NCBI GenBank assembly: GCA_026126065.1
Contig: JAHCJY010000001.1
Coordinates: forward strand, 62,001-126,000
DNA from: Bauldia sp.
GTDB taxonomy: Bacteria; Pseudomonadota; Alphaproteobacteria; Rhizobiales; Kaistiaceae
Length of the DNA stretch: 64,000 nt
Direction: 5' to 3'
The translations under genes and the position numbers were made by a program. The notes under the pieces are model-generated. The model saw only the letters and a program-made list of their open reading frames with translations. It was not told the origin of the DNA and did no database searches. Below are positions 1 to 64,000 of this stretch, one piece after another (the stretch's first letter is position 1; each line of letters begins with the position of its first letter).

Positions 1-537
1 CGTCTCGCCGATCGACAGATCGGCGCCGACCGTGCGCCAGAGCGCTTCGCCGGTCGTGGCATCGAGGCCGAAGAACTGGCCGTCCAGGGTGTTGAAGAAG
101 ATCTTCCCCTCGGCGTAGTTCAGGCCACGCGTCTGTGCGCCGCAGCAGCCCTGGCGGGTCGCCTCCTCGACGTTCATGTCGGGACGGAACTCCCACTTGA
201 TGACGCCGTCGGTGTTGAGGTCGAGCGCATAGACGTAGTTCGGCTTGGGCGAGACGATGTACATCGTGTCGCCGACGACCAGGGGCGAAGCCTCGTGGCT
301 GTCGAGGATGCCGATCTGCCACGTCCACGCGATCCGGAGATCGGCGACGTTGTCGAGCGTGATCTGGTCGAGGGTCGAGTAGTTCCAGCCGGCGTAGTTG
401 ATGTTCGGCATCACTACATTGGCGGGATCGGCTGACATCGCCCGCACGTCGTCATTGGCTGACGCGCCGGTGGCAAGGCCCGCTCCGGCAGCCAGGGCGG
501 CTGCGGACGCGGTCCACTTGTAAATTGATCCCTTCAC
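1..537 (-). CDS. PQQ-dependent alcohol (methanol/ethanol-type) dehydrogenase, N-terminal part
   Basis: This periplasmic quinoprotein dehydrogenase oxidises primary alcohols and passes electrons to a cytochrome c. Only the first 179 codons lie in the window; the rest is beyond the left edge. I chose the GTG at 537 because a GGGAGGAA ribosome site sits five bases upstream. It is followed by a signal peptide ending near ATGASA. The mature N-terminus (NDDVRAMSADPANVVMPN) and the beta-propeller motif with adjacent cysteines (QGCCGAQTRGLNYAEG) are typical of the methanol/ethanol/XoxF family, where the vicinal Cys pair forms a disulfide near PQQ. The catalytic Asp and the lanthanide-diagnostic Asp are outside the window, so XoxF cannot be told from ExaA types. 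The upstream same-strand gene encodes a cytochrome c fusion that could be its electron acceptor. Confidence 0.88.
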   Translation of the reverse strand, partial: MKGSIYKWTASAAALAAGAGLATGASANDDVRAMSADPANVVMPNINYAGWNYSTLDQITLDNVADLRIAWTWQIGILDSHEASPLVVGDTMYIVSPKPNYVYALDLNTDGVIKWEFRPDMNVEEATRQGCCGAQTRGLNYAEGKIFFNTLDGQFFGLDATTGEALWRTVGADLSIGET

Positions 538-656
538 GGTATTCCTCCCGTTGTTCGGCAAAATGGTTCTTGTAGGCAGTCTCTTGCAGGGAACGTGTCG
601 TCTCGGGCTTGAGCCGGACCTCCTTTCGTCAGAGAGCCTCTGGCCTCCTGATGGAG

Positions 657-688
657 ACCCGCCGGGTCGCGCCAACGACCCGGCGGGT
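657..688 (-). terminator. Stem-loop between the cytochrome fusion gene and the PQQ dehydrogenase
   Basis: A perfect 13-bp inverted repeat (657-669 with 676-688, 6-nt loop) lies just after the stop of the cytochrome fusion gene. There is no clear U-tract on the minus strand. It could be an attenuator or an mRNA-stabilising hairpin that sets different levels of the two gene products, rather than a full terminator. Confidence 0.45.
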
Positions 689-702
689 GGAGGCCCGAAG
701 GC

Positions 703-1998
703 CTATTGCGGGCGAACCTGGCCGACCATCGCGGGGGTGACCACGCCATAGGCGTTGCCCCACGAGTTTCGGATGTAGGTCGAGATCGCAGCGATCTGCG
801 CGTTGTTGAGCCGGCTGCCGAACTCCGGCATGCCGTGGTTCGGGTAGCCCTGGATGATCTGGTTGATCGTCGCCCCGGCGCGCGACACGACAGGGGAGTT
901 CACGAGCGCGAAGCCGATACCGCCCTGGCCCTGGTCGCCGTGGCAGGCCTGGCACTGGGCGACATAGAGCCGCTGACCGTCCGTCATGAGCGCCGCCATC
1001 ACGGCGGCCGGGTCTTCGGCGGCCGGTGCGGCGGGCGCCGCTGCCGCTGCCGGGGCAGCGGGGGCTGCCGCAGCGTCGGCGGGCAGCGGCACGGCCTTGG
1101 CCGAGAACACGCCGACCGGCGGCGCGGCCGGGTTGAAGAGGACGTCGAAGCGGGCTTCGACCACGTAGGCAATGTTGCCGATCTGGGCAACACCGGTCGC
1201 CTGGGTGAAGCCGTCCTGGATCGTCTCGACGGTGACGGCGTCGCCTTCGATGGTGAGCAGGTCGAGCGTGCCGCCGGCGTTCTCCGTGACGAGGAGGGCC
1301 GTGCCGTCAACGGTCGTGCGCATGCCGTCCGGACCCTGGAGCGGCCGGGACAGCGTCAGCGTCGTGTACGTACCGCCGGCAATGTCGATCCGGTAGAGAT
1401 CGCCCGTCGTCACGTCGTTGGCGTAGAGTTCATCGCCGATGAAGGCGATGCCATCGATGCCGGCGATCGCCTCGTCCGCGACGACGACGGTGAGTTCGCT
1501 TGCCCCCGGCGCGAGGGCCAGGAGCCGTCCGACCGGCGATGTGTCGGACACGTAGGCGGTGCCGTCGGAGCCGACGGCGATGTCATTGCACAGGCCGCCG
1601 CCGGGCAGCTCGTAGCGCCCGGTCTCGGCGGCGGTGGCGAGGTCGAAGGTGAGGAGGAAGGCGACGTTCGAGCCGAACGGGCCGCCTGCGCAAACGTAGG
1701 CGGTGTCGCCGGCGGCGAACACGCCGAGCACCAGGCCGCCGTCGATCAGGCCCGTCGTGATCCACGGTTCCGCGGTGGTGGCGCCCGGGGCGGCGCGATA
1801 CACGCTGTTCAGCGCGATGCTGCCGATGAGGAGACCGCCGTCCGGGGTCGCGGCGATGCTTTCCGGATGGATGCCTTCGCCGAGGACGATGTCCGCGGCG
1901 GTCTGCGCGCTGGCGAGACCTGCCGCCGCCGTCAGCACTCCCCCGGCGAGCGCGATCGACGCGCCGGAGATCAACTTACGCTTGCTCATATTGCCCAT
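703..1998 (-). CDS. Exported beta-propeller (SMP-30/YncE-like) protein fused to a C-terminal cytochrome c
   Basis: A 431-residue exported protein. A signal peptide (charged SKRKL, hydrophobic stretch, cleavage near LASA-Q, residue 31) is followed by about 270 residues of repeating strand motifs (GIHPESIAATPDGGLLIG, IDGIAFIGDELYAND, LQGPDGMRTTVDG) typical of SMP-30/gluconolactonase or NHL-type propellers. An Ala/Pro-rich linker leads to a class I cytochrome c with the haem motif CQACH (Cys349, Cys352, His353) and a likely Met ligand in HGMPEF. The propeller may bind a substrate or partner while the haem domain carries electrons. Lying upstream of a PQQ dehydrogenase on the same strand, it is a plausible electron acceptor. 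A second ATG at 1989 is an alternative start; neither has ideal ribosome-site spacing. Confidence 0.85.
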   Translation of the reverse strand: MGNMSKRKLISGASIALAGGVLTAAAGLASAQTAADIVLGEGIHPESIAATPDGGLLIGSIALNSVYRAAPGATTAEPWITTGLIDGGLVLGVFAAGDTAYVCAGGPFGSNVAFLLTFDLATAAETGRYELPGGGLCNDIAVGSDGTAYVSDTSPVGRLLALAPGASELTVVVADEAIAGIDGIAFIGDELYANDVTTGDLYRIDIAGGTYTTLTLSRPLQGPDGMRTTVDGTALLVTENAGGTLDLLTIEGDAVTVETIQDGFTQATGVAQIGNIAYVVEARFDVLFNPAAPPVGVFSAKAVPLPADAAAAPAAPAAAAAPAAPAAEDPAAVMAALMTDGQRLYVAQCQACHGDQGQGGIGFALVNSPVVSRAGATINQIIQGYPNHGMPEFGSRLNNAQIAAISTYIRNSWGNAYGVVTPAMVGQVRPQ

Positions 1999-2153
1999 TT
2001 CTCCCTGAGGCAGTTCTCAGGCATGACTGCCCGTCGACTGAAGAACAGGCTTGCCGCCGGTCCTCAATCCATTAAGATGACATTGAAAGTCTACTTTACG
2101 CCGCAGATCGTCCCCACGATCCGCGGCCCTTCCCTTCTGCCGGTCGAAAGCTA

Positions 2154-2236
2154 TTGACAGTTGCGTGATCGACCGATGTTTATTCACGATACTTTGAGCC
2201 GCGACACCATGTCAACGACAACGTGAGTTGGCTCAC
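2154..2236. promoter_or_regulatory. Divergent control region with candidate MarR operators
   Basis: The 267-bp gap between the divergent cytochrome-fusion and MarR genes contains a TTGACA box (2154-2159), without a convincing -10 at 17 bp. It also holds short overlapping palindromes: CAAC-gtga-GTTG (2219-2230) and GTGAG-ttgg-CTCAC (2223-2236). MarR proteins bind such imperfect palindromes in shared promoters. The assignment is inferred from position and symmetry only. Confidence 0.3.
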
Positions 2237-2265
2237 AATCACCGAAGACAGGAAAAAGATCCGAG

Positions 2266-2733
2266 ATGGCTCCCCCGCGGGACCCTGAGTTCGAGGCGCT
2301 GATCGACAAGGCGCACGGCTTCACCCAGATGTACGAGCGCTGGCTGGCACGCCGTCTGGGGGGCGGCGACGGCGTCACGCTCGCCCGGCTGAAGGTCCTG
2401 TTCATCCTGCACGACATGGGCCCGCAGAAGATGTCGGCGCTGGCGCGCGATGCGAAGGTGGCGCCGCGTACGCTGACGACCCTGGTCGATGCCCTCGAGC
2501 GCGAGGGGCTGGCGCGCCGCATCCCCCACGCGGTCGACCGCCGGGCAACCATCATCGAGATGACGCCGGCCGGAACGAAGGCGGTCGAGAGCAAGTCCGG
2601 TCCCTACTGGGCGGCAAAGAACTTCCTCTTCGTCGGGCTCACGGCCGAGGAGCGGAACACGATGAGCCGCATCTACGACCGCTGGTCGAAGATGGTGGAG
2701 GACGATCTCATCAGCATGGGCGAGGAAGTCTGA
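2266..2733 (+). CDS. MarR-family transcriptional regulator
   Basis: A 155-residue winged-helix regulator. The central HTH (KMSALARDAKVAPRTLTTLV, about residues 58-77) is followed by the wing with the family's DRRATIIEMTPAG motif, where the conserved Asp-Arg contacts DNA. N- and C-terminal helices would form the dimer interface. It is divergent from the propeller-cytochrome gene, so it probably controls that gene, the downstream dehydrogenase and itself in response to an unknown small ligand. The ribosome site (aggaaaaag) is weak. The family call is secure; the ligand and regulon are inferred from location only. Confidence 0.9.
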   Translation: MAPPRDPEFEALIDKAHGFTQMYERWLARRLGGGDGVTLARLKVLFILHDMGPQKMSALARDAKVAPRTLTTLVDALEREGLARRIPHAVDRRATIIEMTPAGTKAVESKSGPYWAAKNFLFVGLTAEERNTMSRIYDRWSKMVEDDLISMGEEV

Positions 2734-2872
2734 CGCCGCCGGCCGGAGTTGGCGCGGACGGTCAAACCGTGCATCCTGCGCCGCACAGGTCTTCCACCGT
2801 CGGGGCGAAGCTGCCGATCCCGGCGGAAGGTTGCGGCGAGCCTGGCGCCACCGGATAGTACGAGTCCAAAGA

Positions 2873-3295
2873 ATGCACGACTGCCTCGTCGCCAATTCGG
2901 CGCGGTTCCCTGACCAGACCATCGACGACGAGACGCTGTTGTTCGATGCGGAGACCGGACAACTCCTCCTTCTGACCGGCTTCGGATCGATCCTGTGGAG
3001 CGGCATCGGCGCCGGCGTGCGGCCGACCGCGCTCTGCGAAGAGATCGGCCGGCGTTTCGGCGCCGACGCCGCCGTCGCCTCGGGTGCGTTCCTCGACGAT
3101 CTCGTCGCTGCCGGGATCCTCGTCGCGTCGCAGGAACCGGCGCCGGCGGAAGCCGCGACGCCACTCTGGCCGGAGCAGTTCACCGCGCCCGGCATCGAGC
3201 GCTACGACGACATCGCCAAGATCATCGCGATGGACCCGATCCACGACGTCGACGCCACCACCGGCTGGCCGCGCGTGGCCGCCGACAAGACCTGA
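2873..3295 (+). CDS. PqqD-family (RRE-like) peptide chaperone with a C-terminal tail
   Basis: A 140-residue protein whose first about 85 residues resemble PqqD (TLLFDAETGQLLLLTGFGSILW, then an alpha-helical part ending LDDLVAAGILV). PqqD domains bind leader peptides of ribosomally made, modified peptides. A Pro/Ala-rich linker leads to a distinct tail (IERYDDIAKIIAMDPIHDVD, then TGWP), which looks conserved rather than random. The ORF is open 42 bases further upstream, but the ATG at 2873 starts the domain cleanly. The HPr-kinase-like gene begins four bases after the stop. PqqD plus HprK-like pairs resemble what TIGRFAMs names the HPr-rel-A system, but no separate short precursor gene was identified here. 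Confidence 0.75.
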   Translation: MHDCLVANSARFPDQTIDDETLLFDAETGQLLLLTGFGSILWSGIGAGVRPTALCEEIGRRFGADAAVASGAFLDDLVAAGILVASQEPAPAEAATPLWPEQFTAPGIERYDDIAKIIAMDPIHDVDATTGWPRVAADKT

Positions 3296-3299
3296 CCGC

Positions 3300-4289
3300 G
3301 TGATCGCCTCGCTCGCCGGCCGGCCGATCCTTATCGACTCGGCAAGCCGGTTCGCGCTCGACGCCATCCTGCCCGCGATCGACCATCTCCTCGATCCGCC
3401 GCCGGCTCCCACGGAAGGCGATGCGATCCGCTGGTCGATTGCGGAGGAAGACGACGCCTGGCGCCCGGACGCCTTCGGGCCGGCCGGCACCTATCGGATC
3501 GGCGGCGGCGGGTTTGCGGTCGTGCAGAACGAGCCGCCCAGCGTCGAGTCCTTCCTGCCAGGCTCCGGAATCACGCTCCGCGCCGCCCGGGAGGCGTTCA
3601 TGGCGGGCGACTTCCGAGCCCATCCGGCAAGCTTCGCCCTCGCGGCGGCGCTCTCCGGCCCGGGCCGCCAGGTCCTTCATGCCGGCGCCGTGGCCCATGA
3701 CGGCGCGGCGGCCCTCCTCGTGGGCGTCGGCGGCGTCGGCAAGTCCACGACGGCGCTCGCCTGCGCGTTTGCCGGGGCCGATTTCCTCGGCGACGACCTC
3801 GTCCTCGTCGACGCGGCGGGGCCGGACGGCCCCGGCCCGACGGTTCACTCCCTGTTTGCGACAGCAAAACTCAACCCCGACAGCGTGCTGGCCCTCGGCG
3901 TCACCGGCTGGACGCCGATCGGGACGACGCCGAAGAACAAGGCCGTCCTGGCCATCCGGGACAGGCTCTCGGTGATCCGTTCGGCGGCGATCGTGGCTCT
4001 CGTCCTGCTCGCGCCGCCGGTCACCGGGCGGCCGCGCCCACAGCCCTTGCGCGCGGCGGAAGCGATGTCGCTCGTCATGCCGAGCTCGATCCCGGTCGCG
4101 TGCCGTACCGGCTCGCCGGCCGAACTCCTGGCGGTGGTCGCCGCCCTCGCGCGGCGCGTCCCAGCCTGGCGGCTGCCGCTGAGCTGGGACCTCGACGCTC
4201 TGGGGACAGCCGTCCGCGGGATCGTGACGGAGGCCGCCGACAGGTTGCGCCGCGACGTGCCCCGACCGGGGCCTGGCGCGGCGGCATGA
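3300..4289 (+). CDS. HPr kinase-related P-loop protein (HprK-rel-A-like)
   Basis: A 329-residue protein starting at GTG 3300, four bases after the PqqD-like gene. The C-terminal half has the HPr-kinase fold signature: HAGAVAHDG, a Walker A loop GVGGVGKST (142-150) and the acidic FLGDDLVLV motif (163-170). In genuine HprK this domain phosphorylates Ser46 of HPr; related proteins occur in peptide-modification and polysaccharide loci with other or unknown targets. No HPr or PTS gene is nearby, so the substrate could be a peptide or a cluster protein. Its stop overlaps the next gene's start as ATGA, so co-translation is likely. Family assignment is firm, function inferred. Confidence 0.75.
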   Translation: MIASLAGRPILIDSASRFALDAILPAIDHLLDPPPAPTEGDAIRWSIAEEDDAWRPDAFGPAGTYRIGGGGFAVVQNEPPSVESFLPGSGITLRAAREAFMAGDFRAHPASFALAAALSGPGRQVLHAGAVAHDGAAALLVGVGGVGKSTTALACAFAGADFLGDDLVLVDAAGPDGPGPTVHSLFATAKLNPDSVLALGVTGWTPIGTTPKNKAVLAIRDRLSVIRSAAIVALVLLAPPVTGRPRPQPLRAAEAMSLVMPSSIPVACRTGSPAELLAVVAALARRVPAWRLPLSWDLDALGTAVRGIVTEAADRLRRDVPRPGPGAAA

Positions 4290-5068
4290 AGTGCGCCATC
4301 GCGACGGTGGCGATCGGCGAGAACCACCGCTCAGCGTATGCCGCGGTCTTCCGGCCATCGGTGGAACGCTACGCCAAGCGCCACGGCCACGATCTCGTGG
4401 TGTTCGAGGATTTTCTCTCCAGGGAGCCGGACCGAAGGGAGGACCTGGCCATGTTCGAGAAGCTGCGCGTGCCGTTTGATGAGCGCGTGGCCGGCTATGA
4501 CCGTGTGATGGTGCTGGACGTCGACGTGATCGTCAGCGCCCGCGCGCCGCCCCTCGATTCCCTCGACCTCCGCGGACGGATCGGTATCGTCGACGAATGG
4601 TGCCAGCCGAGCGAGGCGGGGCACCGGGCATTCCAGGAGCTCAACGGCCTGCCCGTCAGCGCGAGGGACTATCACGCGCTTGCCGGCTTCACGATCGACA
4701 CCGGACGCGTCCTCAATTCCGGGATGTTCGTCTTTTCCCCCGCGCAGCATGGGCCGCTGTTCCGGGAACTCGTCGCGGTCCATGCCGAAGCCCATCGCGG
4801 CCATCCACGCGGGCCGCATTACGAGCAGTCGATGCTGAGCTACGAATTGCAGCGGCGCGGTCTCGCCGAACTCGTGCCGACCGCATGGAACTGCCTGTGG
4901 CCGCTCAATCGTCGCTCGCCTCGTTGGGGACCGCCCGATCCCGGTCTCGGAGCGGCCGAGCGCTGGGCCGATCTCCGGCACTTCCGGGAGGTGGTCGATG
5001 CCAACTTCTTCGTGCACATGGCGGGGGGACTGGATCATGATCTGGCGTACCTGTCCCGCCACAGATAG
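4286..5068 (+). CDS. Glycosyltransferase-like protein (GT-A fold, DxD motif)
   Basis: A 260-residue protein starting with the ATG that overlaps the kinase stop codon. The N-terminus (MKCAIATVAIGENHR, then SVERYAKRHGHDLVVFEDF) and the motif MVLDVDVIV (Asp78-x-Asp80) match nucleotide-sugar transferases of the GT8/DUF-type GT-A fold, where the DxD binds a metal and the sugar nucleotide. A later NSGMFVFSP stretch and YEQSMLSYELQRRG are also usual in such enzymes. No signal peptide or membrane segment is seen, so it should act in the cytoplasm. Donor and acceptor are unknown. It belongs to the 2873-10094 operon. Confidence 0.75.
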   Translation: MKCAIATVAIGENHRSAYAAVFRPSVERYAKRHGHDLVVFEDFLSREPDRREDLAMFEKLRVPFDERVAGYDRVMVLDVDVIVSARAPPLDSLDLRGRIGIVDEWCQPSEAGHRAFQELNGLPVSARDYHALAGFTIDTGRVLNSGMFVFSPAQHGPLFRELVAVHAEAHRGHPRGPHYEQSMLSYELQRRGLAELVPTAWNCLWPLNRRSPRWGPPDPGLGAAERWADLRHFREVVDANFFVHMAGGLDHDLAYLSRHR

Positions 5069-5107
5069 CGGGTCGCCGCCACGCGACCGAAAGGCGGAGA
5101 GAGCATC

Positions 5108-6235
5108 GTGACCGCCAGCCCCGTTCCCGTCGTCCTGTTCCTGTTCAACCGTCCCGCAACGCTCGGCCGGGTCGTCGATGCGCTCGTCGCGGCGCGGCCG
5201 AAGCTCGTGGTCGCGATCGCGGACGGACCGCGCGCCGGCCATCCCACCGACACCGCGCAATGCGCCGCGGCCCGGGCGCTGGTCGAGCGCCTCGACGGGA
5301 CATGCGAGGTGATCCGCAGATTCTTCGACGCCAATCTCGGCTGCGACGCGCGGATCAGGTCCGGCCTCGACTGGGTGTTCGAGCGCTACGACGCGGCGAT
5401 CGTGCTCGAGGACGACATCGTCCCGGACCCGTCGTTCTTCCCGTGGTGCGTGCGAATGCTGGAACGCTATCAAGGCGATGAGGGCGTGATGCACGTCACC
5501 GGCCGCAACCACCTCGGCCGGTGGAGCCGGGACGGCGACGGTCACTGCCTCCTGCGGCGGGCGAGCGCATGGGGCTGGGCTACGTGGCGTCGCGCCTGGC
5601 AGCGCGATGTCGCGGTGCCGGGGGACGAGGCGGAACTCTCCCGCGCTCTAGCGGATGCCGCGGTCGATCCGCTTGTGGCCGAGAACTTCCTCATGATCCA
5701 TGAGGTTGCGGTGATGAACCACTCGGCCGCCTGGGACAGCGCATGGGACCTGAAGAAGGCCCTGGCGGGAGGGCTCTCGGTCGTCCCGTCGGTGAACATG
5801 ATTGCGAATGTCGGGTTCGGGGCCGCGGCCACGCATACCCTGTTCACGGACGACATCGGCGGCATCGTCCCCGTCGCGTCGGCCCCTCCCGGCGCCGCGC
5901 TGGATCGCCGCGAAGACGATCCGAACCTCGAACGCTGGCAACTCCTGATCGAGTTGATGTCCACCTATCGCGAGCCCGGGATGGCGTGGCGCCTCGCGCG
6001 GTCGGCGCGGTTTCCGGCAGCGGCGCGCTGGGCCGGCGACCGTCGCCTCCGCCACCACCTCGCGCCGTTCCGCCATCCGGCCGATGCGCTTGCGGCGCTC
6101 CGACATTGCGTTGCGGCGGGAGCACCGGCCGAGCCCCTCGGAGCGTTGATGGCCGTTCTTCGCCATGCCGCCACCGCGAACCTGCCCGGTCGCGTCGGGA
6201 CGCCGACCGGGCACGCCGCCGCCGGGGCGATGTAG
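5108..6235 (+). CDS. Glycosyltransferase, GT2/GnT-I-like
   Basis: A 375-residue protein with GTG start at 5108, preceded by GGAGAG. It begins VPVVLFLFNRPATLGRVVDAL and has the acidic motif LEDDIVPDPSFFPWC (Glu101-Asp-Asp103), as in bacterial proteins related to GT13/GnT-I and HlpA-like transferases. A region RRASAWGWATWRRAW is characteristic of this family. It should transfer a sugar from a nucleotide-sugar donor in the cytoplasm. The C-terminal 100 residues are Ala/Arg-rich and less conserved. It is 39 bases downstream of the previous glycosyltransferase and 9 bases upstream of the asparagine synthetase, within the same operon. Confidence 0.8.
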   Translation: MTASPVPVVLFLFNRPATLGRVVDALVAARPKLVVAIADGPRAGHPTDTAQCAAARALVERLDGTCEVIRRFFDANLGCDARIRSGLDWVFERYDAAIVLEDDIVPDPSFFPWCVRMLERYQGDEGVMHVTGRNHLGRWSRDGDGHCLLRRASAWGWATWRRAWQRDVAVPGDEAELSRALADAAVDPLVAENFLMIHEVAVMNHSAAWDSAWDLKKALAGGLSVVPSVNMIANVGFGAAATHTLFTDDIGGIVPVASAPPGAALDRREDDPNLERWQLLIELMSTYREPGMAWRLARSARFPAAARWAGDRRLRHHLAPFRHPADALAALRHCVAAGAPAEPLGALMAVLRHAATANLPGRVGTPTGHAAAGAM

Positions 6236-6244
6236 GATCGGCCG

Positions 6245-8062
6245 ATGTGCGGAATCGCGGGCCTGCTCGGCCGGGAACAAGTGGGCTTCGCCGCATCGGC
6301 GGATGAAAGCCTTCGCCATCGCGGGCCGGACGACAGCGGCCGCTACGCCGACTCAGTCGCCACGCTGGTCCATCGCCGCCTTGCGCTGCTCGACCCCACG
6401 GTGGCCGGGCACCAGCCGATGGTTTCGCCGGACGGGCGTCACGTCATCGTCTTCAACGGCGAGATCTACAATTTCCGTGCGCTGCGCGCCGAACTCATGG
6501 CGGCGGGCGTGGCGTTCCGGTCGGGCACCGATACCGAGGTCGTCCTCGCCCTGTTCGTCCGCGAAGGGCCGCGCTGTCTGTCCCGCCTCCGCGGCATGTT
6601 TGCCTTCTGCATCTGGGACAGCGTGGAGCGGTCTGCGTTCCTCGCGCGCGATCCGCTCGGCATCAAGCCGCTCTACCGCCGCCACGGGCCGGATGGATCG
6701 CTCGCCTTCGCGTCGGAACTCCGCGTGCTGCTGGCGGCCGGTCTCACCCGGCCGGAGCTCGATCCGGCCGGACTTGCGCACTACCTCGCGTTCGGCGCGC
6801 TGCCGTCGAACCGGACGCTGGTCGCCGGCATCACGCCGCTCGCGCCGGGGCACTGCGCCATCTGGAAGGACGGGACGTGGACCGAGGAGCGGTTCTGGCG
6901 CCCGGACTTCTCCGTCCACGTCGGGGAGCCGGAGACCGCGGTGCCGCGCGTGCGGGAGGCGCTTCGTGCAAGCATCGAAGCGCATCTCGTCAGCGACGTG
7001 CCGGTCGGGCTGTTTCTGAGCGGCGGTCTCGATTCCTCGACGATCCTCGCGCTGGCAGGAGGCCGGCTGCCGGCGGTCTCGATCGGCTTTGCGGGACCGG
7101 CGTATGACGAGTCCACGATTGCCGCCCGCGTTGCGGCCCATTTCGGGGCGGAGCATCACGTGCTCGAGGTGCCGGCCGGTCTCGCGCGGGCGTGGCTGCC
7201 GGAGTTCCTTGCCGCGATGGACCAGCCGAGCGTCGATGGCTTCAACACGTTCTGTGCCGCCCGGGCGGCGCGCGAGCGCGGCCTCAAGGCGATGCTCGCC
7301 GGCAGCGGCGGCGACGAGCTGTTCGGCGGCTATCCGTCGTTCACCGACGTGCCGGACCTCCTTGCCTCGCGGCGTCGCCTGCAGCCCGCCGCGGCGCGCT
7401 TCGCGCTCGCCCTCGCCGGACGCGCCGATACCGGCAGCCGGCGGATGGCGGCGCTGCTCGGTGGCGCTGCGACGGTCGACGCGGTGCATGACGGCTACCG
7501 CTCGGTCTTCACGCCGGGCGAGGTTCTGGCCTTGATGGCCGGCTGGGGCATCGTCTCCCCCGATGGCGCAGGCAAGGCCACGGACGACTGGGGCATCGGC
7601 CCTGGCGCGGTGACATTCCCGACCGAGCTCGACCGCGTCGCCTGGCTGGAGACGACGAATTTCCTCGGCAATCGCCTGCTGCGCGACGCCGATTCGTTCG
7701 GCATGGCGGCGGGCGTCGAAATCCGCGTCCCGTTCGCCGACGCAGCACTCCTCGACGCCGTCGCGCCGATCGCGGCGGGAGTTCGCCTGGCGCCGGGGAA
7801 GGCACTGCTCAAGGCCGCCCTGCCGGAACTTCCGTCGTGGCTGACAGCATTGCCCAAGCGCGGTTTCACCGTCCCGTTCGCGGACTGGTTCGATGCCGGC
7901 GACCTCGACGGTAGCGGATTCCTCGCGGCGTGGCGGATGCCGTCTCTGCCGCCCGGCCTCGACGTCCGGGACTGGAGCCGGCGCTGGTCGCTGATCGTGC
8001 TCGGCGAATGGCTGGAGCGCCATCTCGGGCTCACCCTGTACGACCGGTCGAGCGCGGCATGA
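6245..8062 (+). CDS. asnB: Asparagine synthetase, glutamine-hydrolysing (AsnB-type)
   Basis: A 605-residue two-domain amidotransferase. The start gives Met-Cys-Gly-Ile, so Cys2 becomes the N-terminal nucleophile of the glutaminase domain (about 1-210, with GRHVIVFNGEIYNFRALR and the RDPLGIKPLYR motif). The synthetase domain has the ATP-pyrophosphatase loop SGGLDSS (259-265) and an AGSGGDELFGGYP motif. Classical AsnB amidates aspartate; homologues in capsule, exopolysaccharide and peptide clusters amidate or cyclise other carboxyl groups. Because four glycosyltransferases plus PqqD- and HprK-like proteins surround it, a cluster-specific acceptor is more likely than housekeeping asparagine synthesis. 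The ATGA overlap with the next gene shows translational coupling. Confidence 0.88.
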   Translation: MCGIAGLLGREQVGFAASADESLRHRGPDDSGRYADSVATLVHRRLALLDPTVAGHQPMVSPDGRHVIVFNGEIYNFRALRAELMAAGVAFRSGTDTEVVLALFVREGPRCLSRLRGMFAFCIWDSVERSAFLARDPLGIKPLYRRHGPDGSLAFASELRVLLAAGLTRPELDPAGLAHYLAFGALPSNRTLVAGITPLAPGHCAIWKDGTWTEERFWRPDFSVHVGEPETAVPRVREALRASIEAHLVSDVPVGLFLSGGLDSSTILALAGGRLPAVSIGFAGPAYDESTIAARVAAHFGAEHHVLEVPAGLARAWLPEFLAAMDQPSVDGFNTFCAARAARERGLKAMLAGSGGDELFGGYPSFTDVPDLLASRRRLQPAAARFALALAGRADTGSRRMAALLGGAATVDAVHDGYRSVFTPGEVLALMAGWGIVSPDGAGKATDDWGIGPGAVTFPTELDRVAWLETTNFLGNRLLRDADSFGMAAGVEIRVPFADAALLDAVAPIAAGVRLAPGKALLKAALPELPSWLTALPKRGFTVPFADWFDAGDLDGSGFLAAWRMPSLPPGLDVRDWSRRWSLIVLGEWLERHLGLTLYDRSSAA

Positions 8063-8745
8063 GCGCGACCCGTCCCGCCGTTGGCGTGGTCATCCCGGTG
8101 CGCAACGGCGCCCGCACGCTCGCCGCCGCGATCGCCAGCGTGCTCGGCCAGTCGCCGCCGCCGGACGACGTCGTTGTCGTCGATGGCGGGTCGGACGATG
8201 GCAGCGCATCCATCTCGCTGTCGCTCGGCGTGCGCGTCATCGCCCAGGAAGGCCGTGGGCTCGGAGCGGCGCGGAACCAGGGCATTGCGGCCGTGGCGGG
8301 CGACCTCGTCGCCTTCTGCGACGCCGATGATCGCTGGACCGACGGCGCGCTCGCGATGCGTCTCGCGCGTCTCGCGGCGGAGCCGGCGTGCGGGGCCGTC
8401 ATCGGCCACCTCCGGCGGACCGTCATCGGCGACGAGACGCCGACGCCGCAGCAGGCTTCGCGGCTCGGGCAGGTCGAGCCCGGCTATACGCCCGGCGCGC
8501 TGCTGGTGCGGCGCGCGGCGCTCGCTGCCGTCGGCCCGTTCGACGAGACGCTGACGCTCGGCTGCGACAGCGACTGGTTCGTGCGGCTCGTGCAATCCGC
8601 CGTGCGGCTCGACGTGCTGCCGGACACGGTGCTCCTCAAGGGCGTGCGAAACACCAGCCTGTCGACCGACATCGCGACCTACCGGCGCGAACTGCTGCAG
8701 GTGGCGCGGGGCTTCATCGACCGCCGCCGGCGTGAGACACCGTGA
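8059..8745 (+). CDS. Family 2 glycosyltransferase
   Basis: A 228-residue GT2 enzyme starting at the ATG overlapping the asparagine synthetase stop (ATGA). The N-terminus (VGVVIPVRNGARTLAAAIAS, then VVVDGGSDDGS) and the AFCDADDRW motif (DAD, metal/UDP binding) are standard GT-A signatures. A later GCDSDWFVRL matches the acceptor-side acidic motif. There is no membrane segment, so it is cytoplasmic. It probably adds one sugar in building the glycan or glycoconjugate made by this operon. The stop overlaps the next start as GTGA. Confidence 0.88.
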   Translation: MSATRPAVGVVIPVRNGARTLAAAIASVLGQSPPPDDVVVVDGGSDDGSASISLSLGVRVIAQEGRGLGAARNQGIAAVAGDLVAFCDADDRWTDGALAMRLARLAAEPACGAVIGHLRRTVIGDETPTPQQASRLGQVEPGYTPGALLVRRAALAAVGPFDETLTLGCDSDWFVRLVQSAVRLDVLPDTVLLKGVRNTSLSTDIATYRRELLQVARGFIDRRRRETP

Positions 8746-10094
8746 ACGTCCGGGCGCAGGGCGGCCCGTCGCTCGGGATCCTCCATATCATCCCGCGCTT
8801 CATCGGCGGCGGCCCGGAGCGGTCGCTGCTCGCCTATGTCGCGGAGGAGCGCCGCGCCGGAACAGCGAACCGGCACACGGTCGCGGTGCTCGATGTCCCG
8901 GTCTCGGCCTACATGCTGGTTGCCGCACGAAAGCTCGGCGTGGCGCTCGCCGTGCGCCCCGGCGAGGAGGCGCTCTCGGGGCTTATCGCCGCCGCCGACA
9001 TCGTGCAGGTCCACTTCTGGAACCACCCCGCCCTCGCGGACCTCCTGCGGACGCTCCCCTTCCCGCCGGCGCGGGTGCTTCTCTGGTCGCGCGTCCTCGG
9101 GCTGCACGCGCCGCAGGTCCTGACGGCGGAGGTGGCCGGCTTCGGTGACCGTCTCGTCGTCACCGCGCGGCGGACCCTGGAGAGCGCCGGAGCACATCAT
9201 GCGGTGCGGCAGGGCATCCCCATCGCCATCATCCCCGGGATCGCCGATATGGGCCGCCTCGACGGGTTTGCGCCGCGGCCGCACGAGGGCACGGTCGTGG
9301 GCTATATCGGCGTCGTCAACGACACGAAGATGCACCCGCGCTTCGCCGCGATGAGCGCGGCCGTGCGCACGCCGGGCGTACGAATCGTCGTTTGCGGCGG
9401 GGGAGGCGGCGAGGAGGCGCTCTCGGCGCGGTTCGCGGCGCTTGGGCTGGCGGAGCGGGTCACCGTGCGCGGGCCGGTCGAGGACATCCGCTCCGAACTC
9501 GAGACGTTCGACGTGTTCGGCTACCCGCTGGCGCCGGACACCTACGCCACCAGCGAGAAGGCGCTGCAGGAAGCGATGTGGGTCGGCGTGCCGCCCGTGG
9601 TCTTCCCTTTCGGCGGCGTGCGCGATCTCGTCGAGGATGGGGAAACGGGGCTCGTGGTGACGACCGAGGACGGCTACGCGTCGGCGGTCGACCGGCTGGC
9701 CGGCGACGCCGGCCTCCGTCGCCGCCTCGGCGACAACGCCCGGAGCTTCGCCCGGTCCGCGTTTGCCCCGTCCCGCTGGACGCGGGAGCTGAACCGCCTG
9801 ATGGTCGAGATGATGGATTCACCCAGGCGTGCGCGGGCGCCGCTCCCTGGGGCGGACGAGGGTGCCGCCGCGCGGTTCGTGCGCGCGCTCGGGAACCAGG
9901 GGGGCGCGTTTGCGGCAAGCCTCTACGAACCGGAAGGGACGCTGCGGCGCAGCGAAGCAGACATCCGGATCGCGGCTGCGTCCGCGCTGCTGGCCAACGG
10001 CGAAGGCGGCATTGCCCACCATGCCAGCGCGTTTCCTGACGACCCCGACCTCCGCCGCTGGGCAGCGCTCATCGCCGGACGGCCGAACACGTAG
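8742..10094 (+). CDS. Family 4 glycosyltransferase (GT-B fold)
   Basis: A 450-residue protein with GTG start overlapping the previous stop. The first part begins LGILHIIPRFIGGGPERSLLAY, typical of the GT4 acceptor domain. The donor domain has VVGYIGVVNDTKMHPRF and the retaining-transferase E-x7-E motif in TSEKALQEAMWVGVPPVV, followed by GGVRDLVEDGETGLVV. Donor sugar and acceptor are unknown. It is the last gene of the coupled run of glycosyltransferases. The C-terminal about 90 residues after the fold (ARAPLPGADEGA onward) look like a variable extension. Confidence 0.87.
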   Translation: MNVRAQGGPSLGILHIIPRFIGGGPERSLLAYVAEERRAGTANRHTVAVLDVPVSAYMLVAARKLGVALAVRPGEEALSGLIAAADIVQVHFWNHPALADLLRTLPFPPARVLLWSRVLGLHAPQVLTAEVAGFGDRLVVTARRTLESAGAHHAVRQGIPIAIIPGIADMGRLDGFAPRPHEGTVVGYIGVVNDTKMHPRFAAMSAAVRTPGVRIVVCGGGGGEEALSARFAALGLAERVTVRGPVEDIRSELETFDVFGYPLAPDTYATSEKALQEAMWVGVPPVVFPFGGVRDLVEDGETGLVVTTEDGYASAVDRLAGDAGLRRRLGDNARSFARSAFAPSRWTRELNRLMVEMMDSPRRARAPLPGADEGAAARFVRALGNQGGAFAASLYEPEGTLRRSEADIRIAAASALLANGEGGIAHHASAFPDDPDLRRWAALIAGRPNT

Positions 10095-10218
10095 ACTCCG
10101 CCGCGGTCCGCGGTCCCTCGCCGCAGCGCGGAAAGCGCCGAAATCCATCGCAAAGCGCGACGTGGACTACCTCCCCGCAAAGGCCCACAATGGCTGCGGG
10201 GTGCTCATGCGAGAGATC

Positions 10219-10638
10219 ATGCCGATGAACTCCGCCCGTAGCCTGCTCATTTCCCTGGCCATCACCGCTTCCGCGGTGTCGCCTGCCGTCGCCCAGATCA
10301 CCATACGGCCCGACATCGCCGCGCTGACCAATCGGGTCATGCTCGGCTGCGCGATCGAGGTCGAGAAGGTGTTCGTGGTCACCAACACCACCGCGTCGAC
10401 GATCATCGGCGGGACCCCGATCTTCATCGAGATCGTCCGTATCCCGGACGGGGCGCGCAATGTGCTCTTCTATCACGGCGGTGACCTGCCGCCCGGCGGC
10501 GTGTTCCGCGAGGGCACCTACAACGCCAGCTCCTGCACGGCCTGGATCGAGGTCGAGCGGTTCCTCGCGCCATCCATCCCGGCGCCGCCGGCCGCTGAGA
10601 TCGGGCCGCTGGACCGGCCGGTGCTCATCGCGCCGTAG
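10219..10638 (+). CDS. Small exported protein of unknown function
   Basis: A 139-residue protein with a clear signal peptide (MPMNSARSLLISLAITASA, cleavage near AVA-Q). The mature part has no family I recognise. It contains two cysteines (LGCAIEVEK and SSCTAWIEV) that could form a disulfide, and beta-rich hydrophobic stretches, suggesting a small periplasmic beta-sandwich. I chose the ATG at 10219 because of a GAGAG site; ATGs at 10207 and 10225 are alternatives. It lies 124 bases after the glycosyltransferase gene, so it may be a separate unit, and 95 bases before the convergent sensor kinase gene. Confidence 0.7.
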   Translation: MPMNSARSLLISLAITASAVSPAVAQITIRPDIAALTNRVMLGCAIEVEKVFVVTNTTASTIIGGTPIFIEIVRIPDGARNVLFYHGGDLPPGGVFREGTYNASSCTAWIEVERFLAPSIPAPPAAEIGPLDRPVLIAP

Positions 10639-10733
10639 GCCACTCGGGCCCACCACGCAACGCCGCACGACTGCCGCGGCATCATCCCCGGAAGGTGGTT
10701 CCGCGGTCCCCCCTGTTGGCCGAGGGGCCCGGC

Positions 10734-11813
10734 TCACCGCGCGGCGGGCAGGTTCACCGTAACGCGGAGCCCGCCCGCCGGGCGGGGCACGATGGCGAGC
10801 GTGCCATCGTGTGCCTCGACGATGCTCTTGACGATGGCGAGCCCGAGGCCAACCCCCGCGTGGTCGCTGCGCACGCGTTCGCTGCCGCGCCGGAACGGCT
10901 CGGTGAGCGTCGAGACCAGCGGTTGCGCGAGCTCCTCGCCGGTGTTCTCGACCGTCAGGGTAACGGAATCCGGACCGGCCGCGGTCCTGAGCTCGACGGT
11001 GCCGTGTTCGGCGAGGTTGTGGACGATCGCGTTGTGCAGGAGGTTCGTCGTCATCTGCAGCAACAGGGTGCGGGACCCGGCCGCTGGGGCGTTCTCCGCC
11101 GAAGTCGTGATCGTCACGCCCCGCTTCTCCGCCAGCGGCAGGAGCGTCTCGCTCGCTTCTTCCGCAAGGAGGGACAGGTCGACGCGTTCCCGGGTGAACG
11201 CCCGCCGGTCGGCGCGGCTGAGGAGAAGCAGCGCCTCGGTGAGGGCGATCGCCCGGGCGTTGACGGCGTGGAGCCGGTCGATGAGTTCGTCCGCGGCGCG
11301 GTTGGGATCGCTGCGGGCGACGTCGAGGAGGGTCTGCGTCACGGCCAGCGGCGTCCGCAACTCATGCGACGCGTTGGCGGCGAAACGCTGCTGTTCGGCG
11401 ACGTGCGCTTCGAGCCGCGCCAGCATGGCGTCAAAACTGTCGGCGAGTTCACGGAACTCGTCCCGGCGGCCTTCGAGCTCGATCCGGTGCGAGAGCGATC
11501 CCTCGGCGGTCTTGCGCGTGGCGCGCGTGATGCGGGCCAGCGGCGCGAGCATGCGGCCGGCGAGGATCCACCCGCCGACGAGGCCGAGCACCAGCAGGAC
11601 GGCGAACGCCTGTGCCGCCCGCGGCGCAAACGCGCGCCACAGGTCGGTGCGGCTGGGACCCAGCATGATAGCACGGCTCCCCGCACCATCGGGGACGTAG
11701 CGGAGGAGGAACACCCAGACGACCGCGAGCAGGAGCACGCCCGCGACCATGAGGAACGCGACATAGCTGAGGGTGAGTTTCAGGCGGACGCTCAGTCCGG
11801 GCGCCCTAGCCAC
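10734..11813 (-). CDS. vanS: Sensor histidine kinase, VanS-like, of the van module
   Basis: A 359-residue membrane kinase. TM1 is about residues 15-37, followed by a short periplasmic loop of some 28 residues; TM2 is about 66-86. Then come a HAMP region, the dimerisation/phosphoacceptor motif ANASHELRTPLA (His150), an N-box (TTNLLHNAIVHN) and G-boxes (HAGVGLGLAIVKS). It would sense a cell-wall or antibiotic signal and phosphorylate the partner regulator. Its start overlaps the regulator's end by 8 bases. The wording of its HAMP/H-box region resembles a kinase family common in Actinobacteria, as I recall it; that should be confirmed by search. The name vanS rests on linkage to vanHAX. Confidence 0.85.
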   Translation of the reverse strand: MARAPGLSVRLKLTLSYVAFLMVAGVLLLAVVWVFLLRYVPDGAGSRAIMLGPSRTDLWRAFAPRAAQAFAVLLVLGLVGGWILAGRMLAPLARITRATRKTAEGSLSHRIELEGRRDEFRELADSFDAMLARLEAHVAEQQRFAANASHELRTPLAVTQTLLDVARSDPNRAADELIDRLHAVNARAIALTEALLLLSRADRRAFTRERVDLSLLAEEASETLLPLAEKRGVTITTSAENAPAAGSRTLLLQMTTNLLHNAIVHNLAEHGTVELRTAAGPDSVTLTVENTGEELAQPLVSTLTEPFRRGSERVRSDHAGVGLGLAIVKSIVEAHDGTLAIVPRPAGGLRVTVNLPAAR

Positions 11814-12495
11814 GCTCGCCGGCCCTGCCGCCCGGCCCGGGATCGATGCGATAGCCGACGCCCTGGACCGTGCCGATCAGCCAGGGTTCCCCGAGCCGCT
11901 TGCGGAGCGCCGAGACGGTGATGCGGACCGCGTTGGTGAACGGGTCGGCGTTCTCGTCCCACGCCCGCTCGAGCAGTTCCTCGGCGCTGACCACGCCGCC
12001 TTCGGCCGCAACGAGCACCTCGAGCACGGCAAACTGTTTGCGCGTCAGCGCAACGTAACGGCCATCGCGAAAGACCTCGCGCCGGAACGGATCGAGCTTC
12101 AGGCCCGCGATCTCCCGCACGGGCGGCCGGCTGTGCGCGCGCCGGCGATCGAGCGCCCGGAGCCGCAGCACCAGTTCCTGCAGTTCGAACGGCTTGGTCA
12201 GGTAGTCGTCGGCGCCGAGCTCGAAGCCGGACGCCTTGTCGTCGAGCCGGTCGGCCGCCGTGAGCATGAGGATCGGCATGCCGCTTCCCGACGCGACGAT
12301 GCGCCGGGCGATCTCGTCGCCGGACGGGCCGGGAATGTCGCGGTCGAGGACGGCGATGTCGTAGGCGTTGATGCTGAGGAGTTCGAGCGCGGTCTCGCCG
12401 TCACCGGCGATGTCGGCCGCGATCGCCTTGAGGCGGAGGCCGTCGCGGATCGCCTCGGCCATGTAGGGCTCGTCCTCGACGATCAACACACGCAT
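11806..12495 (-). CDS. vanR: OmpR-family response regulator, VanR-like, of the van module
   Basis: A 229-residue regulator. The receiver domain has acidic Glu7-Asp8, phosphoacceptor Asp51 (AVLDRDIPG), Thr79 and Lys101. A winged-helix effector domain follows, with ALTRKQFAVLEVL and the recognition helix region TNAVRITVSALRKRLGEP, ending GTVQGVGYRID. It is transcribed away from vanH, only 85 bases from that start codon, so it most likely binds the shared region and switches on vanHAX. The 11-bp-phased direct repeats there fit an OmpR-family dimer. The sequence looks strikingly like actinobacterial regulators rather than typical alphaproteobacterial ones, which is an impression to be tested. Confidence 0.88.
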   Translation of the reverse strand: MRVLIVEDEPYMAEAIRDGLRLKAIAADIAGDGETALELLSINAYDIAVLDRDIPGPSGDEIARRIVASGSGMPILMLTAADRLDDKASGFELGADDYLTKPFELQELVLRLRALDRRRAHSRPPVREIAGLKLDPFRREVFRDGRYVALTRKQFAVLEVLVAAEGGVVSAEELLERAWDENADPFTNAVRITVSALRKRLGEPWLIGTVQGVGYRIDPGPGGRAGERG

Positions 12496-12515
12496 GCCCC
12501 GATCCTAGCTACAGC

Positions 12516-12547
12516 GCATATCGCCGGCATATCGAAAACCGCATACG
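12516..12547. promoter_or_regulatory. Candidate VanR operator: 11-bp-phased direct repeats
   Basis: Two exact copies of GCATATCG (12516-12523 and 12527-12534) start 11 bp apart, and a related GCATACG follows at 12541-12547. PhoB/OmpR-type regulators bind head-to-tail repeats on one helix face with this period. The repeats fill the 85-bp gap between divergent vanR and vanH starts. No standard -35/-10 pair is obvious, consistent with an activator-dependent promoter. Confidence 0.5.
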
Positions 12548-12580
12548 CCCCGGGAACATCGCATCGCCTCCAATGGCGGC

Positions 12581-13552
12581 ATGACAAATCCCGCAATGAC
12601 GGTGTTCGGCTGCGAGCCGGACGAGGCTGACATGTTCGCGGCGCTTGCGCCGCGGCTCGGCGTGGCGGCGACAATGACGGGCGCGCCGGTGTCGGAGGCG
12701 AGCCTCCTCACGGCGCCGCGCAACCGGTGCATCAGCGTCGGGCACAAGTCCGAACTCGGCCGGCCGCTCTTCCGCGCCCTCGCTGTCGCCGGGGTGAGGC
12801 ACATCACGACGCGCAGCATCGGCTTCGACCACATCGACCTTGCCGCCGCCCGGGAGGCGGGCATCGTGGTCGAGAACGTCGTCTATCCACCGGACGGCGT
12901 CGCCGACTACACGCTCATGCTGATGCTGATGGCGGTCCGGAACACCCGGGCGACGATCGGCGCGGTGGCAAATCTCGACTTCCGGCCGGGCGTCCGCGGC
13001 CGGGACCTCCGTGACATGACCGTCGGCGTCGTGGGCGTCGGGAACATCGGCGAGGCCGTGATCCGGCGCCTCGCCGGCTTCGGCTGCAGCGTTCTGGCCG
13101 CCAGCAAGGGGCAGCAGGTGGCGGCTGCCGCGGAGTTCGTCCCGCTCGCGGAGCTGCTGCGGCGGAGCGACGTCGTCACCCTGCACGTGCCGCTCGACGC
13201 CGGCACGCACCATCTCATTGGGCCGGGCGAGATCGCCGCGATGCGGCAGGGCGCCATTCTCGTCAACACCGGCCGCGGCGGCCTCGTCGATACCGGGGCG
13301 CTGGTCGCGGCGCTCGAGAGCGGCCATCTCGGCGGCGCGGCGCTCGACGTCATCGAGGGCGAGGACGGCATCTTCTACCACGACCGCTCGGCACGACCGC
13401 CCGACCATCCGTTTCTCGAGCGGTTGCTGCGGCTTCCGAACGCCCTCATCACGCCGCACACCGCCTACTACACGACGCGGCAGCTCCACGACACGGTCGA
13501 GCGGACGCTCCGCAACTGCCTCTCCTTCGAGCGGAGCAACACCTATGCATAG
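12581..13552 (+). CDS. vanH: VanH-type D-lactate dehydrogenase
   Basis: A 323-residue D-2-hydroxyacid dehydrogenase that should reduce pyruvate to D-lactate with NAD(P)H. It follows VanH along its length: start (MTVFGCEPDEADMF), CISVGHKSE, TRSIGFDHID, VADYTLMLMLMAVRN, DMTVGVVGVGNIG (Rossmann G152-x-G-x-x-G157), HVPLDAGTHHLIG, NTGRGGLVDTGAL (Arg232), ALDVIEGEDG (Glu261) and ITPHTAYYT (His293). These are the substrate Arg and the Glu/His catalytic pair. General D-hydroxyacid dehydrogenases do not share the VanH-specific GHKSE and HTAYYT motifs. Its last 8 bases overlap the ligase gene, as expected for vanHAX operons. Confidence 0.96.
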   Translation: MTNPAMTVFGCEPDEADMFAALAPRLGVAATMTGAPVSEASLLTAPRNRCISVGHKSELGRPLFRALAVAGVRHITTRSIGFDHIDLAAAREAGIVVENVVYPPDGVADYTLMLMLMAVRNTRATIGAVANLDFRPGVRGRDLRDMTVGVVGVGNIGEAVIRRLAGFGCSVLAASKGQQVAAAAEFVPLAELLRRSDVVTLHVPLDAGTHHLIGPGEIAAMRQGAILVNTGRGGLVDTGALVAALESGHLGGAALDVIEGEDGIFYHDRSARPPDHPFLERLLRLPNALITPHTAYYTTRQLHDTVERTLRNCLSFERSNTYA

Positions 13553-14573
13553 GCTGCGCGTGGCGTTCCTGTTCGGCGGCCGGTCGGAGGAACACGATGT
13601 CTCCGTGAAGTCGGCGATGGAAGTTGCCGCCGCGCTCGATTCCGCGAAGGTCGAGCCGGTGTTCGTCGGCATCACCAAGGCGGGAGCCTGGAAGCTCTGC
13701 GACGGGCCGTCGCCGACATGGGAGGCGGGCAACTGCCGCCCCGCCGTCCTTTCCCCCGATGCGGAGACGCGTGGCCTGCTCGTTGAGGACGGCGGCGCCT
13801 GGCGTGCGATCCGCCTCGATGCGGTGTTCCCGGTGCTGCACGGCCGCGGCGGCGAGGACGGGGCGATCCAGGGCCTCCTCGAACTCGCGTCGATTCCCTA
13901 TGTCGGCTGTGACATCCAGGGCTCGGCGCTCGCCATGGACAAGTCGCTCGCCTACATCGTCGCCGGCCATGCCGGGATCGCGACGCCGGCGTTCGTCGTC
14001 CTGAACGGCGCTGCCGCCCCGCCGCGTGACCTTGCCTGCCCCGTGTTCGTAAAACCGGCCCGGTCCGGCTCCTCCTTCGGCGTGACGAAGGTCGAGCGGC
14101 CGGACCAGCTCGACGCCGCCATCGCCGAGGCGCGCCGCTACGATGCAAAAATCCTGATCGAGCAGGCGGTTCCCGGCATCGAAGTCGGCTGCGCCGTGAT
14201 GGGCAACGGCGCCGATCTCAATGTCGGCGAGGTCGACCAGATCACGCTGAGCCACGGCATCTTCCGCATCCACCAGGAGGCAAGGCCCGAGCAGGGCTCG
14301 GAGAACGCCGTCATCACCGTCCCGGCCGAACTCCCCGACGCGAAACGCGGCGAGATCCGGGCCGTCGCAAAGTCCATCTACGTGGCGCTCGGCTGCCGCG
14401 GGCTCGCGCGCGTCGACATGTTCCTCGAGCCCGGCGGGCGCATCGTCCTCAACGAGGTGAACACCCTCCCCGGCTTCACCTCCTACAGCCGCTATCCCCG
14501 GATGATGGAAGCCGCCGGCATCGGCCTCTCCGAGCTCGTCGACCGGCTGATTGCGCTGGCGGTGGGGCGGTGA
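13545..14573 (+). CDS. vanA: VanA-type D-alanine--D-lactate ligase
   Basis: A 342-residue ATP-grasp ligase that joins D-Ala to D-Lac, giving depsipeptide precursors with low vancomycin affinity. VanA hallmarks are present: LFGGRSEEHDVSVKSAMEVA at the start, VGCDIQGSALAMDKSLAYIV, FVKPARSGSSFGV, ILIEQAVPGIEVGCAV and LNEVNTLPGFTSYSRYPRMM. In the omega-loop, GIFRIHQE places a histidine at residue 243, equivalent to VanA His244, which favours D-Lac over D-Ala; ordinary Ddl enzymes have a Tyr-Lys motif instead. The start ATG at 13545 overlaps vanH. VanA and VanB subtypes cannot be assigned by eye, and an actinobacterial-type ligase is equally possible. Confidence 0.96.
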   Translation: MHRLRVAFLFGGRSEEHDVSVKSAMEVAAALDSAKVEPVFVGITKAGAWKLCDGPSPTWEAGNCRPAVLSPDAETRGLLVEDGGAWRAIRLDAVFPVLHGRGGEDGAIQGLLELASIPYVGCDIQGSALAMDKSLAYIVAGHAGIATPAFVVLNGAAAPPRDLACPVFVKPARSGSSFGVTKVERPDQLDAAIAEARRYDAKILIEQAVPGIEVGCAVMGNGADLNVGEVDQITLSHGIFRIHQEARPEQGSENAVITVPAELPDAKRGEIRAVAKSIYVALGCRGLARVDMFLEPGGRIVLNEVNTLPGFTSYSRYPRMMEAAGIGLSELVDRLIALAVGR

Positions 14574-14575
14574 CC

Positions 14576-15184
14576 ATGGAGCCGGGATTCGCCTTCGCCG
14601 ACGAGGTGCTGGCCGGCGTCCGCTGGGACGCCAAATACGCCACCTGGGACAATTTCACCGGCAAGCCCGTGGACGGCTACGAGCTGAACCGCATCGTCGT
14701 CTCGCACGCCCTCGCGGATGCGCTGCTGGTCGCCACGCGCCACGCCGCCGCCCTCGGCTTCGGCCTCCTCCTGTGGGACGGCTACCGCCCGCAGCGCGCC
14801 GTGAACCGCTTCGTGGAGTGGGCGGCGCGGCCCGAGGACGGCCGCACCAAGGCGCGCTTCTACCCCCGCATCGAGCGCGCCGAGATGTTCGCGAAAGGCT
14901 ACGTCGCCGCCCGCTCCAGCCACAGCCGCGGCAGCGCCGTCGACCTCACCCTCTACCATCTCGACACCGACGAACTCGCGCCGATGGGCGGCGGCTTCGA
15001 CCTGATGGACGAACGCTCCCACCACGGCGCGCCCGGAGTGGCCGATGCCGTGGCGAAGAACCGCCGGACGCTGTGCTCCATCATGGAGCACAGCGGCTTT
15101 GCGCCCTACGACCGCGAATGGTGGCACTACGCGCTGGTGCAAGAGCCGTGGCCGGAGAGGTATTTTGATTTTGTGGTGGGGTAG
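14576..15184 (+). CDS. vanX: VanX D-alanyl-D-alanine dipeptidase
   Basis: A 202-residue zinc dipeptidase that destroys D-Ala-D-Ala so that only D-Ala-D-Lac enters the wall precursor. Length and numbering equal those of enterococcal VanX: Arg71 (WDGYRPQR), zinc ligands His116 and Asp123 (SSHSRGSAVDLT), catalytic Glu181 and zinc ligand His184 (EWWHY). Also conserved are RWDAKYATWDNFTGKPVDGY and DERSHH. I chose the ATG at 14576, two bases after the ligase stop, because it gives the VanX N-terminus (MEPGFAFADEV). A GTG at 14570 overlapping the ligase stop is an alternative. It is short, monomodular and cytoplasmic (no signal peptide), unlike VanY carboxypeptidases. Confidence 0.96.
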   Translation: MEPGFAFADEVLAGVRWDAKYATWDNFTGKPVDGYELNRIVVSHALADALLVATRHAAALGFGLLLWDGYRPQRAVNRFVEWAARPEDGRTKARFYPRIERAEMFAKGYVAARSSHSRGSAVDLTLYHLDTDELAPMGGGFDLMDERSHHGAPGVADAVAKNRRTLCSIMEHSGFAPYDREWWHYALVQEPWPERYFDFVVG

Positions 15185-15545
15185 GCGATCCGCAGGGCCA
15201 ATTGCGGCGATTGGAGCGGGGAAGGGCAACAGTTGCGCGTGACGCCGAATGAGCGTGCCGCGTCATGGGCGGCCGACAGATCGCCGATGCTGTCGATTTC
15301 GCGCCGCCATCGAGGACTTGACCATCGCCTCCCAGTGCGGCGCTTAATCCCCGCTGCTGCACTCGAACGCCAGACTACGACTTGATTCGCTGAAAGTTGA
15401 GCGGCCTGGGGGGGCGACGCTATGTTTTTCGGCAACTCGTTCCGCAGAGAACGAGCGGTTGGTTTCTGCAGGGCTGGAGGAGTCTCGCCGCCTGCGCCCG
15501 GCGGAGATCTTGTCTGCGGTCAAGAAGCCCTGACCAAGACCGTCC
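15185..15545 (+). other. Gene-poor gap after vanX
   Basis: About 360 bases with no convincing ORF, tRNA or terminator. It is less GC-rich than the flanks and could carry the acyltransferase promoter, though I see no clear -35/-10 pair. It marks the change from the high-GC van genes to the more AT-rich acyltransferase gene and may be an insertion junction. Confidence 0.4.
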
Positions 15546-17522
15546 ATGCGCAGTGAAACGGTATCGGCGGAACTATCTGGCATCCCTGCCCGTCCTGACG
15601 CCGTTCCAAAGCCCGCAGGCCACCGCCCCGACATCGATGGGCTTCGGGCCTTGGCGGTCGTCCCCGTTGTGCTGTTTCACGCGAACGCGCCGTATGTCAC
15701 CGGCGGCTTCGTGGGCGTCGATGTCTTCTTTGTCATCTCCGGCTTCCTGATTGCAGGAATACTCAAACGCGAGGTTGATTCCGGATCGTTCTCGCTCCTC
15801 GGATTTTACGAAAGACGCGCGCGACGGATTCTTCCGGCCCTCTTGGCGGTGATTGCTTCGACGCTGGTGGTCGGAGCAATCCTCCTGTTGCCAGAAGCGC
15901 TTTTCAGTCTAGGCCGCTCCGCTATTGCCGCTATTCTATTCATATCTAATTACTGGGCGCTCGATTCCGCAACAGACTATTTCGACACCGGGATAACCCC
16001 TCTTCTCCACACCTGGTCATTGGCCGTGGAAGAGCAATTCTACCTGCTTTTCCCCATTCTTCTGGCTATTCTCACGCGATGGTGGCACCGATGTGCGTGG
16101 TGGATAGTTGCCGCAATATGTATAGCGTCGCTCGTGCTCAGTATCGTTCAGGTCGCGGACGAAAACGCAGCTGCCTTCTACCTGGCGCCCTCGCGCATTT
16201 GGGAACTCGGAATCGGCGTGCTGCTCGCGATCGCCCCGTTGCCGGTGCTCAGAAGGCGATGGCAGGCCGAGTTTCTCGGCATCGCCGGCCTGATCGCCAT
16301 CGCTGCCGCGATGCTTCTCTACACGCGCTCGACACCGTTTCCCGGCGGTGCCGCGCTCCTCCCGACACTCGGTGCGGCTGCGGTCATCTATGGTGGGAAC
16401 TCGATCAGAACCCTGGCGACCCGGCTGCTCGCATTTCCGCCGGTCGTCTTCGTCGGGCTCATCTCCTACTCGCTCTACCTCTGGCACTGGCCGATCCTCA
16501 CGTTCGTCCGGGTTCGTCTCACGGCAGCGGAGTTCACAATTCAGCCGAAGCTATGGGCGATCGCCGGGAGTTTCTTGCTGGCCGCCTTGACCTGGCGGTT
16601 CATTGAGCAACCTTTCCGGCGTCGGACGCGGCTAACGCGGAAGCAGGTGTTCGCGGCGTCGGGCGTGGGGGGACTGGCAGTTGCTACGTTGGCCGCAACG
16701 GTGCTGGTCGGGGACGGCTTCGCGGGCCGCCTATCGCGCGAGGTGCAAGTTATCATCGCCGATACGGAAGGCGATGGCCGAGGCTGCATGGGGCGACCAA
16801 GCGACAACCTCTGCGAGATCGGAGCCGACGTTCCTCCGACCGTGCTTCTGTGGGGCGACTCTCACGCCAGTTCCGCCATTCCAGCGTTTCAGGTTGCTTT
16901 GCTTCAGGCCGGTGTTCGAGCGGTGGCAGCCGTCCATCCGGGATGCCCGCCTCTTGTTGGCGTGGCCCAGCCATCCCACGCGACTTGCGATGCCTTCCGC
17001 GCGGCCATCGGGCAGGAGATTCTCGCCCATCCGGAGTGGACGACCATCGTGCTGTCGGCCCGCTGGCCGTACTGGGTCAACGCGACCGGGGGCCCGACGC
17101 CGGGTCTGGTTCTCGGCGAGGACTTCCGCGACGCGACCACGAATGCGTTCGAGCACGGACTGAGGCGGGCGGTCGAGTGGCTACTTGGTCTTGGACGACG
17201 CGTTCTGATCGTAGGCCCCGTGCCAGAACCCGGCTGGAACGTGCCGGAACAGATGGTCGCGGAACTCCGATGGTCGAAGCCGCTACCTCCCGTGGCCACG
17301 ATGGTCGGCCACAATGCCTTCAACGAGACTGTATTCGGTACCTTCTCGGAACTCGAGGGTATGGCTGGCTTGACGATAATGCCGGTTGCCGACCTGCTCT
17401 GCACCCCCGAGTGCGCCTTTGCGCTCGATGGGCGCCCACTCTACGTCGATGACAATCACCTCTCGCGGTTGGGCGCCCTCCACTTCCTCGCCCCCCGACT
17501 GGCGGCATATCCATGGCGATAG
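15546..17522 (+). CDS. Acyltransferase-3 family membrane protein with C-terminal SGNH domain (OafA/OatA-like)
   Basis: A 658-residue O-acyltransferase. The N-terminal acyltransferase-3 part (about 25-380) starts HRPDIDGLRALAVVPVVLFH, has GGFVGVDVFFVISGFLI and the active-site region HTWSLAVEEQFYLLFP, and contains about ten membrane helices. The C-terminal SGNH domain has WGDSHAS (Ser439) and the Asp-x-x-His motif in DDNHL (Asp635, His638). Such enzymes acetylate LPS O-antigen, exopolysaccharide or peptidoglycan sugars in the periplasm. Codon use is visibly more AT-rich than neighbours (for example 15901-16140), hinting at recent transfer. The substrate is unknown. It lies 360 bases downstream of vanX and converges on the methyltransferase gene. 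Confidence 0.88.
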   Translation: MRSETVSAELSGIPARPDAVPKPAGHRPDIDGLRALAVVPVVLFHANAPYVTGGFVGVDVFFVISGFLIAGILKREVDSGSFSLLGFYERRARRILPALLAVIASTLVVGAILLLPEALFSLGRSAIAAILFISNYWALDSATDYFDTGITPLLHTWSLAVEEQFYLLFPILLAILTRWWHRCAWWIVAAICIASLVLSIVQVADENAAAFYLAPSRIWELGIGVLLAIAPLPVLRRRWQAEFLGIAGLIAIAAAMLLYTRSTPFPGGAALLPTLGAAAVIYGGNSIRTLATRLLAFPPVVFVGLISYSLYLWHWPILTFVRVRLTAAEFTIQPKLWAIAGSFLLAALTWRFIEQPFRRRTRLTRKQVFAASGVGGLAVATLAATVLVGDGFAGRLSREVQVIIADTEGDGRGCMGRPSDNLCEIGADVPPTVLLWGDSHASSAIPAFQVALLQAGVRAVAAVHPGCPPLVGVAQPSHATCDAFRAAIGQEILAHPEWTTIVLSARWPYWVNATGGPTPGLVLGEDFRDATTNAFEHGLRRAVEWLLGLGRRVLIVGPVPEPGWNVPEQMVAELRWSKPLPPVATMVGHNAFNETVFGTFSELEGMAGLTIMPVADLLCTPECAFALDGRPLYVDDNHLSRLGALHFLAPRLAAYPWR

Positions 17523-17537
17523 CGACCGCCTGGTGCC

Positions 17538-18470
17538 TCAAGCGGCGGGGGTCAGCAGCCAATCCCGCGAATGATGGTCCGCCGCAGAGAGGGGCTCTTC
17601 CGTGAGTCCATGGGGCCTGATGCGGAACGCACGGTAGCCCCAGCCTTCCGTGGCCGCAGCGATCCCAACGGCAGTCCGGCGAAGAACCTCCACGATCAGA
17701 TCCGGTCGGTGTTCACGAACGAATCCGCCGAGCCGCGAGAGGATGGTCTCCTCGTGGCCTTCGGCGTCTATCTTCACAAGCACGTTCGCCGCGCCAGGAA
17801 CGAAAGCACCGATCCCAGCCCCATCGACGGTTTGAACGACGGTCTCGCCGACTGGCCGGTCCAGCGAGGCTGCGAAGCCGCGATGAAGGGAACTCGTCGT
17901 GGCCATCGGCGACGCCTCGAAGAATGCCGCCGTGCCGTCGTGATCCGAAACTGCCGCCTGAACGACCCGGACGGCGCCTAGGCCATTCAGCTTGAGGTTC
18001 TGCCGAAGACGTGTGCACGAACTCGCTGCTGGCTCGAATGCCACAATGCGGCTGACGTCTTTCCCCTGCAACCGGAAGAGAAGCCCCATCGCCGTTGTAA
18101 AGACGCCCACATTGGCGCCGATCTCGATCACGGCGTCGTAGCGGGACAGGCGTTCCCCGAGGAGACGGAAGACCTCCTCTTCGTAGTGCAGCGAGCGGGA
18201 TACAAGGGGTCGAAAGCGGAAATCCGGAGGCCGCAGCATGAGCCTGATCCTGCCGGCGGGTGTCTGCACCGTCCGCGGCCTGGCTTGGGCGAAGACCTCG
18301 TCGCGGCCCTGCGCGGCGTGACTGGCAGCGTTGGCAATCCTCACCACTATGCTTTCGGAAAGCGGCAACCACCGAAGCGCCATCCATGCCGTCGCATAGG
18401 CACGGGCGGACGCGCGCGTAGCGAAAGCCAGCTTGTGCGCGCTCACCCCAATATCCCTGATCGCCCCCAT
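17538..18470 (-). CDS. FkbM-family SAM-dependent methyltransferase
   Basis: A 310-residue protein. The SAM-binding motif I is YDAVIEIGANVGVFTTAMG, and the family's signature VLVKIDAEGHEETIL follows (about residues 238-253). FkbM enzymes O-methylate sugars or polyketides; bacterial genes of this type often sit in glycan loci. Its stop is 15 bases from the end of the convergent acyltransferase gene, and composition is similarly less GC-rich, so both may have arrived together. The substrate is probably a surface-polysaccharide sugar. Upstream is tRNA-Ala. Confidence 0.82.
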   Translation of the reverse strand: MGAIRDIGVSAHKLAFATRASARAYATAWMALRWLPLSESIVVRIANAASHAAQGRDEVFAQARPRTVQTPAGRIRLMLRPPDFRFRPLVSRSLHYEEEVFRLLGERLSRYDAVIEIGANVGVFTTAMGLLFRLQGKDVSRIVAFEPAASSCTRLRQNLKLNGLGAVRVVQAAVSDHDGTAAFFEASPMATTSSLHRGFAASLDRPVGETVVQTVDGAGIGAFVPGAANVLVKIDAEGHEETILSRLGGFVREHRPDLIVEVLRRTAVGIAAATEGWGYRAFRIRPHGLTEEPLSAADHHSRDWLLTPAA

Positions 18471-18573
18471 CGGCTCTGGCCTAAGCCATCAAGACGCTCA
18501 AGTCGATCGCGGCTCGGCTATTGGTCAGCACGGCAACCCAATGAGCGTCGCACGCTCCTGACGGATGGCCGAT

Positions 18574-18649
18574 TGGTGGAGCCGAGGGGAATCGAACCCC
18601 TGACCTCTGCAGTGCGATTGCAGCGCTCTCCCATCTGAGCTACGGCCCC
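18574..18649 (-). tRNA. tRNA-Ala, anticodon CGC
   Basis: A 76-nt cloverleaf with encoded CCA. The acceptor stem is GGGGCCG/CGGCTCC (one G-U pair), the D arm has GCTC...GAGC, the anticodon stem is CTGCA/TGCAG with loop ATCGCAC (anticodon CGC, reading GCG), and the T arm is AGGGG-TTCGATT-CCCCT. tRNA 3' ends are common integration sites, which is relevant because a possibly acquired block ends here. Confidence 0.95.
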
Positions 18650-18873
18650 GGTACCCCGGAGGGCGCGGGCATTTAGAGTCGCGGTCTCATGGGTGTCAAG
18701 CAAACCCGCCGCGGCGGACGGGCGCTGGCGTCGCGCGCCCGCGCTGACGCGCGGCGCCGGCGCGCAAGGGCGGGAGAGGCGCGGCGTTCGGGGGAATGCG
18801 GCTTGCGGGGCGGGCGGGGCGCGCCTAAATCCGGGGGGCCGTTGCGGCGGGACGCGGAAGGCGCGGGGGATCG

Positions 18874-19179
18874 ATGATCGAGCTGCTCAGGTTCATCAAC
18901 ACGCTGCTCCAGCTGTACGTCTACATCGTCATCGCAAGCGCCATCTTCAGCTGGCTCTACGCGTTTGGTGTCGTCAACTCGCGCAATCCGGTGGTCGCGG
19001 CCATCGGCCAGTTCCTCTACGTCGTCACCGAGCCGCTGCTGCGGCCGATCCGGAACTTCCTCAACCGGCTGTTCGGCGGGAACATGGGCGGCATCGATTT
19101 CTCGCCCATCGTCCTGATCCTGATCATCTTCTTCATCCAGAGCGTGGTCATCACGAACCTCGCAAAGCTGTTCTACTGA
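18874..19179 (+). CDS. YggT-family membrane protein
   Basis: A 101-residue protein with two hydrophobic segments (about 7-30 and 75-96) joined by a conserved middle: [26 protein letters not shown]. This is the usual single-repeat YggT form in alphaproteobacteria. The family is linked to osmotic tolerance and FtsZ/septum or photosystem biogenesis in different groups, but its molecular role is unsettled. A DUF167 gene follows eight bases after the stop, the conserved yggT-yggU arrangement. Confidence 0.9.
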
Positions 19180-19187
19180 GCCTTGCG

Positions 19188-19511
19188 ATGGCCTCGCCCT
19201 TCCGCGTCGTCGCGGGGGCGCTGCGCATCCGGGTCCGGCTGACGCCGCGGGCCGCGCTCGACCGGGTCGACGGGCGGTCGCTTCTCTCCGACGGAACGGA
19301 AGTCCTCGCGGCGCGGGTGCGGGCTGCGCCGGAGGCGGGCGCTGCCAACGCGGCGCTTGAGCGGCTGATCGCCGGGGCGTTCGGACGGCCGCGCTCGGCG
19401 GTGCGGGTCGCCCGCGGCGGAACGGCGCGGCTCAAGGAGGTCGAGATATCAGGCGACCCGGCGGCGCTGCTGGCGCTCGCCGAGCGGGCGTTTCCACCGC
19501 CCGCGGGTTGA
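19188..19511 (+). CDS. DUF167/YggU-family protein
   Basis: A 107-residue protein with the family's pattern: IRVRLTPRAALDRVDG, then LAARVRAAPEAGAANAALE and VARGGTARLKEVEISGD. YggU proteins are small alpha/beta proteins of unknown biochemical role. It is almost always found next to yggT, as here. The start ATG at 19188 lies 8 bases after the yggT stop. It converges on lptE with only 2 bases between the stops. Confidence 0.88.
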   Translation: MASPFRVVAGALRIRVRLTPRAALDRVDGRSLLSDGTEVLAARVRAAPEAGAANAALERLIAGAFGRPRSAVRVARGGTARLKEVEISGDPAALLALAERAFPPPAG

Positions 19512-19513
19512 GG

Positions 19514-20077
19514 CTACGGAACGGCCGTGAGGACGGGCGCGCCGCCGGCGGCCGGGATCCAGGTCGCGAGCGCGGCCCGGAGTCGGAGGGCGACGAGCTC
19601 GGCGGCTTCGACGGCGGCGCGCTGCTCGGCGTCCTCGCGGGCGCGTACCTCGGCAAAGGCCTGGTTCGAACGGGTGAAGCGCGTCTCGGTCCGCACCACG
19701 CCGCTCGTCACGACCTCGCCGGTGGCGATCACCACCAGGGTGTAGCTGGTCGCGAGCGAGACGACCGACGTCCGTTCGTTGCCGGGCGCGGTCACGATGA
19801 AGCCGTCATTGCCGACATTGGTCGCAATCGACACCTCGTAGGTCGGCACCGGATCGGGGTTCGCGCCGCCGGTGAGCTGGAACATCAGCTCGTTCCGGAC
19901 GATCTGTGAAATGCGGTCGCCCACGGGCGCCACGTTGATTGCGGCCAGCGCCACGCGAAGCGTCGCGCCGTCGGCGCGCTCGCCATAGAGCGGCTGGACC
20001 GTGCAGGCCGACAGCGCGAGCCCGGCGATGACGGTCAGGGAAACGGCCAACAGCCGGAGCGCCCTTGCTGGCAACAC
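19514..20077 (-). CDS. lptE: LPS-assembly lipoprotein LptE
   Basis: A 187-residue lipoprotein. Start GTG at 20077 is preceded by GGAG at five bases; the signal peptide ends in lipobox LSAC. Then CTVQPLYG and motifs such as RISQIVRNELMFQLTGG and ATSYTLVVIATGEVVTSG fit alphaproteobacterial LptE. It plugs LptD in the outer membrane and helps insert lipopolysaccharide. The gene usually lies between leuS and holA in alphaproteobacteria; here it is separated from them by degT, htpX and rsmB, suggesting rearrangement. The presence of LptE supports a Gram-negative cell with an LPS outer membrane, which matters for reading the van genes. Confidence 0.85.
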   Translation of the reverse strand: MLPARALRLLAVSLTVIAGLALSACTVQPLYGERADGATLRVALAAINVAPVGDRISQIVRNELMFQLTGGANPDPVPTYEVSIATNVGNDGFIVTAPGNERTSVVSLATSYTLVVIATGEVVTSGVVRTETRFTRSNQAFAEVRAREDAEQRAAVEAAELVALRLRAALATWIPAAGGAPVLTAVP

Positions 20078-20299
20078 GACAACTCCACGTCCGGCGCCGA
20101 TGGCGCGTTGAGGCCGGCAGTGTGCCGCCGGGACCGGCGATGTCAATCGACCGCCGCCCGGCCCATCGCCGGGCCCGGCATCGCGCCACCGGCGCGTCCG
20201 GGATTGTTTCGCGCCGGTGTTCTTAGTTGATTTGTCGCCGAAGGGAGGGGACGGCATTGTCCCGCCGCGCGGTCCGGGGCGGGCCGATTTGGGATTGCC

Positions 20300-21451
20300 A
20301 TGCTCAAGGACACCGGGACGGCGTTGGCCGAGATTCCGTTCATCGACCTCAAGGCGCAGCGCCACCGGCTCGGCGACCGCATCGAGAAGGCGATCGGCCG
20401 GGTGCTTGACCACGGCCAGTTCGTCCTCGGCCGCGAGGTCGAGGCGGCCGAGGCGAAGCTGGCGGAGTTCTCCGGCGCGCCGCATGTCATCGCCTGCGCC
20501 AACGGCACCGATGCGCTGTACCTCGTTTTGCTGGCGAAGGGCATTGGGCCCGGCGACGCGGTGATCTGCCCCGCCTTCACCTTCGCCGCGCCCGCCGAGG
20601 TCATCGCCCTGACCGGCGCCACGATCGTGTTCGCCGACGTTTTGCCCGATACGTTCAACATCGACCCGGCCGGGATCGTGACGGCCTGCGCCATCGCCCG
20701 GCAGCGCGGCCTCGCGCCCAAGGCGGTGATCGCGGTGGACCTCTACGGCCAGCCGGCCGACTACGACGTCATCGAGCCGATCTGTGCCGAGGAGGGCCTG
20801 TTTCTCCTCGCCGACACCGCCCAGGGCTTTGGCGCCACCTACAAGGGCCGCAAGACCGGCACGATCGGCGACGCCACCGGCACCAGCTTCTTCCCGGCAA
20901 AGCCGCTCGGCTGCTACGGCGACGGCGGGGCGATCTTCACCGCCGATCCGGAGCTCGACGGGCTGCTGCGCTCGATCCGGATGCACGGCCAGGGCACGGA
21001 CCGCTACGAGCATGCCCGCGTCGGCGTCAACTCGCGCCTCGACGCCATCCAGGCGGCGATCCTCATCGAGAAGCTCGCGATCTTCGGCGAGGAGATCGAG
21101 GCGCGCGACCGGGCCGCCACCCGCTACGCCGAAGGGCTTGCCGACGTCGTCACGGTTCCGACCGTGATCCATGGTGCAACCTCGGTCTGGGCGCAGTACA
21201 CGCTCCGCCTCGGCGGACGGAACCGCGATGCCTTCATATCAGCGCTCAAGGCCGACGGCGTGCCGACCGCGGTCCACTATCCGCGTCCGCTCCACCGCCA
21301 GACCGCGTACCTCGACCAGCTCACCGCCGGGGATTCGCTTCCCGTGGCGGAGCAGCTCGCCAACGAGGTGGTGAGCCTCCCGATGCACGCCTATCTCCGC
21401 GAGGAGACGCAGGACCGCATCATCGCCAGCGTCCGGCGCGCCCTCGCCTGA
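20300..21451 (+). CDS. DegT/DnrJ/EryC1-family aminotransferase
   Basis: A 383-residue PLP-dependent sugar aminotransferase. It starts [18 protein letters not shown], and has [20 protein letters not shown], Asp171 ([17 protein letters not shown]) to hold the pyridine nitrogen, and the Schiff-base lysine Lys201 in [15 protein letters not shown]. Members aminate keto-sugars bound to nucleotides, supplying amino sugars for LPS or capsule (WbpE-like). It stands alone between lptE (divergent) and htpX, so its pathway partners are not in the immediate area. Confidence 0.9.
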
Positions 21452-21554
21452 CGTTGACGGGTCCCGCGCCCTTGCCGCGGAACCTTGCCGATCCCATCAT
21501 AATCCCTGCCGGACCATGGCGCCGAACGGGCTGCCATCCGGCATGGAAAGGACC

Positions 21555-22493
21555 ATGAGCACCCTTCGTACCGGCATCCTCCTCGCTGCGCTGACCGCGC
21601 TCTTCATGGGCGTCGGCTATCTCATCGGCGGCTCCAGCGGCATGCTGATCGCGTTCGTGGTGGCGGCGGGCATCAACCTGTTCAGCTACTGGAACTCGGA
21701 CAAGATCGTGCTGCGCATGCATCATGCGCGGCCGGTCGACGCGCGTTCCTCGCCCGACCTCTACGCGATGGTCCAGCGCCTGTCGCAGCACGCCGGCCTG
21801 CCGATGCCGGCGGTCTACGTCATCGAGAACGCGCAGCCGAATGCCTTTGCCACGGGCCGCAATCCGCAGAATTCCGCGGTCGCCGTCACGTCGGGCCTCA
21901 TCCAGCGGCTTTCCTTCGAGGAGATCGAGGGCGTGGTGGCGCACGAGCTCGCCCACATCAAGCATCGCGACACGCTGACGATGACGCTGACCGCGACGAT
22001 CGCCGGCGCGATCTCGATGCTCGCCAACTTCGCGTTCTTCTTCGGCGGCAACCGCAACAACAACAATCCGCTCGGCCTCGTCGGCGTCATCGTCGCCGCG
22101 ATCGTGGCGCCCCTTGCCGCAGCGCTCGTGCAGTTCGCCGTCAGCCGGACGCGCGAATACGTCGCCGACCGGACGGGCGCGGAGATCACCGGCAACCCGC
22201 GCGGCCTTGCGTCGGCGCTGGTCAACATCTCGAATGCGGCCGCCCGCATTCCGAACATGGATGCGGAGCGCGCTCCGGCGACCGCGCACATGTTCATCAT
22301 CAACCCGCTTTCCGGGGCCCGGATGGACAACCTCTTCTCGACGCACCCATCCACGCAGAACCGCGTCGACCGCCTCATGGCGCTCGAGCGTCAGATGGGC
22401 GGCGGCGGCCCGGTCTCGCGGCCTGGTCCGGCAGCGGCGACGCCGCCGCGCGTCGGCAGGACGGGAACCGCGGATCGCGGCCCGTGGGGCTGA
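21555..22493 (+). CDS. htpX: Protease HtpX homologue (M48 zinc metalloprotease)
   Basis: A 312-residue inner-membrane protease that degrades misfolded membrane proteins. It has N-terminal helices (about 7-43), the zinc motif HELAH (130-134) in [15 protein letters not shown], later hydrophobic helices and the third ligand Glu in [15 protein letters not shown]. The ATG at 21555 follows AAAGGA and gives the usual HtpX N-terminus; an upstream ATG in the same frame at 21516 adds an unlikely extension. The Pro/Gly-rich C-terminus overlaps rsmB by 10 bases. Confidence 0.92.
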
Positions 22494-23839
22494 GCCAGCG
22501 GGGCGTGCGCCCCCAGCAGCGGCATGGCAGCGGCGGCCGGGCGTCGCGCGCGGTAGCGGGCCTTCCGGCCCGCGCGGCCGCCGTGACGGCCATCGTCGAC
22601 GTGCTGGAGCACCAGCGGCCGTTCGAATCGGACGGCGCCGCCTTCATCGGCCTCGAGCCGGCCGATCGCGGCCTTGCCCGCGCCATCGTCGGCACGACGC
22701 TCCGCCGCCACGGCGAGATCCGCGGGGCGCTCGACCGGCTGATATCCAAGCCTCCGACCACGCGGATGGGAAAGCTCTCCGCCATCCTCGACACCGCGGC
22801 GGCGCAGATCCTCTTCATGGACGTGCCGGACCATGCGGCGGTCTCGCTGGCGCTGGAGCTCGCCGAGGCCGACCCCAAGGCGCGGCACTTCAAGCCGCTT
22901 GCCAACGGCGTCCTGCGGGCGCTGGCGCGCGAGCGCGAGACGTTCCGCGCCGAGACCGTGCCGCCGTTTGCCGACACGCCGAAATGGCTCGCCGCTCGCT
23001 GGCGGAAGGCATTCGGCGAGGCGGGCGCGGCCGCGATCGCCGAGGCGCATCGCTTCGAGGCGCCGCTCGACGTCACCGTCCGCGACGATCCCGCCGGCTG
23101 GGCGGAGAAGCTCGGCGGCGTGGCGCTGCCGACGGGCTCGGTGCGGCTGGACGGCAAGGGCCGCATCGAGGCGATGCCGGGCTTTGCCGAGGGCGCGTGG
23201 TGGGTGCAGGACGTGGCGGCGGCGCTCCCGGCGCGGCTCCTCGGCGATGTTGGCGGCAAGACCGTGCTGGACCTCTGCGCGGCGCCGGGGGGCAAGACGG
23301 CACAGCTGGCCGCGGCGGGCGCTGTGGTGACGGCGCTCGACCTGTCGCCCGAGCGGCTGTCGCGGGTGAAGGAGAACCTCGCGCGCCTGAAGCTGACGGC
23401 GACGACCGTGGCTGCCGACGGGACGACCTACGATCCGCCGGAGCGCTTTGACGCCGTCCTCCTCGACGCGCCGTGCTCCGCCACCGGCACCATCCGCCGC
23501 CACCCCGACATTCCCTTCCTGAAGCGCGAATCCGATCTCACCAGCCTCGCGGTGATCCAGCAGGCGCTCCTGGCGCGCGCGGTGCAGCTGACGAAGCCCG
23601 GCGGCACGATCGTCTTCGCCACGTGCTCGCTCGAGCCGGAGGAGGGCGAGGCACGGATCGAAGCCGCGCTGCGCGACCTGCCGGTCGAGCTCATGCCGCT
23701 CGCGGCCGGCGATTTCCCGGGGCTTGCGGCGGAATGGGTCGTGGGCGGCGTCCTCCGGACGACACCGGGACACGCGCCCGGCCCGGGCATCGAGGGCGGC
23801 ATGGACGGCTTCTTCGCGGCGCGGCTCCGCCGGCGCTAG
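22484..23839 (+). CDS. rsmB: 16S rRNA (cytosine-5)-methyltransferase, RsmB/NOL1-NOP2-Sun family
   Basis: A 451-residue protein. The N-terminal NusB-like domain ([20 protein letters not shown]) is followed by the SAM-dependent domain with [30 protein letters not shown], catalytic [18 protein letters not shown] and the second Cys in [12 protein letters not shown]. It methylates C967-equivalent in 16S rRNA. The GTG at 22484 overlaps htpX; later in-frame starts are possible because the first about 30 residues are low-complexity. Its stop overlaps the convergent holA stop by four bases. Confidence 0.9.
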
Positions 23840-24879
23840 CGGACCTCCGCCGCCGTCCGGCTGCGGCGGGCGACGCGGCGGGCCAGCTGGGCCAGCGTCT
23901 GGAGGATCGTGCCGGTCGCCACGGACGGCAGCGTCCGGGAGGCGTGGATCATCCGCGCGATGTCGCTGACCGCCTGGTCGAGTTCCTCGCGCGGCCACAG
24001 CCGGAGCTGGCGTTCGAGCGCGGCCCGGCGCTGCGGGAACAGCGGCGGGCGATAGGCATTCAGCACGTCGGACACCGAGCTCCGTTCGGCCGTGGCGGCG
24101 AGGCGGTGCAGCATCAGGAAGTGGCGCTCGACGGCCAGGCCGATCGTCTGCGCGCCGGTGCCGTCGGCAAGGAGCCGCCGTGCGCCGCGGTCGACGCCGG
24201 CGACGTCGCCCGTCGCCACCGCCTCGGCGACATCGTCGGCCGCAATGGCGGCCGCATCGCCGACAAGCGCGATGACGTCCGCCAGGCCGAGCTTGCCGGC
24301 ATCCAGCGCGTAAAGGGCGAGCTTTGCGATCTCCGACCGCGTCGAGCCGCGATCGGTGCCGAGGAGGTTGATCACCGCCGCCCGTGCGTCCGGCTCGATG
24401 GCAATGCCGAGCGTCCGCATCTCCTCGTCGATCATCCGGCCGATCGTCGCCTCGGTATCGGGGTAGCAGGCGATGGCAAGGCCGGTCCGCGCGCCCTCGA
24501 AGAGCTTTCGCAGCGGCGCGGTCTTGCGGAGATCGCCAGCCTCGACGATGACGAAATTGTCCTCCGGCGGCCGCTCGAGGATCGGCGCGAGCGCCGGCGC
24601 AAGATTGCGGCCACCGACGGCGCGGACCCGCACGACGCGCCGGCCGGAGAAGAGCGAGCCGCCATACGCTTCGTCCGCGATCCGCCCCGGATCGCCCGAC
24701 AGCTCGTCCGCATCGATGCGGATGACCGCCATCGCGTCGTCGCCGACGAGTTTCTTCGCCAGCACGGACGCGCGATCGCTGACGCCGCCGGGGTCCGGCC
24801 CGTAGAACAGCACGACCTTCTCCCGGCCCTCGGGGGACTTCAGGAAACGCTCGGCGTCGGCGGTCTTGAGGGCGGTCAT
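23836..24879 (-). CDS. holA: DNA polymerase III subunit delta
   Basis: A 347-residue clamp-loader subunit. It begins with the alphaproteobacterial pattern MTALKTADAERFL and VVLFYGPDPGGVSDRA, followed by NFVIVEAGDLRKTAPLRKLF, LGTDRGSTRSEIAKLALY and a helical C-terminal collar region. It opens the beta clamp during replication. It is in the same direction as leuS but separated by 756 bases of repeats plus a GIY-YIG gene, which interrupt what is often a leuS-lptE-holA cluster. Confidence 0.9.
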   Translation of the reverse strand: MTALKTADAERFLKSPEGREKVVLFYGPDPGGVSDRASVLAKKLVGDDAMAVIRIDADELSGDPGRIADEAYGGSLFSGRRVVRVRAVGGRNLAPALAPILERPPEDNFVIVEAGDLRKTAPLRKLFEGARTGLAIACYPDTEATIGRMIDEEMRTLGIAIEPDARAAVINLLGTDRGSTRSEIAKLALYALDAGKLGLADVIALVGDAAAIAADDVAEAVATGDVAGVDRGARRLLADGTGAQTIGLAVERHFLMLHRLAATAERSSVSDVLNAYRPPLFPQRRAALERQLRLWPREELDQAVSDIARMIHASRTLPSVATGTILQTLAQLARRVARRSRTAAEVR

Positions 24880-24985
24880 GCCAGCGTCTCGGGTGCGACC
24901 GATCGGGCCGGTACTACATCGCCACCAGAGGGTGCCGCGATGGCCGTCTCGGCGGCCAGCCTCCCGACCAAACCGCCCCCCAGTT

Positions 24986-25115
24986 CGTCATCCCCGGGCT
25001 TGACCCGGGGACCCATGATGACGCGCTTCACGTGGCCGACTCTCCGCATTGCTCTCATCGATCGCCCGCGGGGCGAGGCATCATGGGTTGCCGGGTCAAG
25101 CCCGGCAATGACGAA
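24986..25115. repeat. Composite palindromic repeat, left copy
   Basis: The element starts with a GC palindrome (cgtcatccccgggcttgacc at 24986 and onward) and ends with a 51-nt block, 25065-25115, containing GCCGGGTCAAGCCCGGC. The 51-nt block recurs identically at 25540-25590. Together the copies bracket the GIY-YIG gene in direct orientation. Such elements are scattered in Hyphomicrobiales genomes. Confidence 0.8.
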
Positions 25116-25159
25116 GGTGGGGTTGAAGGGTGACCGTGGTGCGATCGTCATAAGCGCTG

Positions 25160-25447
25160 CTATGCCATCGTCTCCTTCCACAGGTCGCGCCAGCCGGGAT
25201 TCATCTTCTCGATCAGCTCGATCTTCCATGCGCGGGACCAATGCTTGATGTTCTTCTCGCGCTGGATCGCGGCAGAGATGCTGTCGTGCGGTTCGTAGTA
25301 GACAAGCATCTTCACCCCGTACGTCTTCGTGAAGCCGGGGATCAGGCCCTCGCGGTGCTCGTAGACGCGGCGTGAGAGGTCGCTCGTGACGCCAACATAG
25401 AGAGTGCCTCGAGCGACGCTGGCGAGGATGTACACCCATGCTCGCAC
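25160..25447 (-). CDS. GIY-YIG family nuclease
   Basis: A 95-residue small GIY-YIG protein of the UvrC-N/UPF0213-like type. It has VYILAS (GIY), LYVGVTSDLSRRVYEHREG (YIG plus catalytic Arg) and the later Glu region QREKNIKHWSRAWKIELIEK. GTG at 25447 is preceded by GGAGG at a good distance and gives the compact family length; the frame is open upstream only because the repeat happens to be open. The gene sits alone in a repeat-rich gap between holA and leuS. Its biological target is unknown; many paralogues per genome are usual, suggesting mobility or domestication. Confidence 0.88.
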   Translation of the reverse strand: MRAWVYILASVARGTLYVGVTSDLSRRVYEHREGLIPGFTKTYGVKMLVYYEPHDSISAAIQREKNIKHWSRAWKIELIEKMNPGWRDLWKETMA

Positions 25448-25459
25448 CGTCCCCTCCCT

Positions 25460-25590
25460 CGTCTTCCGCCGGCTTGACCCGGAGACCCAAGTCGGTGCGC
25501 CAGCACGGAGCTTTGGCAATGGCTCATCGCCTACAACGCCCCGCGGGGCGAGGCATCATGGGTTGCCGGGTCAAGCCCGGCAATGACGAA
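25460..25590. repeat. Composite palindromic repeat, right copy
   Basis: This is the second copy of the element flanking the GIY-YIG gene. Its left arm (25460-25488) is a diverged version of 24986-25014. Its right arm 25540-25590 is identical over 51 nt to 25065-25115. The copies are direct repeats 475 bases apart, which could mediate deletion or duplication of the nuclease gene. Confidence 0.8.
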
Positions 25591-25635
25591 ATTGGGGGTT
25601 GGCAGAGGGGAGGTAGCGCGATCGTTGGGCGCGCC

Positions 25636-28314
<2,679 letters not shown>

Positions 28315-28548
28315 CGTCGCTTTGCTGGATTCGTGTTTCGGCGCACGCGCTTCGGTGCCGCCGCCAAAGGCGCGCGACCTTCATCCGAAAACGCCGCGCG
28401 GGTCAACGGAATCGGGCTGGGTTCGGGCGCGTTTGCCAAGGGCACATGTGGTTTGGGTAGCCAAGGAGCTCGGACCCTCAGCGTTGCTCAAGGGGGCATT
28501 GTGTGACTAGAAATTGTAGCCAGACCTTCCGGGCGCGAGCATGCGAAT

Positions 28549-28944
28549 ATGAAATCCTTTCCCACCGTCGATGTTCTGATGACTTTGACCTACGGATTCC
28601 CGCAATCAACATGGGATGCGGCCAAAGACGAGGCTCGGGAGCAGCTCGCAGCTATCGCCAAGAAGGGCGCGCGGCCTCTCGGATATGGCGAACTGGCGGC
28701 CAAGATTCGGAGCATTCCCTTCGACGCTGACAACGACGCGTTCCACAAGATGCTGGGCCAAATTTCCGTCGAGGAGGACGCGGCCGGCCGCGGAATGCTC
28801 AGCGTCTTGGTGGTTCACAAAGGTGGCGATATGCGACCGGGAAATGGCTTCTTCGAGCTAGCCCAACAGCTAGGGCGCGACGCCAAGGACCGGGACGCCT
28901 TTTGGGCGAGCGAAATGAGGGCGGTTCAAGACGCTTGGAGATAG
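28549..28944 (+). CDS. Conserved small protein of unknown function
   Basis: A 131-residue cytoplasmic protein with no domain I can name. It has a helical first half (WDAAKDEAREQLAAIAKKGA, then LGYGELAAKIRSIPFDADND) and a second half with SVLVVHKGGDMRPGNGFFEL and LGRDAKDRDAFWASE, features seen in uncharacterised bacterial proteins that may sit in phage or defence contexts. The gene and its 230-base upstream region are more AT-rich than neighbours, hinting at acquisition. The ribosome site is weak. The YggS gene follows 64 bases later on the same strand. Confidence 0.6.
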   Translation: MKSFPTVDVLMTLTYGFPQSTWDAAKDEAREQLAAIAKKGARPLGYGELAAKIRSIPFDADNDAFHKMLGQISVEEDAAGRGMLSVLVVHKGGDMRPGNGFFELAQQLGRDAKDRDAFWASEMRAVQDAWR

Positions 28945-29008
28945 GGCGCGTTTCCATGCTCCAGGTGGCGGCTAGCAGCAGTGCCCAGGCCGAAGACGTC
29001 AGACCTTC

Positions 29009-29710
29009 ATGACCGCAGCAGAACGCCTTGCCGAGATCCGCGCCCGCATCGACCGGGCGACCGCGGAGCATGGCCGCGCGCCCGGGAGCGTGCGGCTGAT
29101 CGGGGTCACGAAAACGTTTGGCGCGGAGGACGTCCGCCCGCTGATCGCCGCGGGGCTCCGCGATTTCGGCGAGAACCGCGTGCAGGAGGCGGCGGGGAAG
29201 TGGCCGGCGCTGCGGCAGGAGACACCAGAAATCCGCCTCGACTTGATCGGGCCGCTGCAGTCGAACAAGGCGGCCGAGGCGGTGGCGCTGTTCGACGCGA
29301 TCCACAGCGTCGACCGGGACAGGATCGCGACGGCGCTGGCGAAGGAAATCGCCCGCCAGGGCCGCTCGCCCACCCTGTTCGTCCAGGTGAATACCGGCGA
29401 GGAACCGCAGAAAGCCGGGATTGCGCCGCAGGAGACGGCCGCTTTCGTGGCGCGGTGCCGGAGCGAGCATGGCCTTGCCATCGCCGGGCTCATGGCGATC
29501 CCGCCGGCTGACGAATCGCCGGGGCCGCATTTCGCCCTCCTCGCGAAGCTCGCGCGCGAACTGGGCCTCGAGCGCCTTTCCATGGGGATGAGCTCGGACT
29601 ACGAGACGGCGATCGCCTTCGGGGCGACCGACGTCCGGGTCGGCAGCGCCCTCATGGGCGACAGGCCGCAAACCCGGCCGGAAAACCCCGGCAACCTTGC
29701 TTCGGGGTGA
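29009..29710 (+). CDS. YggS/PROSC pyridoxal phosphate homeostasis protein
   Basis: A 233-residue PLP-binding TIM-barrel protein. Signatures are LIGVTKTFGAEDVRPLIAAG (with the PLP lysine in TKTF), DFGENRVQEAAGKWPAL, LDLIGPLQSNKA, FVQVNTGEEPQKAGI and the C-terminal LSMGMSSDYETAIAFGATDV plus RVGSALMGDR. It buffers and delivers PLP and affects amino-acid balance; it is not known to be an enzyme. Lys in TKTF binds PLP as a Schiff base. Confidence 0.92.
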   Translation: MTAAERLAEIRARIDRATAEHGRAPGSVRLIGVTKTFGAEDVRPLIAAGLRDFGENRVQEAAGKWPALRQETPEIRLDLIGPLQSNKAAEAVALFDAIHSVDRDRIATALAKEIARQGRSPTLFVQVNTGEEPQKAGIAPQETAAFVARCRSEHGLAIAGLMAIPPADESPGPHFALLAKLARELGLERLSMGMSSDYETAIAFGATDVRVGSALMGDRPQTRPENPGNLASG

Positions 29711-29785
29711 GGTCGAGGCCACATTGCTGTCACGAAGCGCCGGCATCCGGGCGCTGATTCCTGCCCTTTCGGAGGAGCGAAGACG

Positions 29786-30481
29786 ATGGAACGCTCGGTG
29801 ACGACGCGTCGGATCGTGATCGTGGACGACGACGACATGCTTCGCGAGAGCCTCGTCGAACAGCTCGCGCTCCAGCCAGAATTCCGGGTCGCGGAAGCAC
29901 GCACCGCCGCGGCGGGCATCGCGACCGCGAAGGCGGAGCCGACGGACCTTGTCGTGATGGATGTCGGCCTTCCCGACACGGACGGCCGCGAGGCGGTGAA
30001 GCAGCTGCGGGCGGGCGGGTTCAAGGCGCCGATCATCATGCTCACGGCGCACACCTCCGAAGCCGACACGATCGGCGGCCTCGACGCCGGCGCCAACGAC
30101 TACGTGACGAAGCCCTTCCGCTTCGCGGTCCTCCTCGCCCGCATCCGCGCCCAGCTCCGCGTTTTCGAGCAAACCGAGGACGCGACATTTGCCGTCGGCC
30201 ACTACACCTTCCGCCCGAGCGCAAAGCTCCTCGTCGATCCGACGGGCGCGAAAATCCGCTTGACGGAGAAGGAGACGGCGATCCTGAAGTTCCTCTATCG
30301 CGCCGGCGAGAAGGTCGTGACGCGGGACGTGCTTCTCCATGAGGTCTGGGGCTACAATTCCGGCGTGACCACGCACACGCTCGAGACCCACATCTACCGC
30401 CTCCGCCAGAAGATCGAGCGGCGCCCGGCGCAGGCCGAACTGCTCATCACGGAGGGCGGCGGCTACCGCCTCGCACCGTGA
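29786..30481 (+). CDS. OmpR/PhoB-family response regulator, orphan
   Basis: A 231-residue two-domain regulator. The receiver has DDDD near residues 14-17, phosphoacceptor Asp59 (VVMDVGLPDTDG), Thr87 in IIMLTAHT and Lys109 (YVTKPFRF). The DNA-binding winged helix contains RLTEKETAILKFLYRAGEKV and TTHTLETHIYRLRQKIERRP. There is no adjacent histidine kinase gene, so it is an orphan. The motif VLLHEVWGYNSGVTTHTLET resembles regulators of alphaproteobacterial cell-cycle or envelope control. A CNB-domain gene follows 28 bases downstream, suggesting shared transcription. Confidence 0.9.
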   Translation: MERSVTTRRIVIVDDDDMLRESLVEQLALQPEFRVAEARTAAAGIATAKAEPTDLVVMDVGLPDTDGREAVKQLRAGGFKAPIIMLTAHTSEADTIGGLDAGANDYVTKPFRFAVLLARIRAQLRVFEQTEDATFAVGHYTFRPSAKLLVDPTGAKIRLTEKETAILKFLYRAGEKVVTRDVLLHEVWGYNSGVTTHTLETHIYRLRQKIERRPAQAELLITEGGGYRLAP

Positions 30482-30509
30482 CCCACCGCCATTTCGGGCG
30501 TCCGAAGCG

Positions 30510-30965
30510 GTGAGCCTCGAACGCGACATCGAACTTCTCTCCGGCATCCCGCTGTTCTCCGACCTCTCCGGGGATCAGCTCCGGCTGATCGCCTTCAGCT
30601 CGGCGCGGCGCGACCTCGGTGCGGGGCAGCACCTCTTCCTCAAGGGCGACCCGGCGCTCTCGGCCTTCGTGGTCGCGTCGGGCGCGATCGGTCTGTCGAC
30701 GCCGCTCGCGCCGGATGCCATCGAGACATGCGGCGCGGGGCAGATGATCGGCGAACTCGCCCTCTTCGTGGAATCGAAGCGCCGCGTCACGGCAACAGCG
30801 AAGGAGCCGTCCGGCGTGGTCGAGATCACACGGCAGCTGATGCGGCGCATGCTGACCGAGTATCCGGACCTTGCCGCCAAGCTCCACGCGCGCCTGTCGG
30901 ACCGGCTGCTCGGCACCGTCGGCGAACTCCAGCGTGTCCAGGAACGGCTGCAGACAATCCGGTGA
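30510..30965 (+). CDS. Cyclic-nucleotide-binding-domain protein (Crp-like, no HTH)
   Basis: A 151-residue protein that is essentially one cNMP-binding beta-barrel: LLSGIPLFSDLSGDQLRLIA, then GQHLFLKGDPALSAFVVASG and IGELALFVESKRRVTATAKE. The phosphate-binding cassette GELAL...RRVTATA is recognisable. No DNA-binding HTH follows; it ends in a coiled helix, so it may regulate through protein contact with the neighbouring response regulator or another partner. It starts GTG at 30510. Confidence 0.82.
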   Translation: MSLERDIELLSGIPLFSDLSGDQLRLIAFSSARRDLGAGQHLFLKGDPALSAFVVASGAIGLSTPLAPDAIETCGAGQMIGELALFVESKRRVTATAKEPSGVVEITRQLMRRMLTEYPDLAAKLHARLSDRLLGTVGELQRVQERLQTIR

Positions 30966-31111
30966 GCCTGGTTGCACGGGGCGCATGGCCAGCGATCCGT
31001 GTTCCCGAGGCGCTCCAAGTCTTCGTCCATGAGGTGCCCCCGCAAGCGGAGTGGCGGACGGCCGATCGGCGGGACGGGATCGTCGATCGGGATGGAGGTC
31101 AGGCACGTCGC

Positions 31112-31867
31112 TCATGCCACTCGCGGTAGCAGCATTCCGATCCGCCGGGCGGCAAGCCGCTCCACCGCTACGAAGACGCCGTCGATCAGTACCGCCAGCG
31201 CGGCGACGAGGAGGCCGCCCTGCACCACGAAGGCGGTGTTGCTGGACAGGAGCCCGGCGATGATGACCTCGCCGAGCGTCTTCGCCGCCACGGTGGAGCC
31301 GATGGCGGCCGTCGAGAGCGCGATCACCGCCGAGACACGGATGCCGGCGAGGATCACGGGCAGCGCGAGCGGCAGTTCGACCCGGATCAGCACCTGCCGC
31401 GGCGTGAGGCCCATCCCGCGCGCCGCCTCCGAGACGGTGGGCGGCACGGTGGTGAGGCCGACGAGCGCGTTCTCGAAGATCGGCAGGAGGCCGTAGAGGA
31501 AGAGGGCGATCAGCGCCGGCCTGTCGCCGAAGCCGACCAGCGGCACGGCGATGGCGAGCACCGCCACGGGCGGAAAAGTCTGGCCGATGTTCACGACGCT
31601 GCGCGACAGCGGCAGGAATTCCGCGCCGGCCGGCCGCGTGACGAGGATCGCAAGGCCGACGGCAATGATCGTCGCCGCGCCCGTGGCCATGCCGACGATG
31701 GCGAGGTGGTTCAGCGTGAGCTGGAGGAGGTCGCCCTGAACGTAGATCGCGGGCGCGTTGTTGCGCGTCAGGTTCACGAGGAGCGGCTCGAACCATTGCG
31801 GCTCCGTCAGGAACGCGACAGTGAAGACGAGCACCAGAAGGCGGAATGCGATCCCGGTCGGGCTCAT
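31112..31867 (-). CDS. yehW: Osmoprotectant ABC transporter permease (YehW/OpuBB-like)
   Basis: A 251-residue inner-membrane permease with about six helices and the EAA loop in VSEAARGMGLTPRQVLIRVELP, the BPD_transp_1 fold. It starts with the ATG overlapping the ATPase stop by four bases. The order binding protein - large permease - ATPase - small permease matches E. coli yehZYXW, a low-affinity glycine-betaine importer induced by osmotic stress. Substrate is inferred from that order and the family. Confidence 0.85.
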   Translation of the reverse strand: MSPTGIAFRLLVLVFTVAFLTEPQWFEPLLVNLTRNNAPAIYVQGDLLQLTLNHLAIVGMATGAATIIAVGLAILVTRPAGAEFLPLSRSVVNIGQTFPPVAVLAIAVPLVGFGDRPALIALFLYGLLPIFENALVGLTTVPPTVSEAARGMGLTPRQVLIRVELPLALPVILAGIRVSAVIALSTAAIGSTVAAKTLGEVIIAGLLSSNTAFVVQGGLLVAALAVLIDGVFVAVERLAARRIGMLLPRVA

Positions 31868-32802
31868 TCCGGCCTCGCGGCATGGCGGAGGAGGGCGGGC
31901 ACGGTGACGATGCCGAGGACTGAGCCGTCCTCCGATGCGACTGGCGCTGCGCTCCGTCCGCTCCAGGCGAGCGTCGCCAGCGCGTCGTATTGTGTTGCGG
32001 TATCGGCGATTGGCGGTCCCTCCGCCGTTCCGGGCTCGACCGCGTCGGCCACGCGCGCGAGGGACAGCAGCCGGAACGGCCGATCGCCGGTGCCGATCAG
32101 CTCCTCGACGAACGGCGTTGCCGGCCGCATGAGGATCGCCGCGGGCGTGGCGAACTGAAGGAGCTTTGCGTCGTCCATGACGGCGATGAAGTCGCCGAGC
32201 CGGATCGCCTCGTTCATGTCGTGCGTGACGAGGACGATCGTCGTGCCGAGCCGTTTCTGGATCGCCACCAGATCGTCCTGCGCCTTGGCGCGGATGATCG
32301 GGTCGAGCGCGCCGAACGGCTCGTCCATCAGAAGGACGGCCGGACCCGCCGCCAGCGCCCGGGCAACCCCGACGCGCTGGCGCTGGCCGCCCGACAGTTC
32401 GTGCGGCATGCGCCTTGCGAACGTGGCTGGATCGAGCTGGAACAGCTCCATCAGCTCGGCAACCCGTGCGCGGATGCGCGGCCTGTCCCAGCCCAGGAGC
32501 GCCGGCACGGTGCCGATATTCCCGGCGACGGTGCGATGCGGGAAGAGGCCGTCGCCCTGGATGGCATAGCCGATCCTCCGGCGGAGTTCGTAGGGCTTCA
32601 GCGTCCGCGTATCGACGCCATCGATGAGGATCTCCCCGGATGTCGGCTCGATCAGGCGGTTGATCATCCGCAGCAGCGTCGTCTTGCCCGAGCCCGACGT
32701 CCCGACAAGAACGGTGATGGAGCCGCTCGGCACCGTCAGCGTGACGTCCGCCACGGCGACCGCCGCGCCGAACCGCTTGGTCGCGTGGCGGATCTCGATC
32801 AT
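31864..32802 (-). CDS. yehX: Osmoprotectant ABC transporter ATP-binding protein (YehX/OpuBA-like)
   Basis: A 312-residue ATPase. Walker A is VGTSGSGKTT, then Q-loop AIQGDGLFPHRTV, signature LSGGQRQRVGVARAL, Walker B VLLMDEPFGALD and H-loop VTHDMNEA. After the nucleotide domain comes a single CBS-like segment (ATQYDALATLAWSGRSAAPV), a feature of the ProV/OpuA branch that can sense ionic strength or nucleotides. ATG at 32802 lies at the end of the permease gene (4-base overlap). Confidence 0.9.
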   Translation of the reverse strand: MIEIRHATKRFGAAVAVADVTLTVPSGSITVLVGTSGSGKTTLLRMINRLIEPTSGEILIDGVDTRTLKPYELRRRIGYAIQGDGLFPHRTVAGNIGTVPALLGWDRPRIRARVAELMELFQLDPATFARRMPHELSGGQRQRVGVARALAAGPAVLLMDEPFGALDPIIRAKAQDDLVAIQKRLGTTIVLVTHDMNEAIRLGDFIAVMDDAKLLQFATPAAILMRPATPFVEELIGTGDRPFRLLSLARVADAVEPGTAEGPPIADTATQYDALATLAWSGRSAAPVASEDGSVLGIVTVPALLRHAARPE

Positions 32803-33953
32803 GCCCACCTCCCGCGGCTCGATTCGACGGCGGCATCCAGCACGATCGCCGCGGTGAAGGCGAGCGCCACGGTCGGCAGCGCGCCGAGGAGGACGAGGTC
32901 GATCGCGGTCTGGCCGACACCCTGGAAGACGAACACGCCAAAGCCGCCGCCCCCGATAAGGCCGGCGATCGTGGCAAGGCCGAGATTCTGCACCAGCACG
33001 ATCCGGATGCCGGTGAGGATCACCGGGAAGGCGAGCGGGAACTCGACGCGGATGAGGCGCTGGCGACGCGTCATGCCCATGCCGCGCGCCGCTTCCACCG
33101 CCGCGGCCGGAACGCCGGCAAGACCGACCACCGTGTTCGCGACCATCGGCATCAGCGAGTAGACGAACAGGGCCACGAACGCCGGCGCCGCGCCGATGCC
33201 GCCGACACCGATCGCCGCGAGGAACGGCACCGCTGCCGCGAGCGCGGCGAGCGGTGCGATCAGCATGCCGAAGAGGGCGATCGACGGGATGGTCTGGATC
33301 ATGTTGAGCGTCCCGAGGATCGCACCGCGGACGCCCGGCACGCGATGGCAGAGAATGCCGAGCGGGACGCCGGCGAGAATTGCCGCCGCGAGCGAGCCCA
33401 GCGCCAGCGCCACGTGCCGTCCGCCCTCGCGCCAGAAAGCGGCGCTCCTGGTGGCGTATTCCTTCATCACCGAAAGGTCGTCCCACACGCCGGCGCGGAA
33501 GATGACGCCCAGCGCGACCGCGATCAGCAGCACGGCAACGATGCGCCCGAGCGGCCCGAGGCGCAGCCGGATCGCTGCGTCGGCAGCCATGAGTGCGAAG
33601 GCGAAGATGCTTAGCCAGAAGCCGGTGGACGGGCCGATGCGGGCGAGCCGGTCGCCTTCCGGTGTGAGATGCGCCGGCGCAGCGCCGATGGACAGCGCGA
33701 TCGCGATCAGCGCCACGGCAGCTGCGGTGAGGCGCAGCCATGCCGGCGTCCGGAAGAGCGCCACCGCGATCGTGAGGACGATGACCACGATGAGGATCGT
33801 GGCGGTTGGGCCGGGAAGGGCATCGGTGATCGACTGCGGCGTACCGGCGACGATCCGGTTGGCCTTGAACGTGGCAAACGGCGACACCGCGGCGCCGACG
33901 GCAATGAGGCTGACCAGGATGCCGAGCTTGTCGGGGCGGAGGGTCACCGACAC
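32799..33953 (-). CDS. yehY: Osmoprotectant ABC transporter large permease (YehY-like)
   Basis: A 384-residue permease, close to the 385 residues of E. coli YehY. The N-terminal half has about five extra helices; the C-terminal half is the OpuB-type permease with VEAARGMGMTRRQRLIRVEF as the EAA loop. I chose GTG at 33953. The ORF could be extended to 34052, but those codons come from a palindromic repeat (residues MGPRLRGDERSG), a common annotation artefact. The binding-protein gene is 410 bases upstream on the same strand, separated by repeats. Confidence 0.85.
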   Translation of the reverse strand: MSVTLRPDKLGILVSLIAVGAAVSPFATFKANRIVAGTPQSITDALPGPTATILIVVIVLTIAVALFRTPAWLRLTAAAVALIAIALSIGAAPAHLTPEGDRLARIGPSTGFWLSIFAFALMAADAAIRLRLGPLGRIVAVLLIAVALGVIFRAGVWDDLSVMKEYATRSAAFWREGGRHVALALGSLAAAILAGVPLGILCHRVPGVRGAILGTLNMIQTIPSIALFGMLIAPLAALAAAVPFLAAIGVGGIGAAPAFVALFVYSLMPMVANTVVGLAGVPAAAVEAARGMGMTRRQRLIRVEFPLAFPVILTGIRIVLVQNLGLATIAGLIGGGGFGVFVFQGVGQTAIDLVLLGALPTVALAFTAAIVLDAAVESSRGRWA

Positions 33954-34026
33954 GGGCCGACCGCTCCGGGCTGGAAACGGGGCAAATTCCGCGTGATTTC
34001 GCGGGCTGGCACAGACTCCCGACCGT

Positions 34027-34210
34027 TCATCCCCGCGAAGGCGGGGACCCATCGCCCTTCACAGGACTGCCGGGCCTCCGGCCCGACCTTTGCCTCTCTG
34101 ATGGATCCCCGCCTTCGCGGGGATGATCGGGGGAAGGCGAGGCGGCGTATGTCGCGGCGGCCGCATCGACAGGCACGGCCCCATGGGTCCCGGCTTTCGC
34201 CGGGATGACG
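34027..34210. repeat. Palindromic repeat cluster inside the osmoprotectant operon
   Basis: The 410-bp gap between the binding-protein and permease genes holds stem-loops CCCCGC-gaag-GCGGGG (34031-34046) and CCCCGC-cttc-GCGGGG (34107-34122), which form one inverted pair, plus CGGGCC-tcc-GGCCCG (34071-34085) and a related element CATGGGTCCCGGCTTTCGCC (34183-34210). This family differs from the 25-kb repeats. It may terminate or stabilise mRNA between cistrons; the rest of the gap contains nothing else I recognise. Confidence 0.75.
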
Positions 34211-34363
34211 AATAGGGATGATGACGACAACGCGGTATCCGGGGGGCGCTCGCAAGAATCCCCACTCCAAACGCCGCGGCCCCGGAGCAAGTCCGGGGCC
34301 GGGCAAAGGGTGCAGCCCGGCGCCCCGCGACGATTCCATCGGGCGGGGTGCCGGCATGTCCTG

Positions 34364-35272
34364 CTACGGCAGGAAGGCGTTGGTCCGGAGGAAGTCCTCG
34401 GCAACGGCGCGAGCCGCCTCGCCGCCGACCTGGACGCGGCCGTTGAGTTCCTGCAGCGTGACGAGGTCGAGCGCGAGGAAGATCGGCTCGAGGAGGTCCG
34501 CGATCTGCGGATACTCGGCCAGCACCTCCGCGCGGATGATCGGCGCCGGGTTGTAGACTGGCTGAACGCCGAGGTCGTCGACGAGGACGACCAGGCCCGA
34601 CGGGGCGATGCCGCCGTCGGTGCCGTAGACCATGGCGGCGTTGACGCCGCTCGTCTGCTGCGCCGCCGCGGCGATGGTCGCCGCCGTATCGCCGCCCGAC
34701 AGGGTGATGATCTGGTTCGGCGCCAGCGTGAAGCCGTAGGTCGACTGGAAGGCCGGAAGGGCCGCGGCGGAGTTCACGAACTCGGCCGAGGCGGCGAGCA
34801 CGATGTTGCCGCCGCCGGCGATGTAGCGACCGAAATCGCTCAGCGTGACGAGGTTGTTCTCGGTCGCGATTTCGGAGCGGACGGCGATGCCCCAGGTATT
34901 GTTGGCGGGCGACGGCGTCAGCCAGACGATGTCATTGGCTTCGAGGTCGAGCGCCGCGGCGCGCTCATAGCCCGCGGTGGCATCCATCCACAGCGGGTCG
35001 TCGGCGAGGTTGAAGAAGAACGCTGCGTTGCCGGTGTATTCCGGATAGATGTCGATCTGGCCGGCGATGATCGCCTCGCGAACGACCGGCGTGCCGCCGA
35101 GCTGGATGCGGTCCGCCGTCGGGATGCCGGCGTTCTCGAGGGCCAGCAGGATGATGTTGCCGAGGACGCCGCCCTCGGTGTCGATTTTCGACGATACGAC
35201 GACCTGGGCGCTGGCGCCGCCGGCTATCGCGATTGCGACGGCCGTGGCGGCGATGAATTTCAGTGCGCGCAT
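34364..35272 (-). CDS. osmF: Osmoprotectant ABC transporter substrate-binding protein (OsmF/YehZ-like)
   Basis: A 302-residue periplasmic protein with signal peptide (MRALKFIAATAVAIAIAGGA, cleavage near ASA-Q). It carries the OpuAC fold: SSKIDTEGGVLGNIILLALE, VREAIIAGQIDIYPEYTGNA and the C-terminal LLEPIFLALDLVTLQELNGR. It should deliver betaine or a related osmolyte to the YehWXY-like transporter encoded downstream. The proximal position matches E. coli yehZ (osmF). Confidence 0.88.
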   Translation of the reverse strand: MRALKFIAATAVAIAIAGGASAQVVVSSKIDTEGGVLGNIILLALENAGIPTADRIQLGGTPVVREAIIAGQIDIYPEYTGNAAFFFNLADDPLWMDATAGYERAAALDLEANDIVWLTPSPANNTWGIAVRSEIATENNLVTLSDFGRYIAGGGNIVLAASAEFVNSAAALPAFQSTYGFTLAPNQIITLSGGDTAATIAAAAQQTSGVNAAMVYGTDGGIAPSGLVVLVDDLGVQPVYNPAPIIRAEVLAEYPQIADLLEPIFLALDLVTLQELNGRVQVGGEAARAVAEDFLRTNAFLP

Positions 35273-35340
35273 GATTCACTCCTGGGATTTTCGGGCGAGG
35301 GGCGGCCCGTTCATTCCATGTTAGCGTGACCGGAGCCGCC

Positions 35341-36900
35341 TCACGGAGAAAGCCGTTTCGTAAAGGCCGGTTCCAGAGCGAAGAATTGGTCGATCTCCTG
35401 CAGCGGGGCAAGGGCAAGCAACTCCGAGACCAGCGGGGGAGAAATGAGCGCTTCCTCGATCGCCTCCACGTCGGATGAAAGCGGCCGGTCCTCGTAATAG
35501 AACGCGGCGTGAAGCCGGGCGGCCCGGTAGACCATGGCGACCACACCCTCGGGCCTGTCGCCGAGGATGTCGATCGCCTGCGCCGCGAGGAGGGCCTCGA
35601 GGGCCGTCATGCGCCGAATCGCATCGACCTGTCGTTCGAGCCGCTCGACGATGAGCGGCAGGAACGCCGCCTCGTCCTCGAGCCCGCCGGCGACGACCAT
35701 CGACTGGGCCGAGATCGGCTGCGCCATGATGAGGACCCGCGCGAACAGCTCCCCGGCAAGCTTGATGATCGGACCGAAGCCGGTCGCGATCGCGCCGGGC
35801 GCCACAAGGTTGATGGGAAGACCCCGTCTCCCGCCATTGCCGATCAGTACGCAGCGGTTGAACGAGTTCCGCGCGACATGGGCGAGGGCCAGCGACACGG
35901 TCTGCACCGTGACGGCAACGTCGAGCGGCAGCGAGCCGCCCGAGGTGAGGATGCGGTCGCCGATGACGACCGGGTTGTCATCGAGGCGCGCGGTGGCCTC
36001 CACCACCGACATGCCGGCATTGACGAGGCTGTCCGACGTCATGGCGAAGACCTGCGCCATCATGCGCAGGCTCAGCGGGTCCTGGATGTGCGTGCCGGAC
36101 GGCCAGGGGAACGTGCCCGACGCCTCCCACAGCCACCGCCCGGCAATGCGTTCGTGCGGCGTTCCGACATACGTTGCCGCCTCCCACGGGTCGCGCGAGG
36201 CGCCCATCGCCGCCGCGGTCGCCAGCGCCGTGGCGAACAGCATCCGCACCGCTGACGCTGCCGAACGGAGCGCGCCCGCCGAGGCGGCGTAGCCGACCGC
36301 GTTGATGGAAATGGACGCGAGGCTGTCCTTCGGCGCCATCTGGAGCGGCTTCAGCCCCGCCGCGGCGAGCGCGTCGGGCGCCTTCATCCGGCGACCGGCA
36401 TGGACCGCTTCGCCGACCCCCGCGATCACCGCGCCGATCTGGCCCATGAGGCCGATATCGGCGCAGCCGATCGATCCTGTACGGCGGACGATGGGCGTCA
36501 CGTTCGCCGCAAGGAGGCCGAGATAGGCCTCCACCAGCTCGGGCGAGCAGCCAACCTCGCCCGACATCGCGGTGTTGACGCGGATCGCCATGGCCGTCCG
36601 CACAACTTCCAGCGGGAAGGGATCGCCAGTGCCGAAATGGTGCGCCCGAACAAGGCCGGCGCTGAAGCGCTCGAGTTCCTCCGGCAGGAACTCGCGGTCC
36701 TTCATTGCGCCGACGCCCGTCGTCGCGCCGTAGACGGCGCGACCCGACGCGATAACCGCCTCCAGCGCCTGCCGCCCGGCGGCGCATCGCGCCATGCCCG
36801 CGGGATCGACCGTGATCGGCACGTTTCCCGCGCCGACGCGGGCGAGGGTGGCGAAGCCGAGCGGGCTGCCGTCGAGGACGAGGGGCGATGCGGTTGTCAT
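35341..36900 (-). CDS. HAL/PAL-superfamily ammonia-lyase-like protein lacking the canonical MIO triad
   Basis: A 519-residue member of the histidine/phenylalanine ammonia-lyase superfamily. The substrate-side Tyr is at VYGATTGVG (Tyr57) and RVNTAMSGEVGCSPELVEAY is typical. However the cofactor site, normally GSxGASGDLAPL (Ala-Ser-Gly cyclise to MIO), reads GSIGCADIGLMG with Cys146-Ala147-Asp148. The Ser needed to form MIO is absent, so ordinary ammonia elimination is unlikely. A divergent subfamily with a similar altered motif exists to my recollection, with unclear chemistry. Start ATG 36900 follows GGAG; an upstream frame extension to 36963 is unlikely. No hut genes are adjacent. Confidence 0.8.
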   Translation of the reverse strand: MTTASPLVLDGSPLGFATLARVGAGNVPITVDPAGMARCAAGRQALEAVIASGRAVYGATTGVGAMKDREFLPEELERFSAGLVRAHHFGTGDPFPLEVVRTAMAIRVNTAMSGEVGCSPELVEAYLGLLAANVTPIVRRTGSIGCADIGLMGQIGAVIAGVGEAVHAGRRMKAPDALAAAGLKPLQMAPKDSLASISINAVGYAASAGALRSAASAVRMLFATALATAAAMGASRDPWEAATYVGTPHERIAGRWLWEASGTFPWPSGTHIQDPLSLRMMAQVFAMTSDSLVNAGMSVVEATARLDDNPVVIGDRILTSGGSLPLDVAVTVQTVSLALAHVARNSFNRCVLIGNGGRRGLPINLVAPGAIATGFGPIIKLAGELFARVLIMAQPISAQSMVVAGGLEDEAAFLPLIVERLERQVDAIRRMTALEALLAAQAIDILGDRPEGVVAMVYRAARLHAAFYYEDRPLSSDVEAIEEALISPPLVSELLALAPLQEIDQFFALEPAFTKRLSP

Positions 36901-37025
36901 GGTCTTGCTCCGATGGCGCCGCCAGGCGGCTGCCATTCGCCATTCTAGCGCGACCGCGGACAAAAGCGGCGGAACCGTGGCGGCCGATCGACGTTGTCCC
37001 GCAGCAACAAAAGAAGGAACAGCAA

Positions 37026-37097
37026 ATGGGCGCGATCCTGCTCTGGCTGCTTGGGATTCCGATCCCGATCATCCTCCTCATCTTCCTCCTGACCTGA
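37026..37097 (+). CDS. Tiny 23-residue membrane protein
   Basis: A one-helix protein (MGAILLWLLGIPIPIILLIF then LLT) preceded by AAGGA at seven bases from ATG 37026. Its stop lies 12 bases before the next gene, whose own ribosome site (AGGAGG) overlaps this stop codon, so the two genes are coupled. Small hydrophobic proteins of this GIPIPII type are common in alphaproteobacteria but have no assigned function. It falls below usual gene-finder length limits. Confidence 0.65.
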   Translation: MGAILLWLLGIPIPIILLIFLLT

Positions 37098-37109
37098 GGA
37101 GGATGTGTG

Positions 37110-37988
37110 ATGGTTGAACCGTTTCTCGTCGTTGACACCGATCCCGCAGCCCGCGCGCGTGCCGGCGGCAACGAAGCACCCGTCTCGGCGGTGAGCTGGG
37201 GCGCGATCTGGGCGGGTGCCGCCGCAGCAACCGCCATGTCGCTGATCCTCCTGATGCTCGGCTCCGGCATCGGGCTTGCGAGCTTCTCGCCCTGGCCGGA
37301 CATGGGCGTCACAGCCACGGCGTTCGGTGTCGGGGCCGCCATCTGGCTGGTGGTCGTCCAGTGGCTCTCGTCGGCGCTCGGCGGCTACCTTGCCGGCCGG
37401 CTGCGCACGAAATGGGTTGGCATCCGCACGGACGAATCGTTCTTCCGCGACACGGCCCATGGCGTCGTCACCTGGGCGGTCGCCACTGTCTTCGTCGCCG
37501 CGCTCGTCATTGTGACGGCTGCCGGCGCCGTCCGCACCGTGACGGATGCAGCCTCGACCGTTGCCGGCGCCGCCGTGGAAGGCGCGGCCGACATGGCCGA
37601 TCCGATGGCGTACTTCACGGACGAACTGTTCCGGTCGCCGACCGCGCCGGTCGGGGGCGATGTCCGTGCCGAGACGCTTCGCATCCTCACCCGGGGGATC
37701 GCTGCCGACACCTTCCCTGAGGACGACCGCGCCTATCTCGGCGAACTCATCGCCGCGCAGACGGGCCTCACGGCCGCCGAAGCGGAGGCCCGGGTCGACG
37801 CGGTGATCGCCGACGCGCAGGCTGCCGAGGTGGAGATCCGCGAGGCGGCCGAGGATGCGGCCGACGCCGCCGCCACGCTCGCCTTCTACCTGTTCCTGTC
37901 GATGCTCATCGGCGCCTTCATCGCGGCCGTCGCCGCGGCCATTGGCGGCCGCCAGCGGGACGATGCCGAGACGGTCATCGCGAAGTAG
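37110..37988 (+). CDS. Conserved integral membrane protein of unknown function
   Basis: A 292-residue protein beginning with a polar stretch, then VSWGAIWAGAAAATAMSLIL (TM1), a second and third helix near 70-90 and 118-140, a soluble Asp/Glu/Ala-rich helical segment (residues 165-255, probably coiled-coil-like) and a final helix. It resembles alphaproteobacterial membrane proteins often annotated as PhnA-like or unknown. ATG 37110 has AGGAGG seven bases upstream; GTG 37107 is less likely. It is cotranscribed with the 23-residue peptide. A strong stem-loop follows its stop. Confidence 0.75.
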   Translation: MVEPFLVVDTDPAARARAGGNEAPVSAVSWGAIWAGAAAATAMSLILLMLGSGIGLASFSPWPDMGVTATAFGVGAAIWLVVVQWLSSALGGYLAGRLRTKWVGIRTDESFFRDTAHGVVTWAVATVFVAALVIVTAAGAVRTVTDAASTVAGAAVEGAADMADPMAYFTDELFRSPTAPVGGDVRAETLRILTRGIAADTFPEDDRAYLGELIAAQTGLTAAEAEARVDAVIADAQAAEVEIREAAEDAADAAATLAFYLFLSMLIGAFIAAVAAAIGGRQRDDAETVIAK

Positions 37989-38007
37989 CCGCAACCACGC
38001 GGCCATG

Positions 38008-38034
38008 GACGGGTGGGGCGCAGCCCCGCCCGTC
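38008..38034. terminator. Bidirectional terminator stem-loop
   Basis: A long GC hairpin, GACGGG-t-GGGGC-gca-GCCCC-g-CCCGTC, lies between the convergent ends of the membrane-protein and HxlR genes. The T-rich run is short on both strands, but the position between convergent stops fits a shared terminator. Confidence 0.65.
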
Positions 38035-38047
38035 TTCGTTCCAATCG

Positions 38048-38410
38048 CTACGCCGTCTTGGCCGGCAGCGGATGCTTCTCGCTCCACTGCTCGAACGCCT
38101 TGATCACGGTCCGCAGCGCCCGACCCGCATCGGTGAGTTCGTAGAGCGTCCGCGGCGGCATCGTCGACTGCACCGTCTTCCGCACGAGGCCGACCTGCTC
38201 CATCCGGCCGAGACGCTGGGTCAGCGTCGCCGGGTTGACCGAGCCGGCCGCCCGGCCGATCTCGTTGAAGCCCTCCGGCCCCTGCAGCAGCACGTAGACG
38301 ATGGGCAGCGCCCATTTCTCCTGCAGCACGGCGAACGCGGCGCTGAGCCGCTCGGGCACGACGCAGGGGTCCGCCGCAGCGGCCTCGCCTCCGGTCTTCG
38401 GTCTCTCCAT
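38048..38410 (-). CDS. HxlR-family transcriptional regulator
   Basis: A 120-residue winged-helix regulator. It contains VPERLSAAFAVLQEKWALPI, GFNEIGRAAGSVNPATLTQR (recognition helix) and VQSTMPPRTLYELTDAGRAL. It is divergent from an NADPH-dependent FMN reductase gene, a very common pairing in which HxlR proteins sense electrophiles or redox-active compounds. A long palindrome in the intergenic region is its likely binding site. Start ATG 38410 lacks a clear ribosome site, so an upstream ATG at 38440 cannot be excluded. Confidence 0.88.
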   Translation of the reverse strand: MERPKTGGEAAAADPCVVPERLSAAFAVLQEKWALPIVYVLLQGPEGFNEIGRAAGSVNPATLTQRLGRMEQVGLVRKTVQSTMPPRTLYELTDAGRALRTVIKAFEQWSEKHPLPAKTA

Positions 38411-38459
38411 GCGGCTAATATAGCAATGTCGTGGGCGCACGGCTAATGCGCTTGACGCA

Positions 38460-38490
38460 ACGTAGCACTATGGGTTCTAGTGCGCTACGT
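38460..38490. promoter_or_regulatory. HxlR operator palindrome
   Basis: A 31-bp interrupted palindrome, ACGTAGCACTA-n7-TAGTGCGCTACGT, with a 2-nt bulge in the right arm. A second, weaker copy GCTACGTTTTCCATAGCGCT overlaps from 38484. It lies between divergent HxlR and FMN-reductase starts, with a TTGACG-like box at 38452. HxlR-type regulators bind such dyads. Confidence 0.7.
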
Positions 38491-38594
38491 TTTCCATAGC
38501 GCTACAAAACTCATCGTGTTGCGACGCGTCTTGAGTACCAGAGCGTGGAGAACGGCCGCTCGCGTCCCCGATCGGCCAGTGCAGCCCAGGAATC

Positions 38595-39179
38595 ATGACC
38601 ATGACCAAGAAGATCGGTATCATCATCAGCTCGATCCGCCCCAACCGGTTCGCGGACAAGCCGACCCAGTGGATTTACGACATTGCGTCGAAGCGGAACG
38701 ACCTCGAGGTCGAGATCATCGACCTGAAGGATTATCCGATGCCGCTGTTCGCAGAGCCCGTATCGCCGGCCTGGGGGCCGTCGCAGGATCCGGTGGCTCT
38801 CCGCTGGCAGGCGAAGATCGCCGAGATGGACGGCTTCATCGTCGTCACCGCCGAGTACAATCGTGGCCCGACCGCCGCGATCAAGAACGCGTTCGACTAC
38901 GCCTACACCGAGTGGAACCGGAAGCCGATCGCCTTCGTCGGCTACGGGAGCACGGGCGGCGCGCGCGCCATCGAGCAGCTCCGCACCAATGCCATCGAAC
39001 TCCAGATGGCCCCGATCCGCTTCGGCGTCCACATCCAGTGGGCAGTCATGGAGCAGGTCATGCAGGGCAAGGCGACCCTCGCCGACTTCCCGTTCCTCGT
39101 GCCGGCCGCCGACGACATGCTGAACCACCTGTCGTGGTGGCTCGACGCGCTCAACAGCGCACGCGCTATCGCGGCGTAG
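38595..39179 (+). CDS. NADPH-dependent FMN reductase family protein
   Basis: A 194-residue flavodoxin-fold enzyme. The FMN-phosphate loop is ISSIRPNRFADKPTQWI, with the family motif FVGYGSTGGARAIEQLR; VTAEYNRGPTAAIKNAFDYA matches the NADPH/quinone side. It reduces FMN, quinones, azo dyes or chromate in related proteins; its role here is probably detoxification of the inducer sensed by the divergent HxlR regulator. ATG 38595 follows AGGAATC; ATG 38601 is an alternative start. Confidence 0.9.
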   Translation: MTMTKKIGIIISSIRPNRFADKPTQWIYDIASKRNDLEVEIIDLKDYPMPLFAEPVSPAWGPSQDPVALRWQAKIAEMDGFIVVTAEYNRGPTAAIKNAFDYAYTEWNRKPIAFVGYGSTGGARAIEQLRTNAIELQMAPIRFGVHIQWAVMEQVMQGKATLADFPFLVPAADDMLNHLSWWLDALNSARAIAA

Positions 39180-39198
39180 GCGGCGCTCCTGCCTGGAT

Positions 39199-39222
39199 AA
39201 AGGGGCGCTCCGCGCCCCCTTT
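39199..39222 (+). terminator. Terminator after the FMN reductase gene
   Basis: Stem GGGGCGC-tcc-GCGCCCC (39202-39218), preceded by AAA and followed by CTTT, lies 22 bases after the stop. The T-run is short but the stem is strong and symmetrical, so it can act in either direction. Confidence 0.65.
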
Positions 39223-39338
39223 GTCCTTGCCCGGCCGGAATTCTCGGCGTTTGAAGGGCGCCGGAGAGCGAATCTTCACGCTTGAGTGGTTGTTCTCCTC
39301 CGCGCGCGTCGCGCGTTCCATCAATGCCGGAGGGGCAC

Positions 39339-39770
39339 ATGCACATTTCGAGAATGATCGCGGCGGCGGCGCTGGCCGGCGTCATGGCGATGCCGGCGGC
39401 GGCGCAGGTCACCAACGAGGAAGCCGAAGCGGCCGTGATGGCATGGCTGAACGCCATCATCGCCGGGCCTGCGGCGCTCGAGACGGTGCTTGCGCCCGAG
39501 TTCCAGATCCAGCGCGCCGACGGCAATGGCCTCGACCGCGCGGCCTATATTGGCGGCGGCGCCGCAACGATCACCGAGATCATCGGCATCGAGAATCTCG
39601 TCGTCACCACCCATGACGATCTCATGGTCGTGCGCTACTCGCTGATCGTTGCCGAAACGATCGGCGGCGTGACGGTGGACCGCGAAGCACCCCGCCTCAC
39701 CGTCTTCCGCCGCGAAGGCGATGTATGGCTCGTGGTCGCGCACGCGAACTTCGCCCGGCTCGAGCAATAG
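39339..39770 (+). CDS. Exported NTF2-like/DUF4440-type protein
   Basis: A 143-residue protein. The signal peptide (MHISRMIAAAALAGVMAMPA, cleavage near AAA-Q) is followed by an NTF2-like fold: EEAEAAVMAWLNAIIAGPAA, LAPEFQIQRADGNGLDRAAY and TVFRREGDVWLVVAHANFAR. Such small cone-shaped domains bind ligands or catalyse simple isomerisations; no active-site residues are clear. ATG 39339 has GGAGG at a good distance. The protein is predicted to be periplasmic. Confidence 0.75.
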   Translation: MHISRMIAAAALAGVMAMPAAAQVTNEEAEAAVMAWLNAIIAGPAALETVLAPEFQIQRADGNGLDRAAYIGGGAATITEIIGIENLVVTTHDDLMVVRYSLIVAETIGGVTVDREAPRLTVFRREGDVWLVVAHANFARLEQ

Positions 39771-39857
39771 GTCGCCACTGCCGTTGTCTCTGAGGCCGGC
39801 TTACCCGAGGCACGATTCCGGCTAGAACAGGCCGGATCAGCCTCGGGAGCCTTTCGC

Positions 39858-40163
39858 ATGACGCTGCAGTTCGTGATCACCGCCTACGACGCCGAGCACA
39901 CGCACGAGCTTCGCGCAAAATACCGCGACGAGCATCGGGCGCGGCTGCGGGCGTCTACAGGGTCGCCCGTCAAGGTGCTCACCGCCGGCGCGCTGTTCAA
40001 TCAGGCCGACGAGCCGATCGGCTCGCTGATCATCGTCGAGGCCGACAGCCACACCGATGTCGAACGCTTCATGGCGGCCGATCCCTTCGTCATCAACAAG
40101 GTGTACGGCCGCCACGAGATCGTCGGCTTCAAGTGGACGATGGGCGCTCCGGGTCCGCCCTAG
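39858..40163 (+). CDS. YciI-family protein
   Basis: A 101-residue dimeric alpha-beta barrel (ferredoxin-like) protein with the YciI motif: HTHELRAKYRDEHRARL, AGALFNQADEPIGSLIIVEA and MAADPFVINKVYGRHEIVGF. YciI proteins are ligand-binding or possible enzymes of unclear role, often linked to stress responses. The His-Asp pair typical of the family is seen in RDEH and ADPF. Confidence 0.88.
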   Translation: MTLQFVITAYDAEHTHELRAKYRDEHRARLRASTGSPVKVLTAGALFNQADEPIGSLIIVEADSHTDVERFMAADPFVINKVYGRHEIVGFKWTMGAPGPP

Positions 40164-40176
40164 GGGCCGCGCCGCG

Positions 40177-40713
40177 TCACTCCAGGGCGAAACTCGCCAC
40201 CATCGCCTCGACCAGTGGCAGGACGACCGCCATGTCGGCCGTGCTCACGACCAGGCCCAAGAGATCGCCCGTCGGCGTCTTGGCCGCGATGGCCCAGGTC
40301 TCGCCGTCCGCCGGGACGCTGAGGGTGATCGCGAGGGCAGGCAGCGCCCAATCCGCCAGCGGCTGCGCGTCGCCCTGCGGACCGTTGAACTGGCCAGCGA
40401 TCGCCGCAAGGAGCCCCTCGACCGAATTCGCCGGCGGAACGCCGAGCGCTTCGAGCACCGCGGCAGGGAAGACGCCGACCGCAATCCCGCCCTCGGGCGG
40501 GTCGTCGCCGCGTTGCACGGTCGCCAGCATGCCCTCGGCGTTGCCGAGGAGGAGGGGGTCGTCCACCAGGACGAGCCAGCCTGCCGGGTAAGCGACGCTC
40601 CAGCCGTCGCCGCGGTAGCGCTCGGTCAGTTCCGGCACCTGCGCCATCGCGCCCGTCGCCACCGCCATGGCAACCAGCGCCGCCGCGGCCATCCGTCCGA
40701 TCGGTCCGCCCAT
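40177..40713 (-). CDS. Exported protein of unknown function
   Basis: A 178-residue protein with signal peptide (MGGPIGRMAAAALVAMAVAT, cleavage near AMA-Q), then a soluble domain with YRGDGWSVAYPAGWLVLVDD, typical of PsbP/Mog1-like folds that begin with a short beta-strand motif GWSVAYPAGW. The C-terminal half contains TLSVPADGETWAIAAKTPTG and ends as a periplasmic protein. Function unknown; the fold resemblance is weak. The ORF could be extended upstream to 40908, but the start at 40713 (GGGGGAAC site) gives a clean signal peptide. Confidence 0.7.
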   Translation of the reverse strand: MGGPIGRMAAAALVAMAVATGAMAQVPELTERYRGDGWSVAYPAGWLVLVDDPLLLGNAEGMLATVQRGDDPPEGGIAVGVFPAAVLEALGVPPANSVEGLLAAIAGQFNGPQGDAQPLADWALPALAITLSVPADGETWAIAAKTPTGDLLGLVVSTADMAVVLPLVEAMVASFALE

Positions 40714-40871
40714 CGAGGTTCCCCCATCTGCCGGCGAGACCGTAGCCGCCGCGCCGCGGCGCGCCAACCGTCCCTCCCCCGGCGGCCCGCGCGGGTCTGT
40801 CGTGCGGCGGGGTGGCATCCGTTTCCCGCCCGGCGACGTAGTGTGCGCCGCCTGCCGGAGTCCGCCGCCGC

Positions 40872-42257
40872 ATGACCAGCCCCGCCGAGATGGCCCCCGC
40901 CGGCCCACGCCAGGCGCCGCCGCGCGCCATCGCCGGCTGGCTCCTGTTCGACTGGGCGACGCAGCCCTTCTACACGCTCGTGACCGCCTTCATCTTCGGC
41001 CCCTATTTCGTGGCGGAGATCGCACGCGACCCCGTCGCGGGCCAGTCGCAATGGGGGCTCGGCGCCGGCATCGCCAGCCTCGTCATCGCCATCCTCGCAC
41101 CGATCCTCGGCGCCATCGCCGATGCCGGCGGCGGGCGGAAGATCTGGATCGCCGGCTTCTCGGCCATGCTGGTCGGCGGCTCGCTCCTGCTGTGGTTTGC
41201 GATGCCCGGCACCTCGCCCCTGCTCGTCCTCTTCGTCGCGGCGATCGCGACCATCGGCGTCGAGTTCGCCACCGTCTTCAACAACGCCATGATGCCGGAC
41301 CTCGTCCCGGCCCATCGCATCGGTCGGCTTTCCGGGGCGGGCTGGGCGCTCGGCTACCTTGGCGGGCTCGTCGCCACCGTGATCGCGCTCGGCTTCCTCG
41401 TCGCCGATCCTGCCACCGGCACCACGCTGTTCGGGCTTGCGCCCGTCTTCGGGCTCGACGCCGTCGAGCATGGCGGCGACCGTGCCGCGGGGCCGTTCTC
41501 GGCGCTGTGGTACGTGGTGTTCGTCCTGCCGCTGTTCCTGTTCACGCCCGACGTGCCGAGGCGGCTTGCCGCCAGGGCCGCGGTTTCGGCCGGCCTCCGC
41601 CAGCTTCGCGATACGCTCCGCAGCCTCCGCCACAACGCGCCCGTCACGCGCTACCTCGTGGCGCACATGGTCTACGCCGATGGCCTGGCCGCGCTCTTCG
41701 CCTTCGGTGGCATCTACGGCGTCGGTCTCTTCGGCTGGTCGAGCTTCGAACTCGGCGTGTTCGGCATCCTCCTCACCATCACCGGCGGCCTCGGCGCCTT
41801 CCTTGGCGGCCGGCTCGATGACCGTTTTGGCCCGAAACGGGTGATCCTGTGGTCGCTCGCCGTCCTCTTCGTCGGCAGCGCCGGCGTCCTTTCGATCGAC
41901 GAAACCCACATCGCGCTGTTCATCGCGGTCGAGCCGGCGGGGGAGGGCGATGCCGCCTTCGGCAGCACCGGCGAGCGCTTCTATCTCCTCGTCGGCGCCA
42001 TCGTGGGCGCCGCCGCGGGACCGCTCCAGTCGGCGAGCCGGTCGATGATGGTGCGCCTGTCGCCGCCCGACCGCATCACCCAGCTGTTCGGCCTCCATGC
42101 CCTGTCGGGCAAGGTGACGAGCTTCCTGGCCACGCTGGGCGTCTCGGCCCTGACCGCGCTCGCCACGAGTCAGCGCGTCGGCCTGTCGCTCGTCCTTGTG
42201 TTCTTCGCGGTCGGCGGCTTCATCCTCCTCGGCGTCCGGGATCGCCCGGCCGAGTGA
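40872..42257 (+). CDS. MFS transporter, UMF1/Atg22-like
   Basis: A 461-residue membrane protein with about twelve helices. It starts with IAGWLLFDWATQPFYTLVTA, the UMF1 (vacuole effluxer-like) motif, followed by DLVPAHRIGRLSGAGWALGY and RFGPKRVILW at the loop between helices 8 and 9. UMF1 proteins export amino acids or other small molecules, but substrates of bacterial members are unknown. It is divergent from the small exported protein gene, sharing a 158-bp promoter region. Confidence 0.85.
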   Translation: MTSPAEMAPAGPRQAPPRAIAGWLLFDWATQPFYTLVTAFIFGPYFVAEIARDPVAGQSQWGLGAGIASLVIAILAPILGAIADAGGGRKIWIAGFSAMLVGGSLLLWFAMPGTSPLLVLFVAAIATIGVEFATVFNNAMMPDLVPAHRIGRLSGAGWALGYLGGLVATVIALGFLVADPATGTTLFGLAPVFGLDAVEHGGDRAAGPFSALWYVVFVLPLFLFTPDVPRRLAARAAVSAGLRQLRDTLRSLRHNAPVTRYLVAHMVYADGLAALFAFGGIYGVGLFGWSSFELGVFGILLTITGGLGAFLGGRLDDRFGPKRVILWSLAVLFVGSAGVLSIDETHIALFIAVEPAGEGDAAFGSTGERFYLLVGAIVGAAAGPLQSASRSMMVRLSPPDRITQLFGLHALSGKVTSFLATLGVSALTALATSQRVGLSLVLVFFAVGGFILLGVRDRPAE

Positions 42258-42259
42258 GG

Positions 42260-42733
42260 TCAGCCCCCGGCGAAGAAGCCGGCGACGAGGAGCACCACCG
42301 CGATCGGCGTCGTGCGCGCCCGCAGGCCGCCATACCAGGCCGGCAGGCGGATGCCGTCGGCGGACCACACGTCCCACACTCCCTGAGCGGCGTGGGCGAG
42401 GCCGAGCACGAGCAGGCCCGGCCCGGCCGGCAGGAGAAGCGCCGCCCAGCCGGCCAGCGGCGGGATAGCCGCAAGCACGACCCGGCGCGACGACCCGGCA
42501 AGGCCCCGGCCGAACCGGGCCCCGGCGAGGAAGGCGAGGATCACGGCCCCGAGCCAGCGCAGCGCGTCGACGGCGCGGCCGGCGTCGAACCCGCCGAGGC
42601 CACCGGCCACGGCGATCGCGACCAGCACCGCTATCGGCAGCAGAAGGGCATAAAGAGCGACCGCAGGCGCCGGCGGCGCATCGCCCCGGAACACCTGCCT
42701 CCATCCGCCCGGACGGCGACGCCGCTCCGCCAT
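42260..42733 (-). CDS. DUF3429 membrane protein
   Basis: A 157-residue protein. It has five hydrophobic helices with the DUF3429 pattern (GDAPPAPAVALYALLLPIAV, RWLGAVILAFLAGARFGRGL, VWDVWSADGIRLPAWYGGLR). DUF3429 members are small inner-membrane proteins of unknown function in alpha- and gammaproteobacteria. ATG 42733 has GGAGGGAGG five bases upstream. Its stop is two bases from the convergent MFS gene. Confidence 0.8.
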   Translation of the reverse strand: MAERRRRPGGWRQVFRGDAPPAPAVALYALLLPIAVLVAIAVAGGLGGFDAGRAVDALRWLGAVILAFLAGARFGRGLAGSSRRVVLAAIPPLAGWAALLLPAGPGLLVLGLAHAAQGVWDVWSADGIRLPAWYGGLRARTTPIAVVLLVAGFFAGG

Positions 42734-42747
42734 GCCTCCCTCCGCCG

Positions 42748-43491
42748 CTAGTCGCGCCGGAAGATTGTTCCGCCGAGCCAGCCGATCGATGCCGCCATGA
42801 GGATCACGGCGAGCGCATAGAGCCAAGCGTTCTCATGCGCGGCGTCGAACAGGAACTGCTCGCCACCGGTCTTCGATATGGCGAGGTTCTCGCTCGCCTC
42901 CGCCTGCAGCGCCCCGTCGCGGAACAGGAGAGCCCGGGCCGTGTAGGCGCCATCGGGCACGTCGGACGGCAGTGAGAACGTCGTGCGGAAGAGGTTGCTA
43001 CCGATCCGTTCGACCGCCCCGCCATCCTCGACATAGCGCCCCGCCTCGCGGCGGAGGCGGAGCACCGCCTGGCGGAACCCGGTCGCCGCGGCGCCTGCCG
43101 CCATCGTCGGCCCGAGCGCCAGGTTGTCGACGCCGAGCCCGAGGGCACCCAGCGCCTCGCGCGCCGCGATGTCGGCGAGCGGCGCGGTGGCGTGGATCGC
43201 ATAGAATTCCGGCACATTGGTGAACCGCGCCTCGGCGCGGTTGATCCACAGCCCGACCACGGCGTCCTTGCGGCGGACGATGGTCTCCGTACGCGGGCCT
43301 TCGAGCGCGACAGCGATGTCGTAGCCGGACAGGCCTTCGCCATCCTCGATCGCACCGAAGACGGTGATCGTCGTGCCGGTGAAGGTCGACGCGATGCGGA
43401 TTTCCTCGGCGGAAAGCGTGATGACGAGCGTTTCGGCGGCGACCGGCGCCGCCGCCAGCCCGATCGCGAGCGCCGCCGCGGCCCGCCTCAT
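42748..43491 (-). CDS. TIGR02186-family protein (partner of TauE-type exporter)
   Basis: A 247-residue protein with signal peptide (MRRAAAALAIGLAAAPVAA) and mature periplasmic part, LVITLSAEEIRIASTFTGTT and FGAIEDGEGLSGYDIAVALEG, then a C-terminal membrane anchor (WLYALAVILMAASIGWLGGT). TIGR02186 proteins are always next to a TauE/SafE-like gene and are thought to assist it. Here the start overlaps the transporter stop by four bases, so they are co-translated. Biochemical role unknown. Confidence 0.82.
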   Translation of the reverse strand: MRRAAAALAIGLAAAPVAAETLVITLSAEEIRIASTFTGTTITVFGAIEDGEGLSGYDIAVALEGPRTETIVRRKDAVVGLWINRAEARFTNVPEFYAIHATAPLADIAAREALGALGLGVDNLALGPTMAAGAAATGFRQAVLRLRREAGRYVEDGGAVERIGSNLFRTTFSLPSDVPDGAYTARALLFRDGALQAEASENLAISKTGGEQFLFDAAHENAWLYALAVILMAASIGWLGGTIFRRD

Positions 43492-44408
43492 GCGGAAACC
43501 TCCTCGATCGAGTAGCGCTCCTGCGGCGGTGTGACGAGGTCGACCAGGAAGCGGGTCGCGACGGCGAGGACGAGCACGGCGAGAAGGAGGCGCAACGTCT
43601 CGCCGCGGAGGTGAACCGCCCAGCCCGCGCCGAACTGGGCGCCGATGACGCTGCCCAGCATCAGGATCAGGGCGAGGATCGCGTCGACCGAATTGTTGGT
43701 GACGGCATGGAGGATGGTCGTTGCCGTCATCGTGCCGAGGATCTGCACGAGCGAGGTCCCGATCACCATGCTGGTCGGCACCCGGAAAAGGTAGATCAGC
43801 GCCGGCACCACGACGAACCCGCCGCCCACGCCGAGGAGGGCGCCAAGGATGCCGACGCCGAAGCCCAGCGCGACCACCGGGATGACGCTGATGTGGAGAT
43901 GCGAGCGGCGGAACCGCGTCCGCCACGGCAGGCGGCGCATGAGGGTTCTGTCGCGGACCCTGCGGAGCGGCGTCGGCTGGCCGCGGCGGGTGCGGAGGAT
44001 GGTCCGCACCGACTCCACCAGCATCAGCCCGCCGACAATGCCGAGAAAGGCCACATAGGCCACGCCTATGAAAAGGTCGAGCTGGCCGCTCGCATCGAGA
44101 AGATTGAAGAGCGCGACGCCCGCCGCCGAGCCGACAATGCCGCCGGCCACAAGCACGCCGGCAAGCTTCAGGTCGACCTGCTTTCGCCGCCAGTAGGTCA
44201 TGGCGGCCGAGGACGACGAGGCGACGACCTGCGCCGCCCCCGTGCCGACGGCGACCGAGGTGGGGATGCCGGTGAAGATCAGGAGCGGCGTGAGCAGGAA
44301 GCCGCCGCCGACGCCCAGTAGGCCGGACACGAATCCGATCGCCGCCCCGATCCCGATCATCAGGAGGACGTTCACGGAAAGCTCGGCGATGGGCAGATAG
44401 AGCTGCAA
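43488..44408 (-). CDS. TauE/SafE-family sulfite/anion exporter
   Basis: A 306-residue transporter with about eight helices and the repeated motif GFVSGLLGVGGGFLLTPLLI / GILGALLGVGGGFVVVPALI that marks the TSUP family. TSUP proteins move sulfite, sulfoacetate or other oxoanions across the inner membrane. A conserved RRFRRSHLHIS-like loop lies between repeats. Linkage to the TIGR02186 partner supports the assignment; the ligand is not predicted. Confidence 0.88.
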   Translation of the reverse strand: MQLYLPIAELSVNVLLMIGIGAAIGFVSGLLGVGGGFLLTPLLIFTGIPTSVAVGTGAAQVVASSSSAAMTYWRRKQVDLKLAGVLVAGGIVGSAAGVALFNLLDASGQLDLFIGVAYVAFLGIVGGLMLVESVRTILRTRRGQPTPLRRVRDRTLMRRLPWRTRFRRSHLHISVIPVVALGFGVGILGALLGVGGGFVVVPALIYLFRVPTSMVIGTSLVQILGTMTATTILHAVTNNSVDAILALILMLGSVIGAQFGAGWAVHLRGETLRLLLAVLVLAVATRFLVDLVTPPQERYSIEEVSA

Positions 44409-44516
44409 GGGTCCGTTTCGGCGCTGATGGACAGGCGCCGTTGTGACAGCGCCGGCCCGTGGTCGGAAGCCCCGCCGGGGAGAAGCTGCCCCGCCGGTCC
44501 CGGAGCGCCGGCTGTG

Positions 44517-47500
44517 CTAGGCGCGGACGCCGAGCGCGGACAGCACCATCGGGTCGATCTCGCCGGTCGCGTTCGCGCCGATCGTCGACTGGAACGCGCG
44601 GATCGCGTCGCGGGTGCGCGGACCCATCGACCCGTCCGCCGGACCGGCATCGAAGCCGCGGGCATTGAGGGCCGCCTGAATCGTGCGAACCAGCGTCTGC
44701 GTGTCGAGTGCGGCGGCCGAATCCCAGCCGCCCTGCGGCACCGGAACGGCGTTCGCGGCGGGATCGGGGGGCGTCATCGTCCATGCCGAAACGGCCGCAC
44801 GGGCGGCTGCAAGCTGGTCGGCGTCGAGCGCGGCCGCGACCTCGTCGCGCCGGCCGGCGGCGTCGAGGTCGCCCTGCGCGGCCGCCGCGGCGAACCACTT
44901 GTAGGACTCGACCAGGTCCGGCGCGACGCCGATGCCACGGGCGTAGATGACGCCGAGATTGTACTGGCTGTCACGGACGCCATGCTCGGCAGCCGCCGTG
45001 AACCATTCGATCGCGCCGTCGAAATCCGGGGTTCCGGCGATGCCCTGGCTGAGAAGGACGCCGAGATTGTGCATCGACTGGACGTTGCCGCGTTCGGCAG
45101 CCGAGAGGTACCAGGCTTGGGCCGCTGTGCGGTTCTCCTCGACGCCGACCCCGCCCTCGTACATCGTCCCGAGTCGGTATTGCGCCGCAGCGAGGCCCCG
45201 ATCGGCGGCCCGCTCGAACCAGAGCGCGGCCTCCGCGGTGTCACGGTCGACGCTCCGCCCTTCGGCGTAGCGTGCGCCTACCTCGTAGAGCGCCGCCGTA
45301 TCGCCCTCGGCGGCCGCCTGGCGGAGGCGGATCGAACCGACCGCCTCGGGCGGCATGGGCTCAACGAGCGGCGTGGCCGGCAGCGGAATGGCTGCCGCGT
45401 CCCCTGCCCCGTCGGCAAGCGGGCCCGCTGCGGCCGCGAAGGTGGACAGGTTCCCCGTCGGCGGCTGCAGCGTGTTCGCGACCGGACCGTCCGCCGCGAG
45501 TGCGGGCGCGGCGCCGATCGCGGCGATCGCCGGGACCGGGACGTTGGTGGTGTCGACTGCGGCCGCGGGCTCGGCGGGCGCCGCATCGGGTGCGGCGGCA
45601 TCCGGGCTGCCGGAGAACGGCTTGAGCACCGTCACCACGGCGATCGTCAGCACGATTGCCGCCGCCGCAAGGATGATGGCGCGGCGGTTTGCCGACAGGG
45701 CAGCGCGGAGGCGTGACGGTGCACGGGGCGCGCCATCGACCCGCGACGTGTCGCCGGCCAGGGGGCGCAGCGACGCATGCTCCGCCGCCGCGGCCTGGGC
45801 GGCCCGTCGCGCCGCCGCAATGAAATCGGCCTTGCGGTCACGCTCGGACCTCGGCGCTTCCGGTTCTGCGACCGGCCGCCAGGCGCCGGGCTCGATCGGC
45901 CGGTCGCGGGTCTCGTCGATCGGGCCGAGGCCCCGAAGGCGCTGCGCCGCCGTCATGCCGGGCGTCTCGTCCGGAGCGGGCTCAGGCGTCGGTCCGGAGC
46001 GAACCGATGGCGCTGCCGCGACGACGTTCCGCGCCGTCTCGGAGCGCGTCTCGGCCTCGAGGCGTGACAGGCGTTCGACGACCTTGTCGAGCGTCCCGTG
46101 GACCTCCTCGATGCCGTCGGCGGACCGTCGGCTGGTGTTCTGGACGGCCGCCTGGAGCTGGTCGAGATCGGCCTTGAGGGCCTCGACGATCGCGCCTTCG
46201 GATTCGCGCAGTCCCGACATGCCGGAGAGTTCGCGGATCGCCTCGCGGGCCGCGTCCTGCATCGCCACGCTCGACTGCCGGCGCGTATCCTCGACGGTGC
46301 CCTCGAGCCGGGCGAGATGGGCCTCCACCTCGCGGATTGCCTCGGCGCGCTGCGGCTCGGCGTCGATGCGCGAGACGAGCGCGCTCATCTGGCCTTCGAG
46401 CTGGGCGAGCGCATCCGGAATGACGGCGCCCGACAGATCCTCCATGCGGCCGGAGAGAGCGGCGACCTGCGCCTCGACCTCCTCGATCTTGCGCAGACGC
46501 TCGGGCGACGGCTCGCCGACCGAGAGCGCGACGAGGCGGTTGCTGAGTTCGTCGAGTTTCGCGTCGAGATCGGGCGCCGGAGCGCGGGCGGCCACGGCGG
46601 CGTCGAGCCGCTCCGCAAGCGCGGCGATGTTGCGGTCGAGACTGGCGAGTTCGGTGCGCTCACGCTCGCGCAGGCCCGCGATCTCGCGCGCCAGCGCCTC
46701 GATGGCGGCCGGAGCCGCCTCCCCGCGCGCCGCCAGCCGGTCGAGCCGCTCGAAGAGGTCGCTGACCGAATCGGCCTTCGGCGCTTCGCTGAGGGCCGAT
46801 TCGAGCCGGGCCGACATCTGGGCGAGTTGCTGTTCGATCCGCCCGAGGGCGGCGCCTCCGCCGGCCTCGATCTTCTCGCCGAGCGCTTCCACCGCCCGCC
46901 GGGTAGCCGCGACGTCTGCCTCGAGGCGACTGGTCGCCGCAAGCGAGGCGGGAGCGAACCCGGCGGCCGCCGGCGCGGCAAGGCCGCTCGCGACGCGGCC
47001 GTCGATGGCGGCAAGGCGCGCCTCGATCCGCATCAGTTCGGCTCGATGGTCGCCGCTCGAAACCCGTTCGGCAAGCCGGTCCAGTTCGGCCGCGAGGGCG
47101 TCGAAACGCTCGCCGGCCGGCATCCGGTGCAGGAAGTCCTGGACGATCGCCTGCATTTCCTCGGCGCTGCCGGCGCGGCGGTCGATCGCATCGAGGCGCT
47201 CGACGATCCGGCCATAGCCGGCTTCGAGGCTGGCCAGCGTGGTTCCGAGCGCGGTGGAATCGAGGAGCGCGCGGATAGCCTGGACCTCGCGGCCGAGTTC
47301 GACGACCGCCGTTTCGCTCGAAACGCCGGCCTCGACGAAGCGGGTGAGCACGGACATGTCCTGGCGGAGCGCGGCGACCTCGGCCGCGAGGCCGTCGATG
47401 GCAGCCGGCGCCGGCGGACGGGCAGCGGCCGACGGGCGCGACGCCTCTGCCGGCCCGGCAGCGCGCGGCGGCGGCGGACGCGACCCGGCCTGAATCGGCC

Positions 47501-48308
47501 GGTCGGGCGACTGGAGCGGCGGGCTGGCCCTGCGATCCAGCCGTGGGGCAGCGGCTGGCGGCGGCGCGGGATCGTCGATCATACGTTGGCGTGCGGCAAT
47601 TTCGGCAATGGCCTGGTTGAGATTGAGCACCGTGACGGAAGCCGGCGGCGGAGGCGCGGCGATCGCCTCCGGCGGCGGCTCCCGCAGATGGGCGGCGATA
47701 TCGGCGAAGTCGTCCTCGGCGGGCGCCGGGGACGCCACGAGCGGCGGCGACGCCCAGGGCGCCGATCCCGTCGCGGGGTCTTCCGGTTCGGCGAGGCCGT
47801 GGCGAACCTTGAGCTGCTCGATGCGCTCGCGGATGGTGCGGAGCCGGTCCTCCGGCGTTGGCCGGGCGGGTTCGGCGGGCGTTGCCGACACTGCGGCAAT
47901 ACCGGGTCCCGGCCGGACGGAGGAGGGCGTCGCCGGCGCGGGTGCGTCGGCGCGCTCGTAGTGGCGCTCGTCGTCGCGCTTGTAGGCCGGGAGGCTCTCG
48001 ACGAGCGCCGGCTCGCCGAGATCGTGAAGGGCCGCCGCGATCGCATTCATCGCGCGATCGTTGTCACCGTCGGCGCCGGGGCTGAACCTCGCCGCGCTTC
48101 GGGCGCCAATGGCCGGCGCCCGCTGTTCCGCCGCGAACGCCTCAAGACGCGCGTCGAGAATGGCGCGGGCATGCTCCGGGCCGTTCGGCTCGGCGTCGGT
48201 GGTAATCCGCTCGAGGCGCGAGGCGAGATCTGCCAGGCGGTCGTGCAGCGCCCGGCCGAGGCTCCCGTCCCGGTCCTCCACCAATGGCAGCGTGTCGCCT
48301 GGATTCAT
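44517..48308 (-). CDS. PodJL-like localization factor: coiled coils, SEL1 repeats, peptidoglycan-binding domain
   Basis: A 1263-residue protein. A long cytoplasmic, highly charged coiled-coil region (with repeating Leu-Ala-Glu-Arg-Leu patterns) leads to a transmembrane segment (about residue 905, RRAIILAAAAIVLTIAVVTV), a Pro/Ala-rich linker, at least four SEL1-type repeats (AALYEVGARYAEGRSVDRDT, AAQYRLGTMYEGGVGVEENR, NVQSMHNLGVLLSQGIAG, RDSQYNLGVIYARGIGVAPD) and a peptidoglycan-binding-1 fold at the end (IQAALNARGFDAGPADGSMG). This matches PodJ/PodJL polar organisers of alphaproteobacteria. It may anchor polar complexes to the wall. Start chosen at the ATG with AAGGGGCGGG upstream. Confidence 0.85.
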   Translation of the reverse strand: MNPGDTLPLVEDRDGSLGRALHDRLADLASRLERITTDAEPNGPEHARAILDARLEAFAAEQRAPAIGARSAARFSPGADGDNDRAMNAIAAALHDLGEPALVESLPAYKRDDERHYERADAPAPATPSSVRPGPGIAAVSATPAEPARPTPEDRLRTIRERIEQLKVRHGLAEPEDPATGSAPWASPPLVASPAPAEDDFADIAAHLREPPPEAIAAPPPPASVTVLNLNQAIAEIAARQRMIDDPAPPPAAAPRLDRRASPPLQSPDRPIQAGSRPPPPRAAGPAEASRPSAAARPPAPAAIDGLAAEVAALRQDMSVLTRFVEAGVSSETAVVELGREVQAIRALLDSTALGTTLASLEAGYGRIVERLDAIDRRAGSAEEMQAIVQDFLHRMPAGERFDALAAELDRLAERVSSGDHRAELMRIEARLAAIDGRVASGLAAPAAAGFAPASLAATSRLEADVAATRRAVEALGEKIEAGGGAALGRIEQQLAQMSARLESALSEAPKADSVSDLFERLDRLAARGEAAPAAIEALAREIAGLRERERTELASLDRNIAALAERLDAAVAARAPAPDLDAKLDELSNRLVALSVGEPSPERLRKIEEVEAQVAALSGRMEDLSGAVIPDALAQLEGQMSALVSRIDAEPQRAEAIREVEAHLARLEGTVEDTRRQSSVAMQDAAREAIRELSGMSGLRESEGAIVEALKADLDQLQAAVQNTSRRSADGIEEVHGTLDKVVERLSRLEAETRSETARNVVAAAPSVRSGPTPEPAPDETPGMTAAQRLRGLGPIDETRDRPIEPGAWRPVAEPEAPRSERDRKADFIAAARRAAQAAAAEHASLRPLAGDTSRVDGAPRAPSRLRAALSANRRAIILAAAAIVLTIAVVTVLKPFSGSPDAAAPDAAPAEPAAAVDTTNVPVPAIAAIGAAPALAADGPVANTLQPPTGNLSTFAAAAGPLADGAGDAAAIPLPATPLVEPMPPEAVGSIRLRQAAAEGDTAALYEVGARYAEGRSVDRDTAEAALWFERAADRGLAAAQYRLGTMYEGGVGVEENRTAAQAWYLSAAERGNVQSMHNLGVLLSQGIAGTPDFDGAIEWFTAAAEHGVRDSQYNLGVIYARGIGVAPDLVESYKWFAAAAAQGDLDAAGRRDEVAAALDADQLAAARAAVSAWTMTPPDPAANAVPVPQGGWDSAAALDTQTLVRTIQAALNARGFDAGPADGSMGPRTRDAIRAFQSTIGANATGEIDPMVLSALGVRA

Positions 48309-48530
48309 GCCCGCCCCTTGGCCTTCTTGGTAACGCACCGCAGCCGGACATGGTCGCATCCGGAATCGAGGCCCACGGCGGAGAATCCTTGCCGCATGGT
48401 AAACAGGTCGTTAACCGGACCTTGTCGAGACCCGATTTTCCTAACGATTGTGTACCTTTCCCCGCTCCCCGGTGCTTTCGGTTGACGCGGAACAGGGGCG
48501 CGGCCGAAAAGACGGATCGCGGGAGGGACG

Positions 48531-49154
48531 ATGCTGTCGCACGCAAGGGTCTGGGCTGCGATCGACCGCCTGGCGGCGCGCCACGGCCTCAGTGCGTCCG
48601 GCCTTGCCCGCAAGGCCGGCCTCGATCCGACGAGCTTCAACCCCTCCAAGCGCATCGCCCGCGACGGCCGGCCGCGCTGGCCTTCGACCGAGAGCGTCGC
48701 GAAGGTGCTTGCCGCCACCGGCTCGTCGTTCGAGGCGTTTCTTGACCTTCGCACCGAGGCGACCGCGGCATCGGTGCTGCCGCTCCTCGGCTTTGCCCGC
48801 GCCGGCGCCGGGGGCTTCTTCGGCGACGGCGGCGCACCGGCCGGGACGGGGTGGGACGAAGTCGCCTTCCCGGGCGTCCCGGAAGGCACCGCCTACGCGC
48901 TCCGCATCACCGGCGATTCCATGCTGCCGGTCTTTCGCGACGGCGACACGATCGTGGTCGCCGCGGGGGCGTCCTGCCGGCCGGGCGATCGCGTGGTCGT
49001 GAAGACGACCGGCGGCGAGGTGATGGCGAAAGAGCTCCGGCGCCACTCCGCGGACGGCGTCCTGCTCGGCTCCCTCAACCCGGCACATCCCGACCGCTTC
49101 GTAGCCGTCGCCGAGCTCGACTGGATCGCGCGTATCCTCTGGGCCAGTCAGTAG
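48531..49154 (+). CDS. XRE/S24-family repressor-like protein
   Basis: A 207-residue LexA/CI-like protein. The N-terminal HTH (GLSASGLARKAGLDPTSFNP) is followed by the S24 peptidase domain: catalytic Ser in RITGDSMLPVFRDGDTIVV and Lys in VVVKTTGGEVMAKELRR. Such proteins are RecA-responsive repressors or stress regulators. No prophage genes are present, so it is likely a chromosomal regulator; many alphaproteobacteria have this gene as a conserved stand-alone S24 protein. Confidence 0.88.
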   Translation: MLSHARVWAAIDRLAARHGLSASGLARKAGLDPTSFNPSKRIARDGRPRWPSTESVAKVLAATGSSFEAFLDLRTEATAASVLPLLGFARAGAGGFFGDGGAPAGTGWDEVAFPGVPEGTAYALRITGDSMLPVFRDGDTIVVAAGASCRPGDRVVVKTTGGEVMAKELRRHSADGVLLGSLNPAHPDRFVAVAELDWIARILWASQ

Positions 49155-49271
49155 AAAACCGGCTTGCGGCCGATCGTTCGATTTGTTGGCGCCACACGGT
49201 CGCCACGTTCTTGAATGGGGGGAACGCGCACCCATTTCCCCTTTGTCGACCTGAAAACACGGGAGAGGAGA

Positions 49272-49688
49272 TTGAACCACACACTGACGCTTCGTCCGGC
49301 CTTCACGCCTTTCACCATCGTCCTGATGGTGATCCTGTTCATGGTTGCGTGGCCGCTCGGGCTGCTGATGCTTGCCTACCTGCTGTGGGGTGACCGCCTG
49401 TCGTTCGCCAACGGCACGTCCACGTCATCCGGCGCGAAGCGACACTATCGCAGCGCCGGCTGCTTCGGCTGGAATGCTTCGCCTCGCCATGAGAGCGGCA
49501 ATCTCGCGTTCGACGAGTACCGCAAGAGCGAGTTGAAGCGGCTCGAGGAAGAGCGTCGCCGCCTCGATGAGGAGCGCGCCGAATTCGAGGCCTACGTGCA
49601 GAACCTTCGCCGGGCGAAGGATCAGGAGGAGTTCGATCGCTTCATGGCCGCGCGCCGCAACGGACCGGAACCAACGATCCACCTCTGA
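49272..49688 (+). CDS. DUF2852 membrane protein
   Basis: A 138-residue protein with an N-terminal motif RPAFTPFTIVLMVILFMVAW, PLGLLMLAYLLWGDR (two helices, about 13-50), then a hydrophilic coiled-coil tail (ELKRLEEERRRLDEERAEFE). DUF2852 is largely confined to Hyphomicrobiales and relatives, so it helps place the organism. I chose the TTG at 49272 because GGGAG lies six bases upstream; the in-frame ATG at 49215 lacks a ribosome site and adds 19 atypical residues. Confidence 0.8.
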   Translation: MNHTLTLRPAFTPFTIVLMVILFMVAWPLGLLMLAYLLWGDRLSFANGTSTSSGAKRHYRSAGCFGWNASPRHESGNLAFDEYRKSELKRLEEERRRLDEERAEFEAYVQNLRRAKDQEEFDRFMAARRNGPEPTIHL

Positions 49689-49710
49689 GTGCCGCATGTG
49701 CGGCGGATGA

Positions 49711-49743
49711 AGCGGCGGGCCGAAGGGTCCGCCGCTTTCTTTG
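49711..49743 (+). terminator. Rho-independent terminator after DUF2852 gene
   Basis: Stem AAGCGGCGG (49711-49719) / CCGCCGCTT (49730-49738), 10-nt loop, followed by TCTTTG. It is placed 22 bases after the stop codon. Confidence 0.8.
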
Positions 49744-49902
49744 TGTGTGTGCAGTGAACGCCAATAGACAGCGGCAATGGTCAGCCGGGTCCTTGACCCC
49801 GACGAGCTTTGCCATCTGTGCCGACTGGCGCACTGCTGGCCTCTTCCACAACACACCCATCCGTTCCATCATCGTTCTCCGAATCGTCAGGGTCAGCGTC
49901 CC

Positions 49903-50661
49903 TTGGGCCTTCTCTTCCGCACCCGCCAGCCCGCGCCTCTTCCGGAGCATCTCGACCTCGCGCTCGGCGATCGCACGGTGCCGGTGCGGCTGCGGGCCAA
50001 TGCACGGGCGCGGCGCTACACGCTGCGGGTGGGCCGGGCCGGCGGCGAGCCCGTGGTGACGATTCCCGCCGGCGGCAGTCTCGGCGGCGCGCGGTCGTTC
50101 CTCGAGCGCAACCGGCTGTGGCTGAAACGGCGGCTCGAGGCGCGCCCGCCCGCGATGCCCTTTGCCGCCGACGCCATCATCCCGTTTCGCGGCACGGACC
50201 ATCTCGTCGTCCATCGGCCGAGCCGCCGCGGCACGGTCACGGTCGAGAGCGGTCCGGATGGCCCGTGCCTGTGCGTCTGCGGCGGCGCCGAACACCTGTC
50301 GCGCCGGCTCGTCGACTGGCTCAAGCGCGAGGCAAAGGGCGATCTCGACCGGGCGGTGTTCCGCTATTCCGCGATGATCGGCCGGAAGCCCACCGTCATC
50401 CGCCTTCGCGACCAGAAGGGTCGCTGGGGCTCGTGCAGTTCGGCCGGCACGCTGTCCTTCTCGTGGCGGCTGATCCTGGCGCCGCCGATGGTGCTCGACT
50501 ACCTCGCCGCCCACGAGGTTACCCACCTTGCCGAGATGAACCACAGCGCCCGCTTCTGGCGGCTCCTCCGCCGCATCTGCCCCGAGACGGATCGCGCCGA
50601 GGCGTGGCTCAAGGCGCATGGCAGCACGCTCCACGCCTTTGGCGTCGAGGACGCCGGCTGA
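49903..50661 (+). CDS. YgjP/SprT-like M48-clan metallopeptidase (DUF45)
   Basis: A 252-residue protein of the DUF45/WLM clan. It has LRANARARRYTLRVGRAGG, TVIRLRDQKGRWGSCSSAGT and the zinc site HEVTHLAEMNHSARFW, in which HExxH is followed by a third His ligand. These proteins are predicted zinc peptidases of unclear function. I prefer TTG at 49903 since translation from the ATG at 49777 starts with 42 residues that look non-coding; start confidence is low. Confidence 0.85.
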   Translation: MGLLFRTRQPAPLPEHLDLALGDRTVPVRLRANARARRYTLRVGRAGGEPVVTIPAGGSLGGARSFLERNRLWLKRRLEARPPAMPFAADAIIPFRGTDHLVVHRPSRRGTVTVESGPDGPCLCVCGGAEHLSRRLVDWLKREAKGDLDRAVFRYSAMIGRKPTVIRLRDQKGRWGSCSSAGTLSFSWRLILAPPMVLDYLAAHEVTHLAEMNHSARFWRLLRRICPETDRAEAWLKAHGSTLHAFGVEDAG

Positions 50662-50844
50662 GCGCGGCCCGGCGGCAGCCATGACGCCGCCGGGATTCGA
50701 GGACCGTCCCGACCTCGCCGATGCGCCACCGCGCGGGGCGGTGCTGCACGACATCCGCGCGGTCCCCGGTCTCTCCCCGCCATGGGCGAAGCGGACCAGC
50801 CGACCGGCGCTGCGCTGCAGCGTCTCGCCAGGGACGGGCTGACC

Positions 50845-51777
50845 ATGCCGGCCTGGAGCACGGCAGACATTCCGGACCAGCGCGGTCGCCGGGCGATCGT
50901 GACGGGCGGAGGCAGCGGCATCGGCCTCGCGACTGCCCGCGCGCTGACCGCCGCGGGAGCGGCGGTGACGATCGCGGCGCGCGACAAGGCAAAGGGAGCG
51001 GCGGCCGTCACGGCGATCCGGGAGGCGCTGCCGGGCGCCGACATCGTTTTCGAGCGCCTCGACCTCGCATCGCTTGCGTCGGTCCACGCCTTCGCGGCGG
51101 CGGTGCGGCGGCGCGGCGAACCGCTCGACCTCCTCGTCAACAATGCCGGCGTCATGATGCTGCCGCGCCGCGAGACGACGGCGGACGGCTTCGAGCGCCA
51201 GTTCGCGACAAACCATCTCGGCCCGTTCGCCCTGACGGCGCTGCTGTGGCCGCTGCTCGCCGCCCGACCCGGCGCGCGGATCGTCACGGTCGCCAGCCTC
51301 GCGCACTGGCGCGGGCGGATCGCCTTCGACGACCTCGACGCATCGCGCATCTACCGGCCGTACGCCGCCTACGCGCAGTCGAAGCTGGCCAACCTCCTCT
51401 TCGCCTTCGAGCTGGCGCGTCGCGCGAAGCCAGATGGACCCCTGTCGGTGGCGGCCCATCCCGGCATCGCCGCGACGCCCCTCGCAAGTGCGGGCCTTGC
51501 CGGCGAAACGGGCCTTCGCTCACGGCTCCTCATCGCCTGGTACGACATCGTCGGTCAGGACGCCGCCGGCGGGGCCCTGCCGATCCTCCGCGCGTCGACC
51601 GCGCCTGGCGTCGGCGCCGGCGCCTATCTCGGTCCGCGCGGCCCCTTCGGCTTCCGCGGGCCAGCCGGTCCGGTGCGGTCGTCGGCGTTGGCGCGCGATC
51701 GCGTCGCCGCAGCGCGGCTATGGACAGCTTCCGAGGCGCTGACCGGCGTTCGCTTTGAACCCGGCGCGGCCGGCTAG
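50845..51777 (+). CDS. Short-chain dehydrogenase/reductase (retinol-dehydrogenase-like)
   Basis: A 310-residue SDR. The cofactor motif is VTGGGSGIGLATARALT, followed by LVNNAGVM, catalytic Ser in TVASLAHWRG, and Tyr-x-x-x-Lys in YAAYAQSKLAN. A C-terminal extension (LGPRGPFGFRGPAG) is typical of the retinol-dehydrogenase/WW-oxidoreductase-like group. The substrate is unknown. Its stop overlaps the convergent AI-2E gene by four bases. ATG 50845 is the third usable start; earlier in-frame residues look untranslated. Confidence 0.88.
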   Translation: MPAWSTADIPDQRGRRAIVTGGGSGIGLATARALTAAGAAVTIAARDKAKGAAAVTAIREALPGADIVFERLDLASLASVHAFAAAVRRRGEPLDLLVNNAGVMMLPRRETTADGFERQFATNHLGPFALTALLWPLLAARPGARIVTVASLAHWRGRIAFDDLDASRIYRPYAAYAQSKLANLLFAFELARRAKPDGPLSVAAHPGIAATPLASAGLAGETGLRSRLLIAWYDIVGQDAAGGALPILRASTAPGVGAGAYLGPRGPFGFRGPAGPVRSSALARDRVAAARLWTASEALTGVRFEPGAAG

Positions 51778-52922
51778 ACCTTCCGTCGCGGTGCGCGCCG
51801 CCGCCGCGGCGGGGGCTCGGGCGGAGGGGGCTCCTCGGGCAAAGCCTCGGCGGGCGCGTTGAAGGCGGAGTGGCCGAGTTCGTCCTGCTCGGCGAGGAGC
51901 TGGCCGACATAGAACTCGCGGACGAGGATGTAGAGCGCGATCGTGAGCGGCGCCGCGACCAGGATGCCGGTCGCGCCGAAGGTCACCCCGAGGGCGACGA
52001 AGGAGAACAGGAGCACGACCGGCGGGATCGAAACGATCCGGCGCTGCAGGAGCGGCGTGATGAGGTTGGCCTCCGCCTGCTGGACGAGGATGTAGAGGAC
52101 GACCGTCCAGGCCAGCGTGGAGCCATCGATGCCGAAGGCCACCAGCACCGCCGGCACCGCCCCGGCGAACGGTCCGATGATCGGAACGAACTCGGTGAGG
52201 CCGGCGATGAGGCCGAGCGCGAGCGGCGACGGCAGGCCGATCGCCCATGTGCCGAAGCCGACCAGCGTGCCGACGACCAGCATCGTCAAGAGCTGCGCCC
52301 GGAGCCACAGCGTCAGCCCGCGCCCGGTTTCGTCGAGCGCCTTCTCCACCGCCGCGTGCCAGCTCCGCGGGAAGAGGAGCGTGAGGCCGCTCCGGTAGGT
52401 GCCGGGATCGACGGCGATGAAGATGCCGGCGAAGATCACCAGAACGAGGGTCGTCACGACCGTCACCAGCGCACCCGCGATGGTGAGCACGCCCGACCAG
52501 ATCCGATCGACGAAGGCCGAGAGCGCCTGCGCGATGTCCTGCGCGCTGGACGGAAGGGTGATGCCGAACACCGTCTCCAGTTCGTCGAGCGATTCGGTGA
52601 GCCGTGTGATGAGGCCGGTGAGCTGCTCCTGAACGGCCGGCCATGTCGCCCAGCCGATGCCGCCGATGGCAAGGAAGAGGATTGTGCCGCTCAGCGTGAG
52701 GGAAATCCTGTGCGGCAGCCGCGTCGCCCGCTCGACACCGCGTGTGACCGACAGGAGCGCCACCGCGACGAGCACGGCCGCGAAGGCGAGGAGGAGGACG
52801 TGCTTCAGCTCCCACAGGAGGAGCGCCAGGGCGATGATGATGATGGTGACGATAAGGCGGCGGACATACGGGAGGAGATCCTCCCGCGTCGCCTGCCACG
52901 AGGGCGGCGGTCGTCGTACCAT
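51774..52922 (-). CDS. AI-2E family transporter/permease
   Basis: A 382-residue membrane protein. It has the PF01594 layout: two N-terminal helices (VTIIIIALALLLWELKHVLL), a central soluble helical segment (VQEQLTGLITRLTESLDELE), then six further helices with GLTEFVPIIGPFAGAVPAVL. Members include TqsA (autoinducer-2 export) and Na+/H+ antiporter-like proteins; the true substrate is uncertain. The C-terminus is Pro/Arg-rich (EEPPPPEPPPRRRRAPRR). ATG 52922 is preferred; 52967 is an alternative. Confidence 0.87.
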   Translation of the reverse strand: MVRRPPPSWQATREDLLPYVRRLIVTIIIIALALLLWELKHVLLLAFAAVLVAVALLSVTRGVERATRLPHRISLTLSGTILFLAIGGIGWATWPAVQEQLTGLITRLTESLDELETVFGITLPSSAQDIAQALSAFVDRIWSGVLTIAGALVTVVTTLVLVIFAGIFIAVDPGTYRSGLTLLFPRSWHAAVEKALDETGRGLTLWLRAQLLTMLVVGTLVGFGTWAIGLPSPLALGLIAGLTEFVPIIGPFAGAVPAVLVAFGIDGSTLAWTVVLYILVQQAEANLITPLLQRRIVSIPPVVLLFSFVALGVTFGATGILVAAPLTIALYILVREFYVGQLLAEQDELGHSAFNAPAEALPEEPPPPEPPPRRRRAPRRKV

Positions 52923-53008
52923 GGCGTCCGGCAGGCCCCCGTATGTCGAACGCGGCGATGCTAGCACATGGTGCGGGTCCGCTGCGCCCCACCTTTCCGC
53001 AACCCCGC

Positions 53009-53536
53009 TCAGATGCGCCGGCTGTCATAGGCCCAGTGGAGGAGGGCCTGGCGCTGGCGGCGGCGGCAGAAAATGTCGCCCTTCTCGCAGTTCAACTCGA
53101 CCTGCCGGACATGGCGGCGGATTGCCTTCCAGCGACCGATCTGCCGCGAATCCTCCTGCGGCATCCGCCGGCCCAGGAAGTAGCGGCAGTACCACTGGAA
53201 CCAGCCGCGCGGGTCGTCCGGATGGATCCAGCCTTTGGCGCGCCACACCGAGAGCTTCTGGCTCGCGCGGGTGCCGAAAAGATTGAGGCTGCAGTCCGCG
53301 CTCCCTCCCGCGAGCTTCGCATCCCGGAACCAGCGTTCCGGGAACTCGTCCCGGCAATCGGTCAGGTACTTGCCGCAGAAGACGCCCAGTTCGAGCATTT
53401 GCTGCGGCGTGAGGTCCGGCGTGAAGGCGGGGTCGAAATGCCTTCCCGGCGGCGCGGTCAGTACATAGCGGTAGCCATCCTGCATCCGGTCGCGGACGAC
53501 GACCTCGAGCGGCCGGGAAAGGTTGTGTGCGCTCAT
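53009..53536 (-). CDS. Conserved protein of unknown function
   Basis: A 175-residue cytoplasmic protein rich in Arg and Trp. Distinct, conserved-looking motifs are LGVFCGKYLTDCRDEFPERW, GWIHPDDPRGWFQWYCRYFL (about 103-122) and LLHWAYDSR at the end, with several Cys residues (GKYLTDC, ADCSLNL, LNCEKGD, DIFCRRR). The Cys pattern could bind a metal or form a redox site. I do not recognise a named family, although comparable uncharacterised proteins exist widely. No partner genes are adjacent. Confidence 0.7.
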   Translation of the reverse strand: MSAHNLSRPLEVVVRDRMQDGYRYVLTAPPGRHFDPAFTPDLTPQQMLELGVFCGKYLTDCRDEFPERWFRDAKLAGGSADCSLNLFGTRASQKLSVWRAKGWIHPDDPRGWFQWYCRYFLGRRMPQEDSRQIGRWKAIRRHVRQVELNCEKGDIFCRRRQRQALLHWAYDSRRI

Positions 53537-53622
53537 TCGTACCGCCCTCCCTCGCCTCTTGCGGGACAGGCGCGATCACCCCATACTTTGCGTCCCGATA
53601 ACAACTGAAAGGAGGTGATCCA

Positions 53623-53694
53623 GTGTCTCATTGTCTTTCGCCGCATGCGGCTCGTGTGACCTGGACGCCCGCCTCGCTCGAGGACGGCGTTTAG
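53623..53694 (+). CDS. Candidate 23-residue peptide with a near-perfect Shine-Dalgarno
   Basis: The sequence AAAGGAGGTGATCC (53608-53621) is complementary to 13 of 14 bases at the 3' end of 16S rRNA, ending next to GTG 53623. The ORF encodes MSHCLSPHAARVTWTPASLE, then DGV and TAG. Downstream the same frame stays open and very basic (PRQRGRFARRLLRLRSRRG) into a strong terminator, so either the TAG ends a tiny peptide or a longer relative has been shortened. The sequence may instead be a conserved regulatory RNA that binds ribosomes. No ORF-finder would list it. Confidence 0.45.
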   Translation: MSHCLSPHAARVTWTPASLEDGV

Positions 53695-53770
53695 CCACGC
53701 CAGCGCGGGCGCTTTGCCCGCCGGCTGCTACGGCTGAGGTCACGCCGCGGATTTTTGCGGCAGACAATGG

Positions 53771-53805
53771 AAGGGCCGCCCTCGGAGGCGGCCCTTCTTG
53801 TTTTT
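53771..53805 (+). terminator. Strong rho-independent terminator of the small transcription unit
   Basis: A perfect 10-bp stem AAGGGCCGCC (53771-53780)/GGCGGCCCTT (53787-53796) with a 6-nt loop, followed by CTTGTTTTT. It ends the short plus-strand unit that contains the near-perfect ribosome site, five bases before the end of the opposite-strand VOC gene. Confidence 0.85.
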
Positions 53806-53809
53806 CGGG

Positions 53810-54244
53810 CTACCCCATCGGCACGCGCGGATCGTACGTGCCGACGTTCCAGAACCGGCCCTCTGTGTCGCGACAGCTGAACCCGCGGCCGCCGTGGCTC
53901 TCGTCCTTGATCTCGATGACGATCGGAAAGCCCGCCGCCAGGGCGCGCGCGTACACGGCATCCGCATCCGGCACGACCAGGTATGCAGCCTGCGTCTCCT
54001 TCCCGCCGATTTCGTCGGGCTGGACGATGTTGTCGCCATAGGCGCTCTCGCCGGAATCGCCGCGGACCGATCCGACCATGATGAAGCCGTCGCCGAGCGC
54101 CAGTTCGGCATGGGCGATGTACGCGCCGTCCTCGAAGACGGCATGGCGGGTGAAGCCGAAGACGGTGCAAAGCTGCTCGATCGCCGCTCTGGCGTCGCGA
54201 TAGCGAAGGGTCGGGATGACGTGGCCGATGGACGGATCCGGCAT
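53810..54244 (-). CDS. VOC (glyoxalase/bleomycin-resistance-like) family protein
   Basis: A 144-residue protein with paired beta-alpha-beta-beta-beta modules. Motifs are LRYRDARAAIEQLCTVFGFT, AYIAHAELALGDGFIMVGSV, QAAYLVVPDADAVYARALAA and GRGFSCRDTEGRFWNVGTYD. The metal-binding Glu/His pattern of true glyoxalase I is not fully present, so function is unassigned. It lies at the end of the small unit's terminator. Confidence 0.86.
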   Translation of the reverse strand: MPDPSIGHVIPTLRYRDARAAIEQLCTVFGFTRHAVFEDGAYIAHAELALGDGFIMVGSVRGDSGESAYGDNIVQPDEIGGKETQAAYLVVPDADAVYARALAAGFPIVIEIKDESHGGRGFSCRDTEGRFWNVGTYDPRVPMG

Positions 54245-54318
54245 GTGGCTCTCTCCTTGTTGTTCCCTATTTGTTCACGACAAGACGGTGGATGCAACAA
54301 GAGTCTGCGGCGCACGTA

Positions 54319-54585
54319 CTATGCCTTTCCGCGTTCATTGAGCGCCGCGTGGAGGCGCCGGATTTCGCCGACAAGGCGCGGTATGTCCTGCCGGGCGTTG
54401 GCGATGAAGTCCTGGTCGGCGTGCGTGGCCCCGTGGACGTAGAGGTCCTCCCCGGCCGTGGTGATCACGTCGGCCCCGCCCAAATGATCGCGGCCTTCGA
54501 TCCGCGAGTCCCAGGGCCCGGCAGTCGCGAGACTTGCCCGGCGCTCGATGGCCGCAAGGTCTTCCTCCGAAATCTCAGTCGCCAC
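54319..54585 (-). CDS. Small conserved protein of unknown function
   Basis: An 88-residue protein starting at GTG 54585 with GGAGG five bases upstream. It has SEEDLAAIERRASLATAGPW followed by HADQDFIANARQDIPRLVGE, a pattern common in phage- and plasmid-borne hypothetical proteins (ATxGPW ... FIAxAxxDIPxLV). No function is assigned. The frame continues upstream but only as an unrelated opposite-strand reading. Confidence 0.6.
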   Translation of the reverse strand: MATEISEEDLAAIERRASLATAGPWDSRIEGRDHLGGADVITTAGEDLYVHGATHADQDFIANARQDIPRLVGEIRRLHAALNERGKA

Positions 54586-54666
54586 CAGAACCTCCGTGCG
54601 GATCGGGCGAGCAGTCCCGAACGCCCCGCCCCAATTGCATCGACATTGCACGCTAGCGTCTGCGTC

Positions 54667-55224
54667 ATGAAACACCTTGCCCTCGCAGCCTTCGCCCTTG
54701 TTGCGGCTTCGGCCGCTGCCAACGCCCAGACCTTCGGCGAGCCAACGCTCGGCGGAACCGCCTGCCGCGCCGGAACGGCCGCAAGCATCACCGGTGGTGT
54801 GCTCAACCCCACGATCGTCATCGACGGCTTCGTCGCCGAAACGACGCCCGCGGGGATGATGGCGCGCGCGACCTGCACGATCGCCGTGCCGGTGGACGTG
54901 CCGGAAGGCCGCAGCATCGCGGTGGTCGGCGCCGGCTACCGGCTCGACGCCTCGATCGCCGGCGGCACCACGGCGGCCGTGTCGCTCGAGGCATTCCTCG
55001 CGGGCCAGCAGGCGCCGCCGCTGACGCGCGTCATCGATGGTCCGCGCAGCGGTGCCTTTGTCGGCGCCGCGGTCGTCTCCGCGGCCGACCGCCAGTGGTC
55101 CGCCTGCGGCGCCGACGTGATCGTCCGGATGAACGCCAGCGTCCTTCTCACGGCGGAGAGGGCGGCGCCGTCGACCGTCACCGTCGGGCAACTGCGGATC
55201 AAGCTCGCTTCGCGGGCCTGCTAG
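54667..55224 (+). CDS. Exported protein, DUF4360-like
   Basis: A 185-residue protein with signal peptide (MKHLALAAFALVAASAAANA). The mature part has two or more cysteines (TACRAG, ARATCTI, SACGADV, SRAC) and a beta-sandwich-like pattern of alternating hydrophobics, resembling DUF4360 extracellular proteins. It is probably a periplasmic or secreted protein of unknown function. The ATG at 54667 is the first to give a signal peptide; a long upstream frame is spurious. Confidence 0.65.
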   Translation: MKHLALAAFALVAASAAANAQTFGEPTLGGTACRAGTAASITGGVLNPTIVIDGFVAETTPAGMMARATCTIAVPVDVPEGRSIAVVGAGYRLDASIAGGTTAAVSLEAFLAGQQAPPLTRVIDGPRSGAFVGAAVVSAADRQWSACGADVIVRMNASVLLTAERAAPSTVTVGQLRIKLASRAC

Positions 55225-55270
55225 TTCCGGAGGATCGGCGGGAGGAGTCCACCTTCCGCCGGGGCGGGTC

Positions 55271-56389
55271 CTAGACCCGCATCGGCATCAGCACGAACAG
55301 CGCATTGGCGTCGCCGTCGTCCTGGATGAGCGTCGGCGAGCCGGCGTCGGCCAGCTTGAAGACGGCCGTGTCGGTACGGAGCTGCGCGCCGATGTCGAGG
55401 AGGTATTTTGCGTTGAAGCCGATCTCGATCGGGTCCGACGTGAAATCGACGCCGAGTTCCTCGGTCGCGCTGCCGGAATCGGGGTTGTTGACCGACAGCA
55501 CCAGCCGCCCTTCGCCAAGCGCGAGTTTTACGGCGCGACCGCGTTCCGAGGCGATGGTCGAGACGCGGTCGACGGCCTCGGAAAACTCGCCGCGGCCGAC
55601 CTTCAGCACCTTGTCGTTGTTCTTCGGGATGACCTTCGCGTAGTCGGGGAAGGTGCCGTCGATCAGTTTCGAGGTGAGCACGATGCCGTCGAACGTGACG
55701 CGGATCTTCGTCTCCGACACTTCGACCCGCACCGGCGCGTCGCCGCTGTCGACCAGCTTCTGGATCTCGCCCACGGTCTTCCGCGGCACGATGATGCCGG
55801 GCATCGAGGCCAGCCCCTCGGGCGCGGGAATCTGGGCCTGCGCCAGACGGTGGCCGTCGGTTGCGACCGCGCGCAGCATCTTCACGTCGCCGACCGTCAC
55901 GAGGTGCAGGTAGATGCCGTTGAGATAGTAGCGCGTCTCTTCCGTCGAGATCGCGAACTGCGTCCGCTCGATCAGGTCGCGGAGCTGCGTGCTGGTGACG
56001 GTGAAGGCAACGCGGAACTCACCGGCATTGAGGTCGGGGAAATCGACCTCCGGCAGCATCTGGAGCGAGAACTCCGACCGCCCGGACCGGACCGCGAGCG
56101 TGCGCCCGTCGGTCTGCGCCTCGAGCGCCACTTCCGAGCCTTCCGGCAGTTTCCGAACGATGTCGTAGAGCATGTGCGCCGGCACCGTCGTGCCGCCCGC
56201 GCGAGAGACTTCGGCCGCCACGGTCTCGACGATCTCGAGGTCGAGGTCGGTCGCCTTCAGCGTGAGCGTCGCGCCGTCGCTCTTGAGGAGGACATTGGCG
56301 AGGATCGGGATCGTGTTCCGGCGCTCGACCACGCGGTGTACGTGGTTGAGGGCCTTGAGCAGGTTCGAACGCTCGAGCGTGACGCGCAT
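55271..56389 (-). CDS. dnaN: DNA polymerase III subunit beta (sliding clamp)
   Basis: A 372-residue clamp of three similar domains: MRVTLERSNLLKALNHVHRV at the start, NTIPILANVLLKSDGATLTL, ATDGHRLAQAQIPAPEGLAS, IVPRKTVGEIQKLV, FNAKYLLDIGAQLRTDTAVF and the C-terminal ALFVLMPMRV, which carries the domain that binds polymerase and mismatch-repair peptides. The ATG at 56389 gives the standard N-terminus; a longer frame is unsupported. No dnaA is visible nearby. Confidence 0.95.
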   Translation of the reverse strand: MRVTLERSNLLKALNHVHRVVERRNTIPILANVLLKSDGATLTLKATDLDLEIVETVAAEVSRAGGTTVPAHMLYDIVRKLPEGSEVALEAQTDGRTLAVRSGRSEFSLQMLPEVDFPDLNAGEFRVAFTVTSTQLRDLIERTQFAISTEETRYYLNGIYLHLVTVGDVKMLRAVATDGHRLAQAQIPAPEGLASMPGIIVPRKTVGEIQKLVDSGDAPVRVEVSETKIRVTFDGIVLTSKLIDGTFPDYAKVIPKNNDKVLKVGRGEFSEAVDRVSTIASERGRAVKLALGEGRLVLSVNNPDSGSATEELGVDFTSDPIEIGFNAKYLLDIGAQLRTDTAVFKLADAGSPTLIQDDGDANALFVLMPMRV

Positions 56390-56623
56390 GGTGTCGGCTG
56401 GGGTTTCGTGGCCCGGTTCGGGGTCGGGCCGACTTTTGAAAATGGACCCGACCGTGGCGTGTCCGGACGGCAAAGGCAAGGGAGATCGGGCGCGTTACCC
56501 CCGTCCGGATGATGGGAAGCCGGCCCCGCCGCCGTCTCCACCGATCGGGGCGCAACCCGTTTCCTCCGCGGCCGCTGGATTGCATCCTCCCGGACCAGCA
56601 GCCCCCTCACCGACGGTGCCGAC

Positions 56624-57091
56624 ATGCAGCGCGTGACCATCTCGATCGACGACGACCTGCTCAGCGAACTCGACGCCTTCGCCGGCGAGCGCGGCTATGC
56701 CAGCCGCTCGGAGGCTCTCCGGGACGTCGTGCGGGACTTCCTCGCCTCACGCGCCGCGGACAGTGACGAGCGCTGCGTCGCCACCGTCTCCTATGTCTAC
56801 GACCATGAGCGGCGCGACCTGTCGCGGCGGCTGGCCCAACTCCACCACGATCACCACCACCTGTCGCTCGCCACGCTCCACGTCCATCTCGACCACCATG
56901 ACTGCCTCGAGATCGGCGTCCTCCGCGGCAAGGCGAGCGACGTGCGTGCGCTCGCCAACGCCGTCACGAGCCAGACGGGCGTCCGGCATGGCAGGCTCGA
57001 CGTGATCCCGGAATCGCGGCTGCCGCACATCCATCACGAGCACGGCGGCCATTCCCATGGCGGGGACGGCCGCGGCGACGAACATGCCTAG
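56624..57091 (+). CDS. nikR: Nickel-responsive regulator NikR
   Basis: A 155-residue ribbon-helix-helix regulator. RHH is MQRVTISIDDDLLSELDAFA and SRSEALRDVVRDFL. The ACT-like metal domain supplies the ligands His75 (QLHHDHHH), His86 and His88 (LHVHLDHHD) and Cys94 (DCLEIGVL), equivalent to His76, His87, His89 and Cys95 of E. coli NikR. The C-terminus adds a His-rich tail (HIHHEHGGHSHGG) that could bind extra nickel. It should control nickel uptake; a NikR box lies 16 bases downstream of its stop, before hupE. Confidence 0.93.
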   Translation: MQRVTISIDDDLLSELDAFAGERGYASRSEALRDVVRDFLASRAADSDERCVATVSYVYDHERRDLSRRLAQLHHDHHHLSLATLHVHLDHHDCLEIGVLRGKASDVRALANAVTSQTGVRHGRLDVIPESRLPHIHHEHGGHSHGGDGRGDEHA

Positions 57092-57106
57092 GGATTAGGC
57101 ATCGTC

Positions 57107-57134
57107 GTATGAAATTCGAGCCTTCTCTGCATAC
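57107..57134. promoter_or_regulatory. NikR operator
   Basis: The half-sites GTATGA (57107-57112) and GCATAC (57129-57134) are separated by exactly 16 bases, matching the NikR consensus GTATGA-n16-TCATAC with one mismatch. The site lies between nikR and hupE and should let nickel-loaded NikR repress the permease gene, and perhaps overlap its promoter. Confidence 0.8.
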
Positions 57135-57188
57135 GCGACCGGTGCGATGTTTGGCCGGTTTCATGGCTCCGCCGCCGGGAGGTTTCGC

Positions 57189-57788
57189 TTGTCCTTCGCC
57201 ACGCTCCGCCGCCTCGGCCTGACGGCCGCGCTCGTTCTCCTGCCGTCGGTTGCCTTCGCCCACACGGGCGACCATTCGAGCGGCCTTGCGCATGGCTTCG
57301 CGCACCCGATCACCGGCCTCGACCACATCCTGGCGATGGTGATGGTCGGCATCTTCGCCTGGCAGCTCGGCGGCCGGGCCGTCTGGCTGGTTCCGGCGAC
57401 CTTCGTGGTGGTGATGGCGCTTGGCGGCGTCCTCGGTATTTCCGGCGTCGAGGTGCCGTTCGTCGAGATCGGCATCGCCCTTTCGGTCGTCGTCCTCGGC
57501 GCGGCCGTGGCGTTCGGCGCGAAGGCGCCGCTCGCGGCGGCCATGGCCCTCGTCGGCTTCTTCGCGATCTTCCACGGCCACGCGCACGGCATGGAAATGC
57601 CGGGCGACGCCGGTCGCCTCGCCTACGGAATCGGCTTCATGCTGGGCACCGCGCTCCTCCATCTCGGCGGAATCGCAATCGGCATCGTCATCGGCCGCCT
57701 CGCCGACCGAAACGGCCCGGCGGTGACCCGCGCCGCCGGCGCGCTCGTCGGCGCTGCCGGCGTCGGCATCCTCACCGGCATCATCTAG
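57189..57788 (+). CDS. hupE: HupE/UreJ-family nickel permease
   Basis: A 199-residue membrane protein. A signal-like first helix ending in AFA-HTGD is followed by the family metal motif HPITGLDHILAMVMVGIFAW (His and Asp-His ligands) and HGHAHGMEMPG, with about six helices. HupE/UreJ proteins import nickel (or cobalt) for hydrogenase or urease. I chose TTG at 57189 because GGGAGG is six bases upstream; ATG 57147 adds 14 residues. It is preceded by a NikR operator. Confidence 0.88.
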   Translation: MSFATLRRLGLTAALVLLPSVAFAHTGDHSSGLAHGFAHPITGLDHILAMVMVGIFAWQLGGRAVWLVPATFVVVMALGGVLGISGVEVPFVEIGIALSVVVLGAAVAFGAKAPLAAAMALVGFFAIFHGHAHGMEMPGDAGRLAYGIGFMLGTALLHLGGIAIGIVIGRLADRNGPAVTRAAGALVGAAGVGILTGII

Positions 57789-57903
57789 CAACGCTGGCGG
57801 CGTTCGGCGAGACTTCGGCGCCCGCCTTGACTGCTGCGGGCGCCACGTCCTTTCCTCGCGGAGCGTGCGGCGGCATGGCCGCACCGAACCGAAGGAGAGC
57901 CGG

Positions 57904-58320
57904 ATGGCTTCGCGCCTCAATCCCTATGTCAGCTTCCGCAACTCTGCCCGCGAGGCGATGGAGTTCTACCGGAGCGTCTTCGGCGGCGAACTCGTTCTGA
58001 CGGCGTTTGGCGATGGCGGCATGCCGCATGATCCGTCCGAGAAGGACAGGATCATGCATGGCCAGCTCGAGACTCCCAACGGCTTCACCCTGATGGGCTC
58101 GGACGTGTCGAATTCGATGCCCTACAGCCCGGGCACCAACTACGCGATCTCGCTGTCGGGTGACGACGAGGCCGAGCTGCGTGGCTGGTGGGACAAGCTC
58201 GGCGAGGGCGGTACCGTGACGCTGCCGCTGGAGAAGGCCCCGTGGGGCGACAGCTTCGGCATGGTCAACGACCGTTTCGGGACGAGCTGGATGTTCAACA
58301 TCAGCCCGAAGCGGGCGTAG
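57904..58320 (+). CDS. PhnB-like VOC family protein
   Basis: A 138-residue protein with the PhnB-type pattern LNPYVSFRNSAREAMEFYRS, VFGGELVLTAFGDGGMP, IMHGQLETPNGFTLMGSDVS and WGDSFGMVNDRFGTSWMFNI. PhnB-type VOC proteins form beta-barrels and are often called 3-demethylubiquinone-like in error; their real ligand is unknown. ATG 57904 has GGAG upstream and an unbroken domain. Confidence 0.9.
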   Translation: MASRLNPYVSFRNSAREAMEFYRSVFGGELVLTAFGDGGMPHDPSEKDRIMHGQLETPNGFTLMGSDVSNSMPYSPGTNYAISLSGDDEAELRGWWDKLGEGGTVTLPLEKAPWGDSFGMVNDRFGTSWMFNISPKRA

Positions 58321-58434
58321 CAAGGCAGGCGCCGCCGTCCCTGGCCGCGGCGCCGTCTCACCGCTGTCGAAACGGCACGCCTCTGGCTCCCTGACCTGAA
58401 AACGGTTTGCGCGGTAGAAATCCCCCTGGGTCTT

Positions 58435-59112
58435 CTAGCCGAACGCTGCCAGTTCGGCCGCGGCGCGCCGCAGCAGCCGGTCGTAGGCCGGATCGGTCAG
58501 AAGCTGCGCTGCGATCGCAGCGCCTATCGCCTGGCCGGCGGCGACGTCGCTCGGCCAGTGGAAGCCGCAGGCGATGCGGCTCAGGCCGTAGTCCGCCCCG
58601 CGGGCGCGAAGCTCGGCGCCGCGTTCCGGCAGCAGCGCGGCCAGGACGATCGCCCAGGCCTGCCCGATGGCCGCGTGGCCGGACGGATAGGAGCGTTGCG
58701 CGGCGAGGAACAGCGTGCCGCCGCAACGGCGCAGATAGGCATCGACGGCGTAGGGCCGGGTGCGGGGGAAGACGCCCTTCGCCTCGGCGATCGCGCGGCT
58801 CACCGCGGCCTGTACCGCGTCAAGGACGCGTTCCGTCGCCGGCAGGGTATCGTCGGCGAAGCCGTCGCCGAGGACAACGTTGAAGGCAAGGAACGGGTCG
58901 AGCACGCGGTCACGGTTCGCCTGCGCCAGTCTGTCCGCGTCGAACGCGACGGCAACGCCGGCCCGGTCCACGGCGTCCGCCGTGGTGCCCGGCCCCGGCG
59001 GTGGCGACAGATCGGCCTGCGCCAACGCGGGGTCGGCGATCGCCACGACAAGCGCGGCCGCGAGAATCGTCATCCCCCAGCGGAAGTGACGCCCAGAGCG
59101 ATGCGACTTCAC
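58435..59112 (-). CDS. Class A acid phosphatase (PAP2-like), exported
   Basis: A 225-residue enzyme. Signal peptide: positively charged KSHRSGRHFRWG, then MTILAAALVVAIADPALA. The motif set of non-specific acid phosphatases is present: VFPRTRPY, SYPSGHAAIGQAWAI and LSRIACGFHWPSDVAAG, giving the K/R-PSGH-R-H-D pattern. It hydrolyses organic phosphates in the periplasm. I chose GTG 59112; ATG 59073 is a shorter alternative. A divergent ATP-grasp-like gene lies upstream. Confidence 0.85.
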   Translation of the reverse strand: MKSHRSGRHFRWGMTILAAALVVAIADPALAQADLSPPPGPGTTADAVDRAGVAVAFDADRLAQANRDRVLDPFLAFNVVLGDGFADDTLPATERVLDAVQAAVSRAIAEAKGVFPRTRPYAVDAYLRRCGGTLFLAAQRSYPSGHAAIGQAWAIVLAALLPERGAELRARGADYGLSRIACGFHWPSDVAAGQAIGAAIAAQLLTDPAYDRLLRRAAAELAAFG

Positions 59113-59423
59113 GACGGCACGGCCCCGATCATCTGCGCTTCCCGACGTTCGATCTCGATGTCGGCTTCCATCCGTCGGGCGACATTCGCAACCGCATCCT
59201 CTCGGGTCTTTGCGTTCTCCACAACCGAGGCGTCGACGTGCCGAGACCACGATCTCCGTCGATCCGAACAAGCGTCCTCACGGGCCGTTTGCGCGCTTTG
59301 GCCTGACCTTCCAGGCGCGCCGCGCCACCGGCTCCGGCAACGAAACCTTCCCGTCGCATTTTGCTTGCCGGGCGCTTCGTCGCTACGAACGATGCCCCAG
59401 CGGCGCTTCCCGGGGGAGAGGCA
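59113..59423. other. Gap between divergent phosphatase and ATP-grasp-like genes
   Basis: About 310 bases hold no secure gene. A minus-strand frame of some 37 codons (GTG near 59222, ending VARRMEADIEIERREAQMIG) would stop at 59109 and overlap the phosphatase GTG, but it has no ribosome site and unusual codon use, so I do not call it. The promoters of both genes should lie here. Confidence 0.4.
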
Positions 59424-60335
59424 TTGTCCGTAGCGACCCATGACCGGCGTCTCGCCGCCCGTTTCGGCCGGTTCATGAAGGAGCCCGGAAAGCGCCTTCA
59501 CGCATACTGGCTGATGCTCCGTGGCGCCGTGCCCTACCACGTGGCCTACGCGCTTCGGCGCCCTTTCGCGCCCGAACCGCGCACGCTGCACTTCTTCCCC
59601 GGCCTGCCGGCGCAGTCCAACTCGACGATCCTCCGCGTTTGCAAGGTGCGTGGCATCAGGGTCGCGGTGGGAACGCCGGACAACCGCCCGCTGATGTACT
59701 GGGAGGACGAGACGGTCAACCGGACGCCGGCGCCGCCGGGCGCGCTCAACGGCGCCTGCACCGACATCCGGAAGTCCACCGTCGACCGCGTCCACCGGGA
59801 GGTGTTCGGCTATTCCGCCGCGATCGACCCGTTCGTCTTCGACGGCGCGATCGTCGAGAAGTCCGAGGAGAACGCCGCCCGTGACGGCGTCATCCTCGCC
59901 GGACCGCTTGCGTCGACCCGGCCCGGAAAGGTCTACCAGCGGCTCATCAGCAACAATCGGGGCGACGTGCTGGAGGAACTTCGGATCGCCGTCGTGTTCG
60001 GCACGATTCCGCACGTCGTCATCTGCTGGAAAGCGGCCGCCGTGCGTTTCGTGCGGATCGCCAACCGGGCCGGCCTCGTCGAACCTTCGAAGGTCCTTTC
60101 CGCCGGCGAGATGGAGCGGATCGCGGCCTTCTGCGCCGCGCTGGGCCTTGACTGCGGCGAACTCGACGCCATCCGCGATCCGGCCGACGGCCGGCTGTAC
60201 ATCCTCGACGCCAACAAGACTCCGATCGGCCCGGCGCGGGTGCTGCCGCTGTGGCAGACGCTCCGCTCCGTGGCGCTCATCGGGCAGGCTCTGGACCGGC
60301 TCTGGCTGCGACCGGACGGCCGGCCGTCCTCCTAG
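59424..60335 (+). CDS. ATP-grasp-like protein of unknown function
   Basis: A 303-residue protein. The C-terminal half has FCAALGLDCGELDAIRDPAD and GRLYILDANKTPIGPA, a pattern of ATP-grasp enzymes where Glu/Asp and Asn residues bind metal-ATP. The N-terminal half begins MKEPGKRLHAYWLMLRGAVP after about 17 residues and has RTLHFFPGLPAQSNSTILRV, found in some hypothetical proteins near glycan or peptide loci. TTG 59424 is chosen because GGAG lies five bases upstream; TTG 59361 would add 21 residues. Substrate unknown. Confidence 0.6.
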   Translation: MSVATHDRRLAARFGRFMKEPGKRLHAYWLMLRGAVPYHVAYALRRPFAPEPRTLHFFPGLPAQSNSTILRVCKVRGIRVAVGTPDNRPLMYWEDETVNRTPAPPGALNGACTDIRKSTVDRVHREVFGYSAAIDPFVFDGAIVEKSEENAARDGVILAGPLASTRPGKVYQRLISNNRGDVLEELRIAVVFGTIPHVVICWKAAAVRFVRIANRAGLVEPSKVLSAGEMERIAAFCAALGLDCGELDAIRDPADGRLYILDANKTPIGPARVLPLWQTLRSVALIGQALDRLWLRPDGRPSS

Positions 60336-61105
60336 CCCGTCGCGAAGCCCGAGCGGTGCGCCCAGCCTGTCATGCGCCGCTCGATCACAGCCATCACCGC
60401 GTACATCAGGATGCCCTGCACGGCGAGGACGACGAGGCAGGCATAGACGAGCGGGATGACGAACTGCGCCTGTGCCTGCAGCATCAGATGGCCGATGCCG
60501 TGGTTGGACGCGATGCTCTCGGCGATCACGGAGCCCACGAAGGCGAGTGTGATTGCGACCTTCAGCGATGCGAAGAAATAGGGCAGCGCCCGCGGGATGC
60601 CGACCTTGCGCATGATGTCGAGCTTCGACCCGCCGAGCGCGCGCAGCACGTCCTCCATCTCGGGTTCGATCGTGGCGAGCCCCGTCGCGACGTTCACGAC
60701 GATCGGGAAGAACGAGATCAGGAAGGCCGTGACGATGGCCGGAATCTCGCCGGTGCCGAACCACAAAGCGAGGATCGGCACGACCGCGACCTTCGGAATC
60801 GCGTTGAAGCCGATCATCAGCGGGTAGATGCCGGAGTAGAGCGTCCGCGAGGCGCCGATCAGGAGGCCAAGCCCGAGGCCGAAGGCGACGGCAAAGCCGA
60901 AGCCCGCCAGCGTCGTGCCCAGAGTGTAGAGCGACTCCTTCCACAGTGCGTTGGCGTACCTGCCGAGCGCTGCCCAGACCGCCGCCGGAGTCGGCAGCAG
61001 GAAGGGCGGGATGTCGAAGACCTCGATCGCCCCCTGCCAGCCCGCGATGAGGAGCACGAGGAAGGCGACCGGCGCGAAGATGCGGATGGCAAGGATGCGG
61101 TTCAA
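60332..61105 (-). CDS. NitT/TauT-type ABC transporter permease
   Basis: A 257-residue membrane protein with about six helices and the EAA loop in EDVLRALGGSKLDIMRKVGI, then PRALPYFFASLKVAITLAFV. This is the SsuC/TauC family. It is the last gene of a three-gene operon with an ATPase and a binding protein; gene order binding protein-ATPase-permease is the one usual for this class. It overlaps the convergent ATP-grasp-like gene by four bases. Confidence 0.88.
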   Translation of the reverse strand: MNRILAIRIFAPVAFLVLLIAGWQGAIEVFDIPPFLLPTPAAVWAALGRYANALWKESLYTLGTTLAGFGFAVAFGLGLGLLIGASRTLYSGIYPLMIGFNAIPKVAVVPILALWFGTGEIPAIVTAFLISFFPIVVNVATGLATIEPEMEDVLRALGGSKLDIMRKVGIPRALPYFFASLKVAITLAFVGSVIAESIASNHGIGHLMLQAQAQFVIPLVYACLVVLAVQGILMYAVMAVIERRMTGWAHRSGFATG

Positions 61106-61133
61106 TGCGCCTCCGCCCGGCCGTGCTGTGCGG

Positions 61134-61910
61134 TCATGGGCGCGCCCGGACGATGTGGCTGCGGAGGTCCTGGACGGTCGCCGAGAACCCCGGGGTGAAG
61201 GTGACGTCGAGTTCGCGCGGCCGCGGCAGCGTGTTCTGATGCGTTGCCACGATCCGGCCCGGGCGCGCCGACATCACGAAGATCGTGTCGGCGAGGAACA
61301 CCGCCTCTCTGAGGTCGTGCGTGACGAGGACCACCGTCATCCGGCGCTGTGCATGGAGGTCGCGGATGACGCACCACAATTCCTCGCGGGTGAAGGCGTC
61401 GAGCGCACCGAAAGGCTCGTCGAGCATCAGGAGTTCCGGCTCGTGGATCAGCGCCCGGCAGAGCGCGGCGCGCATCTGCATGCCGCCGGAGAGCTCCCAC
61501 GGGTATTTGTCGCCCGCGCCGGCAAGGCCGACCGAGGCAAGGAGCGCGTCGGCGCGGGCGCGGTATTCGGCGCGGTTCCGGCGCATCCGACGCCGGTGCG
61601 GCTGCACGATCTCGAGCGGCAGGAGGATGTTCTCGCGAGTCGTGCGCCAGGCAAGCAGGGTCGGCGCCTGGAACGCCATGCCGGCGATCTTCACCGGCCG
61701 GTCGACCGGTTCGCCGCCGAGGAGCACCGCGCCCCCTTGCGGAAACTGCAGCCCTGTCGCCAGCTTCATCAGCGTGGACTTGCCGCAGCCGGACGGGCCG
61801 ACGACCGCGGCAAACGCGCCGCGGTCGATCTTCATGGTGAGCCTGTCGACGGCGGGGGCGCCCGTCCCGCCATAGGCGAAACGGACGTCCTCGAGCGCAA
61901 CAAAACTCAT
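61134..61910 (-). CDS. NitT/TauT-type ABC transporter ATP-binding protein
   Basis: A 258-residue ATPase. Walker A is VVGPSGCGKSTLMKLATGLQ, Q-loop AFQAPTLLAW, signature ELSGGMQMRAALCRAL, Walker B ELLMLDEPFGALDAF and H-loop VTHDLREAVFL. It powers uptake by the neighbouring permease and binding protein. Its start overlaps the binding-protein stop by four bases (ATGA). The signature contains SGGMQMR, a usual NitT/TauT variant. Confidence 0.9.
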   Translation of the reverse strand: MSFVALEDVRFAYGGTGAPAVDRLTMKIDRGAFAAVVGPSGCGKSTLMKLATGLQFPQGGAVLLGGEPVDRPVKIAGMAFQAPTLLAWRTTRENILLPLEIVQPHRRRMRRNRAEYRARADALLASVGLAGAGDKYPWELSGGMQMRAALCRALIHEPELLMLDEPFGALDAFTREELWCVIRDLHAQRRMTVVLVTHDLREAVFLADTIFVMSARPGRIVATHQNTLPRPRELDVTFTPGFSATVQDLRSHIVRARP

Positions 61911-62950
61911 TCGACGGCGCGGAGCGCGGCGTCGGGCAGGTACTGTGTGTCGAACACGGTCTCCGGAGCCGGGAGGGCGCCGGTGAAGGTGTAGGTGAGC
62001 GCGATCTGGTCGATCGCGGTGGCAAGGCGGGCCATGTCCACGCCGCCGAAGCCGTTCGCCACGACCTCGTCGGTGAGGATGTTCTGATCGATGGCCATCT
62101 GGAGGCGCGCCGTCTCGGTGGCGAGGTCGGCGACCGGGTTGGCGGCAACGACGTAGGCGGCAGCCGCGGCGGGGTCGGCGATGGTCTCCTGGAGGGCGCG
62201 GGTGAAGGCGCGGAGGAAGGCCGCCACCGCTTCCGGGTTCGCCTCGGCGAAGGCGTCGCCGACGATGATGGCGTTGCCGTAGAGGTTCACGCCGTACTCG
62301 GCCATCAGCATGACGTTGATGTCGTCGGCGGGCACGCCGGCGCGGATGAGGTTGAAGTAGGACGAGAACGAGAAGCCGGTGACGGCATCGACCTCGCCGG
62401 CGGCGAGCATCGGCTCGCGGACCGGGAAGCCGACGTTCTCGATGGCGACGCGCGAGGCGTCGATGCCGTTGGCCTGAACGAAGATCGGCCACTGGGCGTA
62501 GGCGCCGTCGGGCGCGGGAGCGCCGAGGGTGCGGCCCTCGAGGTCGGCGGGCGTTTCGATGCCGAGGCTGCGGCGGCCGACGATCGCGAAGGCCGGGTAG
62601 TTGTACACCATGTACACCGCCTTCATGCCGACGGTGGGGTTGGCGTCGCGGAACTTGATGAGCGAGTTGATGTCGCCGAAGCCCATGTCGTAGGTGCCGG
62701 AGGCAACGCGGTTGATCGGCTCGAGCGAACCCGAGGCGCTGTCGATCGTGACGAGGAGGCCTTCCTCGGCGAAATACCCGTTCTCGAGCGCCAGCAGGAA
62801 CGGCGCTGCAGGACCTTCAAAATTCCAGTCGAGCGAGAAGCGGATCGGAATCGGCGCGGGCGTCTGGGCGACGGAGGCCGAATTGGCGGCAATTGCGATG
62901 CCGATGCCGGCAAGCGCTGCCGCCGCGGCGCCGATGAGAGGCTTCTTCAT
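61907..62950 (-). CDS. ABC transporter substrate-binding protein, NMT1/SsuA-like
   Basis: A 347-residue periplasmic protein with signal peptide (MKKPLIGAAAAALAGIGIAI, cleavage near VA-Q). Motifs RFSLDWNFEGPAAPFLLALE, VASGTYDMGFGDINSLIKFR and GVPADDINVMLMAEYGVNLY fit NMT1/THI5 and SsuA proteins. Ligand could be a pyrimidine, taurine-like sulfonate or nitrate-type compound; the motif DWNFEGPAAPF is frequently seen in pyrimidine/thiamine-precursor type binders. ATG 62950 has GGGGA eight bases upstream; ATG 62956 is less favoured. Confidence 0.86.
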   Translation of the reverse strand: MKKPLIGAAAAALAGIGIAIAANSASVAQTPAPIPIRFSLDWNFEGPAAPFLLALENGYFAEEGLLVTIDSASGSLEPINRVASGTYDMGFGDINSLIKFRDANPTVGMKAVYMVYNYPAFAIVGRRSLGIETPADLEGRTLGAPAPDGAYAQWPIFVQANGIDASRVAIENVGFPVREPMLAAGEVDAVTGFSFSSYFNLIRAGVPADDINVMLMAEYGVNLYGNAIIVGDAFAEANPEAVAAFLRAFTRALQETIADPAAAAAYVVAANPVADLATETARLQMAIDQNILTDEVVANGFGGVDMARLATAIDQIALTYTFTGALPAPETVFDTQYLPDAALRAVE

Positions 62951-63107
62951 GGGCATTCCCCTTGGGTTCTTGGCTGACGCCCAGGACAAGCAACCGCCGT
63001 GCCGCCACCTATCGGGGACGATGATGTAGGGGATCGGTGCCGAACTATCGGCTCCGCAGGAGACGCGCCTTCGGCCGAGTAGAAGGCGTGGACTGGCCGA
63101 AGGGCCT

Positions 63108-63309
63108 CTTCACCTCGCCCCGGTGGGGAGAGGTCGATCCGCGGCGCGCAGCGCGGCGGAGCGGGTGAGGGGGGACCGCCGACGGCGACGCGCTCACCCG
63201 ACGGGCCGCAGAAGCAAGATGAGATTGAGCCGAAAGGTCTGTCCCCCCTCACCCGGATCGATCCGCTTCGCGCCTCGATCCGACCTCTCCCCACCGGGGC
63301 GAGGTGAAG
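63108..63309. repeat. Inverted repeat element between binding-protein and dapF genes
   Basis: A perfect 29-bp inverted repeat pairs 63108-63136 with 63281-63309 (cttcacctcgccccggtggg...). Inner arms GTGAGGGGGGAC (about 63167-63178) and GTCCCCCCTCAC extend the symmetry. Such large dyads are common interspersed elements in Hyphomicrobiales. The remaining bases of this 428-bp gap hold no gene I recognise. Confidence 0.75.
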
Positions 63310-63378
63310 TAGGGCGGCCAATCCCGGTGCGAGTGCTCGGCGGTGACCGGCGCAATCCGTCGAGGGCGATGGAACGCG

Positions 63379-64000
63379 TCAGGCCGCTGCGGCGGGGAGG
63401 CGGAGCTCGCCGGTGGATTCGAGTTCCCACGGGCCGGTCATCAGGACGTGCCCGTCGCTCTCGCGCCAGAGGATGTCGAGCGTCCCGCCCGGCAGCGTGA
63501 CCGAGACCGAGCGCCCGGTGCGGCCGGTACGGGCCGCGGCGACCGCCGTGGCGCAGGCCGCCGAGCCGCAGGCGAGCGTGATGCCGGCGCCGCGTTCCCA
63601 GACGCGGAGCCGGATGGCGTCCGGCCCGGTCACCTGCGCCAGCGAGATGTTCGCCCGCTCGGGGAACATCGGGTGGTTTTCAAGGAGCGGCCCGAGCCGT
63701 TCGAGGTCGTAGGCGTCCACATCGTCGACCCAGAAGATCGCATGCGGATTGCCCATCGAGACCGCGCTCGGGCTGTGCAGGATCGGCGCATCGATCGGCC
63801 CGACCTGGAGTTCGATCGCCCGCGTGTCGGGGAACGGCTCGGCGAGCGGGATCTCGTCCCAACGAAAGCGCGGCACTCCCATGTCGACGGTGATGCGGCC
63901 GTCGCCCTCGCGGTTTGCGAGGAGCAGCCCGGCGTCGGTCTCGAACACGGAGTCGGAGCGGCCGGTCTCTTCCATCACCACGGCTGCGATGCAGCGGGCG
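63379..64000 (-). CDS. dapF: Diaminopimelate epimerase, C-terminal part
   Basis: The last 206 codons (with stop) of DapF, cut by the right edge. It converts LL- to meso-diaminopimelate for peptidoglycan and lysine. Visible motifs are [34 protein letters not shown] (catalytic Cys of the second half), [16 protein letters not shown] and [10 protein letters not shown]. The first catalytic Cys and the N-terminal half lie outside the window. The visible start of sequence ([13 protein letters not shown]) continues the expected pattern. Confidence 0.9.

What the first reader, a model, noticed from the sequence alone, without database searches (positions are those of the whole stretch)
10734..15184. 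Complete vanRS-vanHAX glycopeptide-resistance-type module in an alphaproteobacterial genome
VanH, the D-Ala-D-Lac ligase and VanX are present in canonical order with gene overlaps. Catalytic residues and lengths agree with classical VanHAX: VanX Arg71/His116/Asp123/Glu181/His184 at identical numbering, and the ligase omega-loop His243. A TCS lies divergent to them. Gram-negative cells are normally shielded from glycopeptides by the outer membrane, and LptE in this window indicates such a membrane. The cluster therefore suggests altered peptidoglycan termini, self-protection against a wall-targeting product, or a recent gain from Gram-positive bacteria.
Basis: partly seen in the sequence, partly recalled or inferred. 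Interest (0 to 1): 0.97.

Follow-up and report, generated by a model that had tools for sequence, protein, structure and literature searches.

The report
Vancomycin-resistance operon in alphaproteobacteria
A complete five-gene cluster of the vancomycin-resistance type, known from actinobacteria and enterococci, sits in the chromosomes of alphaproteobacteria related to Bauldia, whose genomes also carry genes for an outer membrane that would normally keep such antibiotics out, and it is likely an old acquisition that would switch the cell wall to a drug-proof form when such a compound gets in.

Summary
Confirmed. Window 10734-15184 holds intact vanS, vanR (minus strand) and vanH, D-Ala-D-Lac ligase, vanX (plus strand). 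Ligase and VanX pass NCBIfam's curated cut-offs (the ligase narrowly); the ligase is 66.3% identical to enterococcal VanA. Contamination is unlikely: the contig is 931 kb, and a genus-mate MAG (Bauldia sp. TGS_PRO13) has the same five genes at the same site, next to tRNA-Ala(CGC)-yggTU, diverged about as much as neighbouring housekeeping genes. In a third genome of the genus one contig ends inside vanS and another at that tRNA. Elsewhere it is rare: over the cut-offs were 2 of 397 genomes of the order, 1 of 385 of the class and 1 of 398 of the phylum, always this genus. Both species keep an 85-bp vanR-vanH spacer with a repeat, CATATCG-N2-GGCATATCG, that also marks most actinobacterial vanH and vanR promoters examined. 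An ordinary Ddl, LpxC and LptD are present, so D-Ala-D-Lac would be a switchable second pathway in an LPS-bearing cell. No NRPS condensation domain was found in this genome, against self-protection. Source: Actinomycetota-like, likely ancient. Expression, inducer and wall chemistry are untested. The module is known; its stable presence in Pseudomonadota appears new.

The parts
10734..11813 (-). vanS, sensor histidine kinase, 359 aa, GTG start
   Evidence: NCBIfam VanS-O 485.1 bits, under its 720 cut-off; HAMP, HisKA, HATPase_c; 79% identical to the genus-mate's
11806..12495 (-). vanR, response regulator, 229 aa
   Evidence: NCBIfam VanR-O 460.3 bits, under its 505 cut-off; 92% identical to the genus-mate's over 221 aa; 86-93% to VanR in 37 of 63 loci
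12496..12580 (.). 85-bp vanR-vanH spacer, same length in the genus-mate; likely a shared divergent promoter
12517..12534 (+). predicted VanR operator CATATCGCCGGCATATCG, 64 bp before the vanH ATG
   Evidence: conserved in L014 and in most actinobacterial vanH and vanR promoters examined
12581..13552 (+). vanH, predicted D-lactate dehydrogenase, 323 aa
   Evidence: best NCBIfam match vanH_gen 441.4 bits, under its 540 cut-off
13545..14573 (+). vanA-type D-Ala-D-Lac ligase, 342 aa
   Evidence: NCBIfam NF000206 553.6 against 550; VanA structure 1e4e E 1.7e-143
14570..15184 (+). vanX, predicted D-Ala-D-Ala dipeptidase, 204 aa (202 from the ATG at 14576)
   Evidence: NCBIfam NF033115 346.5 against 320; VanX structure 1r44 E 8.9e-92; residues
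18574..18649 (-). tRNA-Ala(CGC), landmark of the insertion site; 18 bp from vanX in the genus-mate

Best explanation
This is a complete vanRS-vanHAX cluster, likely gained by an ancestor of this Bauldia-like lineage from an actinobacterium and kept since, that would act as an inducible second pathway replacing D-Ala-D-Ala by D-Ala-D-Lac at the ends of peptidoglycan precursors. Predicted steps: VanS, facing the periplasm, senses a glycopeptide or another D-Ala-D-Ala binder that has crossed the outer membrane; phosphorylated VanR binds the repeat in the 85-bp spacer and turns on both arms; VanH makes D-lactate, the ligase makes D-Ala-D-Lac, and VanX removes the D-Ala-D-Ala that the ordinary Ddl makes. 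Shown here: the five intact genes and their catalytic residues, the same site and spacer in two species, the match of the repeat to actinobacterial van promoters, and a separate ordinary ddl in the cell-division cluster. Inferred: operator function, expression, ligand, enzyme activities and phenotype.
For: Family cut-offs and structures; residues; same five genes in the genus-mate at the same site; divergence like that of flanking genes with fewer changes at second than third codon positions; repeat within 200 bp of vanH in 44 of 64 loci and of vanR in 34 of 39, control 23 of 1300; ordinary ddl beside ftsQ-ftsA-ftsZ; no condensation domain in the own genome; nearest named relatives of VanS, VanH and ligase after Bauldia are Actinomycetota.
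Against: No expression, enzyme or wall data. LPS cells are normally shielded from glycopeptides. The ligase is only 3.6 bits over its cut-off and its 98% relative P0001 is just under. VanH is the least conserved gene (62% between the two species). The two species' ligases are not sisters in the free tree.
Confidence: 0.7

Rival explanations
1. The cluster is expressed as a wall-remodelling or envelope-stress pathway that has nothing to do with glycopeptides: D-Lac ends would serve growth, dormancy or protection against other wall-active agents or peptidases.
For: The outer membrane should keep glycopeptides out (LpxC, LptD). Cell-wall remodelling has been proposed for van genes in Ktedonobacteria (PMC9689679, discussion part 1).
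Against: The VanO-type VanRS pair and an actinobacterial-type operator are kept, which points to the same kind of signal; in Caulobacter crescentus the receptor ChvT mediates vancomycin sensitivity of a tipN mutant (PMC7403779, abstract and passages), so glycopeptides can matter to this class.
Confidence: 0.17
2. The cluster is a cryptic passenger, gained more than once at a tRNA hotspot, with little or no function now.
For: Ligases of the two species are not sisters in the free tree; beside this tRNA the neighbours differ in five relatives of other genera; VanH diverges fast.
Against: All five frames are open in two species; second-position changes are well below third-position changes; the 85-bp spacer and repeat are kept; one ligase clade is not rejected (p-AU 0.177) and one VanS clade has the higher likelihood.
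Confidence: 0.09
3. The cluster is a binning or assembly artefact: actinobacterial DNA placed in an alphaproteobacterial genome.
For: The related genomes are MAGs, and earlier van loci in several MAGs were suspected of being contamination (PMC9689679, passages).
Against: 930,905-base contig, 0.54% contamination; same site with trmD, rplS, dapF and ftsY nearby in a second genome; contig C115 of a third genome runs from shared neighbours into vanS.
Confidence: 0.02
4. Self-protection against a glycopeptide that the bacterium makes itself.
For: Glycopeptide producers carry vanHAX near biosynthesis genes (PMC9927545, passage).
Against: No condensation domain in the own genome (93% complete), one on another contig in G009.
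Confidence: 0.02

Closest known systems
Actinobacterial vanRS-vanHAX (VanO / Streptomyces-Amycolatopsis type)
   Same: Gene set; HAX order in 55 of 63 loci; VanR 86-93% identical in 37 of 63 loci; same repeat before vanH and vanR in most
   Different: Host is an LPS-bearing alphaproteobacterium; vanR and vanH share one 85-bp spacer with one repeat, whereas among 15 divergent pairs in the 63 loci the nearest are 610 bp apart; no vanJ or vanK lies between vanR and vanH
Enterococcal VanA cluster (Tn1546 type)
   Same: VanH-VanA-VanX order; ligase 66.3% identical; VanX matches the solved VanX over its length
   Different: VanRS is of the VanO kind, not the enterococcal kind; chromosomal here; no plasmid record covers 80% of the cluster
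van loci outside Actinobacteria (PMC9689679: Bacilli, Clostridia, Erysipelotrichia, Ktedonobacteria, Anaerolineae)
   Same: Horizontally gained vanHAXRS outside the actinobacteria
   Different: Those classes all belong to Terrabacteria (passages); this one is Pseudomonadota with LpxC and LptD
Alphaproteobacterial Ddl and VanX/DdpX-like dipeptidases
   Same: Same Pfam families (PF07478, PF01427)
   Different: Next best order genome scores 305.1 bits on the D-Lac ligase model against 550; next best class genome 228.6 on the VanX model against 320, though 177 of 385 have some match

Membership tests
vanHAX glycopeptide-resistance module | D-Ala-D-Lac ligase of the VanA kind | tested here: met
   553.6 of 550; genus-mate 601; P0001 548.3, just under; 1e4e E 1.7e-143
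vanHAX glycopeptide-resistance module | VanX dipeptidase with its zinc and catalytic residues | tested here: met
   346.5 of 320; R71, H116, D123, E181, H184 (roles recalled)
vanHAX glycopeptide-resistance module | VanH D-lactate dehydrogenase | tested here: inconclusive
   Best match vanH_gen 441.4 bits but under its 540 cut-off; other van subtypes also under
vanHAX glycopeptide-resistance module | Adjacent vanH-A-X, same strand, overlapping ends | tested here: met
vanHAX glycopeptide-resistance module | D-Ala-D-Lac precursors and raised glycopeptide MIC | not testable with these tools
   needs an isolate
VanRS-O regulatory pair | VanR-O and VanS-O family membership by curated cut-off | tested here: not met
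   460.3 of 505 and 485.1 of 720: nearest subtype, not members by that test
VanRS-O regulatory pair | Works like it: repeat before vanH shared with actinobacterial van promoters | tested here: met
   44 of 64 vanH and 34 of 39 vanR regions with up to 3 mismatches, control 23 of 1300; binding itself untested
Enterococcal VanA subtype | VanA-subtype cut-off | tested here: not met
   509.1 of 775
Host: LPS-bearing alphaproteobacterium | LpxC and LptD in the same genome; taxonomy | tested here: met
   LpxC 328.9 bits; LptD over cut-off in G000 and G009; G009 contig has the length and place of JAHCJZ010000004.1, Bauldia sp., Kaistiaceae, Hyphomicrobiales

The most novel reading that the evidence does not exclude
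A lineage of LPS-bearing alphaproteobacteria meets D-Ala-D-Ala-binding antibiotics often enough to keep a full inducible D-Ala-D-Lac switch as a core genus trait: such compounds cross their outer membrane in nature (for example through TonB-dependent receptors), VanS senses them in the periplasm, and these cells then build D-Lac-ended peptidoglycan, the first such wall in Pseudomonadota.
Probability: 0.5. Interest if true: 0.88.

Novelty: new member of a known kind. Interest (0 to 1): 0.76.

Why it matters
D-Ala-D-Lac glycopeptide resistance is treated as a trait of Gram-positive (Terrabacteria) cells, and the outer membrane as the reason why Gram-negative cells do not need it. A regulated cluster kept at one chromosomal site in an alphaproteobacterial genus would mean that some Gram-negative cells meet such compounds in the periplasm; it widens the known reservoir of van genes to Pseudomonadota, and it makes directly testable whether a Gram-negative wall can run on D-Lac-ended precursors.

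Tried and rejected
Ordinary Ddl or DdpX families: rejected. Self-protection: disfavoured. Plasmid-borne cassette: 30 plasmid records matched part of the cluster, none over 80%; the best covered 38%, the vanRS part (5 of 30 rows seen). Donor: most of the nearest proteins are metagenomic and unnamed, so the source could be called only Actinomycetota-like. A first operator pattern with the wrong spacing did not find the window's own site and was corrected. Empty site: no tRNA near the redoxin gene in three genomes of other genera; seen from the tRNA side the neighbours differ in five relatives, so no clean empty site was found. G008 gave no close vanR (best 39%).

Literature: searches pairing van terms with Alphaproteobacteria, Proteobacteria, Rhizobiales or Bauldia listed no paper whose title or abstract start reports vanHAX in a Proteobacterium. 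One search found 5 papers; passages of three were read: one cites vanHAX in Streptomyces only, one lists van proteins predicted from soil metagenomes and the passages seen name no host, one is an enterococcal spike-in. An urban MAG study reports glycopeptide genes in most taxa; its main text names vanR genes among the frequent ones and has no vanH, vanA or vanX. Most listed papers were not opened, and most subscription journals are not held.
Full report
OBSERVATION. The five genes are present and intact at the coordinates given. The minus strand carries vanS (359 aa) and vanR (229 aa), overlapping by 8 bases. The plus strand carries vanH (323 aa), a ligase (342 aa) and vanX (204 aa, or 202 from a second in-frame start), overlapping by 8 and 4 bases. 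Against NCBIfam the ligase passes the D-Ala-D-Lac cut-off narrowly (553.6 of 550) and VanX passes its own (346.5 of 320); VanH, VanR and VanS have van models as best matches but stay under those cut-offs. In the genus-mate G009 the ligase scores 601 and VanX 355.3; a further Bauldia ligase, P0001, scores 548.3, just under. Against solved structures the ligase matches VanA (E 1.7e-143) and VanX matches VanX (E 8.9e-92). VanX R71, H116, D123, E181, H184 and the ligase omega-loop histidine are present (the roles of these residues are recalled).

HOST AND CONTAMINATION. The window is bases 62001-126000 of a 930,905-base contig in a 3.46-Mb genome of 9 contigs, 93.17% complete, 0.54% contamination. 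Its genus-mate G009 has the same cluster; contig length and place show that it is JAHCJZ010000004.1, 'MAG: Bauldia sp. isolate TGS_PRO13', a genus of Kaistiaceae, Hyphomicrobiales. Relatives of VanH (97%), ligase (98%) and VanS (99%) are each listed with a longest contig of 108,202 bases, presumably one further MAG; the first two are named Bauldia sp., the third has no source shown. GC3 of the window's van genes (0.89-0.92) is that of redoxin, dapF and four of eight other window genes (0.86-0.91); the other four lie at 0.71-0.76.

SITE. In G009 the order is rplS, trmD, a redoxin gene, vanS-vanR, vanH-A-X, tRNA-Ala(CGC) 18 bp after vanX, yggT-yggU, dapF, a radical-SAM gene, ftsY. In the window the redoxin orthologue lies about 14 kb before vanS, with an asparagine synthase-like gene, a glycosyltransferase and others between; tRNA-Ala(CGC)-yggTU lies 3.4 kb after vanX, with an acyltransferase and an FkbM methyltransferase between. 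The third genome of the genus, G008, shares the window's redoxin-to-glycosyltransferase stretch; its contig C115 then runs about 10 kb further and ends inside a vanS orthologue (68% over 142 aa), while contig C18 ends two bases beyond a tRNA-Ala(CGC) next to yggT. No VanX match, no ligase above Ddl level and no close VanR is in that assembly. vanR-HAX may lie in the gap between these contigs; that is inference. In five relatives of other genera tRNA-Ala(CGC)-yggT(U) is kept, but in the 15 kb examined no van gene and no other gene of the window's or G009's flanks was found beyond the tRNA at E 1e-12.

AGE. Window against G009, amino-acid identity is vanR 89.5, vanS 79.1, vanX 77.0, ligase 74.6, vanH 62.3; redoxin 72.5, dapF 75.4. 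Third-position differences are 0.325-0.396 in all seven, second-position differences 0.066-0.223 in the van genes and 0.128-0.165 in the two others. This fits genes that diverged with their hosts under purifying selection; vanH is the fastest. The trees agree only in part. VanS of the window, P0121, P0122, P0132 and G009 form one group (SH-aLRT 97), and holding window, P0121 and G009 together gives a slightly higher likelihood than the free tree (p-AU 0.534). The ligases of window and G009 are not sisters in the free trees, but one clade is not rejected (46 of 108 rows, log-likelihood 18.9 lower, p-AU 0.177). One old gain is the simplest reading; partial replacement of vanHAX remains open.

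SOURCE. The best relatives of ligase, VanS and VanH are Bauldia and then mostly unnamed metagenomic proteins; the names shown among the 120 listed per search, Bauldia and 'uncultured bacterium' apart, are actinobacterial (Dermatobacter hominis, 'Actinobacteria bacterium', Acidimicrobiia and Acidimicrobiales, Terrabacter, Jiangella, Jiangellaceae, Phytohabitans). In the 108-row tree the Bauldia ligases sit in this environmental group (support 81), apart from the Streptomyces, Amycolatopsis and Kribbella ligases and from Ddl. One Clostridia-labelled MAG (L047) falls in the same group; its bin was not checked.

DISTRIBUTION. Over the D-Ala-D-Lac ligase cut-off: 2 of 397 genomes of the order (own and G009) and 1 of 398 of the phylum (own). 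Over the VanX cut-off: 2 of 28 of the family (own and G009) and 1 of 385 of the class (own). These samples overlap. In the scan of genome contigs 128 of 216 candidate stretches were confirmed and the best 80 kept; the 64 loci at 55% identity or more hold one Pseudomonadota record, the Bauldia one. That scan used two short peptide patterns and may leave out near copies of the window. In the plasmid collection 451 records had a ligase match, 408 at 60-80% identity; of 60 records listed at even steps, the 54 at 60% or more were 53 Enterococcus and one Staphylococcus, and the six others, all Gram-negative, lay at 35-41%.

REGULATION. The vanR-vanH spacer is 85 bp in the window and in G009 and holds CATATCG-YC-GGCATATCG 64 bp before the vanH ATG. 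With up to 3 mismatches this repeat lies within 200 bp upstream of vanH in 44 of 64 loci, and of vanR in 34 of 39 loci with a VanR of 80% identity or more, against 23 of 1300 random 200-bp stretches of the same loci, some of which hit true sites (window and G009 are among the 64 and the 39). Against the reading: 11 of 64 vanH regions and 3 of 39 vanR regions have 6 or more mismatches, that is background. Of 63 further loci, 15 have vanR divergent to vanH, the nearest pair 610 bp apart, so the one-spacer layout looks particular to Bauldia. VanS has two hydrophobic stretches with a loop of about 25-30 residues, read by eye; the loop of Streptomyces coelicolor VanS (residues 38-62) is reported to bind vancomycin (PMC7109055, passages). 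No paper on the VanR-binding site itself was opened, so the repeat is a predicted operator.

MECHANISM. The genome also has an ordinary ddl beside ftsQ, ftsA and ftsZ, with lpxC near, so the cluster would be a second, switchable pathway: VanH makes D-lactate, the ligase makes D-Ala-D-Lac, VanX removes D-Ala-D-Ala (established for VanHAX; not tested here). LpxC and LptD point to an LPS outer membrane. How a glycopeptide would reach the periplasm is open; in Caulobacter crescentus, another alphaproteobacterium, the TonB-dependent receptor ChvT mediates the vancomycin sensitivity of a tipN mutant (PMC7403779, abstract and passages), which is a precedent. No NRPS condensation domain was found in the own genome, one in G009.

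COMPARISON AND NOVELTY. The 2022 survey of van genes outside Actinobacteria found them in Bacilli, Clostridia, Erysipelotrichia, Ktedonobacteria and Anaerolineae, all Terrabacteria, left MAGs out and suspected several MAG cases of contamination (PMC9689679; abstract, passages, section 2.1 and part 1 of the discussion). It calls an Anaerolineae species the first Gram-negative carrier. The searches listed nothing on vanHAX in Proteobacteria. The module is a new member of a known kind; the host lineage and the compact one-operator layout are what is new.

Noticed in passing
window 15546-18470: Acyltransferase-SGNH and FkbM methyltransferase genes with low GC (0.63-0.65) and GC3 (0.71-0.73) lie between vanX and tRNA-Ala(CGC); in G009 vanX is 18 bp from that tRNA, so this looks like a later insertion.
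   Followed up: partly
window 703-10094 with L016, and L134/L148 (G008): A stretch with a cytochrome c-like, an asparagine synthase-like and a glycosyltransferase gene lies between redoxin and vanS in the window and G008 but not in G009.
   Followed up: partly
L014 10014-11108: VanH of G009, read from the ATG that matches the window's vanH start, would carry about 40 extra residues at its N-terminus; many environmental VanH are also 335-353 aa.
   Followed up: no
L148 3234-13650 (G008): About 10 kb with two tRNA genes, Ser(GCT) and Ala(TGC), stands before vanS in G008 where the window has about 100 bp.
   Followed up: no
L009, L010, L011 (G002, G005, G001): VanX-like dipeptidases at 218-224 bits, under the VanX cut-off of 320, occur in another genus of the family; similar ones are scattered in the class.
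   Followed up: no
L047, L056: A Clostridia-labelled and an Acidobacteria-labelled MAG carry vanHAX; in the ligase tree the first falls in the environmental group and the second beside a Microbacteriaceae MAG. Their binning is unchecked.
   Followed up: no
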